64,000 bases of DNA from Isoetes taiwanensis. Lineage: Eukaryota > Streptophyta > Lycopodiopsida > Isoetales > Isoetaceae. The notes beneath the pieces were generated by a model. That model worked only from the letters and a program-made list of their open reading frames with translations, did not search any database and had not been told where the DNA came from. Within the stretch, counting starts at the first letter, position 1, and each line of letters starts with the position of its first letter. This document shows, in pieces, positions 1-64,000 of the stretch. The stretch is from positions 5,101,563 through 5,165,562 of the forward strand of contig JAJEKV010000014.1 of the NCBI GenBank assembly GCA_021234155.1, written 5' to 3'. The translations under genes were made by a program, and so were the position numbers.

Positions 1-1836
1 TCTTCGAAGTGGGGCTAGAAGTTTCTAACACTTGGCTAAACTAAGTGGTTTTTCTCCATCACAGTTTCTTGCTTTTGGCTAAACTTTCACAAAATGGAAA
101 GGCAAATATTAGCCATCACGCTATAGTAATTTAAAAAAATCCAAGCATTTTGGCAAAGACATTGAATTTATTGTAAATACATAAATCAAGACACAAACAT
201 ACATGAACATGTTCAAAAACCTAAAAAAAATGGGACTATATTGTTCCTTTTCCTCTAATGCTTTAACTTTGTACTTGGAACAAGAAAGAAAGTGGAAAAA
301 AAAGAAAAATATAATCCCTATTTGAAATTTCTTAAAATGTTAGTACATACATTGGTGTTGAATTTAAATTATGTGCTAATCTATCCATTTTTCCAAGACC
401 ACTCTATCTTAGGTTTAGCTAATCGATGTCCTGATGGATATATCTGGAGGTAAAGGTTTGGCTATTCAACCTAAAAACTCACTTGGGCGGCAAAAAAATT
501 GGGCTAAAATTTTCTTTTTTCTGGGCATTTTTTCCATTTACTTTAGCCGTTTTTCTTGGCAAAACTGCTACAAAATAGCCATTTGGCTAACCTTAGCCGT
601 TATTTTATTCCATGCTTCCATCAGGGGACGCGATATTCTTATATATCTTTTCATTCCCAAAACCAAATAAATGCTCTTAGCTTATAACGTTGAACTAATA
701 CATTGGTATCTAGAACCTTTGAGTAGTTAAGCTCTCATTATCGGTTGTTACGATACCGTTCCAACCATCCTCGGGATGTTTTTGAACGTAACATCACCGT
801 ATATGCTAGACTTACTCTAGCTATTCTCACTCATTTAAACTTTTCTCATCTTCCTTAGTACGAGTATCTAAGATAGTCAACTCTAACCATTCGGATAACT
901 TGAATGCTTATCTCTGGTAAAGCATACCTAACCCAATATCTTCGTATATAAGCATATCATTACGCTCATTCTTTAAACCTTGTCAAGTAATATTTCCCTC
1001 CCCCTTTGTACCTAATATTCTACTATCTTCCAATATGACATACATCTGGATGTCACAATCGACATCCTTGATATCCTCGCTAGTGTAGTATGTAATACTA
1101 CCAAATCCTTCCTACATCCAGGACCACTACGTTGTTATTATGTATATAGTAACATGTGTGCACCAACCCTAAGTCTAGACTCCTATGAAACTTGTTGACA
1201 TAGGCATCTAGCTATATTCAGGCATGCGGCCAACTTATTTTTTTCCAACTTGGTTATCTTGTACCGTACACATGTTGTGGGTTCGATACCACTAACCTTA
1301 CTTTGCCTTCGTCCCTCAAGCTCCAAATTTAACTTCCACAAAAACCCCGTACAACCTAACTTCCTTGTGGACATATTTCATCTCTGGTATAAGAACTCTT
1401 ATCTTCATTACTTCCAAACTCTCTATATTTGAAATGTTGTTTACAACAACTTTCAAGCACCTCTTGTCTCCCACTTGTCGTGTGGGTACATTACTTGCCT
1501 TCCTAATGTATCATTAGTTCAACATCAACTTTCCTTCATAGTCTGGCTTCACCAAAGATCCACACTATTGCCCACTCTTTAATTCGGCATAACATGCGTT
1601 CATTTCCTTAATTTGTACCATACATAATGGTCATCCATTTCACCAACGTCATTAAGCATATCCACGAGGCTACATGGTCTTCTTAGTCGTCTATACTCTT
1701 GCATCTTTCATGCCTCAGGAACATCAATCTCTTTACCAAACACAATATATGTGTAATTTTATCATCCATAGCTTATGGATCGATATCCTCATACACCATG
1801 ACCTTCAAGGTCCCATGGGTTGGGGGTGATTTAATA
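1..1836. other. Anonymous AT-rich DNA, no gene seen
   Basis: I see no supported gene here. The first 600 bases repeat the short word GGCTAAA or its variants several times on both strands, and the short open frames are rich in Phe, Ile and Lys as expected from AT-rich non-coding DNA. From about 700 to 1836 the sequence has the even composition of a decayed element, but I recognise no protein motif in any frame. Confidence 0.5.
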
Positions 1837-1839
1837 TAT

Positions 1840-1870
<31 letters not shown>

Positions 1871-1872
1871 TT
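1837..1872. repeat. (TTTA)n microsatellite
   Basis: Nine uninterrupted four-base units of TTTA make up this stretch. It gives the run of Leu-Phe-Ile-Tyr residues in the overlapping open frame, which is therefore not a gene. Confidence 0.95.
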
Positions 1873-3060
1873 CTCCACCCTTCCGCGAATCATACCTCGC
1901 TTCACATAGCAATAGCTATACAATGTCGAGTCGACATTCTATGCCTGCACCATCATGGTCGAAACCTACACTTTTAAAGTGTTTTCCCTCTCAGGAGCTG
2001 CGTACTTATAATCCAGTTTCCACCTTAGTATAGTACCTCCTTAACATGGTCTAGTAGATAATCATAAACCACTTCTCCATCAGATATATCGTGCTATATC
2101 TAGTCTCCTTCTACATTGAATAGCAATCTAGATGCCGCATCATACATCAATCCTCGTAATTTTTAGGTCCAGTATTTCACTTACATACCAAACAGCGTCA
2201 TACCAATTTTTCTCGAGTATCCATCCAAAATAGAGACATCGCAACACTCCTTATTCCCAACATTCAGCACTTCTACTTCAAGTAGGAGCCCAGGACTTCC
2301 TCAGTCATCACCATCTAACAGGCTCAGGGCAGACCATGCATGGTTTCGATGCTTCCACCGTGGACACCATAATCACAACTGGCCTTCTGTGATATAGGAC
2401 GATTGCATAGCCATAGCACTGCCGGATAGCGACCGGGGCGGTACCAATTACGTCGAATGTATATCTCAGCTGTACCTGTGCCTTATAACTATAAGAGTGT
2501 CTGTATGTGTCATAAATTTACGAAAATAACAATAAAATAAATAAGTAATTCAAATATAAGAATATCGGGACGTCTGGTAAATGTATAAACATAACCAATG
2601 AATTAATATGTGTCCTCATGTGACTGTAATCTATGCTAAAGATAGAAAGTGTGAGTGTGGAAACATTAAAGATAATCGAAAGGATAATCAAATATAATAG
2701 AAGGGGATAAGTATGTATGTCTTACACAAACTCCTAAGGAAATAACGAGACTTAGATAATGTTATAACAAGATTATGAGAAATAAATAAAGAACGTCCGT
2801 CTGTAATTAATATTAACGTATACAGGTCAAAATGGAATATACAGTACAATATATAATTCTATTAAAGGGTAACTAGCAATATATGAGTTGTTAAATTTGT
2901 ACCAAAATAGGAAAACGAAATTTAGATCCAAAATTACATTAAGCCTGGCTGTAATAAAATCACTTGTAAAGTGAAGGGAGAATATAATACATATATACAC
3001 AGAACTTAATATGATTAGAATGACTTTCTATTAAACAGTGCGATGTTAATAACTCTGTAT
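1873..3060. other. Anonymous DNA upstream of the Ty3/gypsy tail
   Basis: No gene or RNA is recognisable. If the LTR at 3346 belonged to a complete element, this stretch should encode integrase and reverse transcriptase on the plus strand. It does not, so the element is truncated or the region is a later insertion. Confidence 0.45.
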
Positions 3061-3128
3061 TATAATATAACAACAAATGGAAGTTCTTTATATCTATAAT
3101 ATAACAACAAATGGAAGTTCTTTATATC
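3061..3128. repeat. Perfect 34-bp tandem duplication
   Basis: Bases 3061-3094 and 3095-3128 are identical copies of a 34-bp unit starting TATAATATAAC. The lack of divergence points to a recent slippage-type duplication. Confidence 0.95.
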
Positions 3129-3271
3129 TACCGCCTTTAATATATAATCGCATTACAAATCTATAGAAAGAATGCTTTCAAAAATAGATAGAGTGTGAGC
3201 TCGTCACCACGGATGAAACAATTGAGACTTCCACAAACTTTGACTGCTCACTTTTTGACAAATCCTAAGCG

Positions 3272-3336
3272 ATGATCATGATGTGTTGCCCCCGCAACAA
3301 CAAGAGTCTTGATGCCGAGGACAAAGATCATTTTTA
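3272..3336 (+). pseudogene. C-terminal tail of a Ty3/gypsy polyprotein
   Basis: The frame ends NNKSLDAEDKDHF followed by TAA at 3334-3336. A tail of the form SLDAEDK next to the polypurine tract is usual at the end of plant Ty3/gypsy pol genes, whose integrase or chromodomain C-terminus lies directly before the 3' LTR. Upstream, the frame soon loses resemblance to a polyprotein, so only the last few codons survive. The call rests on the tail motif and on the LTR start ten bases downstream. Confidence 0.5.
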
Positions 3337-3345
3337 AGGTGGGAA
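3336..3345 (+). promoter_or_regulatory. Polypurine tract
   Basis: AAGGTGGGAA, mostly purine, abuts the first base of the LTR. In Ty3/gypsy elements this tract primes plus-strand DNA synthesis, and its position confirms the LTR orientation. Confidence 0.7.
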
Positions 3346-5046
3346 TGTGACGCCTTGCATTTATAACATAATGATGCACGACGACACGCCACTAGGACAT
3401 AAGGGGGTAATTGTCTCGAGTGGAGTTGACCACAATGGTTTTATTTAGCTATGTTAATAAATCCATTGTGGATTATATGGCCTAATTACCCTAATTAAGC
3501 TAAATTAGTTAATTAGCACCAACAAGGGGGTGCCACTTGGCCCAAATCGATTGGGCAAGGCATGGTTTCCATTTTGGACACTCAAATTAAGGCTTTTGTG
3601 CCCCAATTCGAATTAGGAGCAGCTGGAGATGGAGGAGAGGAGCTGCTGGACGCCTTAAGGAGCAGCTTGAGCCCAAGGATTTTGCTGAGCGCCAAGGAGC
3701 AACCAAAGCCCAAGGATCATTGTTGAGCGCCCAAGGAGCAGGTGAAGCGCCCAAGGACTGCTGCTGACCTCACCAAAATCATTTGTAATCAAGCATTCGC
3801 CACCCTTCGTACAGCACCATGGAAGCACCCCACGATAATGGTTCCAGCCGAAACACTGGTTAGTGGTAGTTTAGTTGTGAATTCTAGGGTAGCGCCCCTG
3901 TTGGGCACTTGTTGTGTTGTTTTGTCTGTTCCCTCTTTGTTTTAATTGTAGGAACTAACCCTTGATTGTAAAGGTAAGTTCTCTTTATATTCGATTCATT
4001 AAAAAGGATGGATTCATAGTTCTTTGTATGGTATCACTCTGAAAATGGGGGAATTAAGGGCGGGGTAGAGACCTCTGAACTCATATACGATAGTATGTTC
4101 CTAGATAGAACCCTGTAATTCCCAATAATTGCGGCCTGTGTACAAGAGCCCACCGGGTCATAGACGCTATGGACTGGCTTAGCACCAGACAAGGAACACA
4201 ATGGTGAAGTGGGGGTGGGGTCTTGCACGAACATAAAAGGCTCCTGAGACTCCTACAGTGGGCTAGGCCTGATAGCCGGTCACGTAGAGGGCCGGGTATG
4301 GGTCTGACACTCCCTGGGTGTAGTGGTGTGACCCGTATGGGGCACCATGCACTTTGAGTAGATTTAGGGTGAGTAAGTTGGGTACGGATGCGGGGGTCGC
4401 TGATGCGGCACGTATTCTCTAGCTCACCCATGGAACCACTGTGATTCTGGAAGGGGACGCTTCCCCGACACCTCCTCATCGGACCGGGGCTTCATGAACC
4501 CCGGAGTAGGCTCAAGGGGGGTGATGCCTTGAGCCCAAGGTTCTCCTAAGGCTATAAGCGAAGCCATAGCGTGAATTGACCCATCCGCAAAGTGTGCACG
4601 GAGGGGCGGATGGAGTGGACAACTCTAGCCGATGTTCTATGCCGATAACGCCATGCCAAGACTTCGGTCCTCGCTGATCTCTTGAGGCCCAACCGGGTCG
4701 ATCCTCACCGAGTCTCGAGCCGGGGTAGAACCTGAGGTTTGGGTGTTTTCTTAGTTTTAGATGCATATTCTTTGCCGTTGGTATTTGGATGGATGTGCCA
4801 CCCTTCGTGGTGGTTATTTATATGTGATTTATGCTGTGTGCTAACCCTTGTATTCATGCTTCCGCGACGTAGGAGTCCCATTGAAGGCGTGGGCCGAATG
4901 ACCCCTTCGTGTCCTCCTTTCGGGCACCATAATATGGGTGGCCGGAATAGACGGAGGGCCCTGCTCATGGCGAGGTGGTTGCCATGGGAGGGGAAAGTCC
5001 CCGTATGTATACGTCCGGGTGCCGTATATATTCAGGGAGCGTCACA
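3346..5046 (+). mobile_element. 3' LTR of a Ty3/gypsy retrotransposon
   Basis: The 1701-bp segment starts TGTGACGC and ends GCGTCACA, a perfect 8-bp inverted repeat with the canonical TG...CA ends. It follows a pol stop codon and a polypurine tract, as a 3' LTR must. Inside, 3618-3772 is a degenerate run of units resembling GCGCCCAAGGAGCA, and an AT-rich TCTTTATATTC near 3980 could serve as the core promoter. Open frames on both strands are not coding. No second LTR lies upstream in the window, so the 5' end is outside it or lost. The host flank starts CTTCTATTTA, but the target duplication cannot be tested without the other end. Confidence 0.8.
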
Positions 5047-5102
5047 CTTCTATTTATTGCAACATAGTTATTTTGCTAGAGGTAACTACGTTAGCCTTTT
5101 GA

Positions 5103-5424
5103 CTGGGACAAGCTTGGCACATAAATGTTCTTCATGCCAGCCACATGGTTCAAGAGCTGAGAGTTGCAGGTTCATGTTGCTTACAGCTAAAACAATGCAC
5201 CATTAAGTTTTGAACCATCATAAATAGATTAATAGGCATGGCTTAGCATTTACTTGTCATGTCAGGCTGGGACAAGCTTGGCACAGAAGCGTCCTTCATG
5301 CCAGGCACATGGTTCAAGAACTATAATTGTAGCTTTATGTTGTTTTCACTTGAAACAGTGCACCACTAAGTTCTGAACCATAAGAAATAGATTAATGGGC
5401 ATGGCTTAATTATTTACTTGTCAT
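5103..5424. repeat. Two diverged tandem copies of a ~164-bp unit
   Basis: Copy one starts at 5103 and copy two at 5267, both with CTGGGACAAGCTTGGCAC. They align through to ATTTACTTGTCAT with scattered substitutions and small indels. The function is unknown. Confidence 0.85.
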
Positions 5425-5697
5425 AGTCAATTAATTGAATTGAGTCCATATGTGCACTAGACTATTTTAAACTGCCTTTATACATGCATCATGCTTTCTG
5501 TTTTGCAGTTCTAACTGCATTTTCCTTTGGAATATTCTTGTCTTGTTAAGCCAATGGCTTTAGAGTTGCCATTTGCTTAAGCTATCGTTTGCTTAATGCT
5601 GTCACTTGTGCAAGGACACCAAAGGTTGTACAACCCTATTTTTCGGTTTAGCATGCACATAGAGCATAAAGTTTTGCTGCATTTTTGAGCAATTAGG
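5425..5697. other. Unassigned spacer
   Basis: No gene is seen between the tandem duplication and the start of the large inverted repeat. Confidence 0.5.
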
Positions 5698-6714
5698 TTG
5701 CTCATAATATAAAACACAAACAAAGCTTTAGAAAAAAGCAAAAGGTAATGGTTTTTATTTACTCTTTGTTGGGGGTCTGGATAGAAATCTACGTTGCCAA
5801 AGAGTTCGACTGCTAGAGTTTTGTCAATTGTATTACTTTTTCAATAGTTATTGGATGACTCTCTGATGAATGGGTGTGTTCGTATAGAGACATCAATTTT
5901 TGCATCATTGTTTGTGCCATTTTCTTGGAAAGAGCTAACAAAGTCGAGGGAGACATTGTAGACATAATGTAATATGCTTGCTTGATATGGATTTATAGAT
6001 GTAGAAGTGTTCGAGTTGCAGTCTGTTGCGAGTGCCAAGTCACTTGGGGACTTGGTGAAGATTTAGTCAAGGTCGACACTTTTCAGGCGAAGTATATGCT
6101 TGAGTACACCTGCACGAGTTATAGATTCTGGTTAGTTCAATATTATATATGTGGAAGTTAGGTTCGTTGATTTAATATTACCTTCGACGGGGGGAGGGTT
6201 ATTTATGTTGTTCTTCGAACTTGATTTTGTCCTCCTTTGTCTCGTTTCTAAATTTGTCCAATTCTTCTTGCCATCCATGAATGTAATCTTTCAGTTCTAT
6301 TCCACATAGGTTCATGTACCTCATTGTTGCGCTTGTCAATGTGACTGTCGTTGATTTTGATGTAGATGAAGTTTTTTTCTTTGTGGCTTCGTTCTTGATC
6401 TCATAAAAAAAAGGCCTTTCAAACCCATGCAGGAGGAGCTAGTAATGTGCCTGCTTTTCGTTTCTTGTTTGTTATTCCCTACTAATGTTGTCACCTGCAT
6501 GCATATTGTTAGTGGAATGTAGATAATTTAAATTTTGTGAGATGGTGTATGTGTTTTACCATGTCAATGTATTGTTCAGCTAGAAGTGGGTTAGTGATGG
6601 GTTTCACAATTCTCAGTTGGGAACGCTTCTTGACTCTTGATAGCATGACATAGAGAAGGCCTAGTGAGAAGGCTTTTCTCACTACAATTATAGCAGTACC
6701 ATCTACCATGCTAC
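5698..6714 (-). repeat. Left arm of a ~1 kb inverted duplication (Helitron-derived)
   Basis: Read on the minus strand, this arm matches 7085-8108 on the plus strand over its whole length, with roughly nine in ten bases or better identical where I aligned it. The outer edge is TTGCTCATAATATAAAAC against its complement near 8090-8108. The inner edge is near ACCATCTACC at 6700. The arm holds the end of a Helitron-type helicase and its downstream exon-like sequence. The ~370-bp spacer (6715-7084) is more helicase sequence in the same orientation as this arm. Confidence 0.9.
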
Positions 6715-6805
6715 CTTGTGACTTATGGGCTATTATCGCATAATACAAAATCAATTGGGAAGGTCTTCTTGTAATAGTAATGCCCGTCGTGGTACTTGTG
6801 CTCAA
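6509..6805 (-). pseudogene. Helitron PIF1-type helicase, C-terminal fragment
   Basis: The 98-residue frame contains AHKSQGS near residue 27 and LLYVMLSRVKK near residue 51. These match the last conserved blocks of PIF1-family helicases (usually NKSQGQT and LYVALSRV), which bind nucleotide and DNA in the second RecA-like domain. In Helitrons this helicase is fused to a Rep nickase and drives rolling-circle transposition. The motif-I half is absent from this copy, and the reading frame ends in the spacer of the inverted repeat, so it is not functional. The same block recurs in the right arm and at 10927-11145. Confidence 0.75.
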
Positions 6806-7386
6806 TCTTTGTCCTTGTTAGCTCAACATATTGCAAGTTGTCAGTCATTGACATAGTATGTTATTGATTTAATTTTACTTGTCTTTGGGTGGACATCGAC
6901 ATATGCAACTATGCCAGTTATTCCATTTGCAAGTGATGATGAAATGTCAATGCTTGATGTTATCATTCCAAGACGTTGATTCCAGTTTGATTTGTTTCTA
7001 TCTCAACTGGGATGATTTGGGTTGTTCGAAATAGCTTGTGTATAGTGTACTTATTGAAGAAGTTGACATCTTCTTGATGGGTGCATTAGCACGGTAGATG
7101 GTAATGCTAAAATTGTAGTGAAAAGCCTTCTCACTAGGCCTTCTCTATATCATGCTATCAAGAGTCAAGAAGCATTTCCAACTAAGAATTGTGAAACCCA
7201 TCACTATAACCCACTTCTAGTTGAACAATACGTTGACATGGTAAAACAAATACACCATCTCACAAATTTTAAATTGTCTACATTCCACTAACAATATGCA
7301 TGCAGGTGACAAAGGGAATAACGAACAAGAAACGAAAAGAAGGCACATTACTAGCTCCTCCTGCATGGGTTTGAATTTTTTTTAAA

Positions 7387-7628
7387 GATCAAGAAAGAAG
7401 CCACAAAGAAGAAACCTTCACTTACTTCAAAATCAACGACACTCACATTGACAAGTGCAACAATGAGGTACATGAACCTATGTGGAATAGAACAGAAAGA
7501 TTACATTCATGAATGGCTGATGCAAGAAAAATTGGACAAATTTAGAAACAAGACAAAGGACGAAAAAATCAAGTTCGAAAAACAATATAAAGAACCCACC
7601 CCGTCGAAGGTAAGATTACAATCAAAGA
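7387..7628 (+). pseudogene. Lys-rich exon-like segment downstream of the Helitron helicase
   Basis: One frame stays open from about 7387 and encodes a basic, Lys- and Thr-rich stretch followed by MRYMNLCGIEQKDY and EKQYKEPTPSK. It stops resembling protein at GTAAGATT, a plausible 5' splice site. The same segment exists in the left arm (about 6230-6420) and, diverged, near 10500-10720. It lies just after the helicase tail, so it may be a C-terminal extension or second exon of the transposon protein. I do not recognise the domain. Confidence 0.35.
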
Positions 7629-7699
7629 ACCTAACTTCCACATATATAATGTTGAACTAACCAGAATCTATAACTCGTGCAAGTCTATTCAAGCATATA

Positions 7700-8036
7700 C
7701 TTCGCCTGAAAAGTGTCGACCTTAACTACTCAACCTTCACCAAGTCCCAAGGTGACTTGGCACTCGCAACAGACTGTAACTCGAACACTTCTACATCTAT
7801 AAATCCATATCAAGCAAGCATATTACATTATGGCTACAATGTCTCCCTCGATGCTTTATTTGCTCTCTCCAAGAAAATGGCACAAACAATGATGCAAAAA
7901 TTGATGTCTCTATACGATCACACCCATTCATCAGAGAGTCATACAATAACTAGTGAAAAAGAAACTTATACAATTGACAAAACTCTAGCAGTCGAACTCT
8001 TTGGCAACGTAGATTTCTATCCAGACCCCCCAACAA
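7700..8036 (+). pseudogene. Conserved exon-like ORF of the Helitron-derived repeat
   Basis: The frame includes MALATDCNSNTSTS, NPYQASILHYGYNV and AVELFGNVDFYPDPPTK, ending at GTAAATAAAC, which could be a 5' splice site. The left arm (minus strand, about 6060-5770) encodes nearly the same peptide with one frameshift, and the third copy (minus, around 10340-10250) keeps CNSNASTSVNPYQASILHYGY. Preservation of peptide features in three copies suggests former coding sequence of the transposon. I do not recognise the domain, and no start or catalytic motif is evident. Confidence 0.4.
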
Positions 8037-8108
8037 AAGTAAATAAACACCATTACCTTTTGCTTTTTCCTAAAGCTTTGATAAGTTTCTGTTTTATATT
8101 ATGAGCAA

Positions 8109-8689
8109 AGTTTTCCCCCTTTTTTTTTTGCCTATTAACAATAAAAACAAAATTACTATTTCTTTCTCAAGAACAAACAAGCTAATAACTATCTACTCAA
8201 TATGGTGCAAAGAAAACGACAAAAGCTACATAGGCCAGATAACAAATGTCAAGACATGATTACGCCATTGTCTAATGAAGCCGAACAAAAAAATGTCCCA
8301 AGACATTGCCATCTACAAATCAGTCCATGATCATTTTGAAATTCAATTCCTTCATCCAACAAATAATACGTAAAACATAAACCAATTAAAAAAAGAAAAA
8401 TAATCCAACAATGTGAATCCACTATTAGATGCTATACAAATCCAGTAGCCAACTTGTCAAAAACAAAAAAAATCTAGTTTCAAAAAAGAAGCAAAATCTA
8501 AAAACATAAAAAGCTAAAGCATCCAACACCAATACCTCATTTGTTCAGTACATTCTTTCCTAATGAGAAACTGAATCCAAGCCTAATACCCCCCTCCCCC
8601 TCTCTGCCCCCCTTCTTTTTTTGAATAAATAGCGCATGGAATTGTCAAAATTTTAGTAGGAAATGGTAATTATGACTATTTACTACTTA
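8109..8689. other. Unassigned A/C-rich spacer
   Basis: This lies between the inverted repeat and the third helicase-repeat copy. It has homopolymer runs (T10 near 8125, C-rich tract near 8585) and no coding signal I can support. Confidence 0.5.
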
Positions 8690-8856
8690 TTGACCGGCCT
8701 GGATATAAATTGACGTTGCCGAACAGTTCGACTGCTAGAGTCTTGTTGACTATGTAAATTATTTTTTTCCAATAATGAGAGAATGATTCTATGTTCTATG
8801 GGTGTATTCATGCATAGTCATCAACTTCTACATCATTTTTTATGTCATTTTCTTAA
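8690..8856 (-). repeat. Third copy of the Helitron-derived repeat, outer part
   Basis: CTGGATATAAATTGACGTTG and the following bases align with 5774-5930 of the left arm in the same orientation. The match breaks at 8857, where the foldback element starts, and resumes at about 10247. Confidence 0.75.
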
Positions 8857-9392
8857 CCAACACATAACAACCATTGACATTAACAACCAACACATAACAC
8901 TACCATTGACATTAATTAACACAACCATTGAGTCCAACACATTTAAATTAAAATCCCCCTTAAACCCCCTTTGGTTTGGGTGCATATTCACACGGGGGTG
9001 ACTCGGCAACGAGTGTTGGATAGGCATATTCACCCCTTATTGACTCTACAACGAGAGTTCCTCGTTAACAAGATTCAAGCAAAAATACTATAAGATTTCA
9101 AGATTCAATATAAGATTTCAAGCGTAATACTATATGGTGTTGATTTCAATGCGTGCAAAATACAATTATGAGGGCTCTCGCCGCCCCTACGCCACCCCCG
9201 TGTGAATATGCACCCAAACCAAAGGGGGTTTAAGGGGGGTTTTAATTTAAATGTGTTGGACCCAATGGTTGTGTTAATTAATGTCAATGGTAGTGTTATG
9301 TGTTGGTTGTTAATGTCAATGGTTGTTATGTGTTGGTTGTTATGTGTTGGAGGATTTAATTTTTATATGTTGGATGTTAATGGTTTGTGTTG
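8857..9392. mobile_element. Foldback (MITE-like) element, copy A
   Basis: The two arms, about 8857-9000 and 9195-9390, are inverted repeats sharing CCCCCTTAAACCCCCTTTGG and TGGGTGCATATTCACACGG. The right arm carries extra tandem TGTTATGTGTTGGTTGT units, so the ends are not symmetrical. The ~195-bp centre is AT-rich and non-coding. A second member lies at 59071-59537. Short open frames containing LNPLWFGCIFTRG are by-products of the arm. It is non-autonomous; no transposase is encoded. Confidence 0.85.
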
Positions 9393-9574
9393 CAAAAAAA
9401 AATTTTGGCCCAAACGAGGAAAAAAAAAAGCAATTCATTTGAGGTGACAAAAATTTTAGAATTCAGACCAGAAAAAAAACTAGAATTCATTTGAGCCTTT
9501 CATCACCTGTAGCTTTTGAATTTCATCACAATAAAACAAGTAGAGCATAAGTAAAACTTACCATAAAGATAGAG

Positions 9575-9682
9575 CCAAAGCGGGAAACTTTTCTGCTTGT
9601 TAGCACAAGGATCTAGAAGCCTTGGAATTTGCTTAATAACTGCCTCAAAATCTAAAAATGCATGGTAATTTTTTGCAAGCTT
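9575..9682 (-). pseudogene. RPL10A: Ribosomal protein uL1 (L10a) fragment
   Basis: Read on the minus strand, the frame gives [20 protein letters not shown] followed by [14 protein letters not shown]. Eukaryotic uL1/L10a, a protein of the 60S L1 stalk, has a closely similar stretch ([34 protein letters not shown]), so the match extends over about 36 residues. Several conserved positions have changed (GPGLNKAG to DPCANKQK), and no other exon is present. A GTAAGT directly downstream (9561-9556) resembles a 5' splice site, so a genomic exon, not a processed mRNA, may have been copied. It lies inside the composite insertion at 8857-10246. Confidence 0.7.
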
Positions 9683-9962
9683 CATTCGGAATGAGCCATA
9701 AAACAATATCCAATAGCGCAATCCTATATTAATCAGCTGGTAGGATGTGAAAGCCTACTAAACACGGCCGAAAAATTGTTGTTTTAGCATAGATAACTTA
9801 ACCAAACATATCCATATCATACACTATAAAAAAGATCTCGGAGAGAGCTTTCCAATGCAATAAAAATCATCTAAAACAGAGCTCTGGATTAAAAGTTATG
9901 ATAAGAAATGTGTTGCCGGCGGGGAAACTGCACTACATGCGCCCTTCAAGCCCTTCATGTGC

Positions 9963-10078
9963 CCATTATGCACCACACACACAAAAAAGAGGGCTTTTGT
10001 TGTCAGCCATTGGTTGTTGACCATTATGCACCACACGCACAAAAAAAGGGCTTTTGTTGTGAGCCATTGGTTGTTGAC
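9963..10078. repeat. 58-bp tandem duplication
   Basis: Two near-identical 58-bp units starting CCATTATGCACCACAC are at 9963 and 10021, with a short third start at 10079. Confidence 0.95.
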
Positions 10079-10095
10079 CATTGAAAAAAAAAGGC

Positions 10096-10246
10096 TAAAA
10101 TCAATGGCTCAGAAATGGTGCACTCTAGATGTACGCATTAGTACATCCATTTGAATACATCACGAAATCATAGGAAAACGTTAGTGAAAAGCGTACAAAA
10201 ACACAAAGAAAACCCCCTGTTATTATGCTACATATAGATGATATGG
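10096..10246. repeat. Dispersed repeat, copy 1
   Basis: The segment from AAAATCAATGGCTCAGAAA to CCCCCTGTTATTATGCTACA aligns with 61273-61416 in the same orientation, with scattered differences. The right edge coincides with the point where the Helitron-derived repeat resumes, so it is a real element end. Confidence 0.75.
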
Positions 10247-10870
10247 CATCAGGAAGACAGTGTATCCATAATGTAAAATAGATGCTTGATATGGGTTTAC
10301 GGATGTAGAAGCATTTGAGTTACAAGCTCTGGCAAGTTCCAAGGTGCTTTGAGGCTTTGTTAGAGTTTAGTCAACGTCAACATTTTTTTTTAGGGAAGAA
10401 TATGTTTGAGTAAAGCCTGCATGAGTTACAGATTTAGGCCAGTTCAACATTATTGTTGTTGAACTTAGGTTCGTTGATTGTGATTATCTTCGACGAGAGG
10501 TTATCTATGTTGTTTTTTTAATGTTTTTGGCATCCATTGCATTGTTCTAAATTGGTCCATGTCTTCCATCAATGAATGTATCTTGAAGGTTCTGTTCCAC
10601 AGAGGTTTAGGTATTTCAATGTTGCGCTTGTCAATGTCATTGTTGTTGTTTTTTGATGTAGATCACTTTTCTTTTTTTTGTTGCTTCTTATTTCTTGATC
10701 TCAATGTAAAACACCTTCTAGAGATGTATAAGAGTGGTTAGTACCATTTTATATCGGGAAATTAGCGTTTGGGAGTAGGTTGCATTATCTCGCTAATTTG
10801 TGCCTGCGTTTTGTTTCTAGCTTATTCCATTTTAAGGATGTCACTTGCATGCATATTGTTAGCGGTCAGA
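10247..10870 (-). repeat. Third copy of the Helitron-derived repeat, inner part
   Basis: The sequence aligns with about 5950-6500 of the left arm, including the CGACGAGAGGTTATCTATGTTG block, but is clearly more diverged than the two arms are from each other. It is therefore an older copy. Confidence 0.7.
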
Positions 10871-12530
10871 CAGTTTAGATATTCCGACGATATCGTGGAT
10901 AGTTTATAGTGTTTTTAATTACCATGTCAATGTGTTGTTGTCATGAATACTAATGCCAGTTTCACAATTCTTAATTGATCATATTTCCTGACTCTTGATA
11001 GCATGACATATAAAAGGCCCGGTGAGAAGGCTTCTCTCACTATAATTATAGCATTGCCTCTACTATGTGCCTTATAGTCCAGAAAATACAAAGGAATACA
11101 CATTTCAAAAATGTCCAGGCTTAAAATGATGCATGATCTGGCCAAAAAGCACCTACATATTAGTACGAAAAAAGCTCAAAAATAAACCATTCTATATGTT
11201 CAGATGGTTCATATGAGATTTCAAGGCGAAACCCCTTGCTTGTGACTTGTAGGCTATGATTGCATAATGCAAGGACATTGGGAAGGTTTTATTTGTAATG
11301 GTGATGTTTGTTGTGGTATTTGTACTCAACCTTTGTCCCCCTTCGCTCCATATAATATTGCAAACTATCATTGATGTGGCCAGTTATATTTGCCATGTTA
11401 TTGATTTTATTTTGCTTGTGTTAGGGTAGATGTCGACTTATGCAACTATTAAATTATTTTGGTTGCAGGTGAACATGAAATGTCGTCCACGGTTGATATT
11501 ATCATCACCTTACAACCTATTGCAATACAAGGTATTTTTTGGAATGTGTGTTCCGTATGTATGGTTTAGAAAATTTCAAAAGAAAAATGAAAAACAAAAA
11601 AACCTTCCAGTCACATATTGTAGCAGAATCACCAAAAAATCCCTTCTATGTATGATATATATGAATAGTTTAAGCCCGAAAGAAGACCTCATTTGGCTCA
11701 CACACCTTGTTCATATGGCTAAAACTATGTGCACTCATTTTATGCAAGATCTGCTAATTCGTTGGTTCTAGTTGCAGTTGAGTTGTTTGAAATAGCTTGT
11801 GCATAGTATACTTGTTGAAGAAGTTTACGTCTTCATATATAGGTGCCGAGGACAGTGGAATTTAGTCGAGGCAGCTTAAGGCAGCATTTTGGTTGGTAAT
11901 TGTATCTTTTAGTGTGTCAAGGAATTCTTTCTCGATTGGCTATCTCAATCTTATGATGTTCGGGATTGCGGAATAATCCAAGTCATGTGAGTGTATTGAT
12001 GTTTCAAGATTGTATTTCTTTGTTTGTTAAAAGTGCAAGGTTTGACATTGGAGTATTTTTAATGACATCAAATTAATGGCACTTCTGCATAGTCTTTAAA
12101 TAGTATGATGCATCTTATTGTGATCAATTCTTCCATTAGGGTGCATGCTACCTCAGAAATCTGCTGAAGTACCATGTTTAATGTGATGGTTGTAGATATT
12201 TCATTAACTATTAATGCATCAAAACCATTTGTTTGCTGGTATCTTACGCATATTCTTTGTATTATGTGAGATCATTGGTTTCTTATGAAGATTTCAAATT
12301 GATGATGAATTGTCACGACTTGTCTTGATATCCAGAGTTGCTATGCCAATAATTGTGTAACAATGGGTCGTTTTCCTGTTTGAATGTAGCATCGTAGGAG
12401 GTGTTTGATCAAGACTATTTTTCCTGAACCTGGGGCCTCTGATACAATGTGGATGCCTTGAGGAACATTGCACAATAATGAGGAGATAGTTTCTTGCTCA
12501 AATGCTAATGCATTGTTATGTATATCTAGG
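10871..12530 (-). pseudogene. Helitron PIF1-type helicase pseudogene, both RecA halves
   Basis: At 12416-12436 the minus strand encodes APGSGKI, preceded by VPQGIHIVSE and followed by KHLLRCYIQTGKRPIV. This is the P-loop (Walker A) region of a PIF1/Helitron helicase, with the usual Thr/Ser after the Lys replaced by Ile. The C-terminal block (LLYVMLSRVRKYDQLRIV) follows at 10927-11145. Between them are in-frame stops and two insertions (about 11080-11230 and 11470-11760) absent from the related spacer at 6715-7084. The enzyme cannot be made from this copy. It is the most complete helicase remnant in the window. Confidence 0.7.
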
Positions 12531-12612
12531 AAATGGTTATTCTTCTATTTGAGTGATGTTGTTGTATGATCTAACTATGGGGGATGCTGCCTAGTGGCGT
12601 GCAGTTAAAATA

Positions 12613-12635
12613 CTATCTATCTATCTATCTATCTA
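12613..12635. repeat. (CTAT)n microsatellite
   Basis: About six CTAT units lie just upstream of the helicase remnant. Confidence 0.9.
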
Positions 12636-12869
12636 ACTTTGCAAAAAGTTAGATGTAACTTTGCCTTGGCATGCTAGGTTCTTCGGTCGCTGAGATTTTC
12701 TTTGTCAATGGCGTAGCATATAGCTTTGCACTTTGTATTATCCAGGTTGGATATGTCTAGTTTTTTATATCGCCAATGTTAAAGACAAGGTTAACGTATG
12801 GTTCATACTTCATGGCATACTTCAGCAAGTAACATGATCAACGTCCATTTGTATGTTCATGTGTGCTCC

Positions 12870-13058
12870 TCATGAAGACCAAATAGTCTTGTGATGGCGT
12901 ATTGGCCAACAGAATGGCATAATGCTTGTTCCAGTTGTCGAATTTGGTCTTCCATACAATTTTAGGAAATTCTTTATAAAAGGATTGTGCCCTAATAGGA
13001 ATCCTAACAAAGATATTATGCTTGCTTCATGGTTAGCATCCATTGGTAAATCAATCAT
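12870..13058 (-). pseudogene. Possible Helitron Rep/helicase linker fragment
   Basis: The 62-residue frame includes LLGFLLGHNPFIKNFLK. A motif of the type NPF/Y-x-x-x-F occurs in the N-terminal part of many plant Helitron proteins upstream of the helicase. The fragment lies on the same strand about 400 bases upstream of the helicase remnant, where such a region would be expected. The similarity is short and I hold it loosely. Confidence 0.3.
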
Positions 13059-13196
13059 GTCACCTATGCAATGAGTGGACTTCTAGCAATGAGCGGTGCA
13101 TTGGGTTCTAAATGCAATGTTATTGTTTTGTCACTACTTCAATGGAAACGTCAATAAACAACAAGAATTAAGTGTAAAAGATGAGAAACATCAACA

Positions 13197-13640
13197 TTTT
13201 TTTTTTTTTGAAGAACTGTGTCATCAATATATTAAAAGAATGGTATGTTACAAAGCAAGTGAAGAGGAAGGAGAACTGCCCCAAAGAGACAGCGATACCT
13301 CGACACTCCACAACAAACTCACAGAAAAACTGCAACTCTTTCACTGTATAAACCGACCATCACCATCTACAACACCCAAGAAGTCCCGCCAAATGGCAAA
13401 CTTCTACAAATCCGGGAACACCGAGAAAGCTTTGAAATAGCTTGTACCGAGTTTGTTCAGAGGGCAAGGAGTTTCAAATCCCCCGAAGATCCACAAATGA
13501 AATCAGCCACATCAACCAAGCCGCCACGCATGGTCAAGGCTTGTTAGTAGAGCGCCAAGCACCAGATACACATGAAGCGGCAAGAATCGGCTAGTCAATC
13601 TCACACCAAACGAGCCCTAACCCAATCCTGGCAACCGCAT
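13197..13640 (-). mobile_element. LINE 3' end (poly-T on the plus strand)
   Basis: A run of 14 T at 13197-13211 is followed by sequence whose reverse complement ends TTTTAATATATTGATGACAC then AGTTCTTC and poly(A). This is a common form for the 3' end of plant L1-type LINEs. The element would run to higher coordinates on the minus strand. No reverse transcriptase is recognisable upstream, so it is truncated, or interrupted by the tandem repeats that follow. Confidence 0.5.
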
Positions 13641-15030
13641 GTGAGGGCATAAAACCGTTAATGCTCCACGGTCTCATGATGAAGGCCACAACAAAACCAT
13701 TTGCTCACACCCGCCTAAACCCGACTCACAAGGGCATTCACCACGATTATGTGAGATCATTGGTTTTTAGGCAACAACCGGTTAACCAAATTGATGTGTA
13801 CATGGAAACCAATTTTTTTGGTGCATACTTTCACCAAATTGTACATGGAAACCAATTTTTACTGGTGCATACTCACACAATTATTGTGGACTAAACTGAC
13901 TCACAAGGGCATTCACCCTGATACAGGTGCAAATTTTAGGCAACAACCAGCTTAACCATGGATGCATTTTTTACCGGTGCATACTCACACAATTATTATG
14001 GAGCTTATCCTGCTGCCTTATGGCGCATAAAGTGGAGGACATGCATAGGCACAAGTTCTACCACGCCGGGGATCATCATCGTGATAACCCCAAGAACCAA
14101 CTCCCAAAGCTAAACATACATCGCCGGTCTTGAACCCTGACCAAGTGCACATTTATTTTGGCATTACTAAGCCTATACAAACTCACCACACATCCCTTGG
14201 GCAAAACTTTAGCCATACATGCACACTTTGTATGTATTGGGATAGAATCCCGTCGTGAAGTCGGGGAAATTTTAGGCAACAACCGGTTAACCCGGTCCCA
14301 AAGTACATGGAAACCAATTTTTTAAGGTGAGCAGTTAATCCTAGTACATGGAAACCAATTTTTTACCGGGTGCATACTCACACAATTATTGTGGAGGTTA
14401 TCCTCTATTGTCTTATGGCGACATTCTTCTAGGACATGCATAGACACAAGTTCTACCACGCCGGGATCATCATCGATGGTAACCCCAAGAACCAACTCCC
14501 AAAGCTAAACATACATTTTGTTGGGGGTTGAACCCCCGACCAAGTGCACATTTATTTTGGCATTACTAGGCCTATACCAACTCACCACACATCCGTTGGG
14601 CAAAACTTTAGCCATACATGCACACTTTGTAGGCAGGATAGAATCCCGCCTCAGGAAGTCGGGGATATTTTAGGCAACAACCAGTTAACCAGTCCCAGTG
14701 TACATGAAAACCAATTTTTACTGGTGCATACTCACACAATTATTGTGGAGCTTATCTTGCTGCCTTATGGCAGACAAAGTGGAGGACATGCATAGGCACA
14801 AGTTCTACCACGTCGGGGATCATCATCGTATAACCCCAAAGAACCAACTCCCAAAGCTAAACATACATCGCCGTGGTTGAACCCCTGACCAAGTGCACAT
14901 TTATTTTGGCATTACTAGGCCTATACCAACTCACCACACATCCGTTGGGCAAAACTTTAGGCATACATGGACACTTTGAAGGCAGGATAGAATCTCGCCT
15001 TAGGAATTTAGTGGGGAAAGTGAGCTCCAT
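13641..15030. repeat. Tandem repeat array, unit about 340-400 bp
   Basis: The word TTTTAGGCAACAACC recurs at 13765, 13934, 14270 and 14668. The block TTTATTTTGGCATTACTA recurs near 14151, 14550 and 14900. Spacing varies (169, 336, 398 bp) because of internal duplications of GTACATGGAAACCAATTTTT. Each full unit also carries GAACCCCTGACCAAGTGCAC and CAACTCACCACACATCC. No coding function is visible; open frames such as 14544-14795 are shadows of the unit. Confidence 0.85.
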
Positions 15031-15480
15031 GTCCACGTCCAAACCGAGCGCCATCGAGAACCCGGAAGCTGCAGAGACCACTTGCCATACAATTTTAGGT
15101 GTCATGAATAGCCAAAGACCCCGGAACAAGACCATACAAAACAAGAAGACACAACATCCGGATGAACCTTCCAAACCTGCACCACCACATCATCCTGAGG
15201 GACTATAGGTATGTGTAGCGGAATACTCCCCGCCACTTGTTCCCAGATAGCCCGGTCACTGCCCCTCAGGCGAAAGCGAGCTCGAAAGAACTCCCACGAA
15301 GCTAGTTGACCACCCCAATACCAACATCAACAATTGACATACATATATTGGACTGAATAATGTTGTAGACGGATAGCTTGGTATGTTTGATGCAATTTGA
15401 GCATACTTTGCAACCAAGCCCATTTGTTGTGAAGTAGTGGTAGAGAAAAGGATTGCAGAGAGGCTGGGAGGAGGCACATC
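15031..15480. other. Possible LINE 3' UTR, minus strand
   Basis: Minus-strand frames here (14857-15174, 15256-15477) are Phe/Leu/Ser-rich with no domain I know. The sequence may belong to the same element as the tail at 13197, but there is no motif to confirm it. Confidence 0.3.
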
Positions 15481-15700
15481 ATTTGTTGGGATTCCTATGG
15501 CGCTAACTCAAATATGCATGGGTTTTAATATGAAGTATTGCTGCATGTAGCACAAACATGTAGGAAATGTACTATATTTATGGTGATTCTGTTCCAACTT
15601 CCGTGATGTTTTGCTATTTCTAACCACGAGTCTACGCTCGGTTGTAAATTTATCTTTCTAAGTTTTCGTCTCCTCTGTTTTTGTATTATTATGCTTGCTT

Positions 15701-15772
15701 TTCATGGCTACTTTTTTGGGATTAGTGGCCAACATATTCATGGCTGCTTTTTTGGGATTATTGGCCAATGTT
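15701..15772. repeat. 36-bp tandem duplication
   Basis: TTCATGGCTACTTTTTTGGG starts at 15701 and, with one change, at 15737. Confidence 0.9.
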
Positions 15773-15796
15773 TACAATGAACTATGGAATCCATAT

Positions 15797-16052
15797 GTTT
15801 TTACGCATATGAAACATTATTATGTTTGGGAGTACATTCTCTTGTTATTTTGTGACATACATTGAATGCTTCAAGTCCAAGAATGACAATAGTTTACACA
15901 TATGCAACATTATTAAAGCCTAAGAATGAGAGTAGTAGTTTACACATATGAAACATTATTAAGAATAGTTTACACATATGAAACATTATTATGTTCGGGA
16001 GTACATTCTGTTGTTATTTTATGACATACCTGGAATGCTTGAAGTCCAAGAA
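15797..16052. repeat. Partly nested local duplications
   Basis: An ~85-bp unit (CATATGAAACATTATTATG to AATGCTTCAAGTCCAAGAA) occurs at about 15800-15885 and 15970-16052. Two further short copies of TTTACACATATGAAACATTA lie between them. Confidence 0.85.
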
Positions 16053-16647
16053 AAACAATAGGTAAGAGAGGCACTGGATGCACAATCTGAAAGAGCCGTT
16101 TAGGAATAGAATCACAAAAATATTCAGGGTTTGGTTACATTAAGAATGAAATCGATAGTTGAACAAGATACTTATTTGAATAGAGCATCTCATTATTTAA
16201 GGGCATGGTTTTTATTTATTTTTATTAATTGCAGGTCATTACTCGTTCAGAATAATACATAGATCAATAGCAGTCAAAGGCTTGATATGCGGGCCATTTG
16301 ATCTGTTCAAAAATATTATGAGGATGGCCATGGACAGGGACTCTGGTAATACCAGAAGAACAACCATTGTGAGCTCTTAAAGCACATAGCTTCATGAAAT
16401 GAAGCGTGGTAGGCATGTTGTCAGCCAATTCAATAGTTGCAGAATCACATGCATTTTATTTCAGGGATGACTTTAGGTCCTTTAGAGAATTTTGTGATAT
16501 GTTCCAAACGAAGAACTTGTATATTGTAATGCCCCTGACCATGTGGCAAAATAATGGAAGCCAATGATTCAAAAATAGAAGATTACCTGAGGATCCTTGT
16601 TGAAGGCAGCAATCCACTGTAAAGCAGTTGCCAGAAGAAGGAAAAGC

Positions 16648-16716
16648 TTAGTCGAAACTAGATTGTGCTTCATCAAACCAACCCATTCGACCAAGAAGAT
16701 CAATCATGCAGCTACA
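16648..16716 (-). pseudogene. Pentatricopeptide repeat (PPR) protein fragment
   Basis: The minus frame reads CSCMIDLLGRMGWFDEAQ. It matches the signature (H)YxCMVDLLGRAGRLDEA found before the E domain of plant PPR proteins, which bind organellar RNA. A second weak PPR-like stretch, CDGVNTLTNLQGAGNKQIQTF, lies at about 17230-17310 on the same strand. The order along the minus strand fits one degenerate PPR gene. Most of the gene is unrecognisable. Confidence 0.45.
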
Positions 16717-18167
16717 GCGTCCAAGCATCTGTAATACTATTCTTTGCTCCCATGGAAATAAAATAATAATAGCCATTTGTCCACCATGTATACATGGCTG
16801 CAGGTTGAGAGAATGCTGCAAATCTAAAATCATCAGAAATAGCATAGTACCATGTCGGCATGGAATAGCAATGCTTCCACATGCATATTTAAAATAGTAC
16901 TACAATGGGTATGGATATAATAGGCAGGTAGAGTAGAAATAGGTGCATCAGATATACATTAACAGTTCAGAGGTGAGAGGCAGAACTTGTTTTTTAAAAC
17001 TGAACGGCTAAACTTTTAGATGACGCAAAATGCGAACCATTCCTAGCTTGCAGCAGTAACAATTTTTTCCAGTTTCTCAAAGAGAAGTTGAGCGTCTTGG
17101 CATGAAAGCTGGTGATAAATGCTGATTTCATTTATAAGATGAAGCAAGAATATTTTTAATGCCATGGTTACAACTAGTTGTCAATTATAATCAATAAACT
17201 AGTTCCTTGAATCAACTCTACAAAAAGTCTGAATTTGTTTATTTCCAGCTCCCTGTAGATTTGTTAAAGTATTTACTCCATCACATAAATAACATGAAGT
17301 ATAATCATACTTATGTTTCCTTCTTTGGGCGTTGTGCATTAGTTGGCCCGACTCAGCTCGTCTCATAGCTTGGGTTGATGGGAATCTGGTCCTAAACATA
17401 TCTGCTTCAAAGGAATGTTCTGCTCTAAAGGGATATGAATCGAAGATAACTTGAACATCTAATAAGCTAAACCTTCTGTATACTCTGCTTCCTAAAAAAT
17501 TTTGGAAATAACAAAACTGAGCAGTGATCGCGTCTTGGGGGACTGAACAAGCATGTCAGGAATAGAAGACCAAGACAATGATAAAATGACGTGTTGGAGA
17601 AATAGCCATGGACAAGCATTGTAAGATAAATATGCACATCAAAAGAAACATAAGTTTAGAAATCAAACCTGTAATTGAACTTAACTGAACACCAGTCTCT
17701 TGCATGAAGCTGCAAAATATTGTACAATCGTCAGGGAGAATCAGTTATTTTATACCTTCAAGAACCATGTGCAGGTCTAACGAATTAAAATCCGTCGTCT
17801 AGAAACAAATATCCTAGGGCATACGAATGTAGAAACCGAGCAAAAACAAGGGCGTGCGTCTTCTACAAAGTAATATTTTAGGGCTTAAAAAATATAAGAA
17901 CGGAGCAAAGATAAGGGCTTGAGAAATTGACGGATAAGAGGATCTACTTTCTGCTAAGATCTTCAGTAAGAAGGCTAGCGCTGCTTGCGTTCCGCAACAG
18001 TCGTGTAATTTCTCTCGTGATTTCTCTCCGTTTCTTTAGACGTTGCTTCCATACGTCGACTTTATTTTGCTTGCATTTTCTATGCTGCCAGGTGGTGCTG
18101 CCTACATGAAGAAATGGAAGTTGGGTATCTAATCAATTCCGCAAAGCAGGTCTAGAGGGCCCTCCAT
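16717..18167. other. Mostly unassigned; possible decayed PPR gene
   Basis: Apart from the weak PPR-like stretch near 17230-17310 (minus), nothing is recognisable. A 60-codon plus-strand frame at 17927-18109 is Arg/Leu/Phe-rich and has no support. Confidence 0.35.
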
Positions 18168-18303
18168 TTAGGCTGGGTTCACATGCACCTTCACAACCCA
18201 CACCATCAGGTAAAAGGGCTCACCGTTTTACGCCCATCATCGCCCACCATCGCCCACAGGCCCCCTCTCCAGCGATGGTTGCACGTGAACCGGCCCTTAG
18301 GCT
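18168..18303. mobile_element. Small TIR element with 7-bp target duplication
   Basis: A 122-bp segment (18175-18296) is flanked by the direct repeat TTAGGCT at 18168-18174 and 18297-18303. Its ends are inverted: GGGTTCACATGCACC on the left against GGTTGCACGTGAACC on the right. The centre has three CGCCCAYCAT-type units. Size, imperfect inverted ends and a 7-bp duplication suit a non-autonomous DNA transposon, perhaps hAT-like (hAT usually makes 8 bp). Confidence 0.65.
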
Positions 18304-18463
18304 CAATTCACGCAGGGTTCTAAATTTTATGAAAATTTAGGTAAACAAAATCCTTTTAGCTTTGAGATAAACAGGACATCTCAAACTTCCGCAGGACGTG
18401 TCCAATCCAATACAAAAATAGTAGGACAAAGTCCAATTTATTTAAGAAAAAAAAAATCCACAA

Positions 18464-19390
18464 ATATAATAGAATATAATAGAGTTTTTATCGTCCACGA
18501 AGACAACTGGCCTATGGGACCAAAAAAAGAGGCGCAGCAAACATACTACTATCCAACTTAAAAAGATCCCGCCTTGAAGGGTTTTCGGGGGGAAAACCGT
18601 GACAGGAATAAGAGTGTTGTCAAACTGTACAGACATCTATCATGAGGGGAAAGAAATATGTACACATATCAGGCGAATGCCTGAGGACCGAGCTGGTCCC
18701 CTTGATCCATGACCTCTTGAAGGTATGATCCCAGCATCGGCATCGAGGCCGTGCTCAACATCTCATGCAGGGGCTGGCCAGGCCAGACCAGTTTAGCATA
18801 GCGTGTCCGAATTTCATCATATAACAGACATAAATCAGTTGCCTGGTGATCTGGTGTAGAAGTTGAGCTCCATTGCCTCCATTGTCAGCAAGCCATCTCT
18901 CCAACTGATCAATGTACATGCCAAATAGTGTGGGAGACAGAGGGCATCCCTGGCGGACCCCGATACTGCTCTCAATGGTTGGCTCGCTGGTTGCAGCCGG
19001 CCTGAGCATGTCTCATATAACCTGTGTTGCAAACACTGAGCTGATCATGATGGTCCGGTAATTGGCCCGGCAGTGTGGGTCTCCTGCCTTTTAGATTGGG
19101 ACAACCCTACTAGTGGTCCACTATGGGAGGAAACCTTCAAGTAACGTCCTGTTGAACATGGCGATGAGTACCGGTACCATGGATGGTCCAGCCCACTTGA
19201 GTAACTCTGCCTGCATGCCGTCGAGGTCTGGCGCTTTTCCATTGGCTAGATGCTGTAGCCCTTGCGCTACCTCTGCCTCTATGATTTCCAGCACCAGGCC
19301 CTGCTGCGGGGGTAATGCTCCATATGCACCCTCGGGATTGTAGAGCTGCTGTAGGTATTGCCCCCATTGCTCGGGAAAGAATAATCAAAG
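18464..19390 (-). mobile_element. 5'-truncated LINE, copy 1 of the (TATTC)n-tail family
   Basis: The 3' UTR (18470-18660) matches that of the LINE at 48748-53840: both contain TTTTATCGTCCACG, ACTGGCCTATGGGACC and an AAAACC-rich block, and both end in a TATTC-like short repeat, not poly(A). Upstream on the minus strand is reverse-transcriptase sequence: NGKAPDLDGMQAELLKWAG near 19240-19180, TSRVVPI near 19095, then SIGVRQGCPLSPTLFG and YIDQLERWLADN (18980-18880). An in-frame TAG splits the first block. The part encoding the DFxKAFD motif, present in the second copy, is missing. The element is dead. Confidence 0.8.
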
Positions 19391-20950
19391 AGAGCTAAGG
19401 CATTAGGAATTTACACTCTGCAATCTATACAAAAGAAAAAAGGATAGCTTACTTATGATGAGGGCTGAAGTGTAGTATGCATGCCAAGAAGACCTAATAA
19501 TACAAATGCTAAGCACATAAGTATAATGTTTTGGAATCGTCATGGACAGTGGGTATGCATTATCTGAAATGACTTCAGTGGGATCTTTTATAGACACTAT
19601 ACTTGCCCAAGGTATTACCATAGAGCATACAACTACAACAATACTGAACTAAACTGTCATTTGGAAAACCTAATTAGATAAGATTTTCCATATCCATAAC
19701 TAACAATATCACAAATACCAAGAAAATCATGCCTACCCATATTCAACACATTGTAGATCTAACTTGCATTCACATGAAGACAGTGACCCAATTGAGTTCG
19801 AAGGATAGAGCTAATAAGCAATTGGTGACCATCAAGATGTTGAAGGCTGATGCAGTGGATGTGATATATTCAACATATAGAACAACAAATATGAGGCCAT
19901 AAGAACACAATCAACAAACACAAAGGCTTCATATTAGCATATCATGTCTACAAAGGCTAGTGCCTTTCATACACGATAGCAACTGATGGTTAAAGGCAAA
20001 GCAAGCTACCTTTAATCTTGGTTGGAATCTTCTTCAGTTCTCCATGATGGCCAGACGTATAAACACCATACACATGATGATCTCATGTACCTAAACCATA
20101 ATTGCATCTTTGCAAATCAAACGATAAGCAAGCAAAATAGATGATCCATTCATTACAGATTATTTTCAAATCCAAGGGAGCTTATAATTTCTAAGGATCC
20201 AGCTTTATTAGCCACATGCAGTAAAGTTTGCCTCTTACTCGTAAACCACACATTCAATATTCCAAGCTTACAAAGAACATAGATAAGAGATCAGACCTCT
20301 AGAAACTTAAAATACATTATAGCATATGCAGGATCTTCACGGGTTTCCATAATTTCTTACTTGTGTTCTTCATGGATCCAGATAATAATCTTGCATGGAA
20401 GCCAAGGCCTTCCTTACACATAGTTCAGCCTTCATCAAGGCAAGCCCTAGCTTGCTTATGTAGGCGTATCATGTATATCGCTCTAATGCTTTTGAGAAAA
20501 ACAGTTGGAGGAAAGGGTTCACATGGAAAATGTATTGCAAACCAAAACTTCCATGAATCGTCTTCTGCAGTGCATGTAGATGCCATTACTTTTCCTGATG
20601 CATGATCTAAGCAACAATGGGAGGCATGCCAAGGTTTCCATTTGGCCGATTCATAAGATACAGAGGTATTGTCGTGGCATGCATGCCACAATCCAACCAG
20701 AATGGAAAAAGAATTTGACTTAAGCACGCGGGATCGGATAAGACATAGCCACACGAAGCAAAAAAAAAATTTGAACTCATAAAAAGAAAACATCTCGATT
20801 TCTGGAAAGTCAGAAATATTTCAAGGCATCTAAAAGCATTTAAAATCTTAGAAAATTGATTAAAAAAAATTCCAAAAAAGTTTTCCACTAAAACCTGAAA
20901 ATTCCAATTAACAAAATAGAAATAGGGTCGGCTATTTTTACTGAGGTTCA
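19391..20950. other. Unassigned AT-rich DNA
   Basis: No motif is recognised. A 122-codon minus frame at 20425-20793 (with WKFWFAIHFPCEPFPPT) stays open but matches nothing I know. I leave it as an unsupported ORF. Confidence 0.4.
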
Positions 20951-20982
20951 ATCACGAGCTGCCACGTGGCGATCGCCTACAC

Positions 20983-21030
20983 AGCGGAATGGAAGTAGGG
21001 TCTTCCCATTCCGCGTGACCGGCTGCTCAA
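20983..21030. repeat. Palindrome related to the one at 21496
   Basis: GCGGAATGG...CCATTCCGC followed by TGACCGGCTGC parallels GGGGAATGG...CCATTCCC and TGACCGGCTCCGC at 21496-21552. The two may mark the ends of one element. Confidence 0.55.
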
Positions 21031-21091
21031 GTTCTCTTTAGGGTTTTATTTTAGGGTCGCCGCATCGCCGCCAGTTCTATGTCCGCCAGTT

Positions 21092-21149
21092 CTGCGACGA
21101 GCTTTGTAATGCGACGAGCTCTGCGACGAGCTCTGTAATGCGACGAGCT
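21092..21149. repeat. 29-bp tandem duplication
   Basis: CTGCGACGAGCTNTGTAATG occurs at 21092 and 21121. It lies within a wider region rich in GCGACGAGCT words. Confidence 0.9.
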
Positions 21150-21493
21150 TCATCTCTCTCAAAGGGCCTTGTAATGCAGGTCATCAGCAAATGCGGCAAG
21201 GTAGTGCTTCGCAGGTAGTTCAAGCTCTGTAAGCAGGTAGTTCTTCGCAGGGTCTTCTTGATTTTTTGCAGTTTTTCTTGAAGTGAGGGGTTTTCTTTGC
21301 AGATAACAGATCATTTCTCCGCAGATAGTAGAAGAAGGTCTTTTTTCTTGTTTTTTCCACAGATAGCAGATCGCCGGATCTGCATATGCTGTCTTCGCAG
21401 ATGCTTTCTTCGCTGGATCTTTGAAAGAACAGCAAAGAAATCTGCAAAACACCTTAAATATGTCGGATCTGCCAGCTGCCTCCCCCATTTCTA

Positions 21494-21620
21494 TTTTGTA
21501 GGGGAATGGAGGTTGGTCCTCCATTCCCGGTTTTCGATGACCGGCTCCGCTTAACGCCCGGCCATGGGACCCCATTTAGAATCGGGAATGGAGTCCCAAC
21601 CTCCATTCCCCTATACAAGA
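21494..21620. repeat. Inverted repeat, ~36-bp arms
   Basis: The left arm (about 21494-21531) contains GTAGGGGAATGGAGGTTGG and the right arm (about 21583-21620) its reverse complement, with a ~50-bp GC-rich centre. The left arm is itself palindromic. It could be a small MITE or one end of a larger one. Confidence 0.6.
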
Positions 21621-22890
21621 TTGATATGAATATCTATGTACTAGTTACGAAAACCACTATGTTATGTGGTTTTTATTAAGAATGAAATTTCTAACATAAA
21701 AAGCCACATTTATAGCAGTTTTCCAGTGGTTTATTATAGTAGTTAAACTTATGGATGCATTGTCACATATCAAGTCCCCTAAAGCCCCCCCCACCCAAAA
21801 GAGCTTGTACCATAACAGTTCTTTCCCTTCTTAAGATTGATCGTCCTCGATCACTGATCTAACTCGATCAGCTATCTTAAAGATGGCATTTCCTATCCAA
21901 AAAACAATCGAATTCGAGCATCTATCTTGCTAGCTAGCAACCTTTTTTTAAAGACTGGCCATTGACCATCTGCTTTGAAAGACTTTTTACCTTCTCAAAG
22001 GCTAGTGGTCTTACCATCTGCATTGAGTGGCTTTCTATAAGATATTTAGGATCTGGCTATTGCATTGCAGACACAATAACCTCCTTATCTCTATGAAAAA
22101 AAGGAACACTTTTGTTAACTTAATTCAAATCGAATGATTACAACGCTCATTCAATCTAGCACTTCTATGCACACACAAACATGCTTAATTTAATTATCGT
22201 TGCCTATCCAATATAAAGCTGACTTCTCTTTTATGCCTCTGCTTTTTTGTCAAATTTGGCATGAAAACTTTCAAGTACTTTGTCAGCAAATTGAACATGT
22301 GCAACCTGCAAAGCTTTAGAATTGACTACTAACTTTCGACATTGATAAGTTATGAGGTCTTCTACAAAGGCGACAACTTTTCCAGTAAGAATAGGAGGAG
22401 GAGGAGATGATTCACATCAACATTATTTTGTCTAAATGCCAATAACTTTACAGTGAATGTGGCCGTGAACTCGAGACATATTTGTTCTCCTCCTAATAGA
22501 TGCTTTGAATCTTGTTTAAATAAGTTGCAGATATTACCTTTTAAGACCCATAAGGTTCCCAAATTATCTTTTACTATGATTTTGACAGTTGTTAGGTGGA
22601 AAAAGGGGGATGGGTTTTATTTTTGTTTAATGAAAGGCATGGTCTTGCATCGCCATGTGTTGCTGAGCATGGAGGCAAGAGCAGCGGCACTGCTTTGTCG
22701 GGAGGAAGCCGGAACTTGCAAGATGAATTGCAAATGAATTGCAGATGAATTCCAGCGGCCTTGCAAGATGAATTGCAGGTTGAATCCAGTTGAAACTGCA
22801 GTATGAAGTAGGAGCGAAGGAAGCAGAAGAACAGGGTTGGGATTTCCGGAAGAACAGATGGGTTTCGCTGCTTGCAGCTATGCTCTGGGT
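21621..22890. other. Unassigned DNA
   Basis: No gene is supported. From 22700 short duplicated words (GCAAGATGAATTGCA) appear on the plus strand. Frames at 22362-22562 and 22453-22737 match nothing I know. Confidence 0.4.
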
Positions 22891-22978
22891 TTCATCTGCC
22901 TTTGATCTGTAGTTCCAGAATCATGAAGCCTGGTTTCATCAGCCTTTGATCTGTAATTCCGGAGAGGCTCCAGAGAGC
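22891..22978. repeat. 44-bp tandem duplication
   Basis: TTCATCTGCCTTTGATCTGT at 22891 recurs with few changes at 22935. Confidence 0.85.
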
Positions 22979-23613
22979 TGCAGAGGCGGACCGCCTCTTC
23001 TGCATGGCTCTGTATTTGGCATGGCTATATGTATTCTCCTATGTACACATACGCAGGGGAGCGTTGAAGTATACGGGGGTATGATGTGTGTATTCGTGGA
23101 CCCTAGATCTGGCATATTTCTAAGCATATGCCCAAATCCAATGAACCAAAAAAACAATAAGGAGTGAACAATATAGACCCTAGCCCATGTAGACTATGAA
23201 CGCAATTCAATTCTAAACTGGTTTTGATTGTTCATGAACGTTTGAAGGTTCATCATATGTCAATAATATACAATATTTACAAATTTGTAGGATCTATACT
23301 GCTAGAGGCTAAAGCAGTTTTTGTTGCTGCTATCAATCAATCTTTCAATTTCTTGGATGGGATCCCCTGTTTTGTGATCGGGCGCCGGATCTGCCATAGC
23401 TGGCCACTGGCTTCCGTCCTTGGGATAGGGTTTGGGCCTTACCCCATCCGGCAAAACCATTTCAAAAGGACCGGCCTGCCATGGCGCACAGCTTTTATAC
23501 ACAATTTCTTCTTGCCACTCTTCCTGCCACGGTATTGGTGCTGCAAAGCCGGATCTCAGCAAAAAACTCCACTCTGTTTTCGCCGGAATAGGTATTGCCA
23601 TTTTTAGGCTCAC

Positions 23614-23924
23614 ATCATGCGGAAATCGGGGCTGATTCATTGGCGAAGTTATAAAATTCAACGGCGATGCATCTGCTACTGCCGGAATCAAAGAAACCGC
23701 AGCTATAAAAGATAACACCATCGGCTTTCTGCTCCTATTAAATGCAAAATTATGAGCACCGGATCGCAAGAAAGAATCGAAAGAAAAGAAAAGAAAAGGA
23801 TTAAGAAAAACCTGTGTTGATCCCTGGAAAAATCTGCAGAAATTTGCAGAGGGTTGGGAGGGGGAGGAGCGCCGGAAGGGGCCGGAGGCGGAGGGCAGCT
23901 GCTGCCATGGATTTTCAAAGCCAT
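23614..23924 (-). pseudogene. 5' part of a gene for a probable thylakoid-lumen protein
   Basis: An ATG at 23924 opens a Pro/Ser-rich leader (MALKIHGSSCPPPPAPSG). It runs to a GTTTTT splice donor after 23812. A TTTAATAG acceptor before 23734 restores the frame (phase 2) and gives SRKPMVLSFIAAVSLIPAV then ADASP. A basic pair before a hydrophobic run ending ADA is the usual form of a bipartite transit peptide for the thylakoid lumen. Exon 2 can end at GTGAGC after 23614. No further exon is recognisable, so only about 78 N-terminal codons remain, and I cannot name the mature protein. A single 221-codon frame (23302-23967) reads through both introns and is not the real product. Confidence 0.5.
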
Positions 23925-24077
23925 GGTCGGAGAAAAGGAGATCTTGATTTTTCTCGAAGGATTGCACGCTTTAGGTATTTATGCACTTTTGAGTTTATTT
24001 GTGCGTTTGTGCTGCGCAATTGTTTGCATTTGTGTATTTATTTGTTGCACATTTTTGTTGCATTTGTATATTTTTTT

Positions 24078-24755
24078 TTAATTTGTTGTGGCATTTGTTG
24101 CAATGGTGTGTTGTACTACTTGTGTATTGTGTGTAGTACAAGCACCACCCACGTGGTCAAAAAATATCCCCCTCGTTTTGTTGATACCTTCCTTGGCAAG
24201 ATGCTTCTCCATGGCCTCCCACGGCAAGCAACATATGACCATTGAACCCATCCGGGGCCATTCGACCATTTCAATAACACTAATCGAAGTTCCATTCGAC
24301 CATTTCAATAACACTGCATTTCCTGACACTTCCAAATCGAAGTTGCCTCTGACTCCTCATGGAACTGCATGCCTCAAATGCCTGGGCACCTCGCGGTCCA
24401 ATATAATGCAACCTTTGGTTTTTGGAAGTCAAACTAACAAATTCTTCCTCCAGCTATATGCTCTCGTTTGGGTACATAGATCCTAAGCACAGGTCAACGG
24501 AATACCCTAATAGATACTTCGACGGGAGGGGACGGATGCAAAGGTTCCAACACTAACATCACATGATGTTCTCTCCCTTGCCATCTTTGGAGAGCAAAAA
24601 CATCGGTTTTTATATTTCTCTTTGTTTGTAACGTGAACTAAAAATATGTCAATGTAATGCTTTATGTTTAAAATGCAATCTAAAAAGAATGAGGATGGGT
24701 TCCTTATGTATTTGTTGGACCTAAACCAAATCAAATAGGCATGACTAATATCTAG
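24078..24755. other. Unassigned DNA
   Basis: Overlapping open frames on both strands (24078-24335 minus, 24088-24486 plus) have no recognisable motif. Confidence 0.35.
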
Positions 24756-24794
24756 CATTACAAGAAATTTATCGCGGCGGCCAAGGCCGCCGCG
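24756..24794 (+). mobile_element. CACTA-like transposon terminus
   Basis: CATTACAAGAAATTT (24756-24770) is one base from the common plant CACTA end CACTACAAGAAAWTT. A perfect GC-rich palindrome, CGCGGCGGCC...GGCCGCCGCG, follows at 24773-24794, as is usual in CACTA subterminal DNA. I did not find the opposite end, so this may be a lone or degenerate terminus. Confidence 0.45.
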
Positions 24795-26155
24795 AACATT
24801 TCTTTAGTCCTAACCCTGTAAAGTTGGCCCGAGTCTATGTTCTAGTTTTGTATAGCAATGGATTTATTATAGTCCGCATTGGGACGTAGTTGATCATGAT
24901 ACTTATTTTTGCTGTGAGCATACAATACGCTCATTAGAAGTCTGCTCAATAGTTTCGCCTTCCAAATACACCTGAATTTAGTATGTTGATAAGGCCTATG
25001 ATGCGAATGTGGAATAATCCTGGTAGGCAAGCCAATTTTAATGAGCGACATGCGGAGCATTTGCAAACATTAAAATTGCAAATTGTAGAGTACTTTTAGT
25101 AGAGTCAAGGTCCAAGGTTGCAACCAGAATGAGTGTTCTCACGGTGTTCTAATATGTGAGCACAATATTGAAGACTTGTAGTAGTTAAACCGCCAATTGT
25201 TGAGTTGGGAACTGAGAAATGGTTGAAAAAGTCCTTATATATCATTTTAGCACCAAATATAAAGTGATTGAGTGTATACCCCAATTGTTTGAATTGCACA
25301 AAATCATCTGATGAAACTTTGAGTCTTTATCTAAGAGTTAAAATTTCAAAGTTGAAATATAAATCGGTCTCAAAGTATGGTTGTTGCCCCATGTTGTTTA
25401 TTTTGCATCCACCTCTGTTGAGGTGCGTAAATCTAATAGCTAACATGTTGCCTTAGGGCAAATTAAAATGATATCTAATGGGGTAGAAATAATTTAGCTT
25501 TTAAGGATTTAAATATCATAGAGTAAAAGTGTGAGCACCCGATAAGCGGGTGGCTTGTTCATCACACGATTTAGGGAGGAAAACATCTTTGAAACGTAGT
25601 GTATTTGGCGACCTTCCTTGATTGACGCCTCGTCACTGCCACGTGAATCAAAAGATACCTCATCAGATTCGTCTATTTGCCCGCAAGCAATAGAGGTGTT
25701 TTCAACTTATGCACTTCCTCTTGTTTGTGCCTTATCACAGGTTTTGGCTTTATCCCCTGTTTTGGCATTATAGGAAGCACAAACCAGATGCTTGGGGATG
25801 AAGCTTGGCTACTACGATTTGTGAGCCCCATGCACCGGATCTGCAGGCCCCAAAATAGACGCCTTGTTAATCCCCAGAGCAGAGCTCTGATTCGCATGCC
25901 TCGAAGCAGCCATTAGAACATGGGTAAGGTTTAGTTTTTTGCACCACAAGAACCTGAGCCAATAGGACAGTATTTATATTATCTAAATTTATAAGATTCT
26001 TTATGGTTCCATTTGTGCATGAATATTGTATTTCACTGGCTAGTTTGGCCTGTTGGACTCAGACCTGCTCCCAGTGGGGGCATTGTGATAATATGCGATC
26101 CCCATCTTGGTCTAAGTTTGGTCTGAAATAGTTTTAAGACAGTTCCTTAATGCAG
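24795..26155. other. Unassigned DNA
   Basis: No gene is supported. The minus frames at 24842-25066 and 25105-25299 and the frame pair at 25673-25916 match nothing I know. Upstream receptor-kinase exons (with HRD or DFG motifs) are not found here. Confidence 0.4.
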
Positions 26156-26583
26156 GTACTTTATGGATCAGCGATTGACACAAAAAAGTGATGTATACAG
26201 TTTTGGGATTGTGTTACTTGAAACAATATCTGCACGGGATCCTCACTGTCAAGAGCTCTTCCTACCAGATAGCAGCATTGTAACATGGGTAAGATAGCCA
26301 TATATTCATCCTAATGCATTTCATATGTAAGAATTTTAGCAAGTTCACTCTGAAATTGCAGGCTAGGAGCTATTTGCAGAAGGGGGACATTAAAAGCATT
26401 TTTGATCCTGCGCTTGAAAATAATTTCTCTATAGAATCTTCATGGAAAGTTGCTGAACTTGCCATGTTCTGCGTGGAGCCAAGTAGTTCATTCAGGCCTA
26501 CAATGACTGATGTCGTTCGGGAACTGCAGGAGGCTTATGATCTTGAAGCAAAACACAGTGATTTAGGAGAAAGTTATTCATGA
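26156..26583 (+). pseudogene. Receptor-like kinase, last two exons only
   Basis: Exon A (26156-26288, acceptor AATGCAG, donor GTAAGAT) encodes QRLTQKSDVYSFGIVLLE, the block after the activation segment (subdomain IX) of plant receptor-like Ser/Thr kinases. Exon B (26362-26583, acceptor ATTGCAG) continues in frame from VTW to ARSYLQKGDIKSIFDP, then VAELAMFCVEPSSSFRPTM and a stop after GESYS. Such kinases phosphorylate partners at the plasma membrane and usually have an LRR or malectin ectodomain. Here the Gly-rich loop, catalytic Asp, DFG and ectodomain are all missing for at least 2 kb upstream. The exons are clean, so this is a recent truncation or a transposed 3' fragment. Confidence 0.8.
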
Positions 26584-27416
26584 TTAACCAAGGCTTGTTT
26601 TACTATCCATATTTTTTAATTGCAGATGCAATCCGTAAGGTTCCTTACGTTCAATATGATCTTAAATTGAGGGTCATTCCTCTGGAGCAATGAATTGAGT
26701 CGTCTAACCAAGCAAAGATAGCTCATCTTTGCCTAAGTACAAAATTATGGTAAATTTCATGACTACTTTAGCATACCTAAGTGACTGACCTACATCAAGG
26801 TACTTTGTTTGGCGGAGAAGGACGGCAAGCCTTCAAGGTACTTTGTTTGGCGGAGAAGGACGGCAAGCCTTAGAAGGGAGGGACATAGAAGGGAAGGGGT
26901 AAACACGGTTTAGAGAGCATAGGAATTTGCAAAAATTCGACCTCCACAGGTTGTAGACGCGAGCGGTTCTACTATAAAAATCCCTTTGGGTTCTCTATAA
27001 AAAAATCCCTTTGGGTTGCTTCTAAAATCATACAGAGTCGATTCAAACACTCATCTATTAACAACGAAGAGGGAAAAATTACAGGTAAAGGATCTGGGTT
27101 GTCTATCTAATCCACTGGGCATGTTCCCTGCAAATAATTCCTAGAAGACAATTACAGACTGACATTTCTAAACAATGGGCTTTGAAACTGTGATACGATT
27201 TTATCCAATGGGGCTTTGCTGGAATTTAGAGATCCATCAAGAAGAACAGAATACAGAGGCCGATTTTGAGGCCCATCAAGCTGAATTTGCGGCTACCAGA
27301 CCCGATTTGGTGGTTTTTAGGCTGTAGACACATCAATAGCATGGCAAATAGCAAGCAAACTAGAGTTTAGAGACCGATTTTGAGGCCCATCAAGAAACGG
27401 CAGATCTAGGGCAAAC
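26584..27416. other. Unassigned DNA with short duplications
   Basis: No gene is present. AAAATCCCTTTGGGTT is repeated at about 26977 and 27002. CCGATTTTGAGGCCCATCAA occurs twice, near 27264 and 27373. Confidence 0.5.
26795..26870. repeat. Perfect 38-bp tandem duplication
   Basis: TCAAGGTACTTTGTTTGGCG starts at both 26795 and 26833, and the copies are identical. Confidence 0.95.
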
Positions 27417-27535
27417 CTTGTAGAAATCGTCACCTTTCAGCAAGGTTTTGTGGCCGACCTGCTGGTGCTTCCGGGGAGCGGGAACATCTTGAGAAGCCGG
27501 AGCTGGAAGGGCGCCGTGGCTGCCCTGGCCGCCAT
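27417..27535 (-). pseudogene. CCoAOMT: Caffeoyl-CoA O-methyltransferase, first-exon fragment
   Basis: The minus strand encodes RKHQQVGHKTLLKGDDFYK, ending at GTTTGC, a possible splice donor. The N-terminus of plant CCoAOMT, a cytosolic SAM-dependent enzyme of lignin synthesis that 3-O-methylates caffeoyl-CoA, has the signature RHQEVGHKSLLKSDDLYQYI at this place. Upstream is an Ala/Pro-rich leader, as in the family, but the nearest ATG (27535) is in another frame, so an indel has broken the start. No SAM-binding domain (usually about 200 more residues) is present. The fragment covers only the 5' end of the gene. Confidence 0.65.
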
Positions 27536-28381
27536 AGCCACAAAGAACTAGAAAAATGCAAAATTGCAAAAATGTTCCCCGAAAAAAAATTTTGACATTT
27601 GGCAGGCATGCAATGGAGCATCAAGGAATCTTGGAGAATAGAATCAAAGTGAATGCTTTATATATGTTTTGATAGTCTTTTGAAAATTATATTTTACATG
27701 ACCTACAGTAAAAAAAAGTTGCATTTAATTAAAATGGGTCACATTCTTGTGGTTAGGACTAGAAATAAGTAGGTTAGATACCCCTACACTTAAAAAATCT
27801 AGAAGTCAGCATGGAGTTACTATTAGTATAGATGATATATACACAATGTTGAGGAGGGGTGGGGGTAGAAGAGGGTTACCGGGGAGGAAGAGGGGGTACA
27901 CGCTGAGCCCGGGAGGGGGGAGGGAGATGCCAGAAGCCATAGCTAGAGGCCCCTGCTTTTCACATCTTTAGAAACAGAGAGTGGCTCAAAAGGTCGTTGG
28001 CCCAAAGGTGTTTAACAAATTTTAAATTTCAAGCATGGGCGGGGTATATAAAAGACATTAAAAAAAAATTATAAAATACTAATGTGGGATTATAATTTGG
28101 CATGTCTATTTATACGTCTCCAATTTCGCCCTTTATACGTGTGCTAGTATGCTTACATTTTACACATTACTAGAAACGTGTGCCTGGCAATGTCGGGCAT
28201 TACTCGTGGACATGTGAAGGCATTTCTGTGTGTTAGTTGTGCTTGGGTCATAAATGGACGCAATGCATCCAAAGGCAATATATGTTTAGGTGCAATAGAC
28301 ACATATAACCTTTAAAGTGTACACATAGTATGAATTTCAAACAGAATCTTAAACAAATATATTGGGTCTACACGCATATAC
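27536..28381. other. Unassigned DNA upstream of the LINE
   Basis: No gene is supported. The frame 27747-27971 is a G-rich tract without motifs. Confidence 0.45.
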
Positions 28382-28395
28382 AAAATATTTTCTAT
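28382..28395. repeat. 5' target-site duplication of the LINE
   Basis: AAAATATTTTCTAT is found here and again right after the poly(A) at 36440-36453. Starting with A's is typical of L1 endonuclease cleavage at TTTT/A. Confidence 0.6.
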
Positions 28396-29479
28396 CATTC
28401 TGGGAAAATGACGAGCGCCCTTTTTCTTTACTCTTTTGTCTTTATCCCATATTTTCTGTTTGAAACCCTTTCTTGGCCGAAACTTGCTTGAAAATTTGAA
28501 TTTTTGCCTTCTCTGATCACGAATTCCATTGAATTGCAAGCTAGCCTAGTAGAGGCTAGCATTCTCTGATGATTCGCGAAGTTCTCAGCTCCATATGGAT
28601 ATCACAATCTTCACCATTCTAATTGATGGTCCCAGACTGACTTGTGGTTTCTTAAAGGGCTTAGCATCACAATTGTGGGAGGATCTCATTCTTAACAAAT
28701 TCTTCCCAGATAATCTGTTTCATTCAGAATACACTTTTGTTCCGAAGTTTCGAGGAATTTGAAACGAAAATTATTGAAGCTTGGTTAGAAGAATTCATTG
28801 GTGACAAAAACCGTCCCCGCCATCGGTATCTTTCGAGTTCACTTTGTAATTGGAGCGAAAACCCTGTTTGTGAAGGTATTCTCTGCCTAATTCATGCTTG
28901 GATTTGCTACCATGTGTTATGGATCTTGCATTACGGTAATTTGTGAGGCAATCTAGTTTACATCCGATCTTTCCGCTTCTTTCTCTCTTTTTTCCTCATG
29001 CATTTTGCTTTTCTCCCTCATTTCCCTTTGTCCCCTCGCTTTTGATCGACTCAATTTCCCTTTGTTGTTTCTACCTGAGCTTCATTATGGCGAAATGAAG
29101 AGCCATTTTAACCTAAAGCCAAGTTATCTCCCCGCTTCTTCACCGCTTTTCGGCGCTTCAAAAGGAAGATCAAGAATCTCTCGCTTGCAAATTTGAAGGA
29201 TACCTCGCCTAAAGGCTCGGGCTTCATTCCTTTCGGTAATTTTCGGACCTTTCTCTTCAAAAGAAAATAATGGAGCCCCTCTCTCTGATCGCAGACGCCA
29301 ATATGGGATAATATCTCGAAGATCCAAATTTTCTTGGTGTCACCCCCGCAATTGATCCCCACTACGGCATTCCAATACCTTATGGTGTCCAAATTTCTTT
29401 GAAGTCAATTCAATCGATGTCACAGGACAACCTACTTGTAAATGAACGGCCTCAAATTGGATCTAAGCTTGCTACTGCT

Positions 29480-31714
29480 CATGGTATTCACTTAAACTCT
29501 CCTATGGTCTTTGAGAAATGAAAATGTCTTTCAAATACTTCTTTGTAGTTCTCAAAGTTAATAAAGCGGGGATCAATATAGCTAACCTTGTGGTCTCACT
29601 TGCTCTCATTGCAAAAAGGAATAACCATAAATGTCAAGCATCGGTTAAGCTATCCTTATATCATGATAGAATGTGGTAACCAAAGGTCAGCAAATTTCCT
29701 ACTTCATAGTGGAACTTTGGTTTATGAAAATTTCCATATCTCTTTCATAAAATGGAATCCCAAGCTTTCCATTTCTGACTTGAATAACTACCGTAGCATC
29801 AACCTCTCTTTATGGCTTAAACCCAATTTATTGGAATGAAGATTCCTTCAAGTCTCTTTTCAATTCTGTTGGCACTTATATCTCAACTGTTTATGCTCCC
29901 TACAAGCCTCCAATGGCTTATGTCCAGCTTGACTTGTCAAAAGACATTCCTACCACTATTCCCTTCACTGACTGCTTTGGCCAAAACTCCTTCCTTCAAC
30001 TAAGGTGGGCTGGTTTGCCTCCAAATTGCCCCAAATGCAATTCCAGACATTTTTGGTATGCGATTGCGTGGTTTGAAGATACCGGTTAGGGAATCGGTTG
30101 GAATCCAAGGAAAATGAGCTTTCAAACTCATCTCAGGACAAAAATAATGGAAGCAAAATTAACAAAGATATGGCAGAGCCTTTCATTCCATGGAATAGGG
30201 TTAATGGGAGTGCAAGAAGAATTGCAAAAAAGAGGATGGAGAAGGAAAAAGAACAGCCTATTAAAAGCAGAACTGGGACTGACAGAGCCTCTTTATTCAA
30301 AGAAAGGATGACAGATAATCAAAAATATATGCTGAAAGGAAAATCCAAAGTTGATTTTGGCATTGATTTACACTCTACTTTATCTCAAATAGCCAGAGAG
30401 TCTAGATCCAATCTCAACCATCTTCCAAGCACCTCAATTTCAAAACCAAATTGGGAATTACCAATTTGGAAGCCATCCAAGGGTACGAGAGATTCATTAA
30501 CTTTGGAAATACAGAACAAGTACTCATTGAAACCAAATGAGGCAAAGGATAACAACAAAGTTTCTGAGATCAATACGCTTAACAGAAGGAAAAAAATAAT
30601 CTCACTATCGTAAACTATACTCCAAAGAAATCACCAAGTTGATCCCTCTATTGATCCAAATCCTATTCATACACATTCCGAGCAAACCAAGCAAGTCCAG
30701 AATCAACAAAGAACAACACCGAAAGAAACTCAACACCGAGTTCAGCAGATTCCAAATGAAGATCTTTCTGCTAAAAATAAGTCATCCTCATCTACAACAA
30801 CCTCTGAGGATGATGAGGAGGTAATTTTTTGTTCAAATCAATTTGCTGTTTTTGCTAACCTACCTGCAGACCAAACTGAGCTATTGCATCCAAATTCTAT
30901 CAATCAGCCATCTAAGTATTCTGAGACCATTGTTGAGAAACAGGATCCCCCCATTCCCAAACATTCTCCCAAGTTAACTCTCAAACAAAACACAAAGGAT
31001 TCTTTCATTGATCTCATTGACCTTACCATTCCAGATAGCCCTCCCTCTCTCTCCCAAAATCATTTCTCCATTTCTGATACAGTTGCCAGGCAGTTGGCCA
31101 CCATAGATTTCTCAAAGGAAGAAATGGTTGGGGAAAAGAGTGATTGTTCCATCCCAAATCAGGGAATAAACACAGATCTTACAGCAGATGATTCAAAAGG
31201 AAAAGAGGCTCCAGACAAGGGAAATTATGACATTGAGTATGTTCCTGACACACCTGAACTTTCTTCTCAAAATTCAGATTTCAACTTAAGGAAAGATGAC
31301 AGTTACTTATCCAGGCAAGTTCTCAATCCAATAAGCATTAATGATACTTGCATTAATGCTAATAAAACTGTTAATGCTTATAATTTGATTAACTCTGATT
31401 CTCCAGTTAATAAATTATTTGAATTCATTCCTGGTGGTGCATCTTCTGAAATTGAAAGTGAAAGTGATTTTGAGAATTATAAAGAAAATGTAGATTTAGA
31501 TGACAAAAGTAACTGGGACTATGAATATTATTTAAACAGCTATCAGCCTAGTGAGGAAATGACTAAAGAGACCTCAAAAGAGAATTCTTCCAAGAACTCT
31601 AAAGGCAGAAAAAAAACCATTGTCTCTGTTCCCAAAAATGCTCCTGCTAGCAACACAAGAAGTAAACAAAAGAAAAAAGAAAAAAGGGGAAAAGGGAAAA
31701 ACAAAAGACTATAA
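29480..31714 (+). pseudogene. LINE ORF1 (gag-like RNA-binding protein)
   Basis: Around 29820-30090 a frame gives YWNEDSFKSLFNSVGTYI, DLSKDIPTTIPF and RWAGLPPNCPKCNS. This matches the plant LINE/retroelement gag domain (DUF4283-like) followed by a CCHC-type knuckle, here reduced to its first cysteines. Frameshifts occur near 29830 and 30090. Downstream, 30098-30613 and 30884-31714 are open in two frames. The last encodes a Ser/Asp/Asn-rich acidic stretch ending in a strongly basic tail (TRSKQKKKEKRGKGKNKR), fitting nucleic-acid binding. ORF1 proteins coat LINE RNA. The true start is uncertain. Confidence 0.6.
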
Positions 31715-31747
31715 TTTCTGCTGCTTACCTGCTTCAATTCTAGCCTA

Positions 31748-32640
31748 ATGAAGATTGTTTCCTGGAATTTAAGAGGAATAAAAGGTGTCTTAAAGAGAAG
31801 AAGAGTTATTTCCCAAAATTTAAGGCCTACAAAGTCGATGTTATTCTTCTCCAAGAGCATAAACTCCAGAAATTTGAGAGTGCTAATCTAGGTGATTGGA
31901 TAATCCCCGCAAGTAGCTCCATTTGGATAGAAGCTAATGGAACGTCCTGTGGTATTTGTATGATTTGGAAAACATGGATAACATTTCCTTTTACAATAGC
32001 CCTACTAATATGTGGCAAGTCACGATTTTTTAAGGTCCGGATAATTATTTTGGTCTTATCAACATCTATGCTTCAACTAATCCTAAAGATAGAGAAGCTC
32101 TCACGGGTTGATATGAACAATTGGATTAAGAATCAAGTCGTTTGATTGGATTCGGCGGTGATTTCAATAATACCCCTTCCCGATCAAAAGTCGGGAAATA
32201 AGATTAATATGTCAAGGCTAGAAAACCAATTGGAATAATCTTATGGATGAAAATTCATTCATTCTTATTCCCTCTTCTACCGCCAAATACTCTTGGTCTA
32301 ATAAGAGAAAGGGTGAGTCAAGAGTCTCATCAGGCCTTTTAGACAGATTTTTACCCCGAATGCTTCCAGCTCAAATTTCGATAATGCCTATGTTATATCC
32401 GATGAATCTGTCTCCATTTCGCACCATCAACCTCCCGGTTCCTTTGTACTAATCATCAAATTTCTCCCCAAGAGCTGGAAATATTCCTTATAAGTTCAAC
32501 ACCGCCTCCTCAACTCGAGGCCTTTGTTGATCAATTCAAAACATTCTATTCCAAAGATGCCCCAAGTCACGATCATAATTCTATGAAAGATTTTTACTTC
32601 AAGATTAAATCACTAAATCTTGGATCAAATCTTGGTCTAA
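31748..32640 (+). pseudogene. LINE ORF2, endonuclease domain
   Basis: The ATG at 31748 starts MKIVSWNLRGIKG, the usual opening of plant L1 ORF2. After a frameshift near 31817 comes VDVILLQEHK, at about 32150 GFGGDFNNTPSRSK, at about 32285 KYSWSNKRKGESR, and at about 32400 SDESVSISHHQPPGS. These correspond to the conserved blocks of the apurinic-like endonuclease (LQET, GDFN, TWSN, SDH) that nicks target DNA. At least three frameshifts or stops separate them. Confidence 0.75.
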
Positions 32641-33315
32641 CTCCTCCATAAATCTAAAATGGCTGAGAAAAACATGCTTCTCCGTAAAAATGAGGGATAC
32701 TAGAATGGCTCTTCAAAACAATCCTCTTAGTGCTTCTTTGCATATTCAGAAGAAGATATTGAAAGGCGATCAAAATCATTGAAGAGCTCGAAGCAAAAAG
32801 GGGCTGCTATTAAGTGCAAGATTAAATATACTACTGAAATGGATTCAGGTTGCTCCAAATTCTTTTTACTGTGGCAGCTAAATCTAGACAATGTCGTAAA
32901 TACTATTACTTGAAGTGATCGATGACCATGGTTCTATTTTGAACAATCCCGAGACATATCTAATTTTTTTCTCCCTCAAGTATTCCAAGATGTTCACCCA
33001 GAAATATCAAGTGACATATCTCAGGACAACAAAAGCTAGGAATTTCATGGATCTTATTGATCAAATTATTCCTCCCGATCATCCTAAAATGGATTCTTCC
33101 GTAAAGAAACACACCTACCCTAGAGGAAGTTTTAGCTACTCTAAAGAGCTTCAAGCATGGTAAATCACCGGGCGGATGGCTTCCCTCCCGAATTTTATCT
33201 TCACTTAAGGATATAATCAAGCTTGACTTAATGGCTTTTATCAAAGGTTTTTGGAACTCAAGCCATCTCATCCCATCCATCTATTTCTAGTGGTTTTATC
33301 ACCCTAATTCCCAAA

Positions 33316-34758
33316 GTGGATAAACCTAGTAATTTCTCTGATTGGAGGCCAATCTCTCTAACTAATGCCTCCTACAAAATCTGTGCTAAGATTATTGCAT
33401 CAAGGATTAAAGATCATCTGCAAAAGGTCATAAGTCTGAATCAATCAGCTTTCTTGCCTAATAGGTTTATCCTGGAAAACTATGTGGCTGCTATGGAGGG
33501 TTTGCATTGGAACAAAGTCTCAAATCAGGACTGTATACTTCTTAAACTTGATTTTAAAAAGGCTTTTGATACTATTAATTGGGATTTCATGAATTTTGCT
33601 ATGCTCAAACTTGGATTTGACCCTGATCTGATTAAACTAATTATGGGGCTAAATCAAAGATCCAACTCTGCTATTCTTATCAATGGTTCCCCAGCTACTT
33701 TCTTTCCTCTCACTAAAGGAGTGAGACAAGGTTGTCCTCTTGCTCCCTACCTTTTCATCACTGTCACTGAATTACTGACTAAAGTAGTCATGTTTCATCA
33801 GAATAATGGAAATCTCATTGGCTTAAAGGCTCCTGATAATGTTAATTCTCTAAGTATGCTTCAATATGCTGATGACACCTTCACTTTTCTCAAGAATGAT
33901 CTTAACAATATCTCTGCATTTTTGAATATTGTCAAAGACTTCAGTGCTGCATCTGGGATTCACTTAAATTTGGATAAATGTAGCATCATGGCTGATATTC
34001 CAAACTCTCAAATTGCAGGAATTAATGTCATTAGTACTAATCAAGCTACTAAATTGCTTGGTATGCCTCTATCCTTGAATGCAAATCTCTCTGGTTTATG
34101 GACCCCTATTGTTGACAAAATCCGTGCCAAGCTTCATATTTATAGGAATAGTATATCTCTGGCTGGGAGAGTTGTAATTGCCAATGCTGTGCTTGCTAGC
34201 TCACATGTTTATTTCTCATCTGCTCTGGTGGCTCCTGCTTCTATTTATAAGCAAATTGAAAGAATCATTAGGCAGTTCATTTGGAATGGAAATAACCAGG
34301 TTAACTGGGATACTATTGCAAGGAAAAAGAAAGAGGGTGGACTCAACTGTAAAATTCTTCATAAGCAAGCTCAAGCTCTTGCTGGTAAATTCATTTGGAA
34401 AGCTATCAATGGATCCTCAAGTGCTGCTTCTATTTTTATTAATTATTGGATTTCTAGGAGCAATCCTGCTGGGCATCCATCTGTGACTCATGATCTTCCT
34501 GATTCAGCATTTTGTGAACTCCACATTGCTCCAAACACTTCCCCTTTGATGAGAAATTTTATTAAAGCTTGGAATAATATCTCTCCAGCTTTCTCCTATG
34601 CTCAAGTCAATTCAGCTCATCTTGCAATGCCTATTTTTTGGTCTCCTATTTTTAAAGATCACCCTAATCATGTTCTTGCTCTCAAGCATCCTCAGATTTA
34701 TAAAAGGTGGACCTCCTCAGCTATCACTACTATTGGTGATCTATGGTACAACAAATGA
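33316..34758 (+). CDS. LINE ORF2, reverse transcriptase domain (open block)
   Basis: The 480-codon frame has all the main RT blocks: FSDWRPISLTNASYKICAKI near residue 7, LKLDFKKAFDTINWDF near 71 (motif A with catalytic Asp), GVRQGCPLAPYLF near 134 (motif B), LQYADDTFTFL near 182 (motif C, YADD intact) and LLGMPLS near 244. The RT copies LINE RNA at the nicked target. The same frame extends upstream to SSGFITLIPKVDKP (from about 33270), so 33316 is not a true start; this is part of ORF2. The N-terminal endonuclease and the C-terminal region are out of frame. Codon-level integrity over 1.4 kb contrasts with the broken flanks. Confidence 0.9.
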   Translation: MDKPSNFSDWRPISLTNASYKICAKIIASRIKDHLQKVISLNQSAFLPNRFILENYVAAMEGLHWNKVSNQDCILLKLDFKKAFDTINWDFMNFAMLKLGFDPDLIKLIMGLNQRSNSAILINGSPATFFPLTKGVRQGCPLAPYLFITVTELLTKVVMFHQNNGNLIGLKAPDNVNSLSMLQYADDTFTFLKNDLNNISAFLNIVKDFSAASGIHLNLDKCSIMADIPNSQIAGINVISTNQATKLLGMPLSLNANLSGLWTPIVDKIRAKLHIYRNSISLAGRVVIANAVLASSHVYFSSALVAPASIYKQIERIIRQFIWNGNNQVNWDTIARKKKEGGLNCKILHKQAQALAGKFIWKAINGSSSAASIFINYWISRSNPAGHPSVTHDLPDSAFCELHIAPNTSPLMRNFIKAWNNISPAFSYAQVNSAHLAMPIFWSPIFKDHPNHVLALKHPQIYKRWTSSAITTIGDLWYNK

Positions 34759-36200
34759 TGGATTACTTGGACCCGCCTAAAAGGAAAATTAATGGCACAA
34801 ACTCTTACGACAAAAAGATATATCTTCACATAAAGAATGTCATGGGAGATAAAACTCCTTCGGGCTCAAAATACAAAGATCCGATTGGTTTCTAAGCAAT
34901 AAGTCTAGATACAAGGTTTCCCTCATCTATGACTATCTAAATCAAAATGCTAGCATTGCTAAATCGCTTTACTTTGGAGCTTGAATATTGCTGACTTCAA
35001 AACTTTAATATCTAATGTTTGGAATTCCTATTCTCCAAATAAAATCTCTTTCTTCTTCATCCGGCTGATTGCAAACAAAAGTGTTTCTTGCCCGAAACCT
35101 TTTCCAAGAGGAATCCCTCCCTTATGTCCTCTTAATTGCAATAATGTGGAAAGTATGGAACATATTTTCTTCCGTCCCTAAACTTCGAGACACTTTTGGA
35201 GGTGGTTTGAGCATTATTTTGGGATTCATGACCAGAAACTCCATCATTCGGTTATTTCAATCCAATAATCCATATAACAATACTATTATCTATTTAGCTT
35301 TATGGAATATCCGAAGTCTAGAAATAGATGTCTCTTTGGTCATAAAAATTTCTCTACAACTTGGATCAAGATTCATTTTAAATATGATGTTGAGTTATGT
35401 GCAACAAAGACATAAAAATCTGTTCTCGATAACTATGACAAAAGTGCGGAACCAAATTGGTATTTTTCAAGGGTATTTCAATCTGCTCAATTCCAATCTT
35501 TCTTACACAAATTCTAACTAAACTCTTGCTCAGTAGGGTACATGGAGCTTTGCGAGGTCATCGAGAAGAAAAATTTGATAGAGGAGCGGATAGGTATGAA
35601 GTTAAATTGTATGGGGATGAGAGAATACATGAACACCAAGTCAAGTTTCCCCTCATAATCGATTGGACAAAGAGATGATCGAGGGACAATGAAATCGAGA
35701 AGGCAAGAGAAAGGATTTGGGCGGATGTATACACAAGGGAAGTCATGCAAATGGTTTATATGTTCGGGTTCATTAACTCCAACCATCATGAATTTACCGA
35801 AAGACATTCAGCCAGATCTGAAAGTGGATGTACTACACTCCACGTATGTTAGGCGATGCTTATGGCACCCTTATTCTTCTCATGGTTCAACAGATTTTTA
35901 CGACTAATAAGGGATAATCTATGGATGGCCGATTCTTATGTCATGGGAACTGAGACTCTTTTACTCAATCCTATAACCAACTCTTCCAAAGTGCCATAAA
36001 CTTCGGATGACCCAAAGATCCCTACCATCCCCCCGATGATCTATACATTGACAAGATTGCCTCTTCGAGGTGCAATAGCTTTTATTTGGTTTTTGCGTGT
36101 TGTTAGCAGAGATATGTTTGCTGATTGGACATCACAGGGAGTTTCCTTCAAGGACGAACTTATTTTGCTGGATCAGTTGCTTCTGAAACAAACAGATTAC
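34759..36200 (+). pseudogene. LINE ORF2, C-terminal region (zinc-binding and RNase H remnants)
   Basis: At 34981-35170 a frame gives NKISFFFIRLIANKSVSC, CPLNCNNVESMEHIFF, the pattern of the plant zf-RVT domain (CPxC...E...HLFF). Near 36110-36190, RDMFADWTSQG and a stop soon after resemble the end of the RNase H domain found in many plant L1 elements. Between them the frame is broken several times. Confidence 0.55.
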
Positions 36201-36410
36201 CACTAATTCATATATCTCAAATATTTTACAAGACTTCAACAGGAAGTTAAACTATAGTTTGACTAGACTTTGACTAAACATTCTGTTGCTGATCTGCTAC
36301 CTGAATTTTTGATATTTTCCTCATTTTGATTTGGTAAAACCTACCTATGAAGGTTTCCAAACAATTATGTATGTATTTCCTTAATTAATGAAAAAATCAT
36401 CTCGTACTCT

Positions 36411-36443
<33 letters not shown>
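36411..36443 (+). repeat. LINE poly(A) tail
   Basis: About 33 A follow CTCTC. Some of the final A's may belong to the target duplication. Confidence 0.95.
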
Positions 36444-36445
<2 letters not shown>

Positions 36446-36453
36446 TTTCTATG
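36440..36453. repeat. 3' target-site duplication of the LINE
   Basis: AAAATATTTTCTAT repeats 28382-28395. The A-rich start merges with the tail, leaving ten unambiguous matching bases. Confidence 0.6.
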
Positions 36454-36508
36454 CAAATAGAGGTTATGTCCGTCAATCTTAATGGATCCACATCATGAAG
36501 AACATGTC

Positions 36509-36862
36509 TTAAAGAACTCTAGGAACGTCTGTCAGCTCGATGTGAAGCTCATTTGCGAAGCTAACAGGTATAGAAGCTCCTCCTGTCATGTCTATGTTGG
36601 CGAACATGAATGTGTAAACGTGCACTAATATCATGTCCCACATGCGCGACTTAGGTCTACCAACAACAATGTTGTACTTTGTTAGAAACTCAGAAAGCTC
36701 ATAATCACCAACTGCATCATATGGGATCGATGCCCAGTCCTTGAACCGTCTCCCATCACAAACACCAATGTGTATTATGCCTCCTGACTTGAAGCAAGTT
36801 CCCCTGCATGTATACTTGAAGAGAAACTTTTTTTTAACTCCAACACTGCAACACGCCAGCAT
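36509..36862 (-). CDS. Orphan exon-like ORF, unknown
   Basis: The minus frame ends in TAA after TDVPRVL and encodes a mixed-composition segment including GGIIHIGVCDGRRFKDW, GDYELSEFLTKYNIVVGRPK and MTGGASIPVSFANELHIEL. It looks like protein more than AT-rich noise and keeps an ordinary residue mix, unlike its surroundings. The first codons (before a poly-A run at about 36828) may be intron, and the real exon may start near an AG there. I do not recognise a family. It may be the last exon of a gene or a captured fragment. The LINE inserted about 55 bp downstream of its stop. Confidence 0.35.
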   Translation of the reverse strand: MLACCSVGVKKKFLFKYTCRGTCFKSGGIIHIGVCDGRRFKDWASIPYDAVGDYELSEFLTKYNIVVGRPKSRMWDMILVHVYTFMFANIDMTGGASIPVSFANELHIELTDVPRVL

Positions 36863-38214
36863 GTGTTATCAAATATCGCATAACTCCCTATCCTATTGTT
36901 TAAATTTGGTTTTTCCGGGGTTCCGGAAACTTTTTGGATTTTTTTTTCATGTTGGTTTTCTAAGGTCTAGAAGCTTTTAGCTACTGGAAAACTTTTCAGG
37001 TATTCCAAAAATCGGGTTTGTGGATTTTTGCATGATTTTGAAATTGTAGATTTTGGGTTGCCTTATCCATTCTGGATTCGTCTTTTGGCTTGGCTCCACG
37101 TTATCCGATCAAGCGGGAGCACAGCACGACATGCAGGCCACTAGATTTACGATCTACAACCATGAGTTTGTATGTCGGATTTGAAGACCAGGTATAGGTT
37201 TTGGGGTTGTCGATTAATGGTTTCTATTCTTAATCCTTCAAGCCATTTCGTTATCTGCATTTACATCAGGGTTCTCCCTTCATCTCGACTGCACCGTTGG
37301 CAAGAGTTAAATAGATCTGGTATCCTTGCATGACATGTTTTGTTTTTGCTTGGCTTTAGGTAAGGACTTATGCAACTCTTGTAAACCTGCATCAACAATT
37401 CTGTTTTTACAGCTACACATCTGAATAAAAGTAAGGGACCCAACAGAAGCTATGCGAATCAAGTTAAATCCTCTAATTTCCCTGTGGCGTTGTCTATTAG
37501 AATTTGAATTGCACTCATTCTTCATGAATAAGTAGTCCTCCTATGAATTCGTTGTGTGAAAAGGTATGCACATATCTGAGTTATTAGTAGCTGCATAAGA
37601 CTACATTATAGTTTTAGGCATCTATGCAGATCCATGTGAATCATCCTTTAAATTGCATTTTCTCCTTTTTAGACATTTACCACAATCTGATAGATTCAGT
37701 CATACTCACATTTTCCCTCTGCCATTAGGCTTCTGTTAAACCCATAGATACAACGCTAACATGGATGCAATATTATGCGATTCTTGCATGGTCTACTTTA
37801 TTTGCTTCATGATAGGTTTCACAGTGCACCATTGTCTTACTTTTCTATATTGCAATCATTTCAGACTATATCAACATGTAAGATGTCTCAAGTTGCAAGT
37901 TACTCTATTGGTAAGCTTCCATATTGCACTCACATACAGACTTTGACATGGGGATCAAAGAAAGCTTTTGCAGGGCGTTTCTATAGCATAGGGAAGTTCT
38001 CTAGCGGATTTCTTAATCTATTATCTGCGACTCATGGTTTTATATCTATATAGTAGAAATATATTGTCCATCATTGAGATTCTCATGCTCTATGCACATT
38101 GAGCTATGCTTTCAGTGAGGCATTTTTTAGTTCTAATGTTATCTTTTATTTTCTACTTCTATGTCATACTTTGTACTTCTTAATTATATAGCATTATGAT
38201 TTGTTTTCGCGCAG
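36863..38214. other. Unassigned DNA
   Basis: No gene is recognised. Frames at 37261-37525 (minus) and 37761-38053 (plus) have no motif. Confidence 0.4.
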
Positions 38215-38271
38215 ACTGAGCTGAGGCTGAGGCTGAGCTGAGCTGAGGCTGAGGCTGAGGCTGAGGCTAGA
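38215..38271. repeat. (GAGGCT)n-type minisatellite
   Basis: Alternating GAGCT and GAGGCT units give an imperfect array of about 57 bp. Confidence 0.95.
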
Positions 38272-39423
38272 GGATGTTTGCTTTTTATTTTTATCCTAAA
38301 CTGAAGCAACACTTAAAAGTATTACGCATCAGCTAGGAGTAGCCTCTGCTGGTTTCCAGATTTATGTCCACATTCGCATTAAATTACATTTATGCTGGAG
38401 CTATAATAAGCTAAAGACCTGGATGCATGGCTAGGTTTTCAACACTTAACTCATATATTACATGCTTTAAGTAATTAACTTACAGTAATTAAGACTATTC
38501 TAATTTGATTCTACAGATGGGATTGTTGCTCATTTACTTTGTTGCTTATATTCCGGATGTTAGTTTTCCACCTTTGGATCATTCAGGGCGATAGCAGGTC
38601 AAGCACATTTGCAAATTGGTTTCTATTGTTTAGTGTATTATCTGAAGCCTTATTTCAAGACTGCATCTTTTTTCCTTAATCATAGACATAAATTTCAAGT
38701 TTATGGACTTCAGAAAAGCATTATAAAGTACCAGAACAAAATCCTGCCATCAATTAACATAAGATAAATTTATTTGCTATCCACTTGGTGCTGCTACTTT
38801 AAACCTGAATAGTAGAGGTTGTTTGTGCAGGCAATTGATAGCTACAGAGTCAATTTGTCTTCACTGAGTGCAATAATTATCCAGGTTGGATCAAGATTAT
38901 CTAGCAATTCTTGGCTAAATTTTCTTGGTATAGATCATATACTACATTTTGTGCTACATATCATGATTAGAAGAGGCAATTATTAGACGGGACAAGCATA
39001 GCAGAACTGTTGGAGCATGTTCTATACATATTTGAATTCCTTATGAACATGAGCAAAGGGCATTCTGTATCTCCCATAGGTTCGATTTGATATTGGAACA
39101 AAATTTATGGAAAAGCTCTCGGGTAACATGTCCTCAGCCCATTTGAGGCACTTATGTACTGCCGTACATATCATAGAATTCTACGTCAATCTACATATAT
39201 TAGATTGCTTTAGATCATTCACATAGGTTAATTTGAAGCAACAGGGTATGGTAGCTAATCCTTTCACATAGTTAACTCCTCATGGATAAATTTTACTCTC
39301 AACGCATCTTCCAGGACTGCATTGATCAAGTACATCTAGGTGATTCACACATTTATCCAATACATGATCTCACAATCCTTCACATACACCATTTCAATGG
39401 TCCCATCATGTTGCAAGCATATT
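38272..39423. other. Unassigned AT-rich DNA
   Basis: No coding, RNA or repeat feature is supported. Confidence 0.5.
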
Positions 39424-39890
39424 TTAACCACATTAGGTTAATAATATCTACTTCATTAGTACCACCCTAGGGTACTTGGTCAAACCTTACTAGAACCAAG
39501 TGCGCTGCCTAGCAGTCTCGAGCAACGTGACTCTTGCTCTCCCACTCACATAATGGTTCCATGTAAGAAAACTTGTGGCAATCTTAGTATGCAACCATCC
39601 TTGACTTTCATAGCCTGATGCATTGCACATAAACATAAGGATCAACCACTAGGACATAACCACTTTTCCACAAGGAAAGACTGTAATGCACCAGTCCCAG
39701 ACATAGTCACCATGCCTCTAGTCAACCTTCTCGACGTGCATTAATAATCCTTTAAACAAGGATTATATCACAATTCAAACACAATTCAAGAAACTCTATC
39801 CTTATAGAGATTGCTATGGTCATCTGTATATCGCATCGATCCGAGACATCGGATCGCCATTCTAGAATGGGACGAGCATGCATGTCATGC
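39424..39890. repeat. Array of short hairpins, A1
   Basis: Short near-perfect inverted repeats follow one another: 39424-39441 (TTAACC stem), 39530-39549, 39744-39766 (9-bp stem), 39794-39809 (CTCTAT-CCTT-ATAGAG), 39837-39856 (8-bp stem, GACA loop) and the 14-bp perfect palindrome CCATTCTAGAATGG at 39857-39870. Related arrays are at 57846-59031 and 61421-62300. Coding potential is absent. Downstream, about 40225-40300, CTTATCAC...GTGATAAG encloses AAAACCCGAAAGGG, which resembles the transcribed repeat region of some plant copia LTRs, so the array may sit in an LTR. Confidence 0.6.
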
Positions 39891-41543
39891 ATGCATGCGG
39901 GCGGTGCATGCCCGTTCTGGTTGGGAATTCGACTATTTCAGGCGCGTTTCTGCATTCACGACTCATCGGCGCTTCCTCTTCTCTCAGCAGTACCTTATTC
40001 TCTTGAACCCACCCTCCCCCCTTCTTTGTTTATTATATTTTGTACAACATATTTTTCCACCCGCTGGGTGATGCTTTTTTTCCACCCTCTGGGTGATGCT
40101 ATTCTCTGGTATGTTTTCTCGTTTGTTGTGTTGGTGATGTGCGGTGCTGGGGTTGGCGAAGCGGCATCTGTTTCGACTTCTCCATCGCGGGGGTTTTGGG
40201 GCGATTCTATGCCTTATGTTTGTCTAAGCCCCTTCGTCAAGGCTTATCACTAGGTTTTTCCTCGAAAACCCGAAAGGGTGGGGTTTTAATCTCGGTGATA
40301 AGCTTTTAAACAGGTACATCAACCACTCATCTATTAGCATTGTATTTTTTTGGGGTCCAAATGATATAATTGGATTTTCCCTTTATTTTTCGTGGGTAGT
40401 TCGCATGTGTGCGGCTACCCACTGTCCACCATTGTAGAAAATCTGCTGAGATGAATGAGAAGCCTATCTATGGGCGGTTTGTTGGTTTCTTGCGAGTCCC
40501 ATTCTAGAATTATCCTCTAGATAATATCCAACACTTCGACTCATGAACTTCTAATCATAAATTATCAACCCATGGTCACATAATCTCACCTAGCTACACT
40601 TAGTTTGAGATTATTTAGGCAACCTGTTAACTTTGGCAAATCTAATAGTCCTTCAAGCTCCTCCTAACATCAGTTTTATTAGCAATCCTTATTCCAAGTC
40701 CCAACTCTTGAAGTGGTATTGCCAACAACAGCTTTGACATGTCAATAGCTTCCAATTGAGTCCTAATCCATTTAATTCTTGACCCTAAGTCAGAAATTCC
40801 ATGAATGGAGTAGTCGAAGATTAAGAATTTTTCGCAACCCCAAGACATACTTAGGTTGAATTCCAATCTTTCACAAAGCACTTACTACCGATGTCATAAC
40901 CTTTCCTCCCCGAAGAAATTGAGCCATTCAAGAAAACCCTTGCTTAGAAAGGACACTTTGTTGGATGATTATAGAACAAATCTATAAGTCCACTACTAAG
41001 TGCAAATTGATAACCATTCTCCCTCTCCCCCCCTCCCCCGAAAAGAAATGGACAACAAGCACCTACTTAAATTTGCATAATGTACTGTAATTATCTACAC
41101 CGATAATTAGTTGTTCCACAATCCAGTCACGGACACATCATTATGATTTAAAGCAAGATTATCGTGATGCTCATAATAGTTCAAGCATTGCTTGAATCTT
41201 TTGAACCAAAATGATCTTGGTTCAACCATTGCTTAATCATTAGAGGAGGTTGTATTTAAAAATTGCAACCTTGGATATTTTCCGAACCTATAGGCTTGGA
41301 ATTTAGCACCCAACCTGGTTATGCCACGTAGGTATGGGTACGGTACCGATTATATAGCCTCGGTTCTCTTTCAAAAAATGGCGGTCTACTGCTGTGTGCC
41401 ACTGTCATGAACAGAACAATTGGAGTAGCGTCGGTAGTATCTGAGGCCGGATGTCAACAAAAAAAAAACAAATAAGAGGCCTCGGCATTCATATCAACAT
41501 CGGTTCTGTTTACCTCATCCGATCAGCATTGTGTACCAGGTAA
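39891..41543. other. Unassigned DNA, possibly LTR-like at its start
   Basis: A short direct duplication, TCCACCCNCTGGGTGATGC, lies at about 40058 and 40082. The minus frame 40642-40881 (with FDYSIHGISDLGSRIKWI) has no recognised family. C-rich and AT-rich tracts fill the rest. Confidence 0.35.
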
Positions 41544-41619
41544 ATAGATCTTTATCCCTCCATTCACATCAGAGATAGATCTTTATCCCTCCATTTTATC
41601 CCTCCATTCACATCAGAGA
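41544..41619. repeat. Tandem duplication, ~31-bp unit
   Basis: ATAGATCTTTATCCCTCCAT is repeated, and the second copy contains a further TTTATCCCTCCATT slip. Confidence 0.9.
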
Positions 41620-41649
41620 GGCAAATTAAACAAGTGAGCCTAGCGTTCT

Positions 41650-41970
41650 TATGAAACAGCTTATCTTATGAAACAACTAATCTTATGAAACGAAACAGCT
41701 TATCTTATGCCTTATGGGCAATTTTTGTCCATAAGGCTTATCTTCTGTAGAAACGAAACAGCTTATCTTATGCCTTATGGGCAATTTTTGTCTTAACTTT
41801 AAGAGCAGAAGGATTCAGAAACAATTAACTTTAAGGCTTAGCTTCTGTAGAAACAATTTTTATGGGCAATTTTTGTCCTTATGCTTATCTTATGTAGAAA
41901 CGAAACAGCTTATTTTATGCCTTATGGGCAATTTTTGTCTCAACTTTAAGAGCAGAAGGATTCAGAAAGA
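41650..41970. repeat. Compound minisatellite
   Basis: The core CTTATGCCTTATGGGCAATT then TTTGTC occurs near 41704, 41766 and 41915, with a partial copy near 41855. It alternates with GTAGAAACGAAACAGCTTAT and with TTTAAGAGCAGAAGGATTCA (twice). Rearranged order of the subunits shows repeated duplication. Confidence 0.9.
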
Positions 41971-42950
41971 ATAGATCATAAGCACAATGGAAACATCTTA
42001 AATTACATCCTATCCTCCCATCAAGAAGATGCTGGTCCCAAACAGGCATTTGCAACAAATGCTTACATTAATTGCATACTAAAATAAAAAACCTGATTAA
42101 GTAGGAGTTTTCCTCATTAGTTTGTTGGACTCCTGTGGACTCTGCCCCAATTTCTGGTTCCTCAAACTGCTTCCAGCACTTTGTGAGACGTATGGATTTT
42201 GAGACTTATCCAAGTCACATTTCTCTACTCTCTGGCTAAGAAATATCTTGCTGGGTTGTGCATATAAGCTGCCATGCCCTATTAACAGTTATTCACTACG
42301 TGGCCAGCTCAGATTTAAGAGTTAGTTTACTCTTATTTAGGAAGAGCATTTTCAGTAAAATCCCAGCTACCAATTTCAATGCATAAAGGACTTGATTCCA
42401 TTGAAGTCCATAATAATAAAGCTCATCATAATATTTTTCTCTTTAAATTTACTCCGATACCATTATTTCCTGCTCTGCAGTGAGTTCATGTGCTGCCTCT
42501 GCACATTAAAGCAACAGTCATCATAAGGCCAATTTTTAACTAAGGGTCAGTCTATTTTTGTTACCGACAGACACTTCCATTGCTACTATAATACTACAAT
42601 ACTACAGCACATATATTCTTAGATCGCTTAAAGAACTGAAATACAGCAACAAATTCTATCTTACTCCATCACATGGGATGCTGATCTTACATGCCATGCA
42701 TGCCTACAGTTATTTAGCTATAGTTAGTGGAGTAGCTATCTCTGATCTTTTCCAGCAACATGGTATGCTCTGCAAATCTTGTGGCAGATTGCATAGTCTG
42801 GTGGTAGCAGGTAGAAGCCATTTAACTATATTTCTAAGCAGCCCAAACTTCAGATCTAAGGCCTAGGCCAGAATTTAAATTTCTTTTAGCAATACATACT
42901 GCTTAATTGAAGCCCTCATGTAAATTCAGCTTAAAGAATATTATTGTTAC
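41971..42950. other. Unassigned AT-rich DNA
   Basis: No supported feature. The 102-codon frame at 42558-42866 has no motif. Confidence 0.4.
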
Positions 42951-42982
42951 TCATAAAACCTGATTTAGCTGTGGCTCCAAAT

Positions 42983-43163
42983 TTAGTTCGTCATCACTAG
43001 TTTCCAGCACTTGTTGATTTCTATACTCCTCCTTCGCATGCAGGCTGCACAGGGCTGAGCGTAAACCTCTCCTTCCTTCTTGCACAGGGCCAGCAGGTCG
43101 ATGCCTGCCCCCTTGATCAGATTGATCATCTCTTGCCTTGTCAATTTGTTCTTGGCCCATTTT
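42983..43163 (-). CDS. Orphan exon-like ORF, unknown
   Basis: The minus frame gives KWAKNKLTRQEMINLIKGAG followed by IDLLALCKKEGEVYAQPC and AACMRRRS. The composition is protein-like, with Cys pairs (QPCAAC). I do not recognise the family. A competing frame over the same bases is Arg/Gln/Gly-rich and less natural. It may be an exon of a decayed or captured gene. Confidence 0.25.
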
Positions 43164-43193
43164 GAGCTGTTGATGACCAATCATCTCAAACAA

Positions 43194-44344
43194 CTAAACT
43201 ATGAGGACTGAACAGTGCCTAGTAAACTAGGGGAACCATAAGAACCTCATTCTGTACGAGATATGCAAGACTCGTTCCCAATGCTACATATGTGTCCAAA
43301 GCATCAAGTTCTTAAGCTTTAAACATTTTATCAAAGCCATATTTGATTAACTTCAATGACATTGTATGCAGATCCATGTCACGCCACGTCTTAGTCTACT
43401 TAAAGAGTAGGATACGTTATCTCAGTATATAGTATATGACAATCAAAGACAATAATTCTGTAGGCATTTACAAATCTGTTTCTTTAAGTGCTACAATGCA
43501 AACCCAATTGTCTGTGCAATCACCATCCAAATATTCTAAGCCATGTGTTCTATGGTCAGATACTAAGCACCAAACCGTGAAAAATATTTAAAACCAGTTC
43601 AAAGTAGTCTCCATTCTTTCCATTAAAGCCTAGTTTGCAGATACTCAGTCTAACAAATACCTCAAAATAAGCTGGTCACTAAATCCATATAAAAGCATTG
43701 TGCCACCAAGATAGGGAGCAGAGCCACTCCATATATATGCCATGAATTAAACAGTTATTTTACCATGCCATGCAACTTAAACAGCATGTATTTTTAAACT
43801 TAAACAGCATGTATGCTGGTTTATGATTGTTTATAGCTTATCTATACTAGCATTTCTGATAAATGGTGGGTAGGAGCTATAACATATTTGGATTTTTAAG
43901 CAATTATCTATCTCTAGCTTTATTTTGTATTAGGCCCTCTGGCTTTAATCTGAAATTGCATTACATTTAATTATGACTGCATGGAGCTGCAGTATCGAGC
44001 CAGTGGAACCGTCCCCCTGTCTCCTAGATATCCAGCTTGCTTATTTGGACCCATAGAAATAATAAGTCCTTCATAGTCTTTTTCAGAGACAATATTTGCT
44101 GTCATTGCAGAGAAGACCATCTTGATATGTACCATCCAAATATCTTAGCACATGCTTGAAAAATAAATGACTCTTACACTATGAACAGGGGGGAATTGGA
44201 AACTTCAGTGATAAAAGGAATTCTGACTCTGTAAGAAATACAACTACAAAATCTGGAGTTAAAAGAGAGATCAATTTCTCTTATTTCAGTCATGAGTGTC
44301 AGGAGGTTCATATAGGCTTATATGTATTATACCTTGACATAGAA
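43194..44344. other. Unassigned AT-rich DNA flanking the Helitron
   Basis: No gene is supported. The last bases, CATAGAA, are the left flank of the Helitron and continue directly into the LINE tail on the far side. Confidence 0.5.
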
Positions 44345-44588
44345 TCCTATATTATAAAACCGTGGCGTCGGTCTGTGCGCCCGATCGACGGCCGAGATCG
44401 TCCCAATGTCCCTGCACCCTTATTGACGTCCCAGATTTGTTCGTTTGTTTCTCCATCGCTGTGGAGGATCCAGATTTAGCCACGTGGTAAAGAGAAAGGA
44501 GGCGTCGCTTCATGATTTTAACGTGGCATAGTTTGGGGTTTGTGATTTTAACTCGGGCCCATGCTTTCGTTCCTCTATTTTGTTACAG

Positions 44589-45242
44589 GGAGGAGACAGC
44601 GCAGCAGAGAAGCCACGTCTTTTAGGCCCCCTTACAAGGGTCCGGTGTGGGGTTAGAATCAGGATCTGTGGCAGAATGCAGGACGAAATGAAAGCTATTA
44701 AGGAGGGTAAATCATTGGAATGTAAGTACGCTCATTACTTGAGTATGATTTTGGAGTATAGCGCACAGTCATTTTTAGGGAAAGCAAGCATTTCTTTGAA
44801 ATCAGAGCGAAAACAGAGCATTTCGGTTCACCCTGTATCTGTAAAACTAGAAGAACGCAGCAGTTTTGAGACTGTAAAATGAGAACAAAGCAGCTCTGAA
44901 AAGGAAAATTTTCTTGTGGAAAACTTTTCTGCTAAACGCCCACTGGTAACCATTACCATCAGTAAAACTTTTCTAAATATCTTGATGTTACTTTGTTCCT
45001 TCTAATAATTTTGATTTTGCTTCTCAGCTCCACACGCTATCCTGGGAGAGAGGACATTTGAGCAGGTAGTGAAAGAGCTTAATAGTTTCACAGAAAAGAA
45101 AGTAAGCCATGGTGCGGCTACCGGCGACCAGGATTCAGGTTCCAGTGTTAGCATTACTGTTGTGGGTGCTTCTGGTGATCTGGCAAAGAAGAAAATATTT
45201 CCAGCGTTATTTGCCCTGTATTATGAAGGCCATTTGCCTCAG
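44589..45242 (+). pseudogene. G6PD: Plastid glucose-6-phosphate dehydrogenase fragment inside the Helitron
   Basis: Exon 2 (45028-45242, acceptor CTTCTCAG, donor GTTGCA) encodes [20 protein letters not shown] and [13 protein letters not shown], the N-terminal NADP-binding (GxxGDLA) segment of G6PDH; the sequence is closest in form to plastid isozymes. The enzyme oxidises glucose 6-phosphate in the oxidative pentose phosphate pathway. Exon 1 (44589-44721, acceptor TGTTACAG, donor GTAAGT) joins in matching phase to give [20 protein letters not shown]; its origin is less clear. No substrate-binding motif (RIDHYLGK) or later exon is present, so no enzyme can result. A transcript could still splice. 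Confidence 0.8.
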
Positions 45243-45459
45243 GTTGCATTCAGATGATTTTAGGAAATAAGTTAGATTAGCTGAAATAGTAACTTCTTGC
45301 ACTTCTTCTTTGCTAGAGTGCTTTCTAGGTAATCACAGAGCTGGTGATGGCAGGAAAAATTGCTTTCATGGCAACATAGAGGTAAAAAGGTGATATGGCA
45401 CTGATATTCTGCTAGGTAGTTTTGATCCCTTAATAACATCCATCGCTTTTGTTCTGCAG

Positions 45460-45805
45460 GTACAGACTCGGCTTTTTAACATAGAAGCTCCTGCTGCTGC
45501 ACACAATAAAAAAACTTCCCTACAGAGCAGGTTTGCAGGTTTGTCGCAACATAGACTTCCATGTAAATTGTTTGCATATCCATCCTATTGTTTATGACTT
45601 GCAATATGCTACTATGGTTCAGCATATCTTAAACTAACACATCCTAAAGGATAAAGGAGGAGAAATTTATTTGTTAAGGACAACCAGTCTCAGTTATTGC
45701 AGGCTCAGTGTAGAGATTCGCCAGATCATTGATTGGGTTGAGAAGCATCCAAACACAGAATTTAGATTCACATGCCGGACATGCAGGAGTAAATGCGCGT
45801 CCTTG
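45460..45805 (+). pseudogene. Second pair of exon-like segments inside the Helitron
   Basis: Exon-like segment 45460-45530 (acceptor TTCTGCAG, donor GTTTGC) encodes VQTRLFNIEAPAAAHNKK. Segment 45703-45805 (acceptor TTATTGCAG, donor GTATAG) continues in phase as LSVEIRQIIDWVEKHPNTEF then RFTCRTCRSKC. The phases agree, so they probably come from one gene. I do not recognise it. It is not the next part of G6PDH as I know that family. Confidence 0.4.
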
Positions 45806-47552
45806 GTATAGAGAGGTAAAGAGCAATCATTTGTAAGGTCTCTATATTTTTGCATCTGAAGAGTCTGTTTTCGTTATTAGTCTGCACTCGAATCGTATCT
45901 TCCAACTTTCAAAGTTTTAGTAGAGCAACCCAATGTGACAATGTGTATTCCTTGCCTCTTCTGCATTTAGTAAGGTAGAAGAGATGTTTGAGGAATGTCA
46001 TTTCATTCATTACCACTCTCAAGCAGAACTCTGCATCCATTTCCTTCCCTTAATATCCTTTTTTCGTAAACCACATGTTAAATCCATCCATGCCTTTTTT
46101 AAGTTTGCTACTTATAGAAAGGACATATGTTGCTTAATTTTTGTGATTGAACGAGACATATGCTATTGCAGGCAGCCTTTTTATTCATGTTAAAAAAATG
46201 GAGATGTCTATTTATGTTAGTTTCGTTTTGGTTGCCACCTTGGAGAAGATCCTGAAATGACACAACATGGAGTTTCCACACTAACAGTATTTAACTTTTT
46301 AGAAAGCACTTCTCAAGCAGGTGACTTCTCAAGTAGGATATGAAAAGTTTTCTGCAACCCATAACCAAAATTTTTGCAACCCATAGACCTCCATTTTTTC
46401 TTTTCGAAGTTATAGTAGGAGATATCAGGCCAATATTTTGCATCTTTAGCTAACAGTGGTATCTTACACTATTGTTTCTCAGTTCTAGGTGCATATGCTA
46501 GCTTCCCATGATAGATTATAACTTGCGTTTTTTGAGTAATTAGGAAATTCCAATTGTGTTGGCAGATGGTTCAGAAGAGTCGTTCGACAATTTAACTAAA
46601 CGCAAGGGAGATATCAAATGTGTATATGATGTGCTTTGACATTGGTACATTTCGTAGAATCTAGAATTTAGTTGTTAAGAGGGAACTGATGCAATGCAAT
46701 CAAGCAACCTAGAGAGATATACAAACCCTTAGACCAATAATGATTAAATAAATATATGATTTTACCAGTTAATCTTCCATTACGCTAGAGATAATCTTTG
46801 GAGTTGACTGTTTTGACTCCATCGTCAAGGTGCTATAAGAAGCAGAGCAATTGAGCATAAAAATATCTCTTATGCATTATGTTTACAACTATCAAACTAG
46901 AGTATTGTAGTTTGTCAGGTTCAAACGAGATGATTCTATTCAATGGTGTGGGATTATAGTTCCATAACAAATTTATGGAACCTTTGCCCTTGGCTGCCGT
47001 GGTTGCAATTGAAACCATGTAAGAGTTGTGCATGATAGACATGTCACACTGTCCTTTGCAAATGTCTTAGGGGACAAGTCGTGTCATAATTGTTCCATTA
47101 CGAATTGTTCCATTACAAGTCACACTCTTGCCAAATTCTTTCAAATCATCCTTAGAAGCAATTCTTCTGATCAAAACAACATGAAAAGTATCAATCTTCT
47201 TTTTATCTGTCTGGCTGTTGTTTAAACCCTTACAATATTAATATCATTCATGCCTAGCAGACAATGATGAATCGTAGCCATGTTTCCAATCATGCTACAA
47301 AAGCCCAAAGCATTAATTATGAGTTCGTACCATATCATTTTTGCAAAGGTATTCATAGTTTTCATTGGCTCTAATCTAGATACCTCTAAACCACACTTTG
47401 AGCATTATTCAATAAGCACTTCAAAAGCACGTCTTGATAAACTTTGTATGCACTTCAAAATTAATGACTAAAGAATAAAATCCAAGGTTAACATCACAAC
47501 CCAACAAGTCATATGCATATTGCAATAATGTTCAACACAACAAGTGCTTTAC
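45806..47552. other. Helitron interior, unassigned
   Basis: No gene motif is visible. Frames at 45984-46193, 46833-47042 and 47028-47225 are AT-rich and unsupported. Confidence 0.4.
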
Positions 47553-47627
47553 GCCCCAGCAATGCTGGGCACTTTTCCTATTATAATAAGATATCCAGTC
47601 TTAATTTTATGCCCAGCAATGCTGGGC
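47553..47627 (+). repeat. Two internal Helitron-end-like hairpins
   Basis: GCCCAGC-AAT-GCTGGGC occurs at 47553-47570 (with one extra C) and 47611-47627, followed by ACTTTTCCTATT and ACCATTACTTTTCTTAG. Hairpin plus T-rich spacer plus CTAG-like bases resembles a decayed Helitron 3' end, in the same orientation as the active one at 48721. Confidence 0.6.
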
Positions 47628-47854
47628 ACCATTACTTTTCTTAGAATAGTCTGACCATTTCTATCAATGGCGGCAAGATACAAGCTTACGTAATAGGGGT
47701 CAATCACTAGAAATTGTAGGATCTTAGCATTGTTTGGGCGTTTTTTGAGATAATCATTGATGGGTTTTTCTAGCAACGAGTTGAATGTGCTATGCATGGT
47801 TAGTATGGAAGTGAAAGCTGAAGAAGATGCTATTATAGATGTTGGTTCAAATTG

Positions 47855-48014
47855 CAATATGAGGTACGGGTACAAATAGAAAAATTATAATAATGCAAAA
47901 GTCATGAACTGGTAGAAATTGCAATGAGTCCTCGCAATATGAGGTATGAGTAAAAATAGAAAAATTATAGTAATGCAAATGTCATGAACTGGTAGAAATT
48001 GCAATGAGTCCTCC
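47855..48014. repeat. 80-bp tandem duplication
   Basis: GCAATATGAGGTACGGGTA and GCAATATGAGGTATGAGTA start two units that match through GAAATTGCAATGAGTCCTC. Confidence 0.9.
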
Positions 48015-48202
48015 CTCATTAGAAGAGAGAGGTTCCATTGCAAGAAAGTTGTGGAACAATCTTACTCAATAGCTCATACAAGATAGGCATATTACTTTTA
48101 GTGAGGACTTTGCTCACAAGTTATAGCTGATTTTTCCAAATTAATTATAAATTGATGCTGACATGTGATTAAGCTAATGGACGAGATTGAGGCAAAGCAG
48201 CA

Positions 48203-48252
48203 CAAGATTTCATGTTTGTAGATTGCTCAAGATTTCATGTTTGTAGATTGCA
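48203..48252. repeat. 25-bp tandem duplication
   Basis: CAAGATTTCATGTTTGTAGA starts at 48203 and 48228. Confidence 0.95.
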
Positions 48253-48720
48253 TGATGAAGAATATGCAGCGTGCTTGGTTTCAAAAAATGCATATGGTAC
48301 TTAAAATTATGTGGCTCTGTCCGTTATATGGCTCTCGCTGCCCTTGCCTACTAGCATTCAAGCAATTGTTCCTTAAGGCCAGCACCAACATATTTTCAGA
48401 ACGTGTATTTTGCATGCATGTATCAATTCGTGTATTTTGCATGTGTTGAGCAAGATGCATGATCTCAATGAAATTAAGTCTCAATGAAATACATTTGAGA
48501 CCTTAACTCATGTCTAAATTGATAATTCTTGATAGAGGCAACAAGTAACTGCATTTTAACTAAGTTAGGAGACAAACATACTCAAATATTCATTAACACC
48601 AGCAACGTCCCATCGATCACAATTTTAGTTCCCATCTACTGCATTTTGAACATAGGAAGCTGCTCAAACAACCACTAATGTTTTTCATGCTTGAACTGCC
48701 TTGGTATAATCACACAGAAA

Positions 48721-48747
48721 GCCCACCAACGGTGGGCAATTTTCTAG
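48721..48747 (+). terminator. Helitron 3' terminus (hairpin + CTAG)
   Basis: A 7-bp GC-rich stem with a 3-nt loop is followed by AATTTT and CTAG. In Helitrons this structure marks where rolling-circle replication stops. Confidence 0.9.
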
Positions 48748-49173
48748 TAGAATAGAATAGAATATGATTTTATCGTCCACGGAGACCAACTGGCCTATGG
48801 GACCCAAGTACAAAGAGAGAGCAAAAGAGCGATATTACTACCGAGGATTAAAAACCCCGCCCCAAGGGTTTTGGGAAAAACCTTAGTAGCAATAAGGATC
48901 TTGACATCTTTGCATGATTATATACATAATCACAAGTACAGTGAGGTTAATGTCGGACGGGGGGCATAAGCGAGTCCACGTATCCATTACCTCACGGAGG
49001 TACGATCCCAACAAGCCTACGAGGCAGAGGCCGTGCTCGGTAGCTCATGCAAGGCCTGATGGGGCACAACTAACCGAGCATACCGAGCCCGATATGCTCA
49101 AATGCGGACAGGCACGGAGGCGTGACTTTCATCCTCAATGGTGCCCCTGTTGGCGGCATTGGCGGACTCTCCC

Positions 49174-50860
49174 TCACGCGGCTCCCCCAATCCATCTCCC
49201 CTGTCTCAATGCGGGAGGTGGTGTGCACTGTCTTGAATGGAAGCAATCACCTGCGGCTTTTTCATGGGTAGATGGGTGCACGGTAGTGGTGTGGGCCCCC
49301 GTGAGCATGGGATTAACCCGTTGTCGATAATTTGCCACCTTGACATGTGAGGGCCTCGCATCCCAAAGCTTGGCCATGAAGCAAGCATCCAAAATCTTTG
49401 CTTCAAGGCGGCGCGTTCCTTCGGTGTATGCGCGGGTCCACATCGTGATACTGCACATTCCATAGCGAGAACCACTGGGCTTGCTTGTCTTTCCAGCGAA
49501 GCTTGCGGGCCCATCACCAATCGCCAAAGCAAGGTTGGGCGTGCGGGCTTCATCCATAGCCACCACCTTACGGAAGTAAATAATGTGGCGTTCAGTAGCC
49601 CCTCGTAATGGAAGGAAGCCTGTCTCGAGGCAAGATCGATATGGGACCGTGGATTTCACTCCCGGTTACGGGCCAAGAAGGCCTTCATTACCTGCTCTAG
49701 ATCGTTCCAAGTGGTGAGGGATATCAGCGGCCCCACACTTCTCGCCCCCATAGAGGAGGACCCGGTTCAACCAAGGCCCCGAACAAGTGTGCTGGTGACC
49801 CCATGCATCTGACTCTGCCTTGTGGATGTTGTTTTGCATTGCATACGGGGCTTTCCGGCTGCGGTGACCCGTAACCTAATGGATGCATCCCGGTGTGTGG
49901 TAGTAGAAAACTCAATGCCCAAATACTTATAAAGATCGAGCCACCTCCACTACACCTTACGGTAAGTGAATGAGGGAAAGCGTGGATGCTTAGGGATGAT
50001 GGGACCCGTGACACCCTTGTCTTGGCCCGATTAACTCTCATGTCGATGAATTGGCGAAAAGTGTCCAAAGCATCGGGTGGCGTTGCATGTCCTCAGGGGT
50101 ATATGCGGCGGAGTCAACATCATCGGCATATATGAGTTGCGGATTATGTGGTGCATCAACCGAAGCCTCCCCGTGCTTTCGGCTAGCCATTCTTCTAAAT
50201 TTGGTCAATGTACAAAGCCGGCGTCGGGGATAGAGGGGGCAGCCACGGGCGCCCCAATGCTACTAACAACGGGCTCCCCGACGGTGTGAGACGGCCGAGG
50301 AGCAAGCCTCGTATAATGCGTATATAGCATTCGCAAGTCGACGGGGTCCCTAGGCTGTCTCAATCTATCCCACAACTTATCCCGAGCCAGCGTGTCAAAA
50401 GCCTTTGCAAAATCCACAAAGCAACAAGATAGATTAAAGGTCGATTAGGCTATCCTCTATGAGTGTTCGCAGAGAGTGAAGATATGGTCAATAGTAGAAT
50501 GCCGGAAGCTTTTGCTCGCGTGAGAGCCCGCACTTCTCCATCCTCGCCCAAAGTGTCAATGCGCGGCTCAAGAATCCCGTGAAGCAACTTGGCAAAGACG
50601 AGCCCGACCATAATGAGTGCGATAGTTGGTCAGAACGTGGGGGTCCCCGCTTTGTATATGGGCACAACTCTACTGTAGTCCGGTCGCGGGGAAGCCTTCT
50701 TGCAATGCCACATTGAAGAGTCTTTGTGAGAACCCGGCACCATTGGGGGCCGCCCACTTGAGAAGCTCTGCATACCATCCAAATCTGCTGCCTTCGGATT
50801 AGCGGCGTTGCAGGCCCATTATGACATCCCTTCGGTAATGACCGGCGGTTACTAGGCACA
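49174..50860 (-). pseudogene. LINE copy 2, reverse transcriptase
   Basis: Near 50690-50640 one frame gives VVPIYKAG. At 50417 another starts MDFAKAFDTLARDKLW, motif A with its catalytic Asp. At about 50275-50225 GEPVVSSIG is followed by the garbled remains of VRQGCPLSPTLFG, shifted by small deletions (the intact form is in copy 1 at about 18970). The thumb-side remainder continues to about 49200 (LEAKILDACFMAKLWDARP). The protein is not expressible. Confidence 0.7.
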
Positions 50861-51439
50861 TGAGGTACTTGGTGCCACGGCTTCCCATTGGGTCATACAA
50901 ATGCAAAGTATCTCACCCATTGTTCCGGGGTAATATTTCTGTGGGTCGTGCGGGCTTACTCAAGACCTTTCTCCGAAGGCCCTAGGGGTGGCGGTCTAGA
51001 AGACCAAACATCATTCTTTGGTGCTCACGCAAAGGTACACAGCTTTCTTGGTCTTGAGGAAGGAGCGGTATTGACGGACGGCTGCTTGCGGATGGTGGGG
51101 TCGGCACTTGGCGAGCCATCGTTTGACTCTCGACATTAGTCCATCGAACCGGTGATTGCGAGGGAAGGTGATTGCAGCCCACGTGGATCGTCGAGGCGGC
51201 CTCTCCCAAAAGCATCATCCCCTACCCTCGGAAGAAGCCGGTTCACGGTTTGGTAGTCTGGCCGTTGAAGTGTGGGGAGTTGCGGCACTCCCGGCGGCTC
51301 ATGCTCAAGCATCCTCGCATAGACCGCCGCATGATCATAGTCCAGAGGCCTAACCGTGGTACATGGGGTGTTGGGGCAATGGGTGCTCGGTTGGCTGCCA
51401 ATCTATCTGCAAGAACAGTGATGATGGTGGAGTCTACTT

Positions 51440-52172
51440 CCTCGTCCGGCCACTGTCCCCGGGCTCTTGGCGAGTGATCAAGTGTAGGCATTGCTTCGTC
51501 TGCTAGCACGTAATCCACCACACTAGTGCAGCCCCACGGTTCTCCACGTCTACACAAGTGAAGCGGTGGAGGGCGACCAGCATGCCAGACCATTGCAAAT
51601 GACCAGGTCAAAGATCTTGCCCGACAGAATTTGGAAATACGGCCATACAGGTGTCGCGTGGCGTCATCGGCGCCCTTGGCCAAACCATCTCTGCGGGGTC
51701 CATTTGCAACACATCCTCGGCTAGAGGTGCGGAATTTTGGGATCTGCTCTGTCCCTGTCGCGTAGCGTTGAAGTCTCAAGCAACATGACCTTGCCCAATT
51801 GTTTGTGCTTCTTTGTATGTCATCATATAGATCGACATAGGGCTCCTCACATCCACATCCAAGTGCGTGTGGTAAAAGTTGCTCGGCATGTGGGAAGTAA
51901 CAAGCCGCCACAAAGAGAGGGCTGCCATCGCTGTTACGCACTTCGTACCCACGTGTATCTGTTGTGCACTGTCTGCCTTACCGCGGGGAGGCCGGGATTG
52001 GGCCAAGGCTGTCTGCGGTAACACGCAATTCCTCTGTGTCCTCGTTTCCGGTGCACTCATTGAAGAGCGGTATGGCCGGTATCTGGCAAATCGGTAGCAC
52101 GTGACCAGCATGTTCCCATGTTTCCATGAGGAAGATAAGGTCCATGTCCATGGCGATCGTCCCCTTCGCCAT
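51440..52172 (-). pseudogene. LINE copy 2, endonuclease domain
   Basis: DLIFLMETWEHAGHVLP at about 52140-52090 is the LxETW block. NECTGNE follows; SDGSPLFVAACYFPHA (about 51930) is the mid-domain block; TSVVDYVLADEAM (about 51520) matches the SxIDYV block before the last catalytic His of LINE endonucleases. Order and spacing fit the domain. Frameshifts separate the blocks. Confidence 0.7.
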
Positions 52173-53840
52173 GGAAAGCCCGCGGCAATTCGGGATACCA
52201 GCGAGGCACGATCCCCCTATTTAGTGGCATGCATCGCCGCCGAGTCCGGTGGTAGTGGTGGTCCCGGGGGCCCGGAAGATGTGGATGCATGTGCGGGGGG
52301 CCCCTCGAGGGGACTTCGAGGGGCGGAGTGCTGCATCCCCTGTTTGGTTTGCTGAATTCCCGCATCCTTCCCGGACCAGCCCGCTGCCCCTCCATGTCTG
52401 CGGCGGTCCACGACTTTGGCCACTCGCCCTTGGGTCTCTTGTTGTCTTTGGGGTCAAGTCCCTGTCCAGCGTCTGAGGCCGTCCCCTTCAACTTCCGACC
52501 ACGGCCTTGGGATGGCCACCCTCCCAGCAGCTCTCAAGCGTGAAGATGACCACCCGGGGCGCGTCGTCGCTGAATTCCATGACGACTTCGCCTTTCCAAT
52601 GGTCACGCTGTCTTGGGAACATCATCCGGTCCAAGATCACGTGGTGCGGAGGGGAAGTGAGATGTTCTCCGACTCCTCCGTCGGGCCTCGCACTACCACA
52701 TTGCGGCTCTGCGTCTCTGTTCACGGAGTTGGCGGGGGCCGCAGTGTTAGGTTGAGGTGGGTGAGGCATAGGCGTGGCCCGCGCCCGGGGGTGGTGGCGG
52801 CCCGGCGTGATCAATGTGTGTCCGCGGCATGTGTTCGAGGTTGGCGTCCCTCGTAGGTTGGTGGGTTCGCGGGGTTGGTATGTTCTTTGTTTGTGGTTTA
52901 CGTTCTCTCCTGAACCGGGCTCGGCTCTTGCGGGGGCGTTGTCATGTCTTGCCATCTCCGCGTGCAATGGCGGAGTTGCTCATGTGCCTCGGCATGGAGG
53001 CCCTTGCCTTCTTCGGGCAGGTAGCGTGAGCTCACAGTAGCTCGGTCTGGAGTGCTAAATCCTTACTCCGGCGGCCTTTCGGTTACGGCACGGCTTCTTC
53101 GGGCGGCTGGAATCCTTGTCTCCGCGATGGCGGCCTCCGCGGCTTCCTGCCGGGGGAGGGGCCTGTGCTCCGTCGCCGTGGCCTTAGCCTCCTCAGCCTG
53201 CACGGATCCCGAGGCGGGGTTGCGAGTGTCTCTGCTCTACCGGGTTCATCCTGCGTCCCGGCTTCCATAGCGCCAACATGGTGTCCTGCCGCCCCCTCAT
53301 ATCGCAAGCTCCTGGCGGTATTGCTGTATGTCAAATTGTAGCAAGTGGATGCTATCATGCGCACGTAAATGCGCGATCCTCCAATTACGTGATTACGTCG
53401 TTTTTAACGGCACTTCTTTACTGCGCCCAACATCCGGTATGTTATGTTCTCCACCTCTGGGGAGGCACGCAAAGCGTGCTGTTGGCCTCAACCCTCGCCT
53501 GAATCGGGCTCCAAGGTTGGACCGGCCCGGATTGCCTGTATGGCCCGGGCCTCGGTCGGGTCGACCGGGCCTTGGCTCGGGCCTCCCTCTTCATGGAAGG
53601 CGTCTCTCCCTCACTTGCCTCGGGCCTCTTCCTTGGTGGCCCCACTTCATGGTCTTCCCGAGGAGGGCTCACTGCGTGGGGGTCAACCCGGTGGTTGGTG
53701 TGTTTGGGCCTTCCGGGATGGGTTGGTGTGGTCTGAGGTAGCTCACCAACCAAGTGTGGGTCCACACACGGGGCGTGTCTGTGTGGCCATGACTTGGGGT
53801 ATGACTTGGGCGACGACTCCTGGATATCTGGTGTGTACCG
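52173..53840 (-). pseudogene. LINE copy 2, probable ORF1 and 5' region
   Basis: Overlapping Pro/Arg/His-rich frames (52057-52967, 53083-53364, 53442-53765) cover the region between the endonuclease and the tandem repeat. EVVMEFSDDAPRVVIFTLE near 52580 looks protein-like. No zinc knuckle is visible. The call relies mainly on position and G+C content. Confidence 0.4.
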
Positions 53841-54690
53841 GCTGCCACAAAAACCCTAGCACACAGCCCGGAAAAGTGCAGATTTGAGCCCCGAAACAAA
53901 GACAAACATGTAGGTATTATACACCGTTGGAAAGCTCTCTGAACCAGCTTTCCAACAAGCCCAAGCACATGAAAATCTGACACCGGATGAGAGAGATACA
54001 ATCCGTTGAAGTGTCTACCGATTGCGACAGAAACCCTAGCACACAGCCCGGAAAAGTGCCAATTTGAGCACAGAAACAAAGCCAAACATGCAGGTACCAT
54101 ACACTGTTGGAAAGATCTCTGAACCAACTTTCCAACAAGCCCAAGCACATGAAAATCTGACACCGGATGCGAGAGATATGACCGATCAAAATTCTGCCAC
54201 AAGACGAGACCAATCGAATACTTACTAAAACATACGCCAATCCCTATATTGGTGTCAGACTTTCATCAACAACACCATCAGGAACTAGGGTATGAATTAG
54301 TAAAACATTCTCGTAACCTTCAATAAGAGTACAACACACACCTTTCAACACCGCGTGGCCAAGGCCAACAACGGCATCAGGCGAGGGCTATACTTCTCAA
54401 AGAAGGAAGAAGAAGGGCTGCCACAAAAACCCTAGCACACAGCCCGGAAAACAGCAGATTTGAGCACTGAAACAAAGACAAGCATGCAGGTATCATATAT
54501 CGTTGGAAAGCTCTCTGAACCAGCTTTCCAACAAGCCCAAGCACATGAAAATCTGACACTGGATGTGAGAGATACAGTCCGTCAAAGTGTCTACCGGTTG
54601 CCACAGAAACCCTAGCACACAGCCCGGAAAAGTACCAATTTGAGCACAGAAACAAACCCAAGCAGGCAGGTACCATAGAGAAACAGAAAA
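53841..54690. repeat. 180-bp tandem repeat, two pairs
   Basis: Units start near 53841, 54021, 54417 and 54597 (the last one partial), each with CCACARAAACCCTAGCACAC then AGCCCGGAAAA, a TTGGAAAG...CTTTCCAA inverted motif, and CCCAAGCACATGAAAATCTG. Spacing inside each pair is exactly 180 bp. A ~216-bp unrelated segment (54201-54416) separates the pairs. Because 180 is a multiple of three, long minus-strand frames run through the units; they are by-products. Confidence 0.9.
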
Positions 54691-55805
54691 GAAGGCAACC
54701 TGGCATAATGATCACATATGCCCCAGCAGGTTCATCTCCAATGCTCTCCCATAAGCCAAACAAGCATCCAAACAAGCATCGTTACCATCCTGCTCCAGTA
54801 CTACAAATTAATGTTCAAGGAATTCTAAATGTTTAAATCTATATTCTCCTCACTGCAAAATGTTCTCCTGGAGTGATCTGTTCCACAGAACATAAAAACT
54901 ATCTTGACAGGTCCAAACTATCTTGACGTGTATTTGGTCTCAGTGCACTTACTGCCATGCATTTTGCATGATTGTTACATGCAGGTTGCAGAACATTATG
55001 ACAAAATGTCTTATGAAAAAGCATTAATAGAACTAGGCGCCATCTTTTGGCTTTTATTTATAAATTTTAAATGCATACTGGCTCTTAGCATATTTTCAAC
55101 AAGTCTTTAGGATCCACACGCTGGTTTTTGCAGCATAGTATGTCTCTTCATTTATTATGCTTAATAACTTTCGGGCTTTCTGAAAATTATGCATTTCACT
55201 AGTGTGAATGCCTTGTGCGTAAATGCCATGCATTTAAATTTATTTGCACTATCTGATTGCATATTTGCCACCTTTAGTTGAGGTCCAGAAATGTGTTATG
55301 CATTTGGAAACTTCTCAGGACTGCATTTGGAAGTAAAGACACGCTAATGTCTACTGTCTAGGATTTATAGGTTTACAGTCTTATTTTGCATATTGTACAT
55401 GCATTTGGATCTGGATAATTGTCTTGGAAAAACCTACCTTATGGCTTATGCGCCTCATTTAGCATATGTTAAACTTTTAGGAATTTGGTATCCTGCTTTG
55501 CTTGGGTATATTGGTCTATAACTCCAAAGTATAGACATGCTTGGTCAACATACGTTTTACTGAATTCCATCCCTAAGGCTCTCAGGCCCTAGATTCAATA
55601 TAATATAAGATTGAAACGTCTATTCACTTTTTACAAGTTCGTCCAATTTGGGGACTGTAATTTAAGATGAAACTAACAGCAATAGTTGAGGAAAAATATT
55701 TTTCCATAAGATGATGTTCATGGAATCAGTGAGATGGTTGCTTGTAATGATATTAGACTTGATACAACACCCATAAGGATTTGATTTAACCCCATAAAGA
55801 GGCAT
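54691..55805. other. Unassigned AT-rich DNA
   Basis: No gene is supported. A possible small exon (VAEHYDKMSYEKALIELG at about 54985-55040 after TGCAG) matches nothing I recognise. Confidence 0.4.
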
Positions 55806-56967
55806 CTAGGTGACAATGTCTATGTTATTCAACTCATGACATTTTACTGTCAATTCCCTACGGCCCCGAATGACTCGGCCATTGAGACAAAAGAAAAATA
55901 CCAATGAAGGTTCATACTCTAGAAGCAAAGATCTAACATCTCGAAGAACAGCATCTGTTGGAAGCTCAAAGTGCCGATATGGACTTCCATTCTTGCACAC
56001 TGTCAAAGATGTGACATTCGCATGTTCATCGTCATCTTGCTCAAGAGGATGCCACTGATAATTAGTACTAGCTGCTCGGCGAAACCTCCTAAATTCAAAT
56101 TTCAAAGAGAGTTTTTGTCTTGAAAAGTAATACCTGTGAAAAGATGGAAGTATGGATATGGTCAATTTAGAAATAGTCTAAATCAAATGCTTTTACAATA
56201 CACACGATTAATAGACCAAGTAAAACGTACCTATAAAAAAGCTTATCTTCCTGAACTCTACATTCAATCTCCTCAAATTCAAGTACGTACTTTCTTATCT
56301 TCCAACCATGCAATAAGTCCAGCTTTGTGCATATGGCTATCTTCTTTGTTTTTCTGTGACAGGAACTTCCAAATAAAGCTTCAAACATGTCGGGAATCAA
56401 AACCCATCCAAGTCTAACTGCAGTCCCTCCACTCTTCTTCAAGCTTGCCTGAATGTCTTGCATGATCTTGGCTTTGAAGAACATAACTTGCTGCAAATTA
56501 TTTCTAAGCTCTGTTGCAAGTGGTTGTTCTAACGGCCGTACTACACCATATTGCTCTGAGTGTTTTGGCACAAGATACTCATGACTATAAAAGAAGATCA
56601 TTTGCTGCCTGAGAGCTATTGATGTGCTACTTGCAAACATCCCTCTATAGCTAATGTGGTAGGCTGTAAATTTAGATGTGAAGCAATCAATGCTTTCCCA
56701 TTCAAAAGCATCTGAAAGAAAAATAGAGTTTGGAAATCTACCATGTTGAACCCTTGTTGCCATATCTTTACTTTCATAGACATGTTGCACTAATGCTTCT
56801 ATCTTTCCAGATTGATTTACTCTAAATGCCGTTACTCTATCTTTCCAATGCAAGTGAATAATCTGTACTGCATTTGGGGGCTGCATTGTAACCCAGTCAC
56901 CTGTTGAAATTATCCCTATTCTCGTCCTAACAGAGTCAATTTCACCAATTCCTTGTACTAGTGCCAT
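55806..56967 (-). CDS. Intact two-exon ORF, unknown; ubiquitin-like C-terminus
   Basis: Exon 1 (56967-56231) and exon 2 (56133-55806) join across a 97-bp intron with GTACGT donor and TTTCACAG acceptor, in phase, giving 354 codons and a stop. The N-terminal two thirds include GDWVTMQPPNAVQIIHLHW, RFPNSIFLSDAFEWESIDCF and LGWVLIPDMFEALFGSS, with no family I know. The last ~67 residues (SLTVCKNGSPYRHFEL ... LDVR-like helix ... FFFCLNGRVIRGRREL ... NNIDIV) follow the strand/helix/strand pattern of a ubiquitin-like beta-grasp fold, without a terminal Gly-Gly. No transmembrane segment appears if the intron is spliced. Its intactness in such a decayed region is notable. The ATG is the first in frame; earlier exons cannot be excluded. 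Confidence 0.5.
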
Positions 56968-57183
56968 TCCTGAAGATGGTTGCTAGATAGAGACATATAG
57001 CTCTCAAACTAAAACTGAATAATAGAAGCTTGAATGAGATGACGGTACACCAAAACAACAAAATCAAATCTGTGAAGCAAATTGCTACACTATTTCTTTG
57101 GGAAGCAATTTGAAAATGGCTAGGCTCATCTAGACAATAGAAAGCAAGATAGACAGACAATAGAAAGCAAGATAGTCCTTGAG

Positions 57184-57411
57184 ACTTACACCATTAATGC
57201 CCTTATTTTTCAAAGCTTTTGCAACAGTATAATACATCATCTCCATGGTTTTTCTCTGCCAATATAGTATTGCCTGCACTGGCCCACTCTCAGGAATACC
57301 CTCTGGCCACATAGGAACTACAATATATACCGTAAACCTCTCCATAGCTTCAATCTTTCTAGCAATTTTCAATGCCAATTCCCTGGGAATCAAATGAACA
57401 GCCTCTACTTC
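57184..57411 (-). pseudogene. PLD: Phospholipase D, single-exon fragment
   Basis: The minus frame reads [39 protein letters not shown] and [20 protein letters not shown]. This is the segment between the two HKD motifs of plant phospholipase D, which hydrolyses membrane phospholipids to phosphatidic acid. A GTAAGT donor follows KNKGING. Read-through gives DYLAFYC, which also resembles the family's DYLNFFC, so the exon end is uncertain. Neither HKD motif nor the C2 domain is present. It lies on the same strand about 200 bp upstream of the unknown two-exon ORF; I see no evidence that they form one gene. Confidence 0.75.
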
Positions 57412-57845
57412 CTAATCACAATCCCATGCAAAAGAACTGCCAAGAAAATACTGATTCTCAACGTAAACGAAGTGCCTGCAATCCCTCGGCCTGCAATCGG
57501 CCTGAGCTTAGTGCATCCCTCGGCCTGAGCTTAGTGCATCCCTCGGCCTGCTACAGCGGCGCTCCCAACGGAATCGAACTTATTAACCCATACCAGACTT
57601 ATAATAATTACCATATTAACCCATACCTAATCCGAACCTAAAACCAAACCTGACCCTTCACCAAATTAAAAGGCCCATTTTTTAAGGGCCACCTCCTCTA
57701 ATGTAAAAGCCTCCATAGTATTACCTTGCGCAATAAATAGTGGAATTGGTGGTTTATAATATATCAACCCCAATGCCTTAGACACATTATCAGTCCGTTT
57801 TGTTCAACTTTAAGCCCATCTTGAATCAACTCTATGGACTAATAT
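57412..57845. other. Unassigned DNA
   Basis: Apart from the 23-bp repeats at 57501, nothing is recognised. Confidence 0.45.
57501..57546. repeat. 23-bp tandem duplication
   Basis: CCTGAGCTTAGTGCATCCCTCGG occurs at 57501 and 57524 and continues as shorter related words on both sides (CCCTCGGCCTG four times). Confidence 0.9.
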
Positions 57846-59031
57846 CATGTACATGGTATATTTTCAACTTGTAAAGCGTATTAACATGCTATCTCTTACG
57901 TTCTTTTCAGGAAGAACCATGAGTAACAAGTTGATCTCTACGACCTATGTCGTGGTTACATAACCTATTCCATTTCGATGGAATAAAGCATCAACTTGTG
58001 TCTCAATAGAGCGCCCATACACCTTATTTACACGCTTTACCTAACTGAAAGTAACACAACCAATTACTTGCTTTGACGAAACTATCTTGACAGCATCAAT
58101 TTATCAAGTAACTGATCTAGGCCTAGACTACAATCTTGCCTAGTTTTCACAGTAGTGCACCTAGTGCAACACACAATAGAACCTTCCAATCTCGACTCCA
58201 ATGTCTCTCTTGTTCGATCTTCGCATAAAGCAAAGTCCTCATGAGGCTAAACTCAAGAATTTCCACAAAACCTTTGGGGTAATAATTAAAATGAGTACAC
58301 ATTCTTAAGTAGCTCCAATGGACTTTTATGCTCAATTGACGGACCCATCCATCTCTTAACATCTCGGATGTTAAGCTAGGAATATCGAGTATCAATATGG
58401 CTGGCATCAATTGCACAGACATATATCCATACGGGGACATTGCAAACATTACCAAGTATGGTCACTTGACCTACTGTCATGGTAAATACCACATGTTTGG
58501 ACTTCTTCCCTTACCATGGAATCCCAGATTCCACCATATCCATAACTGTTTCAAGACTCTCGGGGTCCTAAGGGAAGCTCTGCTTCCAAAACACAGTTTT
58601 TAAACTGCCAAGTCCTAATACGTACAAGACCCCAAAACTCCCACGGAACTAGAGGCCTAGTACCACATAGGAACCACTATGAATTCCACCTCAACAATTC
58701 CCAATTATTGTGAACTTTTAGCAGGACCCTAGGTGGTGCTCTATTGACGCTTCGAGTCAATAATAACATAGTCGTCACCAATTCTCCACAAGGATTTGGT
58801 TAAGCCTTAGCATGCAACCGCATGCCACTGATACTGCAATAACCTAGCAAGCAGAAGCACAATACCCCCATGTCCTCTTATACTGCTAGCCTGGCTAGCA
58901 GGCCTGGGCAATGGTCCTATGTTATCAACTTATACTAAGTAATGGTAACATGCAGACCCCTTGCAGTACCCCAGTACTGCTATTAAGTACCCCTAACCTT
59001 GTTAATTACTAGTCCAACTAGTAAAGGGGTA
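57846..59031. repeat. Array of short hairpins, A2
   Basis: Over 1.2 kb I count at least 15 short inverted repeats, most with 5-9-bp perfect stems and 1-4-nt loops: 57966-57985 (TTCG loop), 58117-58126, 58237-58246, 58355-58375 (9-bp stem, TCG loop), 58517-58533 (CCA loop), 58573-58587 (TCT loop), 58594-58607, 58743-58761, 58810-58825 (AACC loop), 58883-58901 (9-bp stem), 58963-58980 (CCCA loop), 59006-59024 (8-bp stem, CCA loop, itself enclosed by TACCCC...GGGGTA at 58988 and 59026). No ORF spans it. Confidence 0.7.
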
Positions 59032-59070
59032 TTGGATTGAAAAGTTATCAAGTTAATAATTTAATTTAAG

Positions 59071-59537
59071 TTTTTTTTAGTATAACAACCAACATATAAC
59101 TACCATTAACATTAATTAACACAACCATTGGGTCCAACACATTTAAAATCCCCCTTAAACCCCCTTTGGTTTGGGTGCATATTCACACGGCGGGTGACTC
59201 CGGGCAACGAGAGCTGTTGGATAGGCATATTCACCCCTTATTCTTCAATCTACACCGTACGTAAAGTTCCTCGTTTGTGGGGTATGCAAGTACAAAATTT
59301 GCTATACTGTATAACAAGATTTGCAAAATACTATAAGATTTTAAGCAAAATACTATATGGTGTTAATTTTGTACGTGTAAAATATAATTATAAGGGCTCT
59401 CAGCCCCCGTCACCCCGCGGTGAATATGCACCCAAACCAAAGGGGGTTTAAGGGGGATTTTAAATGTGTTGGACCCAATGGTTGTGTTAATTAATGTTAA
59501 TGGTAGTTATATGTTGGTTGTTATACTAAAAAAAAAA
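59071..59537. mobile_element. Foldback (MITE-like) element, copy B
   Basis: The terminal inverted repeats (about 59071-59180 and 59420-59537) are nearly identical over more than 100 bp, from T8-AGTATAACAACC to GGTGCATATTCAC. The ~240-bp centre matches copy A at 8857-9392 (GGATAGGCATATTCACCCCT, ACTATATGGTGTT). High arm identity suggests a younger insertion than copy A. No target duplication is obvious, because the ends merge into T/A runs. Confidence 0.9.
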
Positions 59538-61225
59538 TTTGGGCCTTTCGGGCCCTAAAAAAATCAAACATACGTAAAACCATGTGAAACATGCAAAACA
59601 TGTAGCAATATGTAATATCTAATATTTAGCATTATAACAAATAAAAGAAAAAACTAATATGAAACCTGAGTAACTATAATGTTATAGCATAATGTAATTT
59701 AATTACATACGCTTCACCACAGCATTTAATTGCTAAATGGTATAGATATATATTTTGATTCTTCACCACAACATTGTATCCTGTATATTGTATATGAATG
59801 GCATAAAAGCATAGTTTGTCTCTTCATCACAATGCTATGAAGAGCAACTGCAATCTTTAAAATAGTTCAGCACGTAATTCATGTGCATGAAATTTCTGGA
59901 TGGAGCGATGGCTTATAGCCATAGTAAGTTTGGTCTGGATGCAGTTTAAAAATCCATCATGATATGAGTTGAATATAGTGCTACATAAGATAATAGGCTG
60001 GACAATTGCCCCAAAGTAGAGTATTTGGAAATAGAGTGTTTGAAGATCCATTCCTGCATAAGAAATGAGACATTGCATTTAGTGGATGCTGTGCTGAGAG
60101 ATAAAATGGTCTTCCTTTTCAGAAAAAGCAAGCTTCTTAGTTGGAATTCAAACAAAAAATTAACTTACAGAGTCAAAGATTCAAATATGTGTTCAAATGC
60201 GTGCCTAGTTGTGGCCTTGTCTCCTATGTGTCTCCCAGTATTGCATATCCCTGCTTCATCTCAAGGGAATGAGGGAGCATGTATGCTCTGATATTTATGC
60301 AGTAACCTTGCCATAAAATCTACCAGTTATGTATCAAACAAGCCGAATTCTGTACCTCTAGCAATAGGTTTCAAAATCATGGCCAGAGATAAGACATCTG
60401 CAAATCTTCTATGCACTGTGATATGCAGATTGATTAAGGAAGATAAGTTGAAACCATAACCTAGCTTGACCGTGCAACTACTCCATCTTATCTTTATCTC
60501 TTGCATTTAGTATGCCCATGAAGAAATATCTATGGCCAATCTGCTCTCCAAGCTTCCTGTTTATGCTTCTTCACGCCTTGACCCACAAGCAGCATCCACA
60601 GAATCGATATGAATTACTATTATTACTATAGCGCACGCATCTAAATTGAAGACGCAAATAGACCCATACAAGATAAAGCCGATGGCAAAATATGCATCCA
60701 GATTGTCCAAATATGCATCCAGATTGTTGGCCTGGTGTTGGCCTGGTTTTTTCAAAGTAACACGAGATGACCTAAATTTTTTACCTGATTAGCTTACCGC
60801 TAGCTCCTCAGCTGGAAATAGCTCCTTCTCAGAAAAGCCATCGTTAGGATTCAGGATTGGCCGAATCGTTTAAGCCCTCACCGCTCATATCATTTCCTGT
60901 TTCCTTTTTGATGTCGATGATAACTTGTTTGTGTGTTCATGATATCTGACACAAAAGCTTCTCGATCAGCCCAACTTAAAATAGATTCAGACATCCGGCC
61001 CAGATTTTCATTCGTATAATCTTTATGAGAAATACTACATTTCTCAAAACTTTCGTGACAAATTCTAACTCCGCTCTCAAAACTTGCATGACAATTTCTT
61101 CTCTGCAGCACCAGAATCGCACACCAAATCCGAGCCAAAAGTATTTATTTTTTTTGCTAGATGTTTCCTGGGCCTACATGCAAGAAACATGGGTAAAAAA
61201 TAGGAACTGCCACTAATTAAAACCA
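59538..61225. other. Unassigned AT-rich DNA
   Basis: No motif is recognised in frames at 59857-60291 or 60890-61259. A short duplication, AAATATGCATCCAGATTGT, lies near 60687 and 60709. Confidence 0.4.
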
Positions 61226-61290
61226 CACGATTTCTCTTCTCAATCAAAATCAACGGCACAATTTCTCCTTCTCAATCAAAATCAACGGCT
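61226..61290. repeat. ~32-bp tandem duplication
   Basis: TTCTCAATCAAAATCAACGG occurs twice about 32 bp apart, the second copy running into the dispersed repeat. Confidence 0.85.
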
Positions 61291-61416
61291 GAGAAAGGGA
61301 AGCACTCTAGAAATACTTTTTCGTACATCAACGTGAATACATCGTTCAAATCATATAAAAACCTTAATAAAAAACGTATAAAAAATCCAAAGGAAACCCC
61401 CTGTTATAATGCTACA
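61273..61416. repeat. Dispersed repeat, copy 2
   Basis: It aligns with 10096-10246: AAAATCAACGGCTGAGAAA at the start and CCCCCTGTTATAATGCTACA at the end, same orientation. As in copy 1, a foldback element lies to its left. Confidence 0.75.
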
Positions 61417-61420
61417 TATT

Positions 61421-62300
61421 CATCATGAACTAAAATTCATGATGCCATAACCAATTTCTTGAATTAAATTCAAGCAAGCATGATCATGAGCAACAGAGCA
61501 TTTATATACACCTTCCTGATATTCGCTTTTCAGTATTTCAAGATCATGCTCTTCATGATCCTTATGACCACCAGGCCACAGTTAAGTTGCTAGCACCTCT
61601 CCTTACAAGGCTGCAACTTAATCCTGAATACCTACTTAATACGGAAAGAGACAATATAGAGTTGCAGTATTACCACGGTATGAATGTTAATTCCAGCATC
61701 GCCAGGGTATACATGGTGATCACAATATTACCATGGTATAAACGGTAATCACAACTCCACCATATTCTATAGCATAACTAACACAGGTAATTGCCATAGA
61801 GGATCCCAACGAAAGACTGCAACTGAGCTTGTACCAAATTGTTACAACCTACAAAAAGTAGGATCAATTGTGCTACCTAGAACTCCCAGAGTTCCCCTCA
61901 ATCTTGAGTTCTCAGAACTCCCCGCACACAACTATTACTGATCCCCAGGATCAGCCTGAAGCCCAGCTTCAAAAGTTCTATCACAAGAACTCAATACTGC
62001 AGTAGCAGTATTGCTCAAAGGAGAGTCAAGAACGCTCCAATAACATAAAGACTCCACAAGTAAGCACCAAATTATGGAGTAACTCGGAACAGCTCGAATT
62101 GATTCCCAATCAATTCGAAATGGTCTAAAACCCCAGAAGCAGAAGATCAAGCAGGACGTTCCAATTGCTTGGCTTCAGTGGAAAAACTGTCCTCTCCAAA
62201 ACCGTCTCCAATTCCTTATATAAGACCACTAGGGCCAAGAATAGGCGGAAAAAGGCTTATGGACCTTGTTCTCAGCTAAAATTGAGCATCCTATGCTCAG
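61421..62300. repeat. Array of short hairpins, A3
   Basis: Successive hairpins include 61421-61444 (9-bp stem), 61458-61474, 61542-61560, 61582-61621 (9-bp stem, 22-nt loop), 61729-61738, 61848-61862, 61880-61894 (GAACTC-CCA-GAGTTC), 61906-61920 (GAGTTC-TCA-GAACTC), 61939-61953 (CCA loop), 61957-61971 (CCA loop), 61992-62013 (9-bp stem), 62094-62118 (11-bp stem, CCC loop) and 62283-62299 (7-bp stem, CCT loop). Stems differ in sequence while loop size is conserved, so these are not copies of one repeat. Confidence 0.75.
62214..62223 (+). promoter_or_regulatory. Possible TATA box within hairpin array A3
   Basis: CTTATATAAG, a palindrome containing TATATAA, sits near the right end of the array. 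It could be the core promoter of an LTR-like unit. This is inference only. Confidence 0.3.
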
Positions 62301-64000
62301 ATCCGGCCTTTCTCCTCAGATCCGGCCGCCTTATACAGCCACGATGCCGCATGGATTAATTTGTCCCCTTTAAATACCTAACCAATGAAACGATGCCACC
62401 TCAGCCCCATAAAGCAAATGTTAAGTGGTTTTCTTGAGAGCCCCTTTATAATGCCAATTTACATACAAAACAAACGCCAATTGAAAAACCCATATGCCGC
62501 CCCTAGGCGGTAACTGCTCTTTGACACGTTCCCATGCCACCCGGTGGCACTTGTAAGCAAACTCCCGGTCCCAAGGCATGCAAGCGCGACCTGCCCTTGG
62601 ACTGTAACACAAAGCTTCGACTCCAAACACTTGGAGAAATGTCCTCAGGTAGATTATAGCTCGCTCAGAACAACGTCAGGATGAGAGATAACACTGGTCA
62701 TATCAAGATCATTAGCATTGTATCATCTAGGTTTTGCACCAGAACATCTTCGGGATGCAACTCTACCTCTTGTGGCGGTGACAACACTTGACGACCTTGT
62801 GACACAGGTGTCCTTAACAATAGAAGGAGGAACGGTTAGACATCTTCAGAAACCGCGGCCACGATCTCAAGCCGACAGATGTCGAGAGATTATCGGGGAC
62901 GACCTGACATCAACGAGCCAACTGAGAAGGCAACATCTCGACGACCACAATCCTACCTTATGGTGATGTATGCTGATGCTTGTGGCATGCGTATTAGATG
63001 GAGATACACTTACAAAAGATATTGCAGCGATGGGTTATGCCTATGCTCATTCATCAGGTGCTCCTACCAATAATTGAAAGAGAAGAAGCCGATTGTATCT
63101 CCGACATGTAGGACCTCAATGTCCAAGATAGAAGCATTCGACACGTTAACGACAACGATGGCAATCAAGGCACCTTCGGCAAAAAGAGAGCCAAGATAAT
63201 AGCCAGGCTATTCAAGAACAAAAGTAAATGTAGAGCAAAAACTTCGTCAACTCAAGGGACAAGCTATGCCGACATAAGGATCCATCATTCCGACAGCATG
63301 ACCATCAGGAAGGAGAGCCATGATGTCTTACTCGCCACTGAGATGCACATATAGAGAGGAAAAAGACCAGGGATGAGAAGGTGGAGAAGTGCTAGCAATC
63401 GACTACTTCCACGACCTCCATAGCGGCAACATGAAGTTCAAATTGCTGAGCACGATCAAGTGCCACTGGAGAGTACCACAAGACAAGACGACAACATAGC
63501 ACCTTAGAATGTGACAACGTCCAAGCCGTGAGATCGAGGGGATCAAAGAAGCAAGATTGCAAGCTCGGTGCAGAAGCAACTAGGCGAATCGAGCCAAAGA
63601 CTCGGCGATTTAACTAGAAACCTCATTAAGATACGACAACTTACATGCAACTTGGCGAACCCACGGATTGACGATTCGAAGAACAACTCCTTAAGAGTTT
63701 AGCCAAAGGAATTGCGCACAACCTCAAGGGACATCTCCAAATAGCTTCAGACATCGTGGAGGGGGACAACGTTTGACCAAGAACAAGATAAAAAAATAGA
63801 CCAGAACGCCGAAGCATCAATGGCCTTCACATCTTTAGTTAGAGCGTGAAGCAAAAGCGTATTGCACCATAGTCAACAGATATTGGATCAACAGACCTAC
63901 CCAGAGTATGAGCTGACGTACAAATAGGAGGAACATCGACATCACTGCCTTGAAATACTTGCGCACCTCAAGGGGAGGCTATGGGGGACCTCATAGCTTT
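62301..64000 (+). other. Probable decayed retroelement DNA
   Basis: From 62700 composition is even and CGAC-rich, with many short frames, of which 62718-62966 (LGFAPEHLRDATLPLVAVTT) is the longest plausible one. Near the window end, CAAGGGGAGGCTATGGGGGA (about 63972-63991) is purine-rich like the polypurine tract before a 3' LTR of plant Ty3/gypsy elements. No enzymatic motif is recognisable, so the assignment is weak. Confidence 0.3.

Follow-up and report, generated by a model that had tools for sequence, protein, structure and literature searches.

The locus raises the question of what kind of sequence carries a dense run of short hairpins at 61420–62300 of the window (the whole 64,000-nucleotide stretch of Isoetes taiwanensis DNA that was analyzed, C952:5101563–5165562 of the 1.66-Gb assembly) and of why the hairpins are there. 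With a hairpin defined as a perfect stem of at least 6 bp and a loop of 3–8 nt, the region contains 11 non-overlapping hairpins as compared with 0.80 ± 0.86 in 100 dinucleotide shuffles (maximum, 4). Seven of these make up an array at 61880–62118 that, read on the minus strand, lies in the R/U5 part of a long terminal repeat (LTR): GAACTC-CCA-GAGTTC (61880–61894), GAGTTC-TCA-GAACTC (61906–61920), CTGATCC-CCA-GGATCAG (61938–61954), TGAAGC-CCA-GCTTCA (61957–61971), AGTTCT/AGAACT (61974–61991), CAATACTGC/GCAGTATTG (61992–62013), and a hairpin with an 11-bp stem and a CCC loop (62094–62118). Three more are in the adjoining leader at 61421–61560, and one, TGAGCAT-CCT-ATGCTCA, is in U3 at 62283–62299 (minus strand) and is shared by only part of the copies; the U3 of the window LTR has a further hairpin at 62535–62549. 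A sequence-only reading of the region had described four consecutive hairpins at 61880–61971 with 6-bp stems and CCA or TCA loops, followed by an 11-bp stem with a CCC loop at 62094. The positions, the loops, and the 11-bp stem are as it described, but the stem at 61938–61954 has 7 bp, and the first two hairpins, which were supposed to share form but not stem sequence, have the same stem in the opposite order.

The array is part of a larger hairpin-rich element that is present in the window in four pieces. These contain 34 hairpins in 3977 bp (8.55/kb), 4.3 times the density in the remainder of the window (118 hairpins in 60,023 bp, 1.97/kb). The piece at 61420–62609 has 12 hairpins, as compared with 8 in the densest 1190-bp stretch outside the element (20701–21890, near 20,700), and the block at 57704–59074 has 10, as compared with 1.76 in its shuffles.

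Judged from the order of the same sequences in sister copies, the pieces at 39139–39831, 40509–41235, 57704–59070, and 61420–62609 are one copy, on the minus strand, that has been split by nested insertions. The last piece comprises a 770-bp 5′ LTR, TGTTAC…GTAACA, at 61840–62609 (U5 end at 61840 and U3 end at 62609, both ends being common to sister copies) and the non-coding leader that adjoins it at 61420–61839. The region at 57704–59070 is a second hairpin-rich part of the non-coding interior, which continues at 40509–41235 and at 39139–39831, where the left end is truncated. In sister copies, 57704–59074 is followed about 20 bp further on by 61420–62609, and 39139–39831, 40509–41235, and 57704 are collinear; in the copy on C1104, position 7789 of L053 (C1104:384088) corresponds to 41235 and C1104:384090 corresponds to 57704. 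The alternative of several separate array elements is ruled out by this contiguity, and the suspicion that the arrays are related is borne out: those at 39424–39809 and 61880–62118 and the block at 57.9–59.0 kb, which is probably the array named A2 by the sequence-only reading, are parts of one element. The common form proposed for the first two holds only in part, because the loops at 39424–39809 have 4–8 nt and include no CCA triloop. That first array belongs to the element up to 39831, but the hairpin at 39837–39856, which had been counted with it, sits in a nested insertion outside the element.

Three insertions interrupt the copy. (i) The segment at 39832–40508 (about 680 bp) is the shortest. 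(ii) The segment at 41238–57703 (about 16.5 kb) has 13-bp terminal inverted repeats, CATTAGAGGAGGT, and resembles a DNA transposon, possibly of the CACTA or Harbinger type; the element sequences on its two sides are directly joined in the copies on C1104 and C955. It includes a GC-rich block at 49–54 kb (53–62% GC) and tandem repeats, and six open reading frames (ORFs) inside it have no Pfam match. (iii) The segment at 59071–61419 is missing from sister copies that span that point and consists of a MITE-like inverted repeat at 59071–59535, with 128-bp inverted arms, and other sequence up to 61419. The MITE-like element is related to one at 8855–9338, the arms being 98–99% identical within each. 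The stretch at 61278–61419, which is 79% identical to 10097–10235, probably marks where another mobile element ends, because it stops exactly at the insertion boundary at 61419. Elsewhere in the window, inverted arms of about 1 kb that are 91% identical (5698–6713 and 8108–7087) give 5698–8108 a foldback-like structure, and further stretches related to these arms are found at 10246–11505.

No match to the element was found to the left of 39139, and the copy is therefore taken to be truncated there, with its other LTR missing. A look for a partner LTR in the flanks had been suggested as a check; none was detected at E ≤ 1e-8 in the window or in the 9 kb beyond its right end, and the place of the partner is on the left, where the copy breaks off. 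The window copy is old, truncated, and cut up by later insertions, and arrays separated by more than 20 kb can, as this case illustrates, belong to a single nested element.

A genome search with 61421–62300 gave at least 42 matches from 440 candidates, of which the best 40 were scored; copy counts from these searches, which score only the best 40 candidates, are lower bounds. The LTR is 74–88% identical to other copies (81–82% in two short second pieces), and the identity of the interior among the scored copy matches is 69–95%, with the extremes in short pieces. Two intact sister copies were delimited, one at C955:562255–568451 (6197 bp; target duplication TCTAG; LTRs 91% identical over 724 columns) and the other at C1049:8144371–8150870 (6500 bp; target duplication GTTTC; LTRs 88–91% identical in three pieces). 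The sister copies have LTRs that end in TG..CA and a 5-bp target duplication; the window copy retains one LTR. The interior of the C955 copy is 4.6 kb long. One LTR plus the interior of this copy contains 10 ORFs of at least 70 residues, of which the four that were compared with Pfam have no match; the longest, of 100 residues, is a simple repeat.

A related copy on C1048 (target duplication ACATA; LTRs 88% identical), the only coding relative examined, matches Retrotrans_gag, RVT_1, RNase H, Integrase_H2C2, SH3_Tf2-1, and Chromo. Its LTRs are 76–77% identical to that of the window element, with which the copy also shares the LTR ends, the primer site, and the polypurine tract. In this one partner copy, a strict pattern for a CCHC-like zinc knuckle has no match, and pieces of such a motif are present only in two frames. 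A second Ty3-type element, with a gag match and stretches similar to reverse transcriptase and integrase, is nested in the C1048 chromovirus copy (L026:6161–7000 and L027). No gag-pol with a chromodomain, nor any other coding, was detected in the interior of the window element, and at E < 1e-3 neither the window nor the non-coding copies have any similarity to the C1048 proteins. A known structured RNA was considered and rejected: an Rfam scan of the window gave no match at the gathering threshold and no hammerhead ribozyme, which would mark a retrozyme. The 4.6-kb interior of the C955 copy also separates the family from TRIMs, which have almost no internal domain. On these sequence comparisons, the locus is very probably the 5′ LTR and leader of a LARD-like element, non-coding and derived from a Ty3/gypsy chromovirus (LARD denotes large retrotransposon derivative, of which Sukkula of the grasses is an example).

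The arrays had been read as the U3/R part of an LTR-like unit. They do include an LTR, but a U3/R assignment on the plus strand is ruled out by the primer site, the polypurine tract, and the orientation of gag-pol, all of which place the element on the minus strand. As a consequence, most of the array comes after the TATA-like site in the reading direction of the element and occupies R/U5 and the non-coding leader. The primer-binding site at 61825–61839 (minus strand) is degraded in the window copy and reads TGGTATCAGAGC in many sister copies, a sequence that we take to be of the tRNA-Met type. Flanking sequence was available for 42 of 54 LTR starts; it matches the 12-mer TGGTATCAGAGC exactly in 13, with one mismatch in 11, and with 2–8 mismatches in 18. 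A polypurine tract is found beside the other LTR end in many copies, in the same orientation. The TATA-like palindrome CTTATATAAG, which had been placed at the right end of the array, is present at 62215–62224, between the hairpins that end at 62118 and begin at 62283, and is a likely promoter on the minus strand; of 37 aligned copies, 12 have TATATAA at this site and 13 have TTTATAA. Transcription would start approximately 30 bp downstream of it, and the proposal of a highly structured transcript is likely to be correct.

Conservation of the stems was examined in three alignments. Alignment A1 (37 rows) comprises the window and 36 of 37 listed copies, L032 being left out for its incomplete start. 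Alignment A2 (18 rows), of the leader, comprises the window, 11 listed copies, and six that were missed by the chaining script and set by hand (L007, L008, L010, L011, L012, and L035); the ranges of L037, L038, and L041 were lengthened by hand. Alignment A3 (14 rows), of the interior, comprises the window and all 13 listed copies. The majority sequences of A1, A2, and A3 contain 8, 3, and 12 perfect hairpins, most of which are perfect in only part of the copies. The stem columns have diversities of 0.133, 0.053, and 0.088, respectively, as compared with 0.233, 0.162, and 0.123 in the remaining columns, and among the column shifts 0 of 446, 0 of 401, and 4 of 1391 give stem diversities as low as these; the stems were picked from majority letters, a choice that favors pairing and could bias such comparisons to some degree. 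In A3 the loops have the highest diversity (0.240), and none of the 1391 shifts attains the loop-stem difference, whereas in A1 and A2 the loops (0.183 and 0.070) are between the stems and the rest, and the difference is reached by 58 of 446 and 164 of 401 shifts. A lack of conservation of the palindromes among family members would have told against the sequence-only reading, but in all three alignments the stems vary less than their surroundings. In a search with the C955 LTR, 21 of 55 rows match only within the first 215 bases, the hairpin block, some of them also matching in a short stretch close to the end of that LTR. The middle of the LTR has diverged, and the U5 hairpin block is common.

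Compensatory change was more limited. Within the LTR type of the window itself, 20 doubly changed cells were counted as compared with 12.0 in shuffles (reached by 4 of 500), a weak excess, and a simple proof by covariation in this type was rejected on these numbers. Because of this weakness, other non-coding subfamilies were added to give alignment A4 (59 rows). This leaves out L006 (a near twin of L003), L016, L019, L032, and L038 (incomplete at the start), L036 (lacking a start), L035 and L055 (interrupted by AATAG repeats), L061 and L065 (matches that were split), and L037 (an oversight). The count covers 46 pairs, namely the window stems, one outer pair, and one 5-bp stem, the last two of which account for six pairs that were added after the alignments had been seen. 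In the U5 block, the 59 rows contain 54 doubly changed cells as compared with 27.0 ± 4.5 (0 of 500 shuffles), and the covariation score is 0.113 as compared with 0.094 (0 of 500), the rows being related, so that the shuffle counts are not probabilities and reflect few independent events. The number of pairs changed on both sides, 9 as compared with 8.0, is not above the shuffles (178 of 500). A control without the six added pairs gave 34 doubly changed cells as compared with 16.1 ± 3.6 (0 of 500; 7–26 in slid versions), a score of 0.109 as compared with 0.094 (0 of 500; 0.023–0.061 in slid versions), and 7 pairs as compared with 6.6 (253 of 500). One pair (G:C in 34 rows, A:T in 23) supplies 23 of the 34 control cells. 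The added outer pair (T:A in 22, C:G in 18, and A:T in 1, with 17 of 59 rows unpaired) supplies 19 of the 54. The covariance across copies that had been suggested as a check is therefore above shuffles but confined to one or two pairs. Taken together with this control, which lowered our estimate slightly, selection for structure is marginally favored as the reason that the hairpins have been kept.

The loops provide a further regularity. The window pieces contain 14 triloop hairpins as compared with 0.83 in shuffles (3 shuffles for 1–39000 of the window and 30 for the other sets), and five of the 14 loops are CCA and none is TGG, CCA having a frequency of 0.027. Six sister copies have 7–15 triloops each as compared with 0.7–1.5, with 2–4 CCA loops in each and TGG in none. 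Of the 16 triloops in the A1–A3 majority sequences, 9 are CCA. Elsewhere, the partner gag-pol stretch has 2 triloops as compared with 1.20, neither of them CCA; 1–39000 of the window has 17 as compared with 10.67, with no CCA; and 41236–57700 has 11 as compared with 3.93, with one CCA. The LTR of the partner contains 5 hairpins as compared with 0.82 in shuffles; three of the five coincide with family positions, and the one triloop hairpin of this LTR is CCA. The repeated stem-CCA-stem form that had been noted is therefore real and strand-specific (UGG in the element RNA) but not general, since other loops occur and the array at 39424–39809 has none of this kind.

A mechanism that would accommodate these features is as follows. 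The element RNA would be transcribed from its LTR, and Gag, reverse transcriptase, and integrase would be supplied by a chromovirus, a dependence inferred from the fact that the element encodes nothing. The UGG-tipped hairpins might act as repeated Gag-binding or packaging (psi-like) sites that let the non-coding element compete for the particles of its partner, and the leader array of the partner would have been kept and then extended over the parasite interior. There are precedents in that the nucleocapsid domain of HIV-1 recognizes stem-loops with exposed guanosines (PMC4576207) and in that the RNA of VL30, which is non-coding, is packaged into MoMLV virions (PMC4859993). As a whole, a chromovirus-derived LARD with hairpins as Gag-binding or packaging sites is the best explanation we can offer, although our confidence in it is a little short of even. 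Packaging as the reason for the hairpins is put forward tentatively. The most specific version, in which the parasite would have multiplied hairpins of the partner's leader (a variable stem with a C-UGG-G tip) as a packaging code read by protein, the stems drifting with some compensation and the tip being kept, is rather doubtful.

Several observations count against packaging. One or two pairs carry the covariation, UGG is found in some of the loops only, the loops are longer at 39424–39809, the partner LTR has one triloop hairpin, and the CCHC-like zinc knuckle of the one partner copy is fragmentary. If the sense RNA were selected, sense G·U pairs should be preferred, and this is hardly so in A4, which has 129 sense-type and 122 antisense-type wobble cells (107 and 93 without three gapped outer pairs) and, among pair positions with at least 3 rows, 14 sense-type and 17 antisense-type. 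In A1–A3, the excess is slight (152 sense-type as compared with 116 antisense-type cells), and strand assignment by wobble bias was set aside. In addition, the antisense strand departs further from its shuffles in folding than the sense strand does: with RNA parameters, z is −6.3 for antisense and −3.6 for sense R/U5 (−3.6 for sense R/U5 of the partner) and −7.6 and −4.2, respectively, for the interior, for which 701-nt folds with 20 shuffles each were used.

Stems of Watson-Crick type with no clear excess of sense wobble are what a DNA-level process would give, and the hairpins could accordingly be by-products of replication with no function, arising when template switching by reverse transcriptase or host polymerases perfects near-palindromes, which non-coding DNA, having no reading frame to protect, then keeps. 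It is in keeping with such an origin that both strands fold better than shuffles, that the covariation is confined to few pairs, and that the coding stretch of the partner is also enriched (14 hairpins as compared with 5.95 ± 2.60 in 60 shuffles, maximum 14). We nevertheless consider it rather unlikely, since it leaves unexplained both the conserved stems with hypervariable loops in alignment A3 and the preference for CCA loops in the absence of TGG. The array may also have been selected for another role of the RNA, such as a block to translation and decay of the non-coding transcript, dimerization, or the priming of reverse transcription beside the primer site. The hairpins flank the primer site on both sides, and the U5 block is common where the LTR middle has diverged, as a role of this sort would lead one to expect, but the array runs on for kilobases beyond the primer site, and there is no great likelihood that such a role accounts for it. 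It is quite improbable that the functional strand is the first-strand cDNA, with hairpins in single-stranded minus DNA that guide strand transfer or integration, because, although the plus strand of the window is that cDNA and folds most anomalously, the difference in z may stem from G·U pairing that raises the sense background, and we know of no plant LTR element that needs folded cDNA hairpins.

The reading of the hairpins as packaging sites bears on the open question of how non-coding LTR elements flourish by using proteins that other elements supply. To our knowledge, little is known of the packaging signals of plant retrotransposons, and competition for packaging would become testable in a family that has a repeated hairpin with a recurrent loop as its interior and a coding relative in which part of the leader hairpins recur.

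The sequence-only reading knew of no described plant element with such a layout, a statement that is too strong because LARDs and TRIMs are described, in an account that treats them as non-coding groups, as having "well-conserved RNA secondary structures" and are assumed there to need the proteins of a partner (PMC7215508). A search of the literature, mostly without subscription journals, found no repeated stem-CCA-stem triloop array on a chromovirus-derived LARD. The window element resembles LARDs in its conserved non-coding interior of several kilobases and its assumed autonomous partner, a likeness of description and not of sequence. It differs in that its structure takes the form of short local hairpins in a row, of which many share a triloop, in having an LTR of only about 0.77 kb, and in having a chromovirus as its coding relative. 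It is linked to the Ty3/gypsy chromoviruses by the identity of its LTR to those of the C1048 copy but has no detected coding. With TRIMs such as Cassandra it shares the lack of coding, the assumed dependence on a partner, and, probably, structured RNA, but these are described as almost without an internal domain (PMC7215508), in contrast to the 4.6-kb interior here. As for the VL30 elements of rodents, we know of no such hairpin array in them. They are similar as non-coding LTR elements whose RNA enters retrovirus virions and different in being animal elements whose gag and pol are interrupted by stop codons (PMC4859993). Non-coding LTR groups with conserved structure are therefore known, and what appears, from the literature searched, to be new is a chromovirus LARD built from short triloop hairpins.
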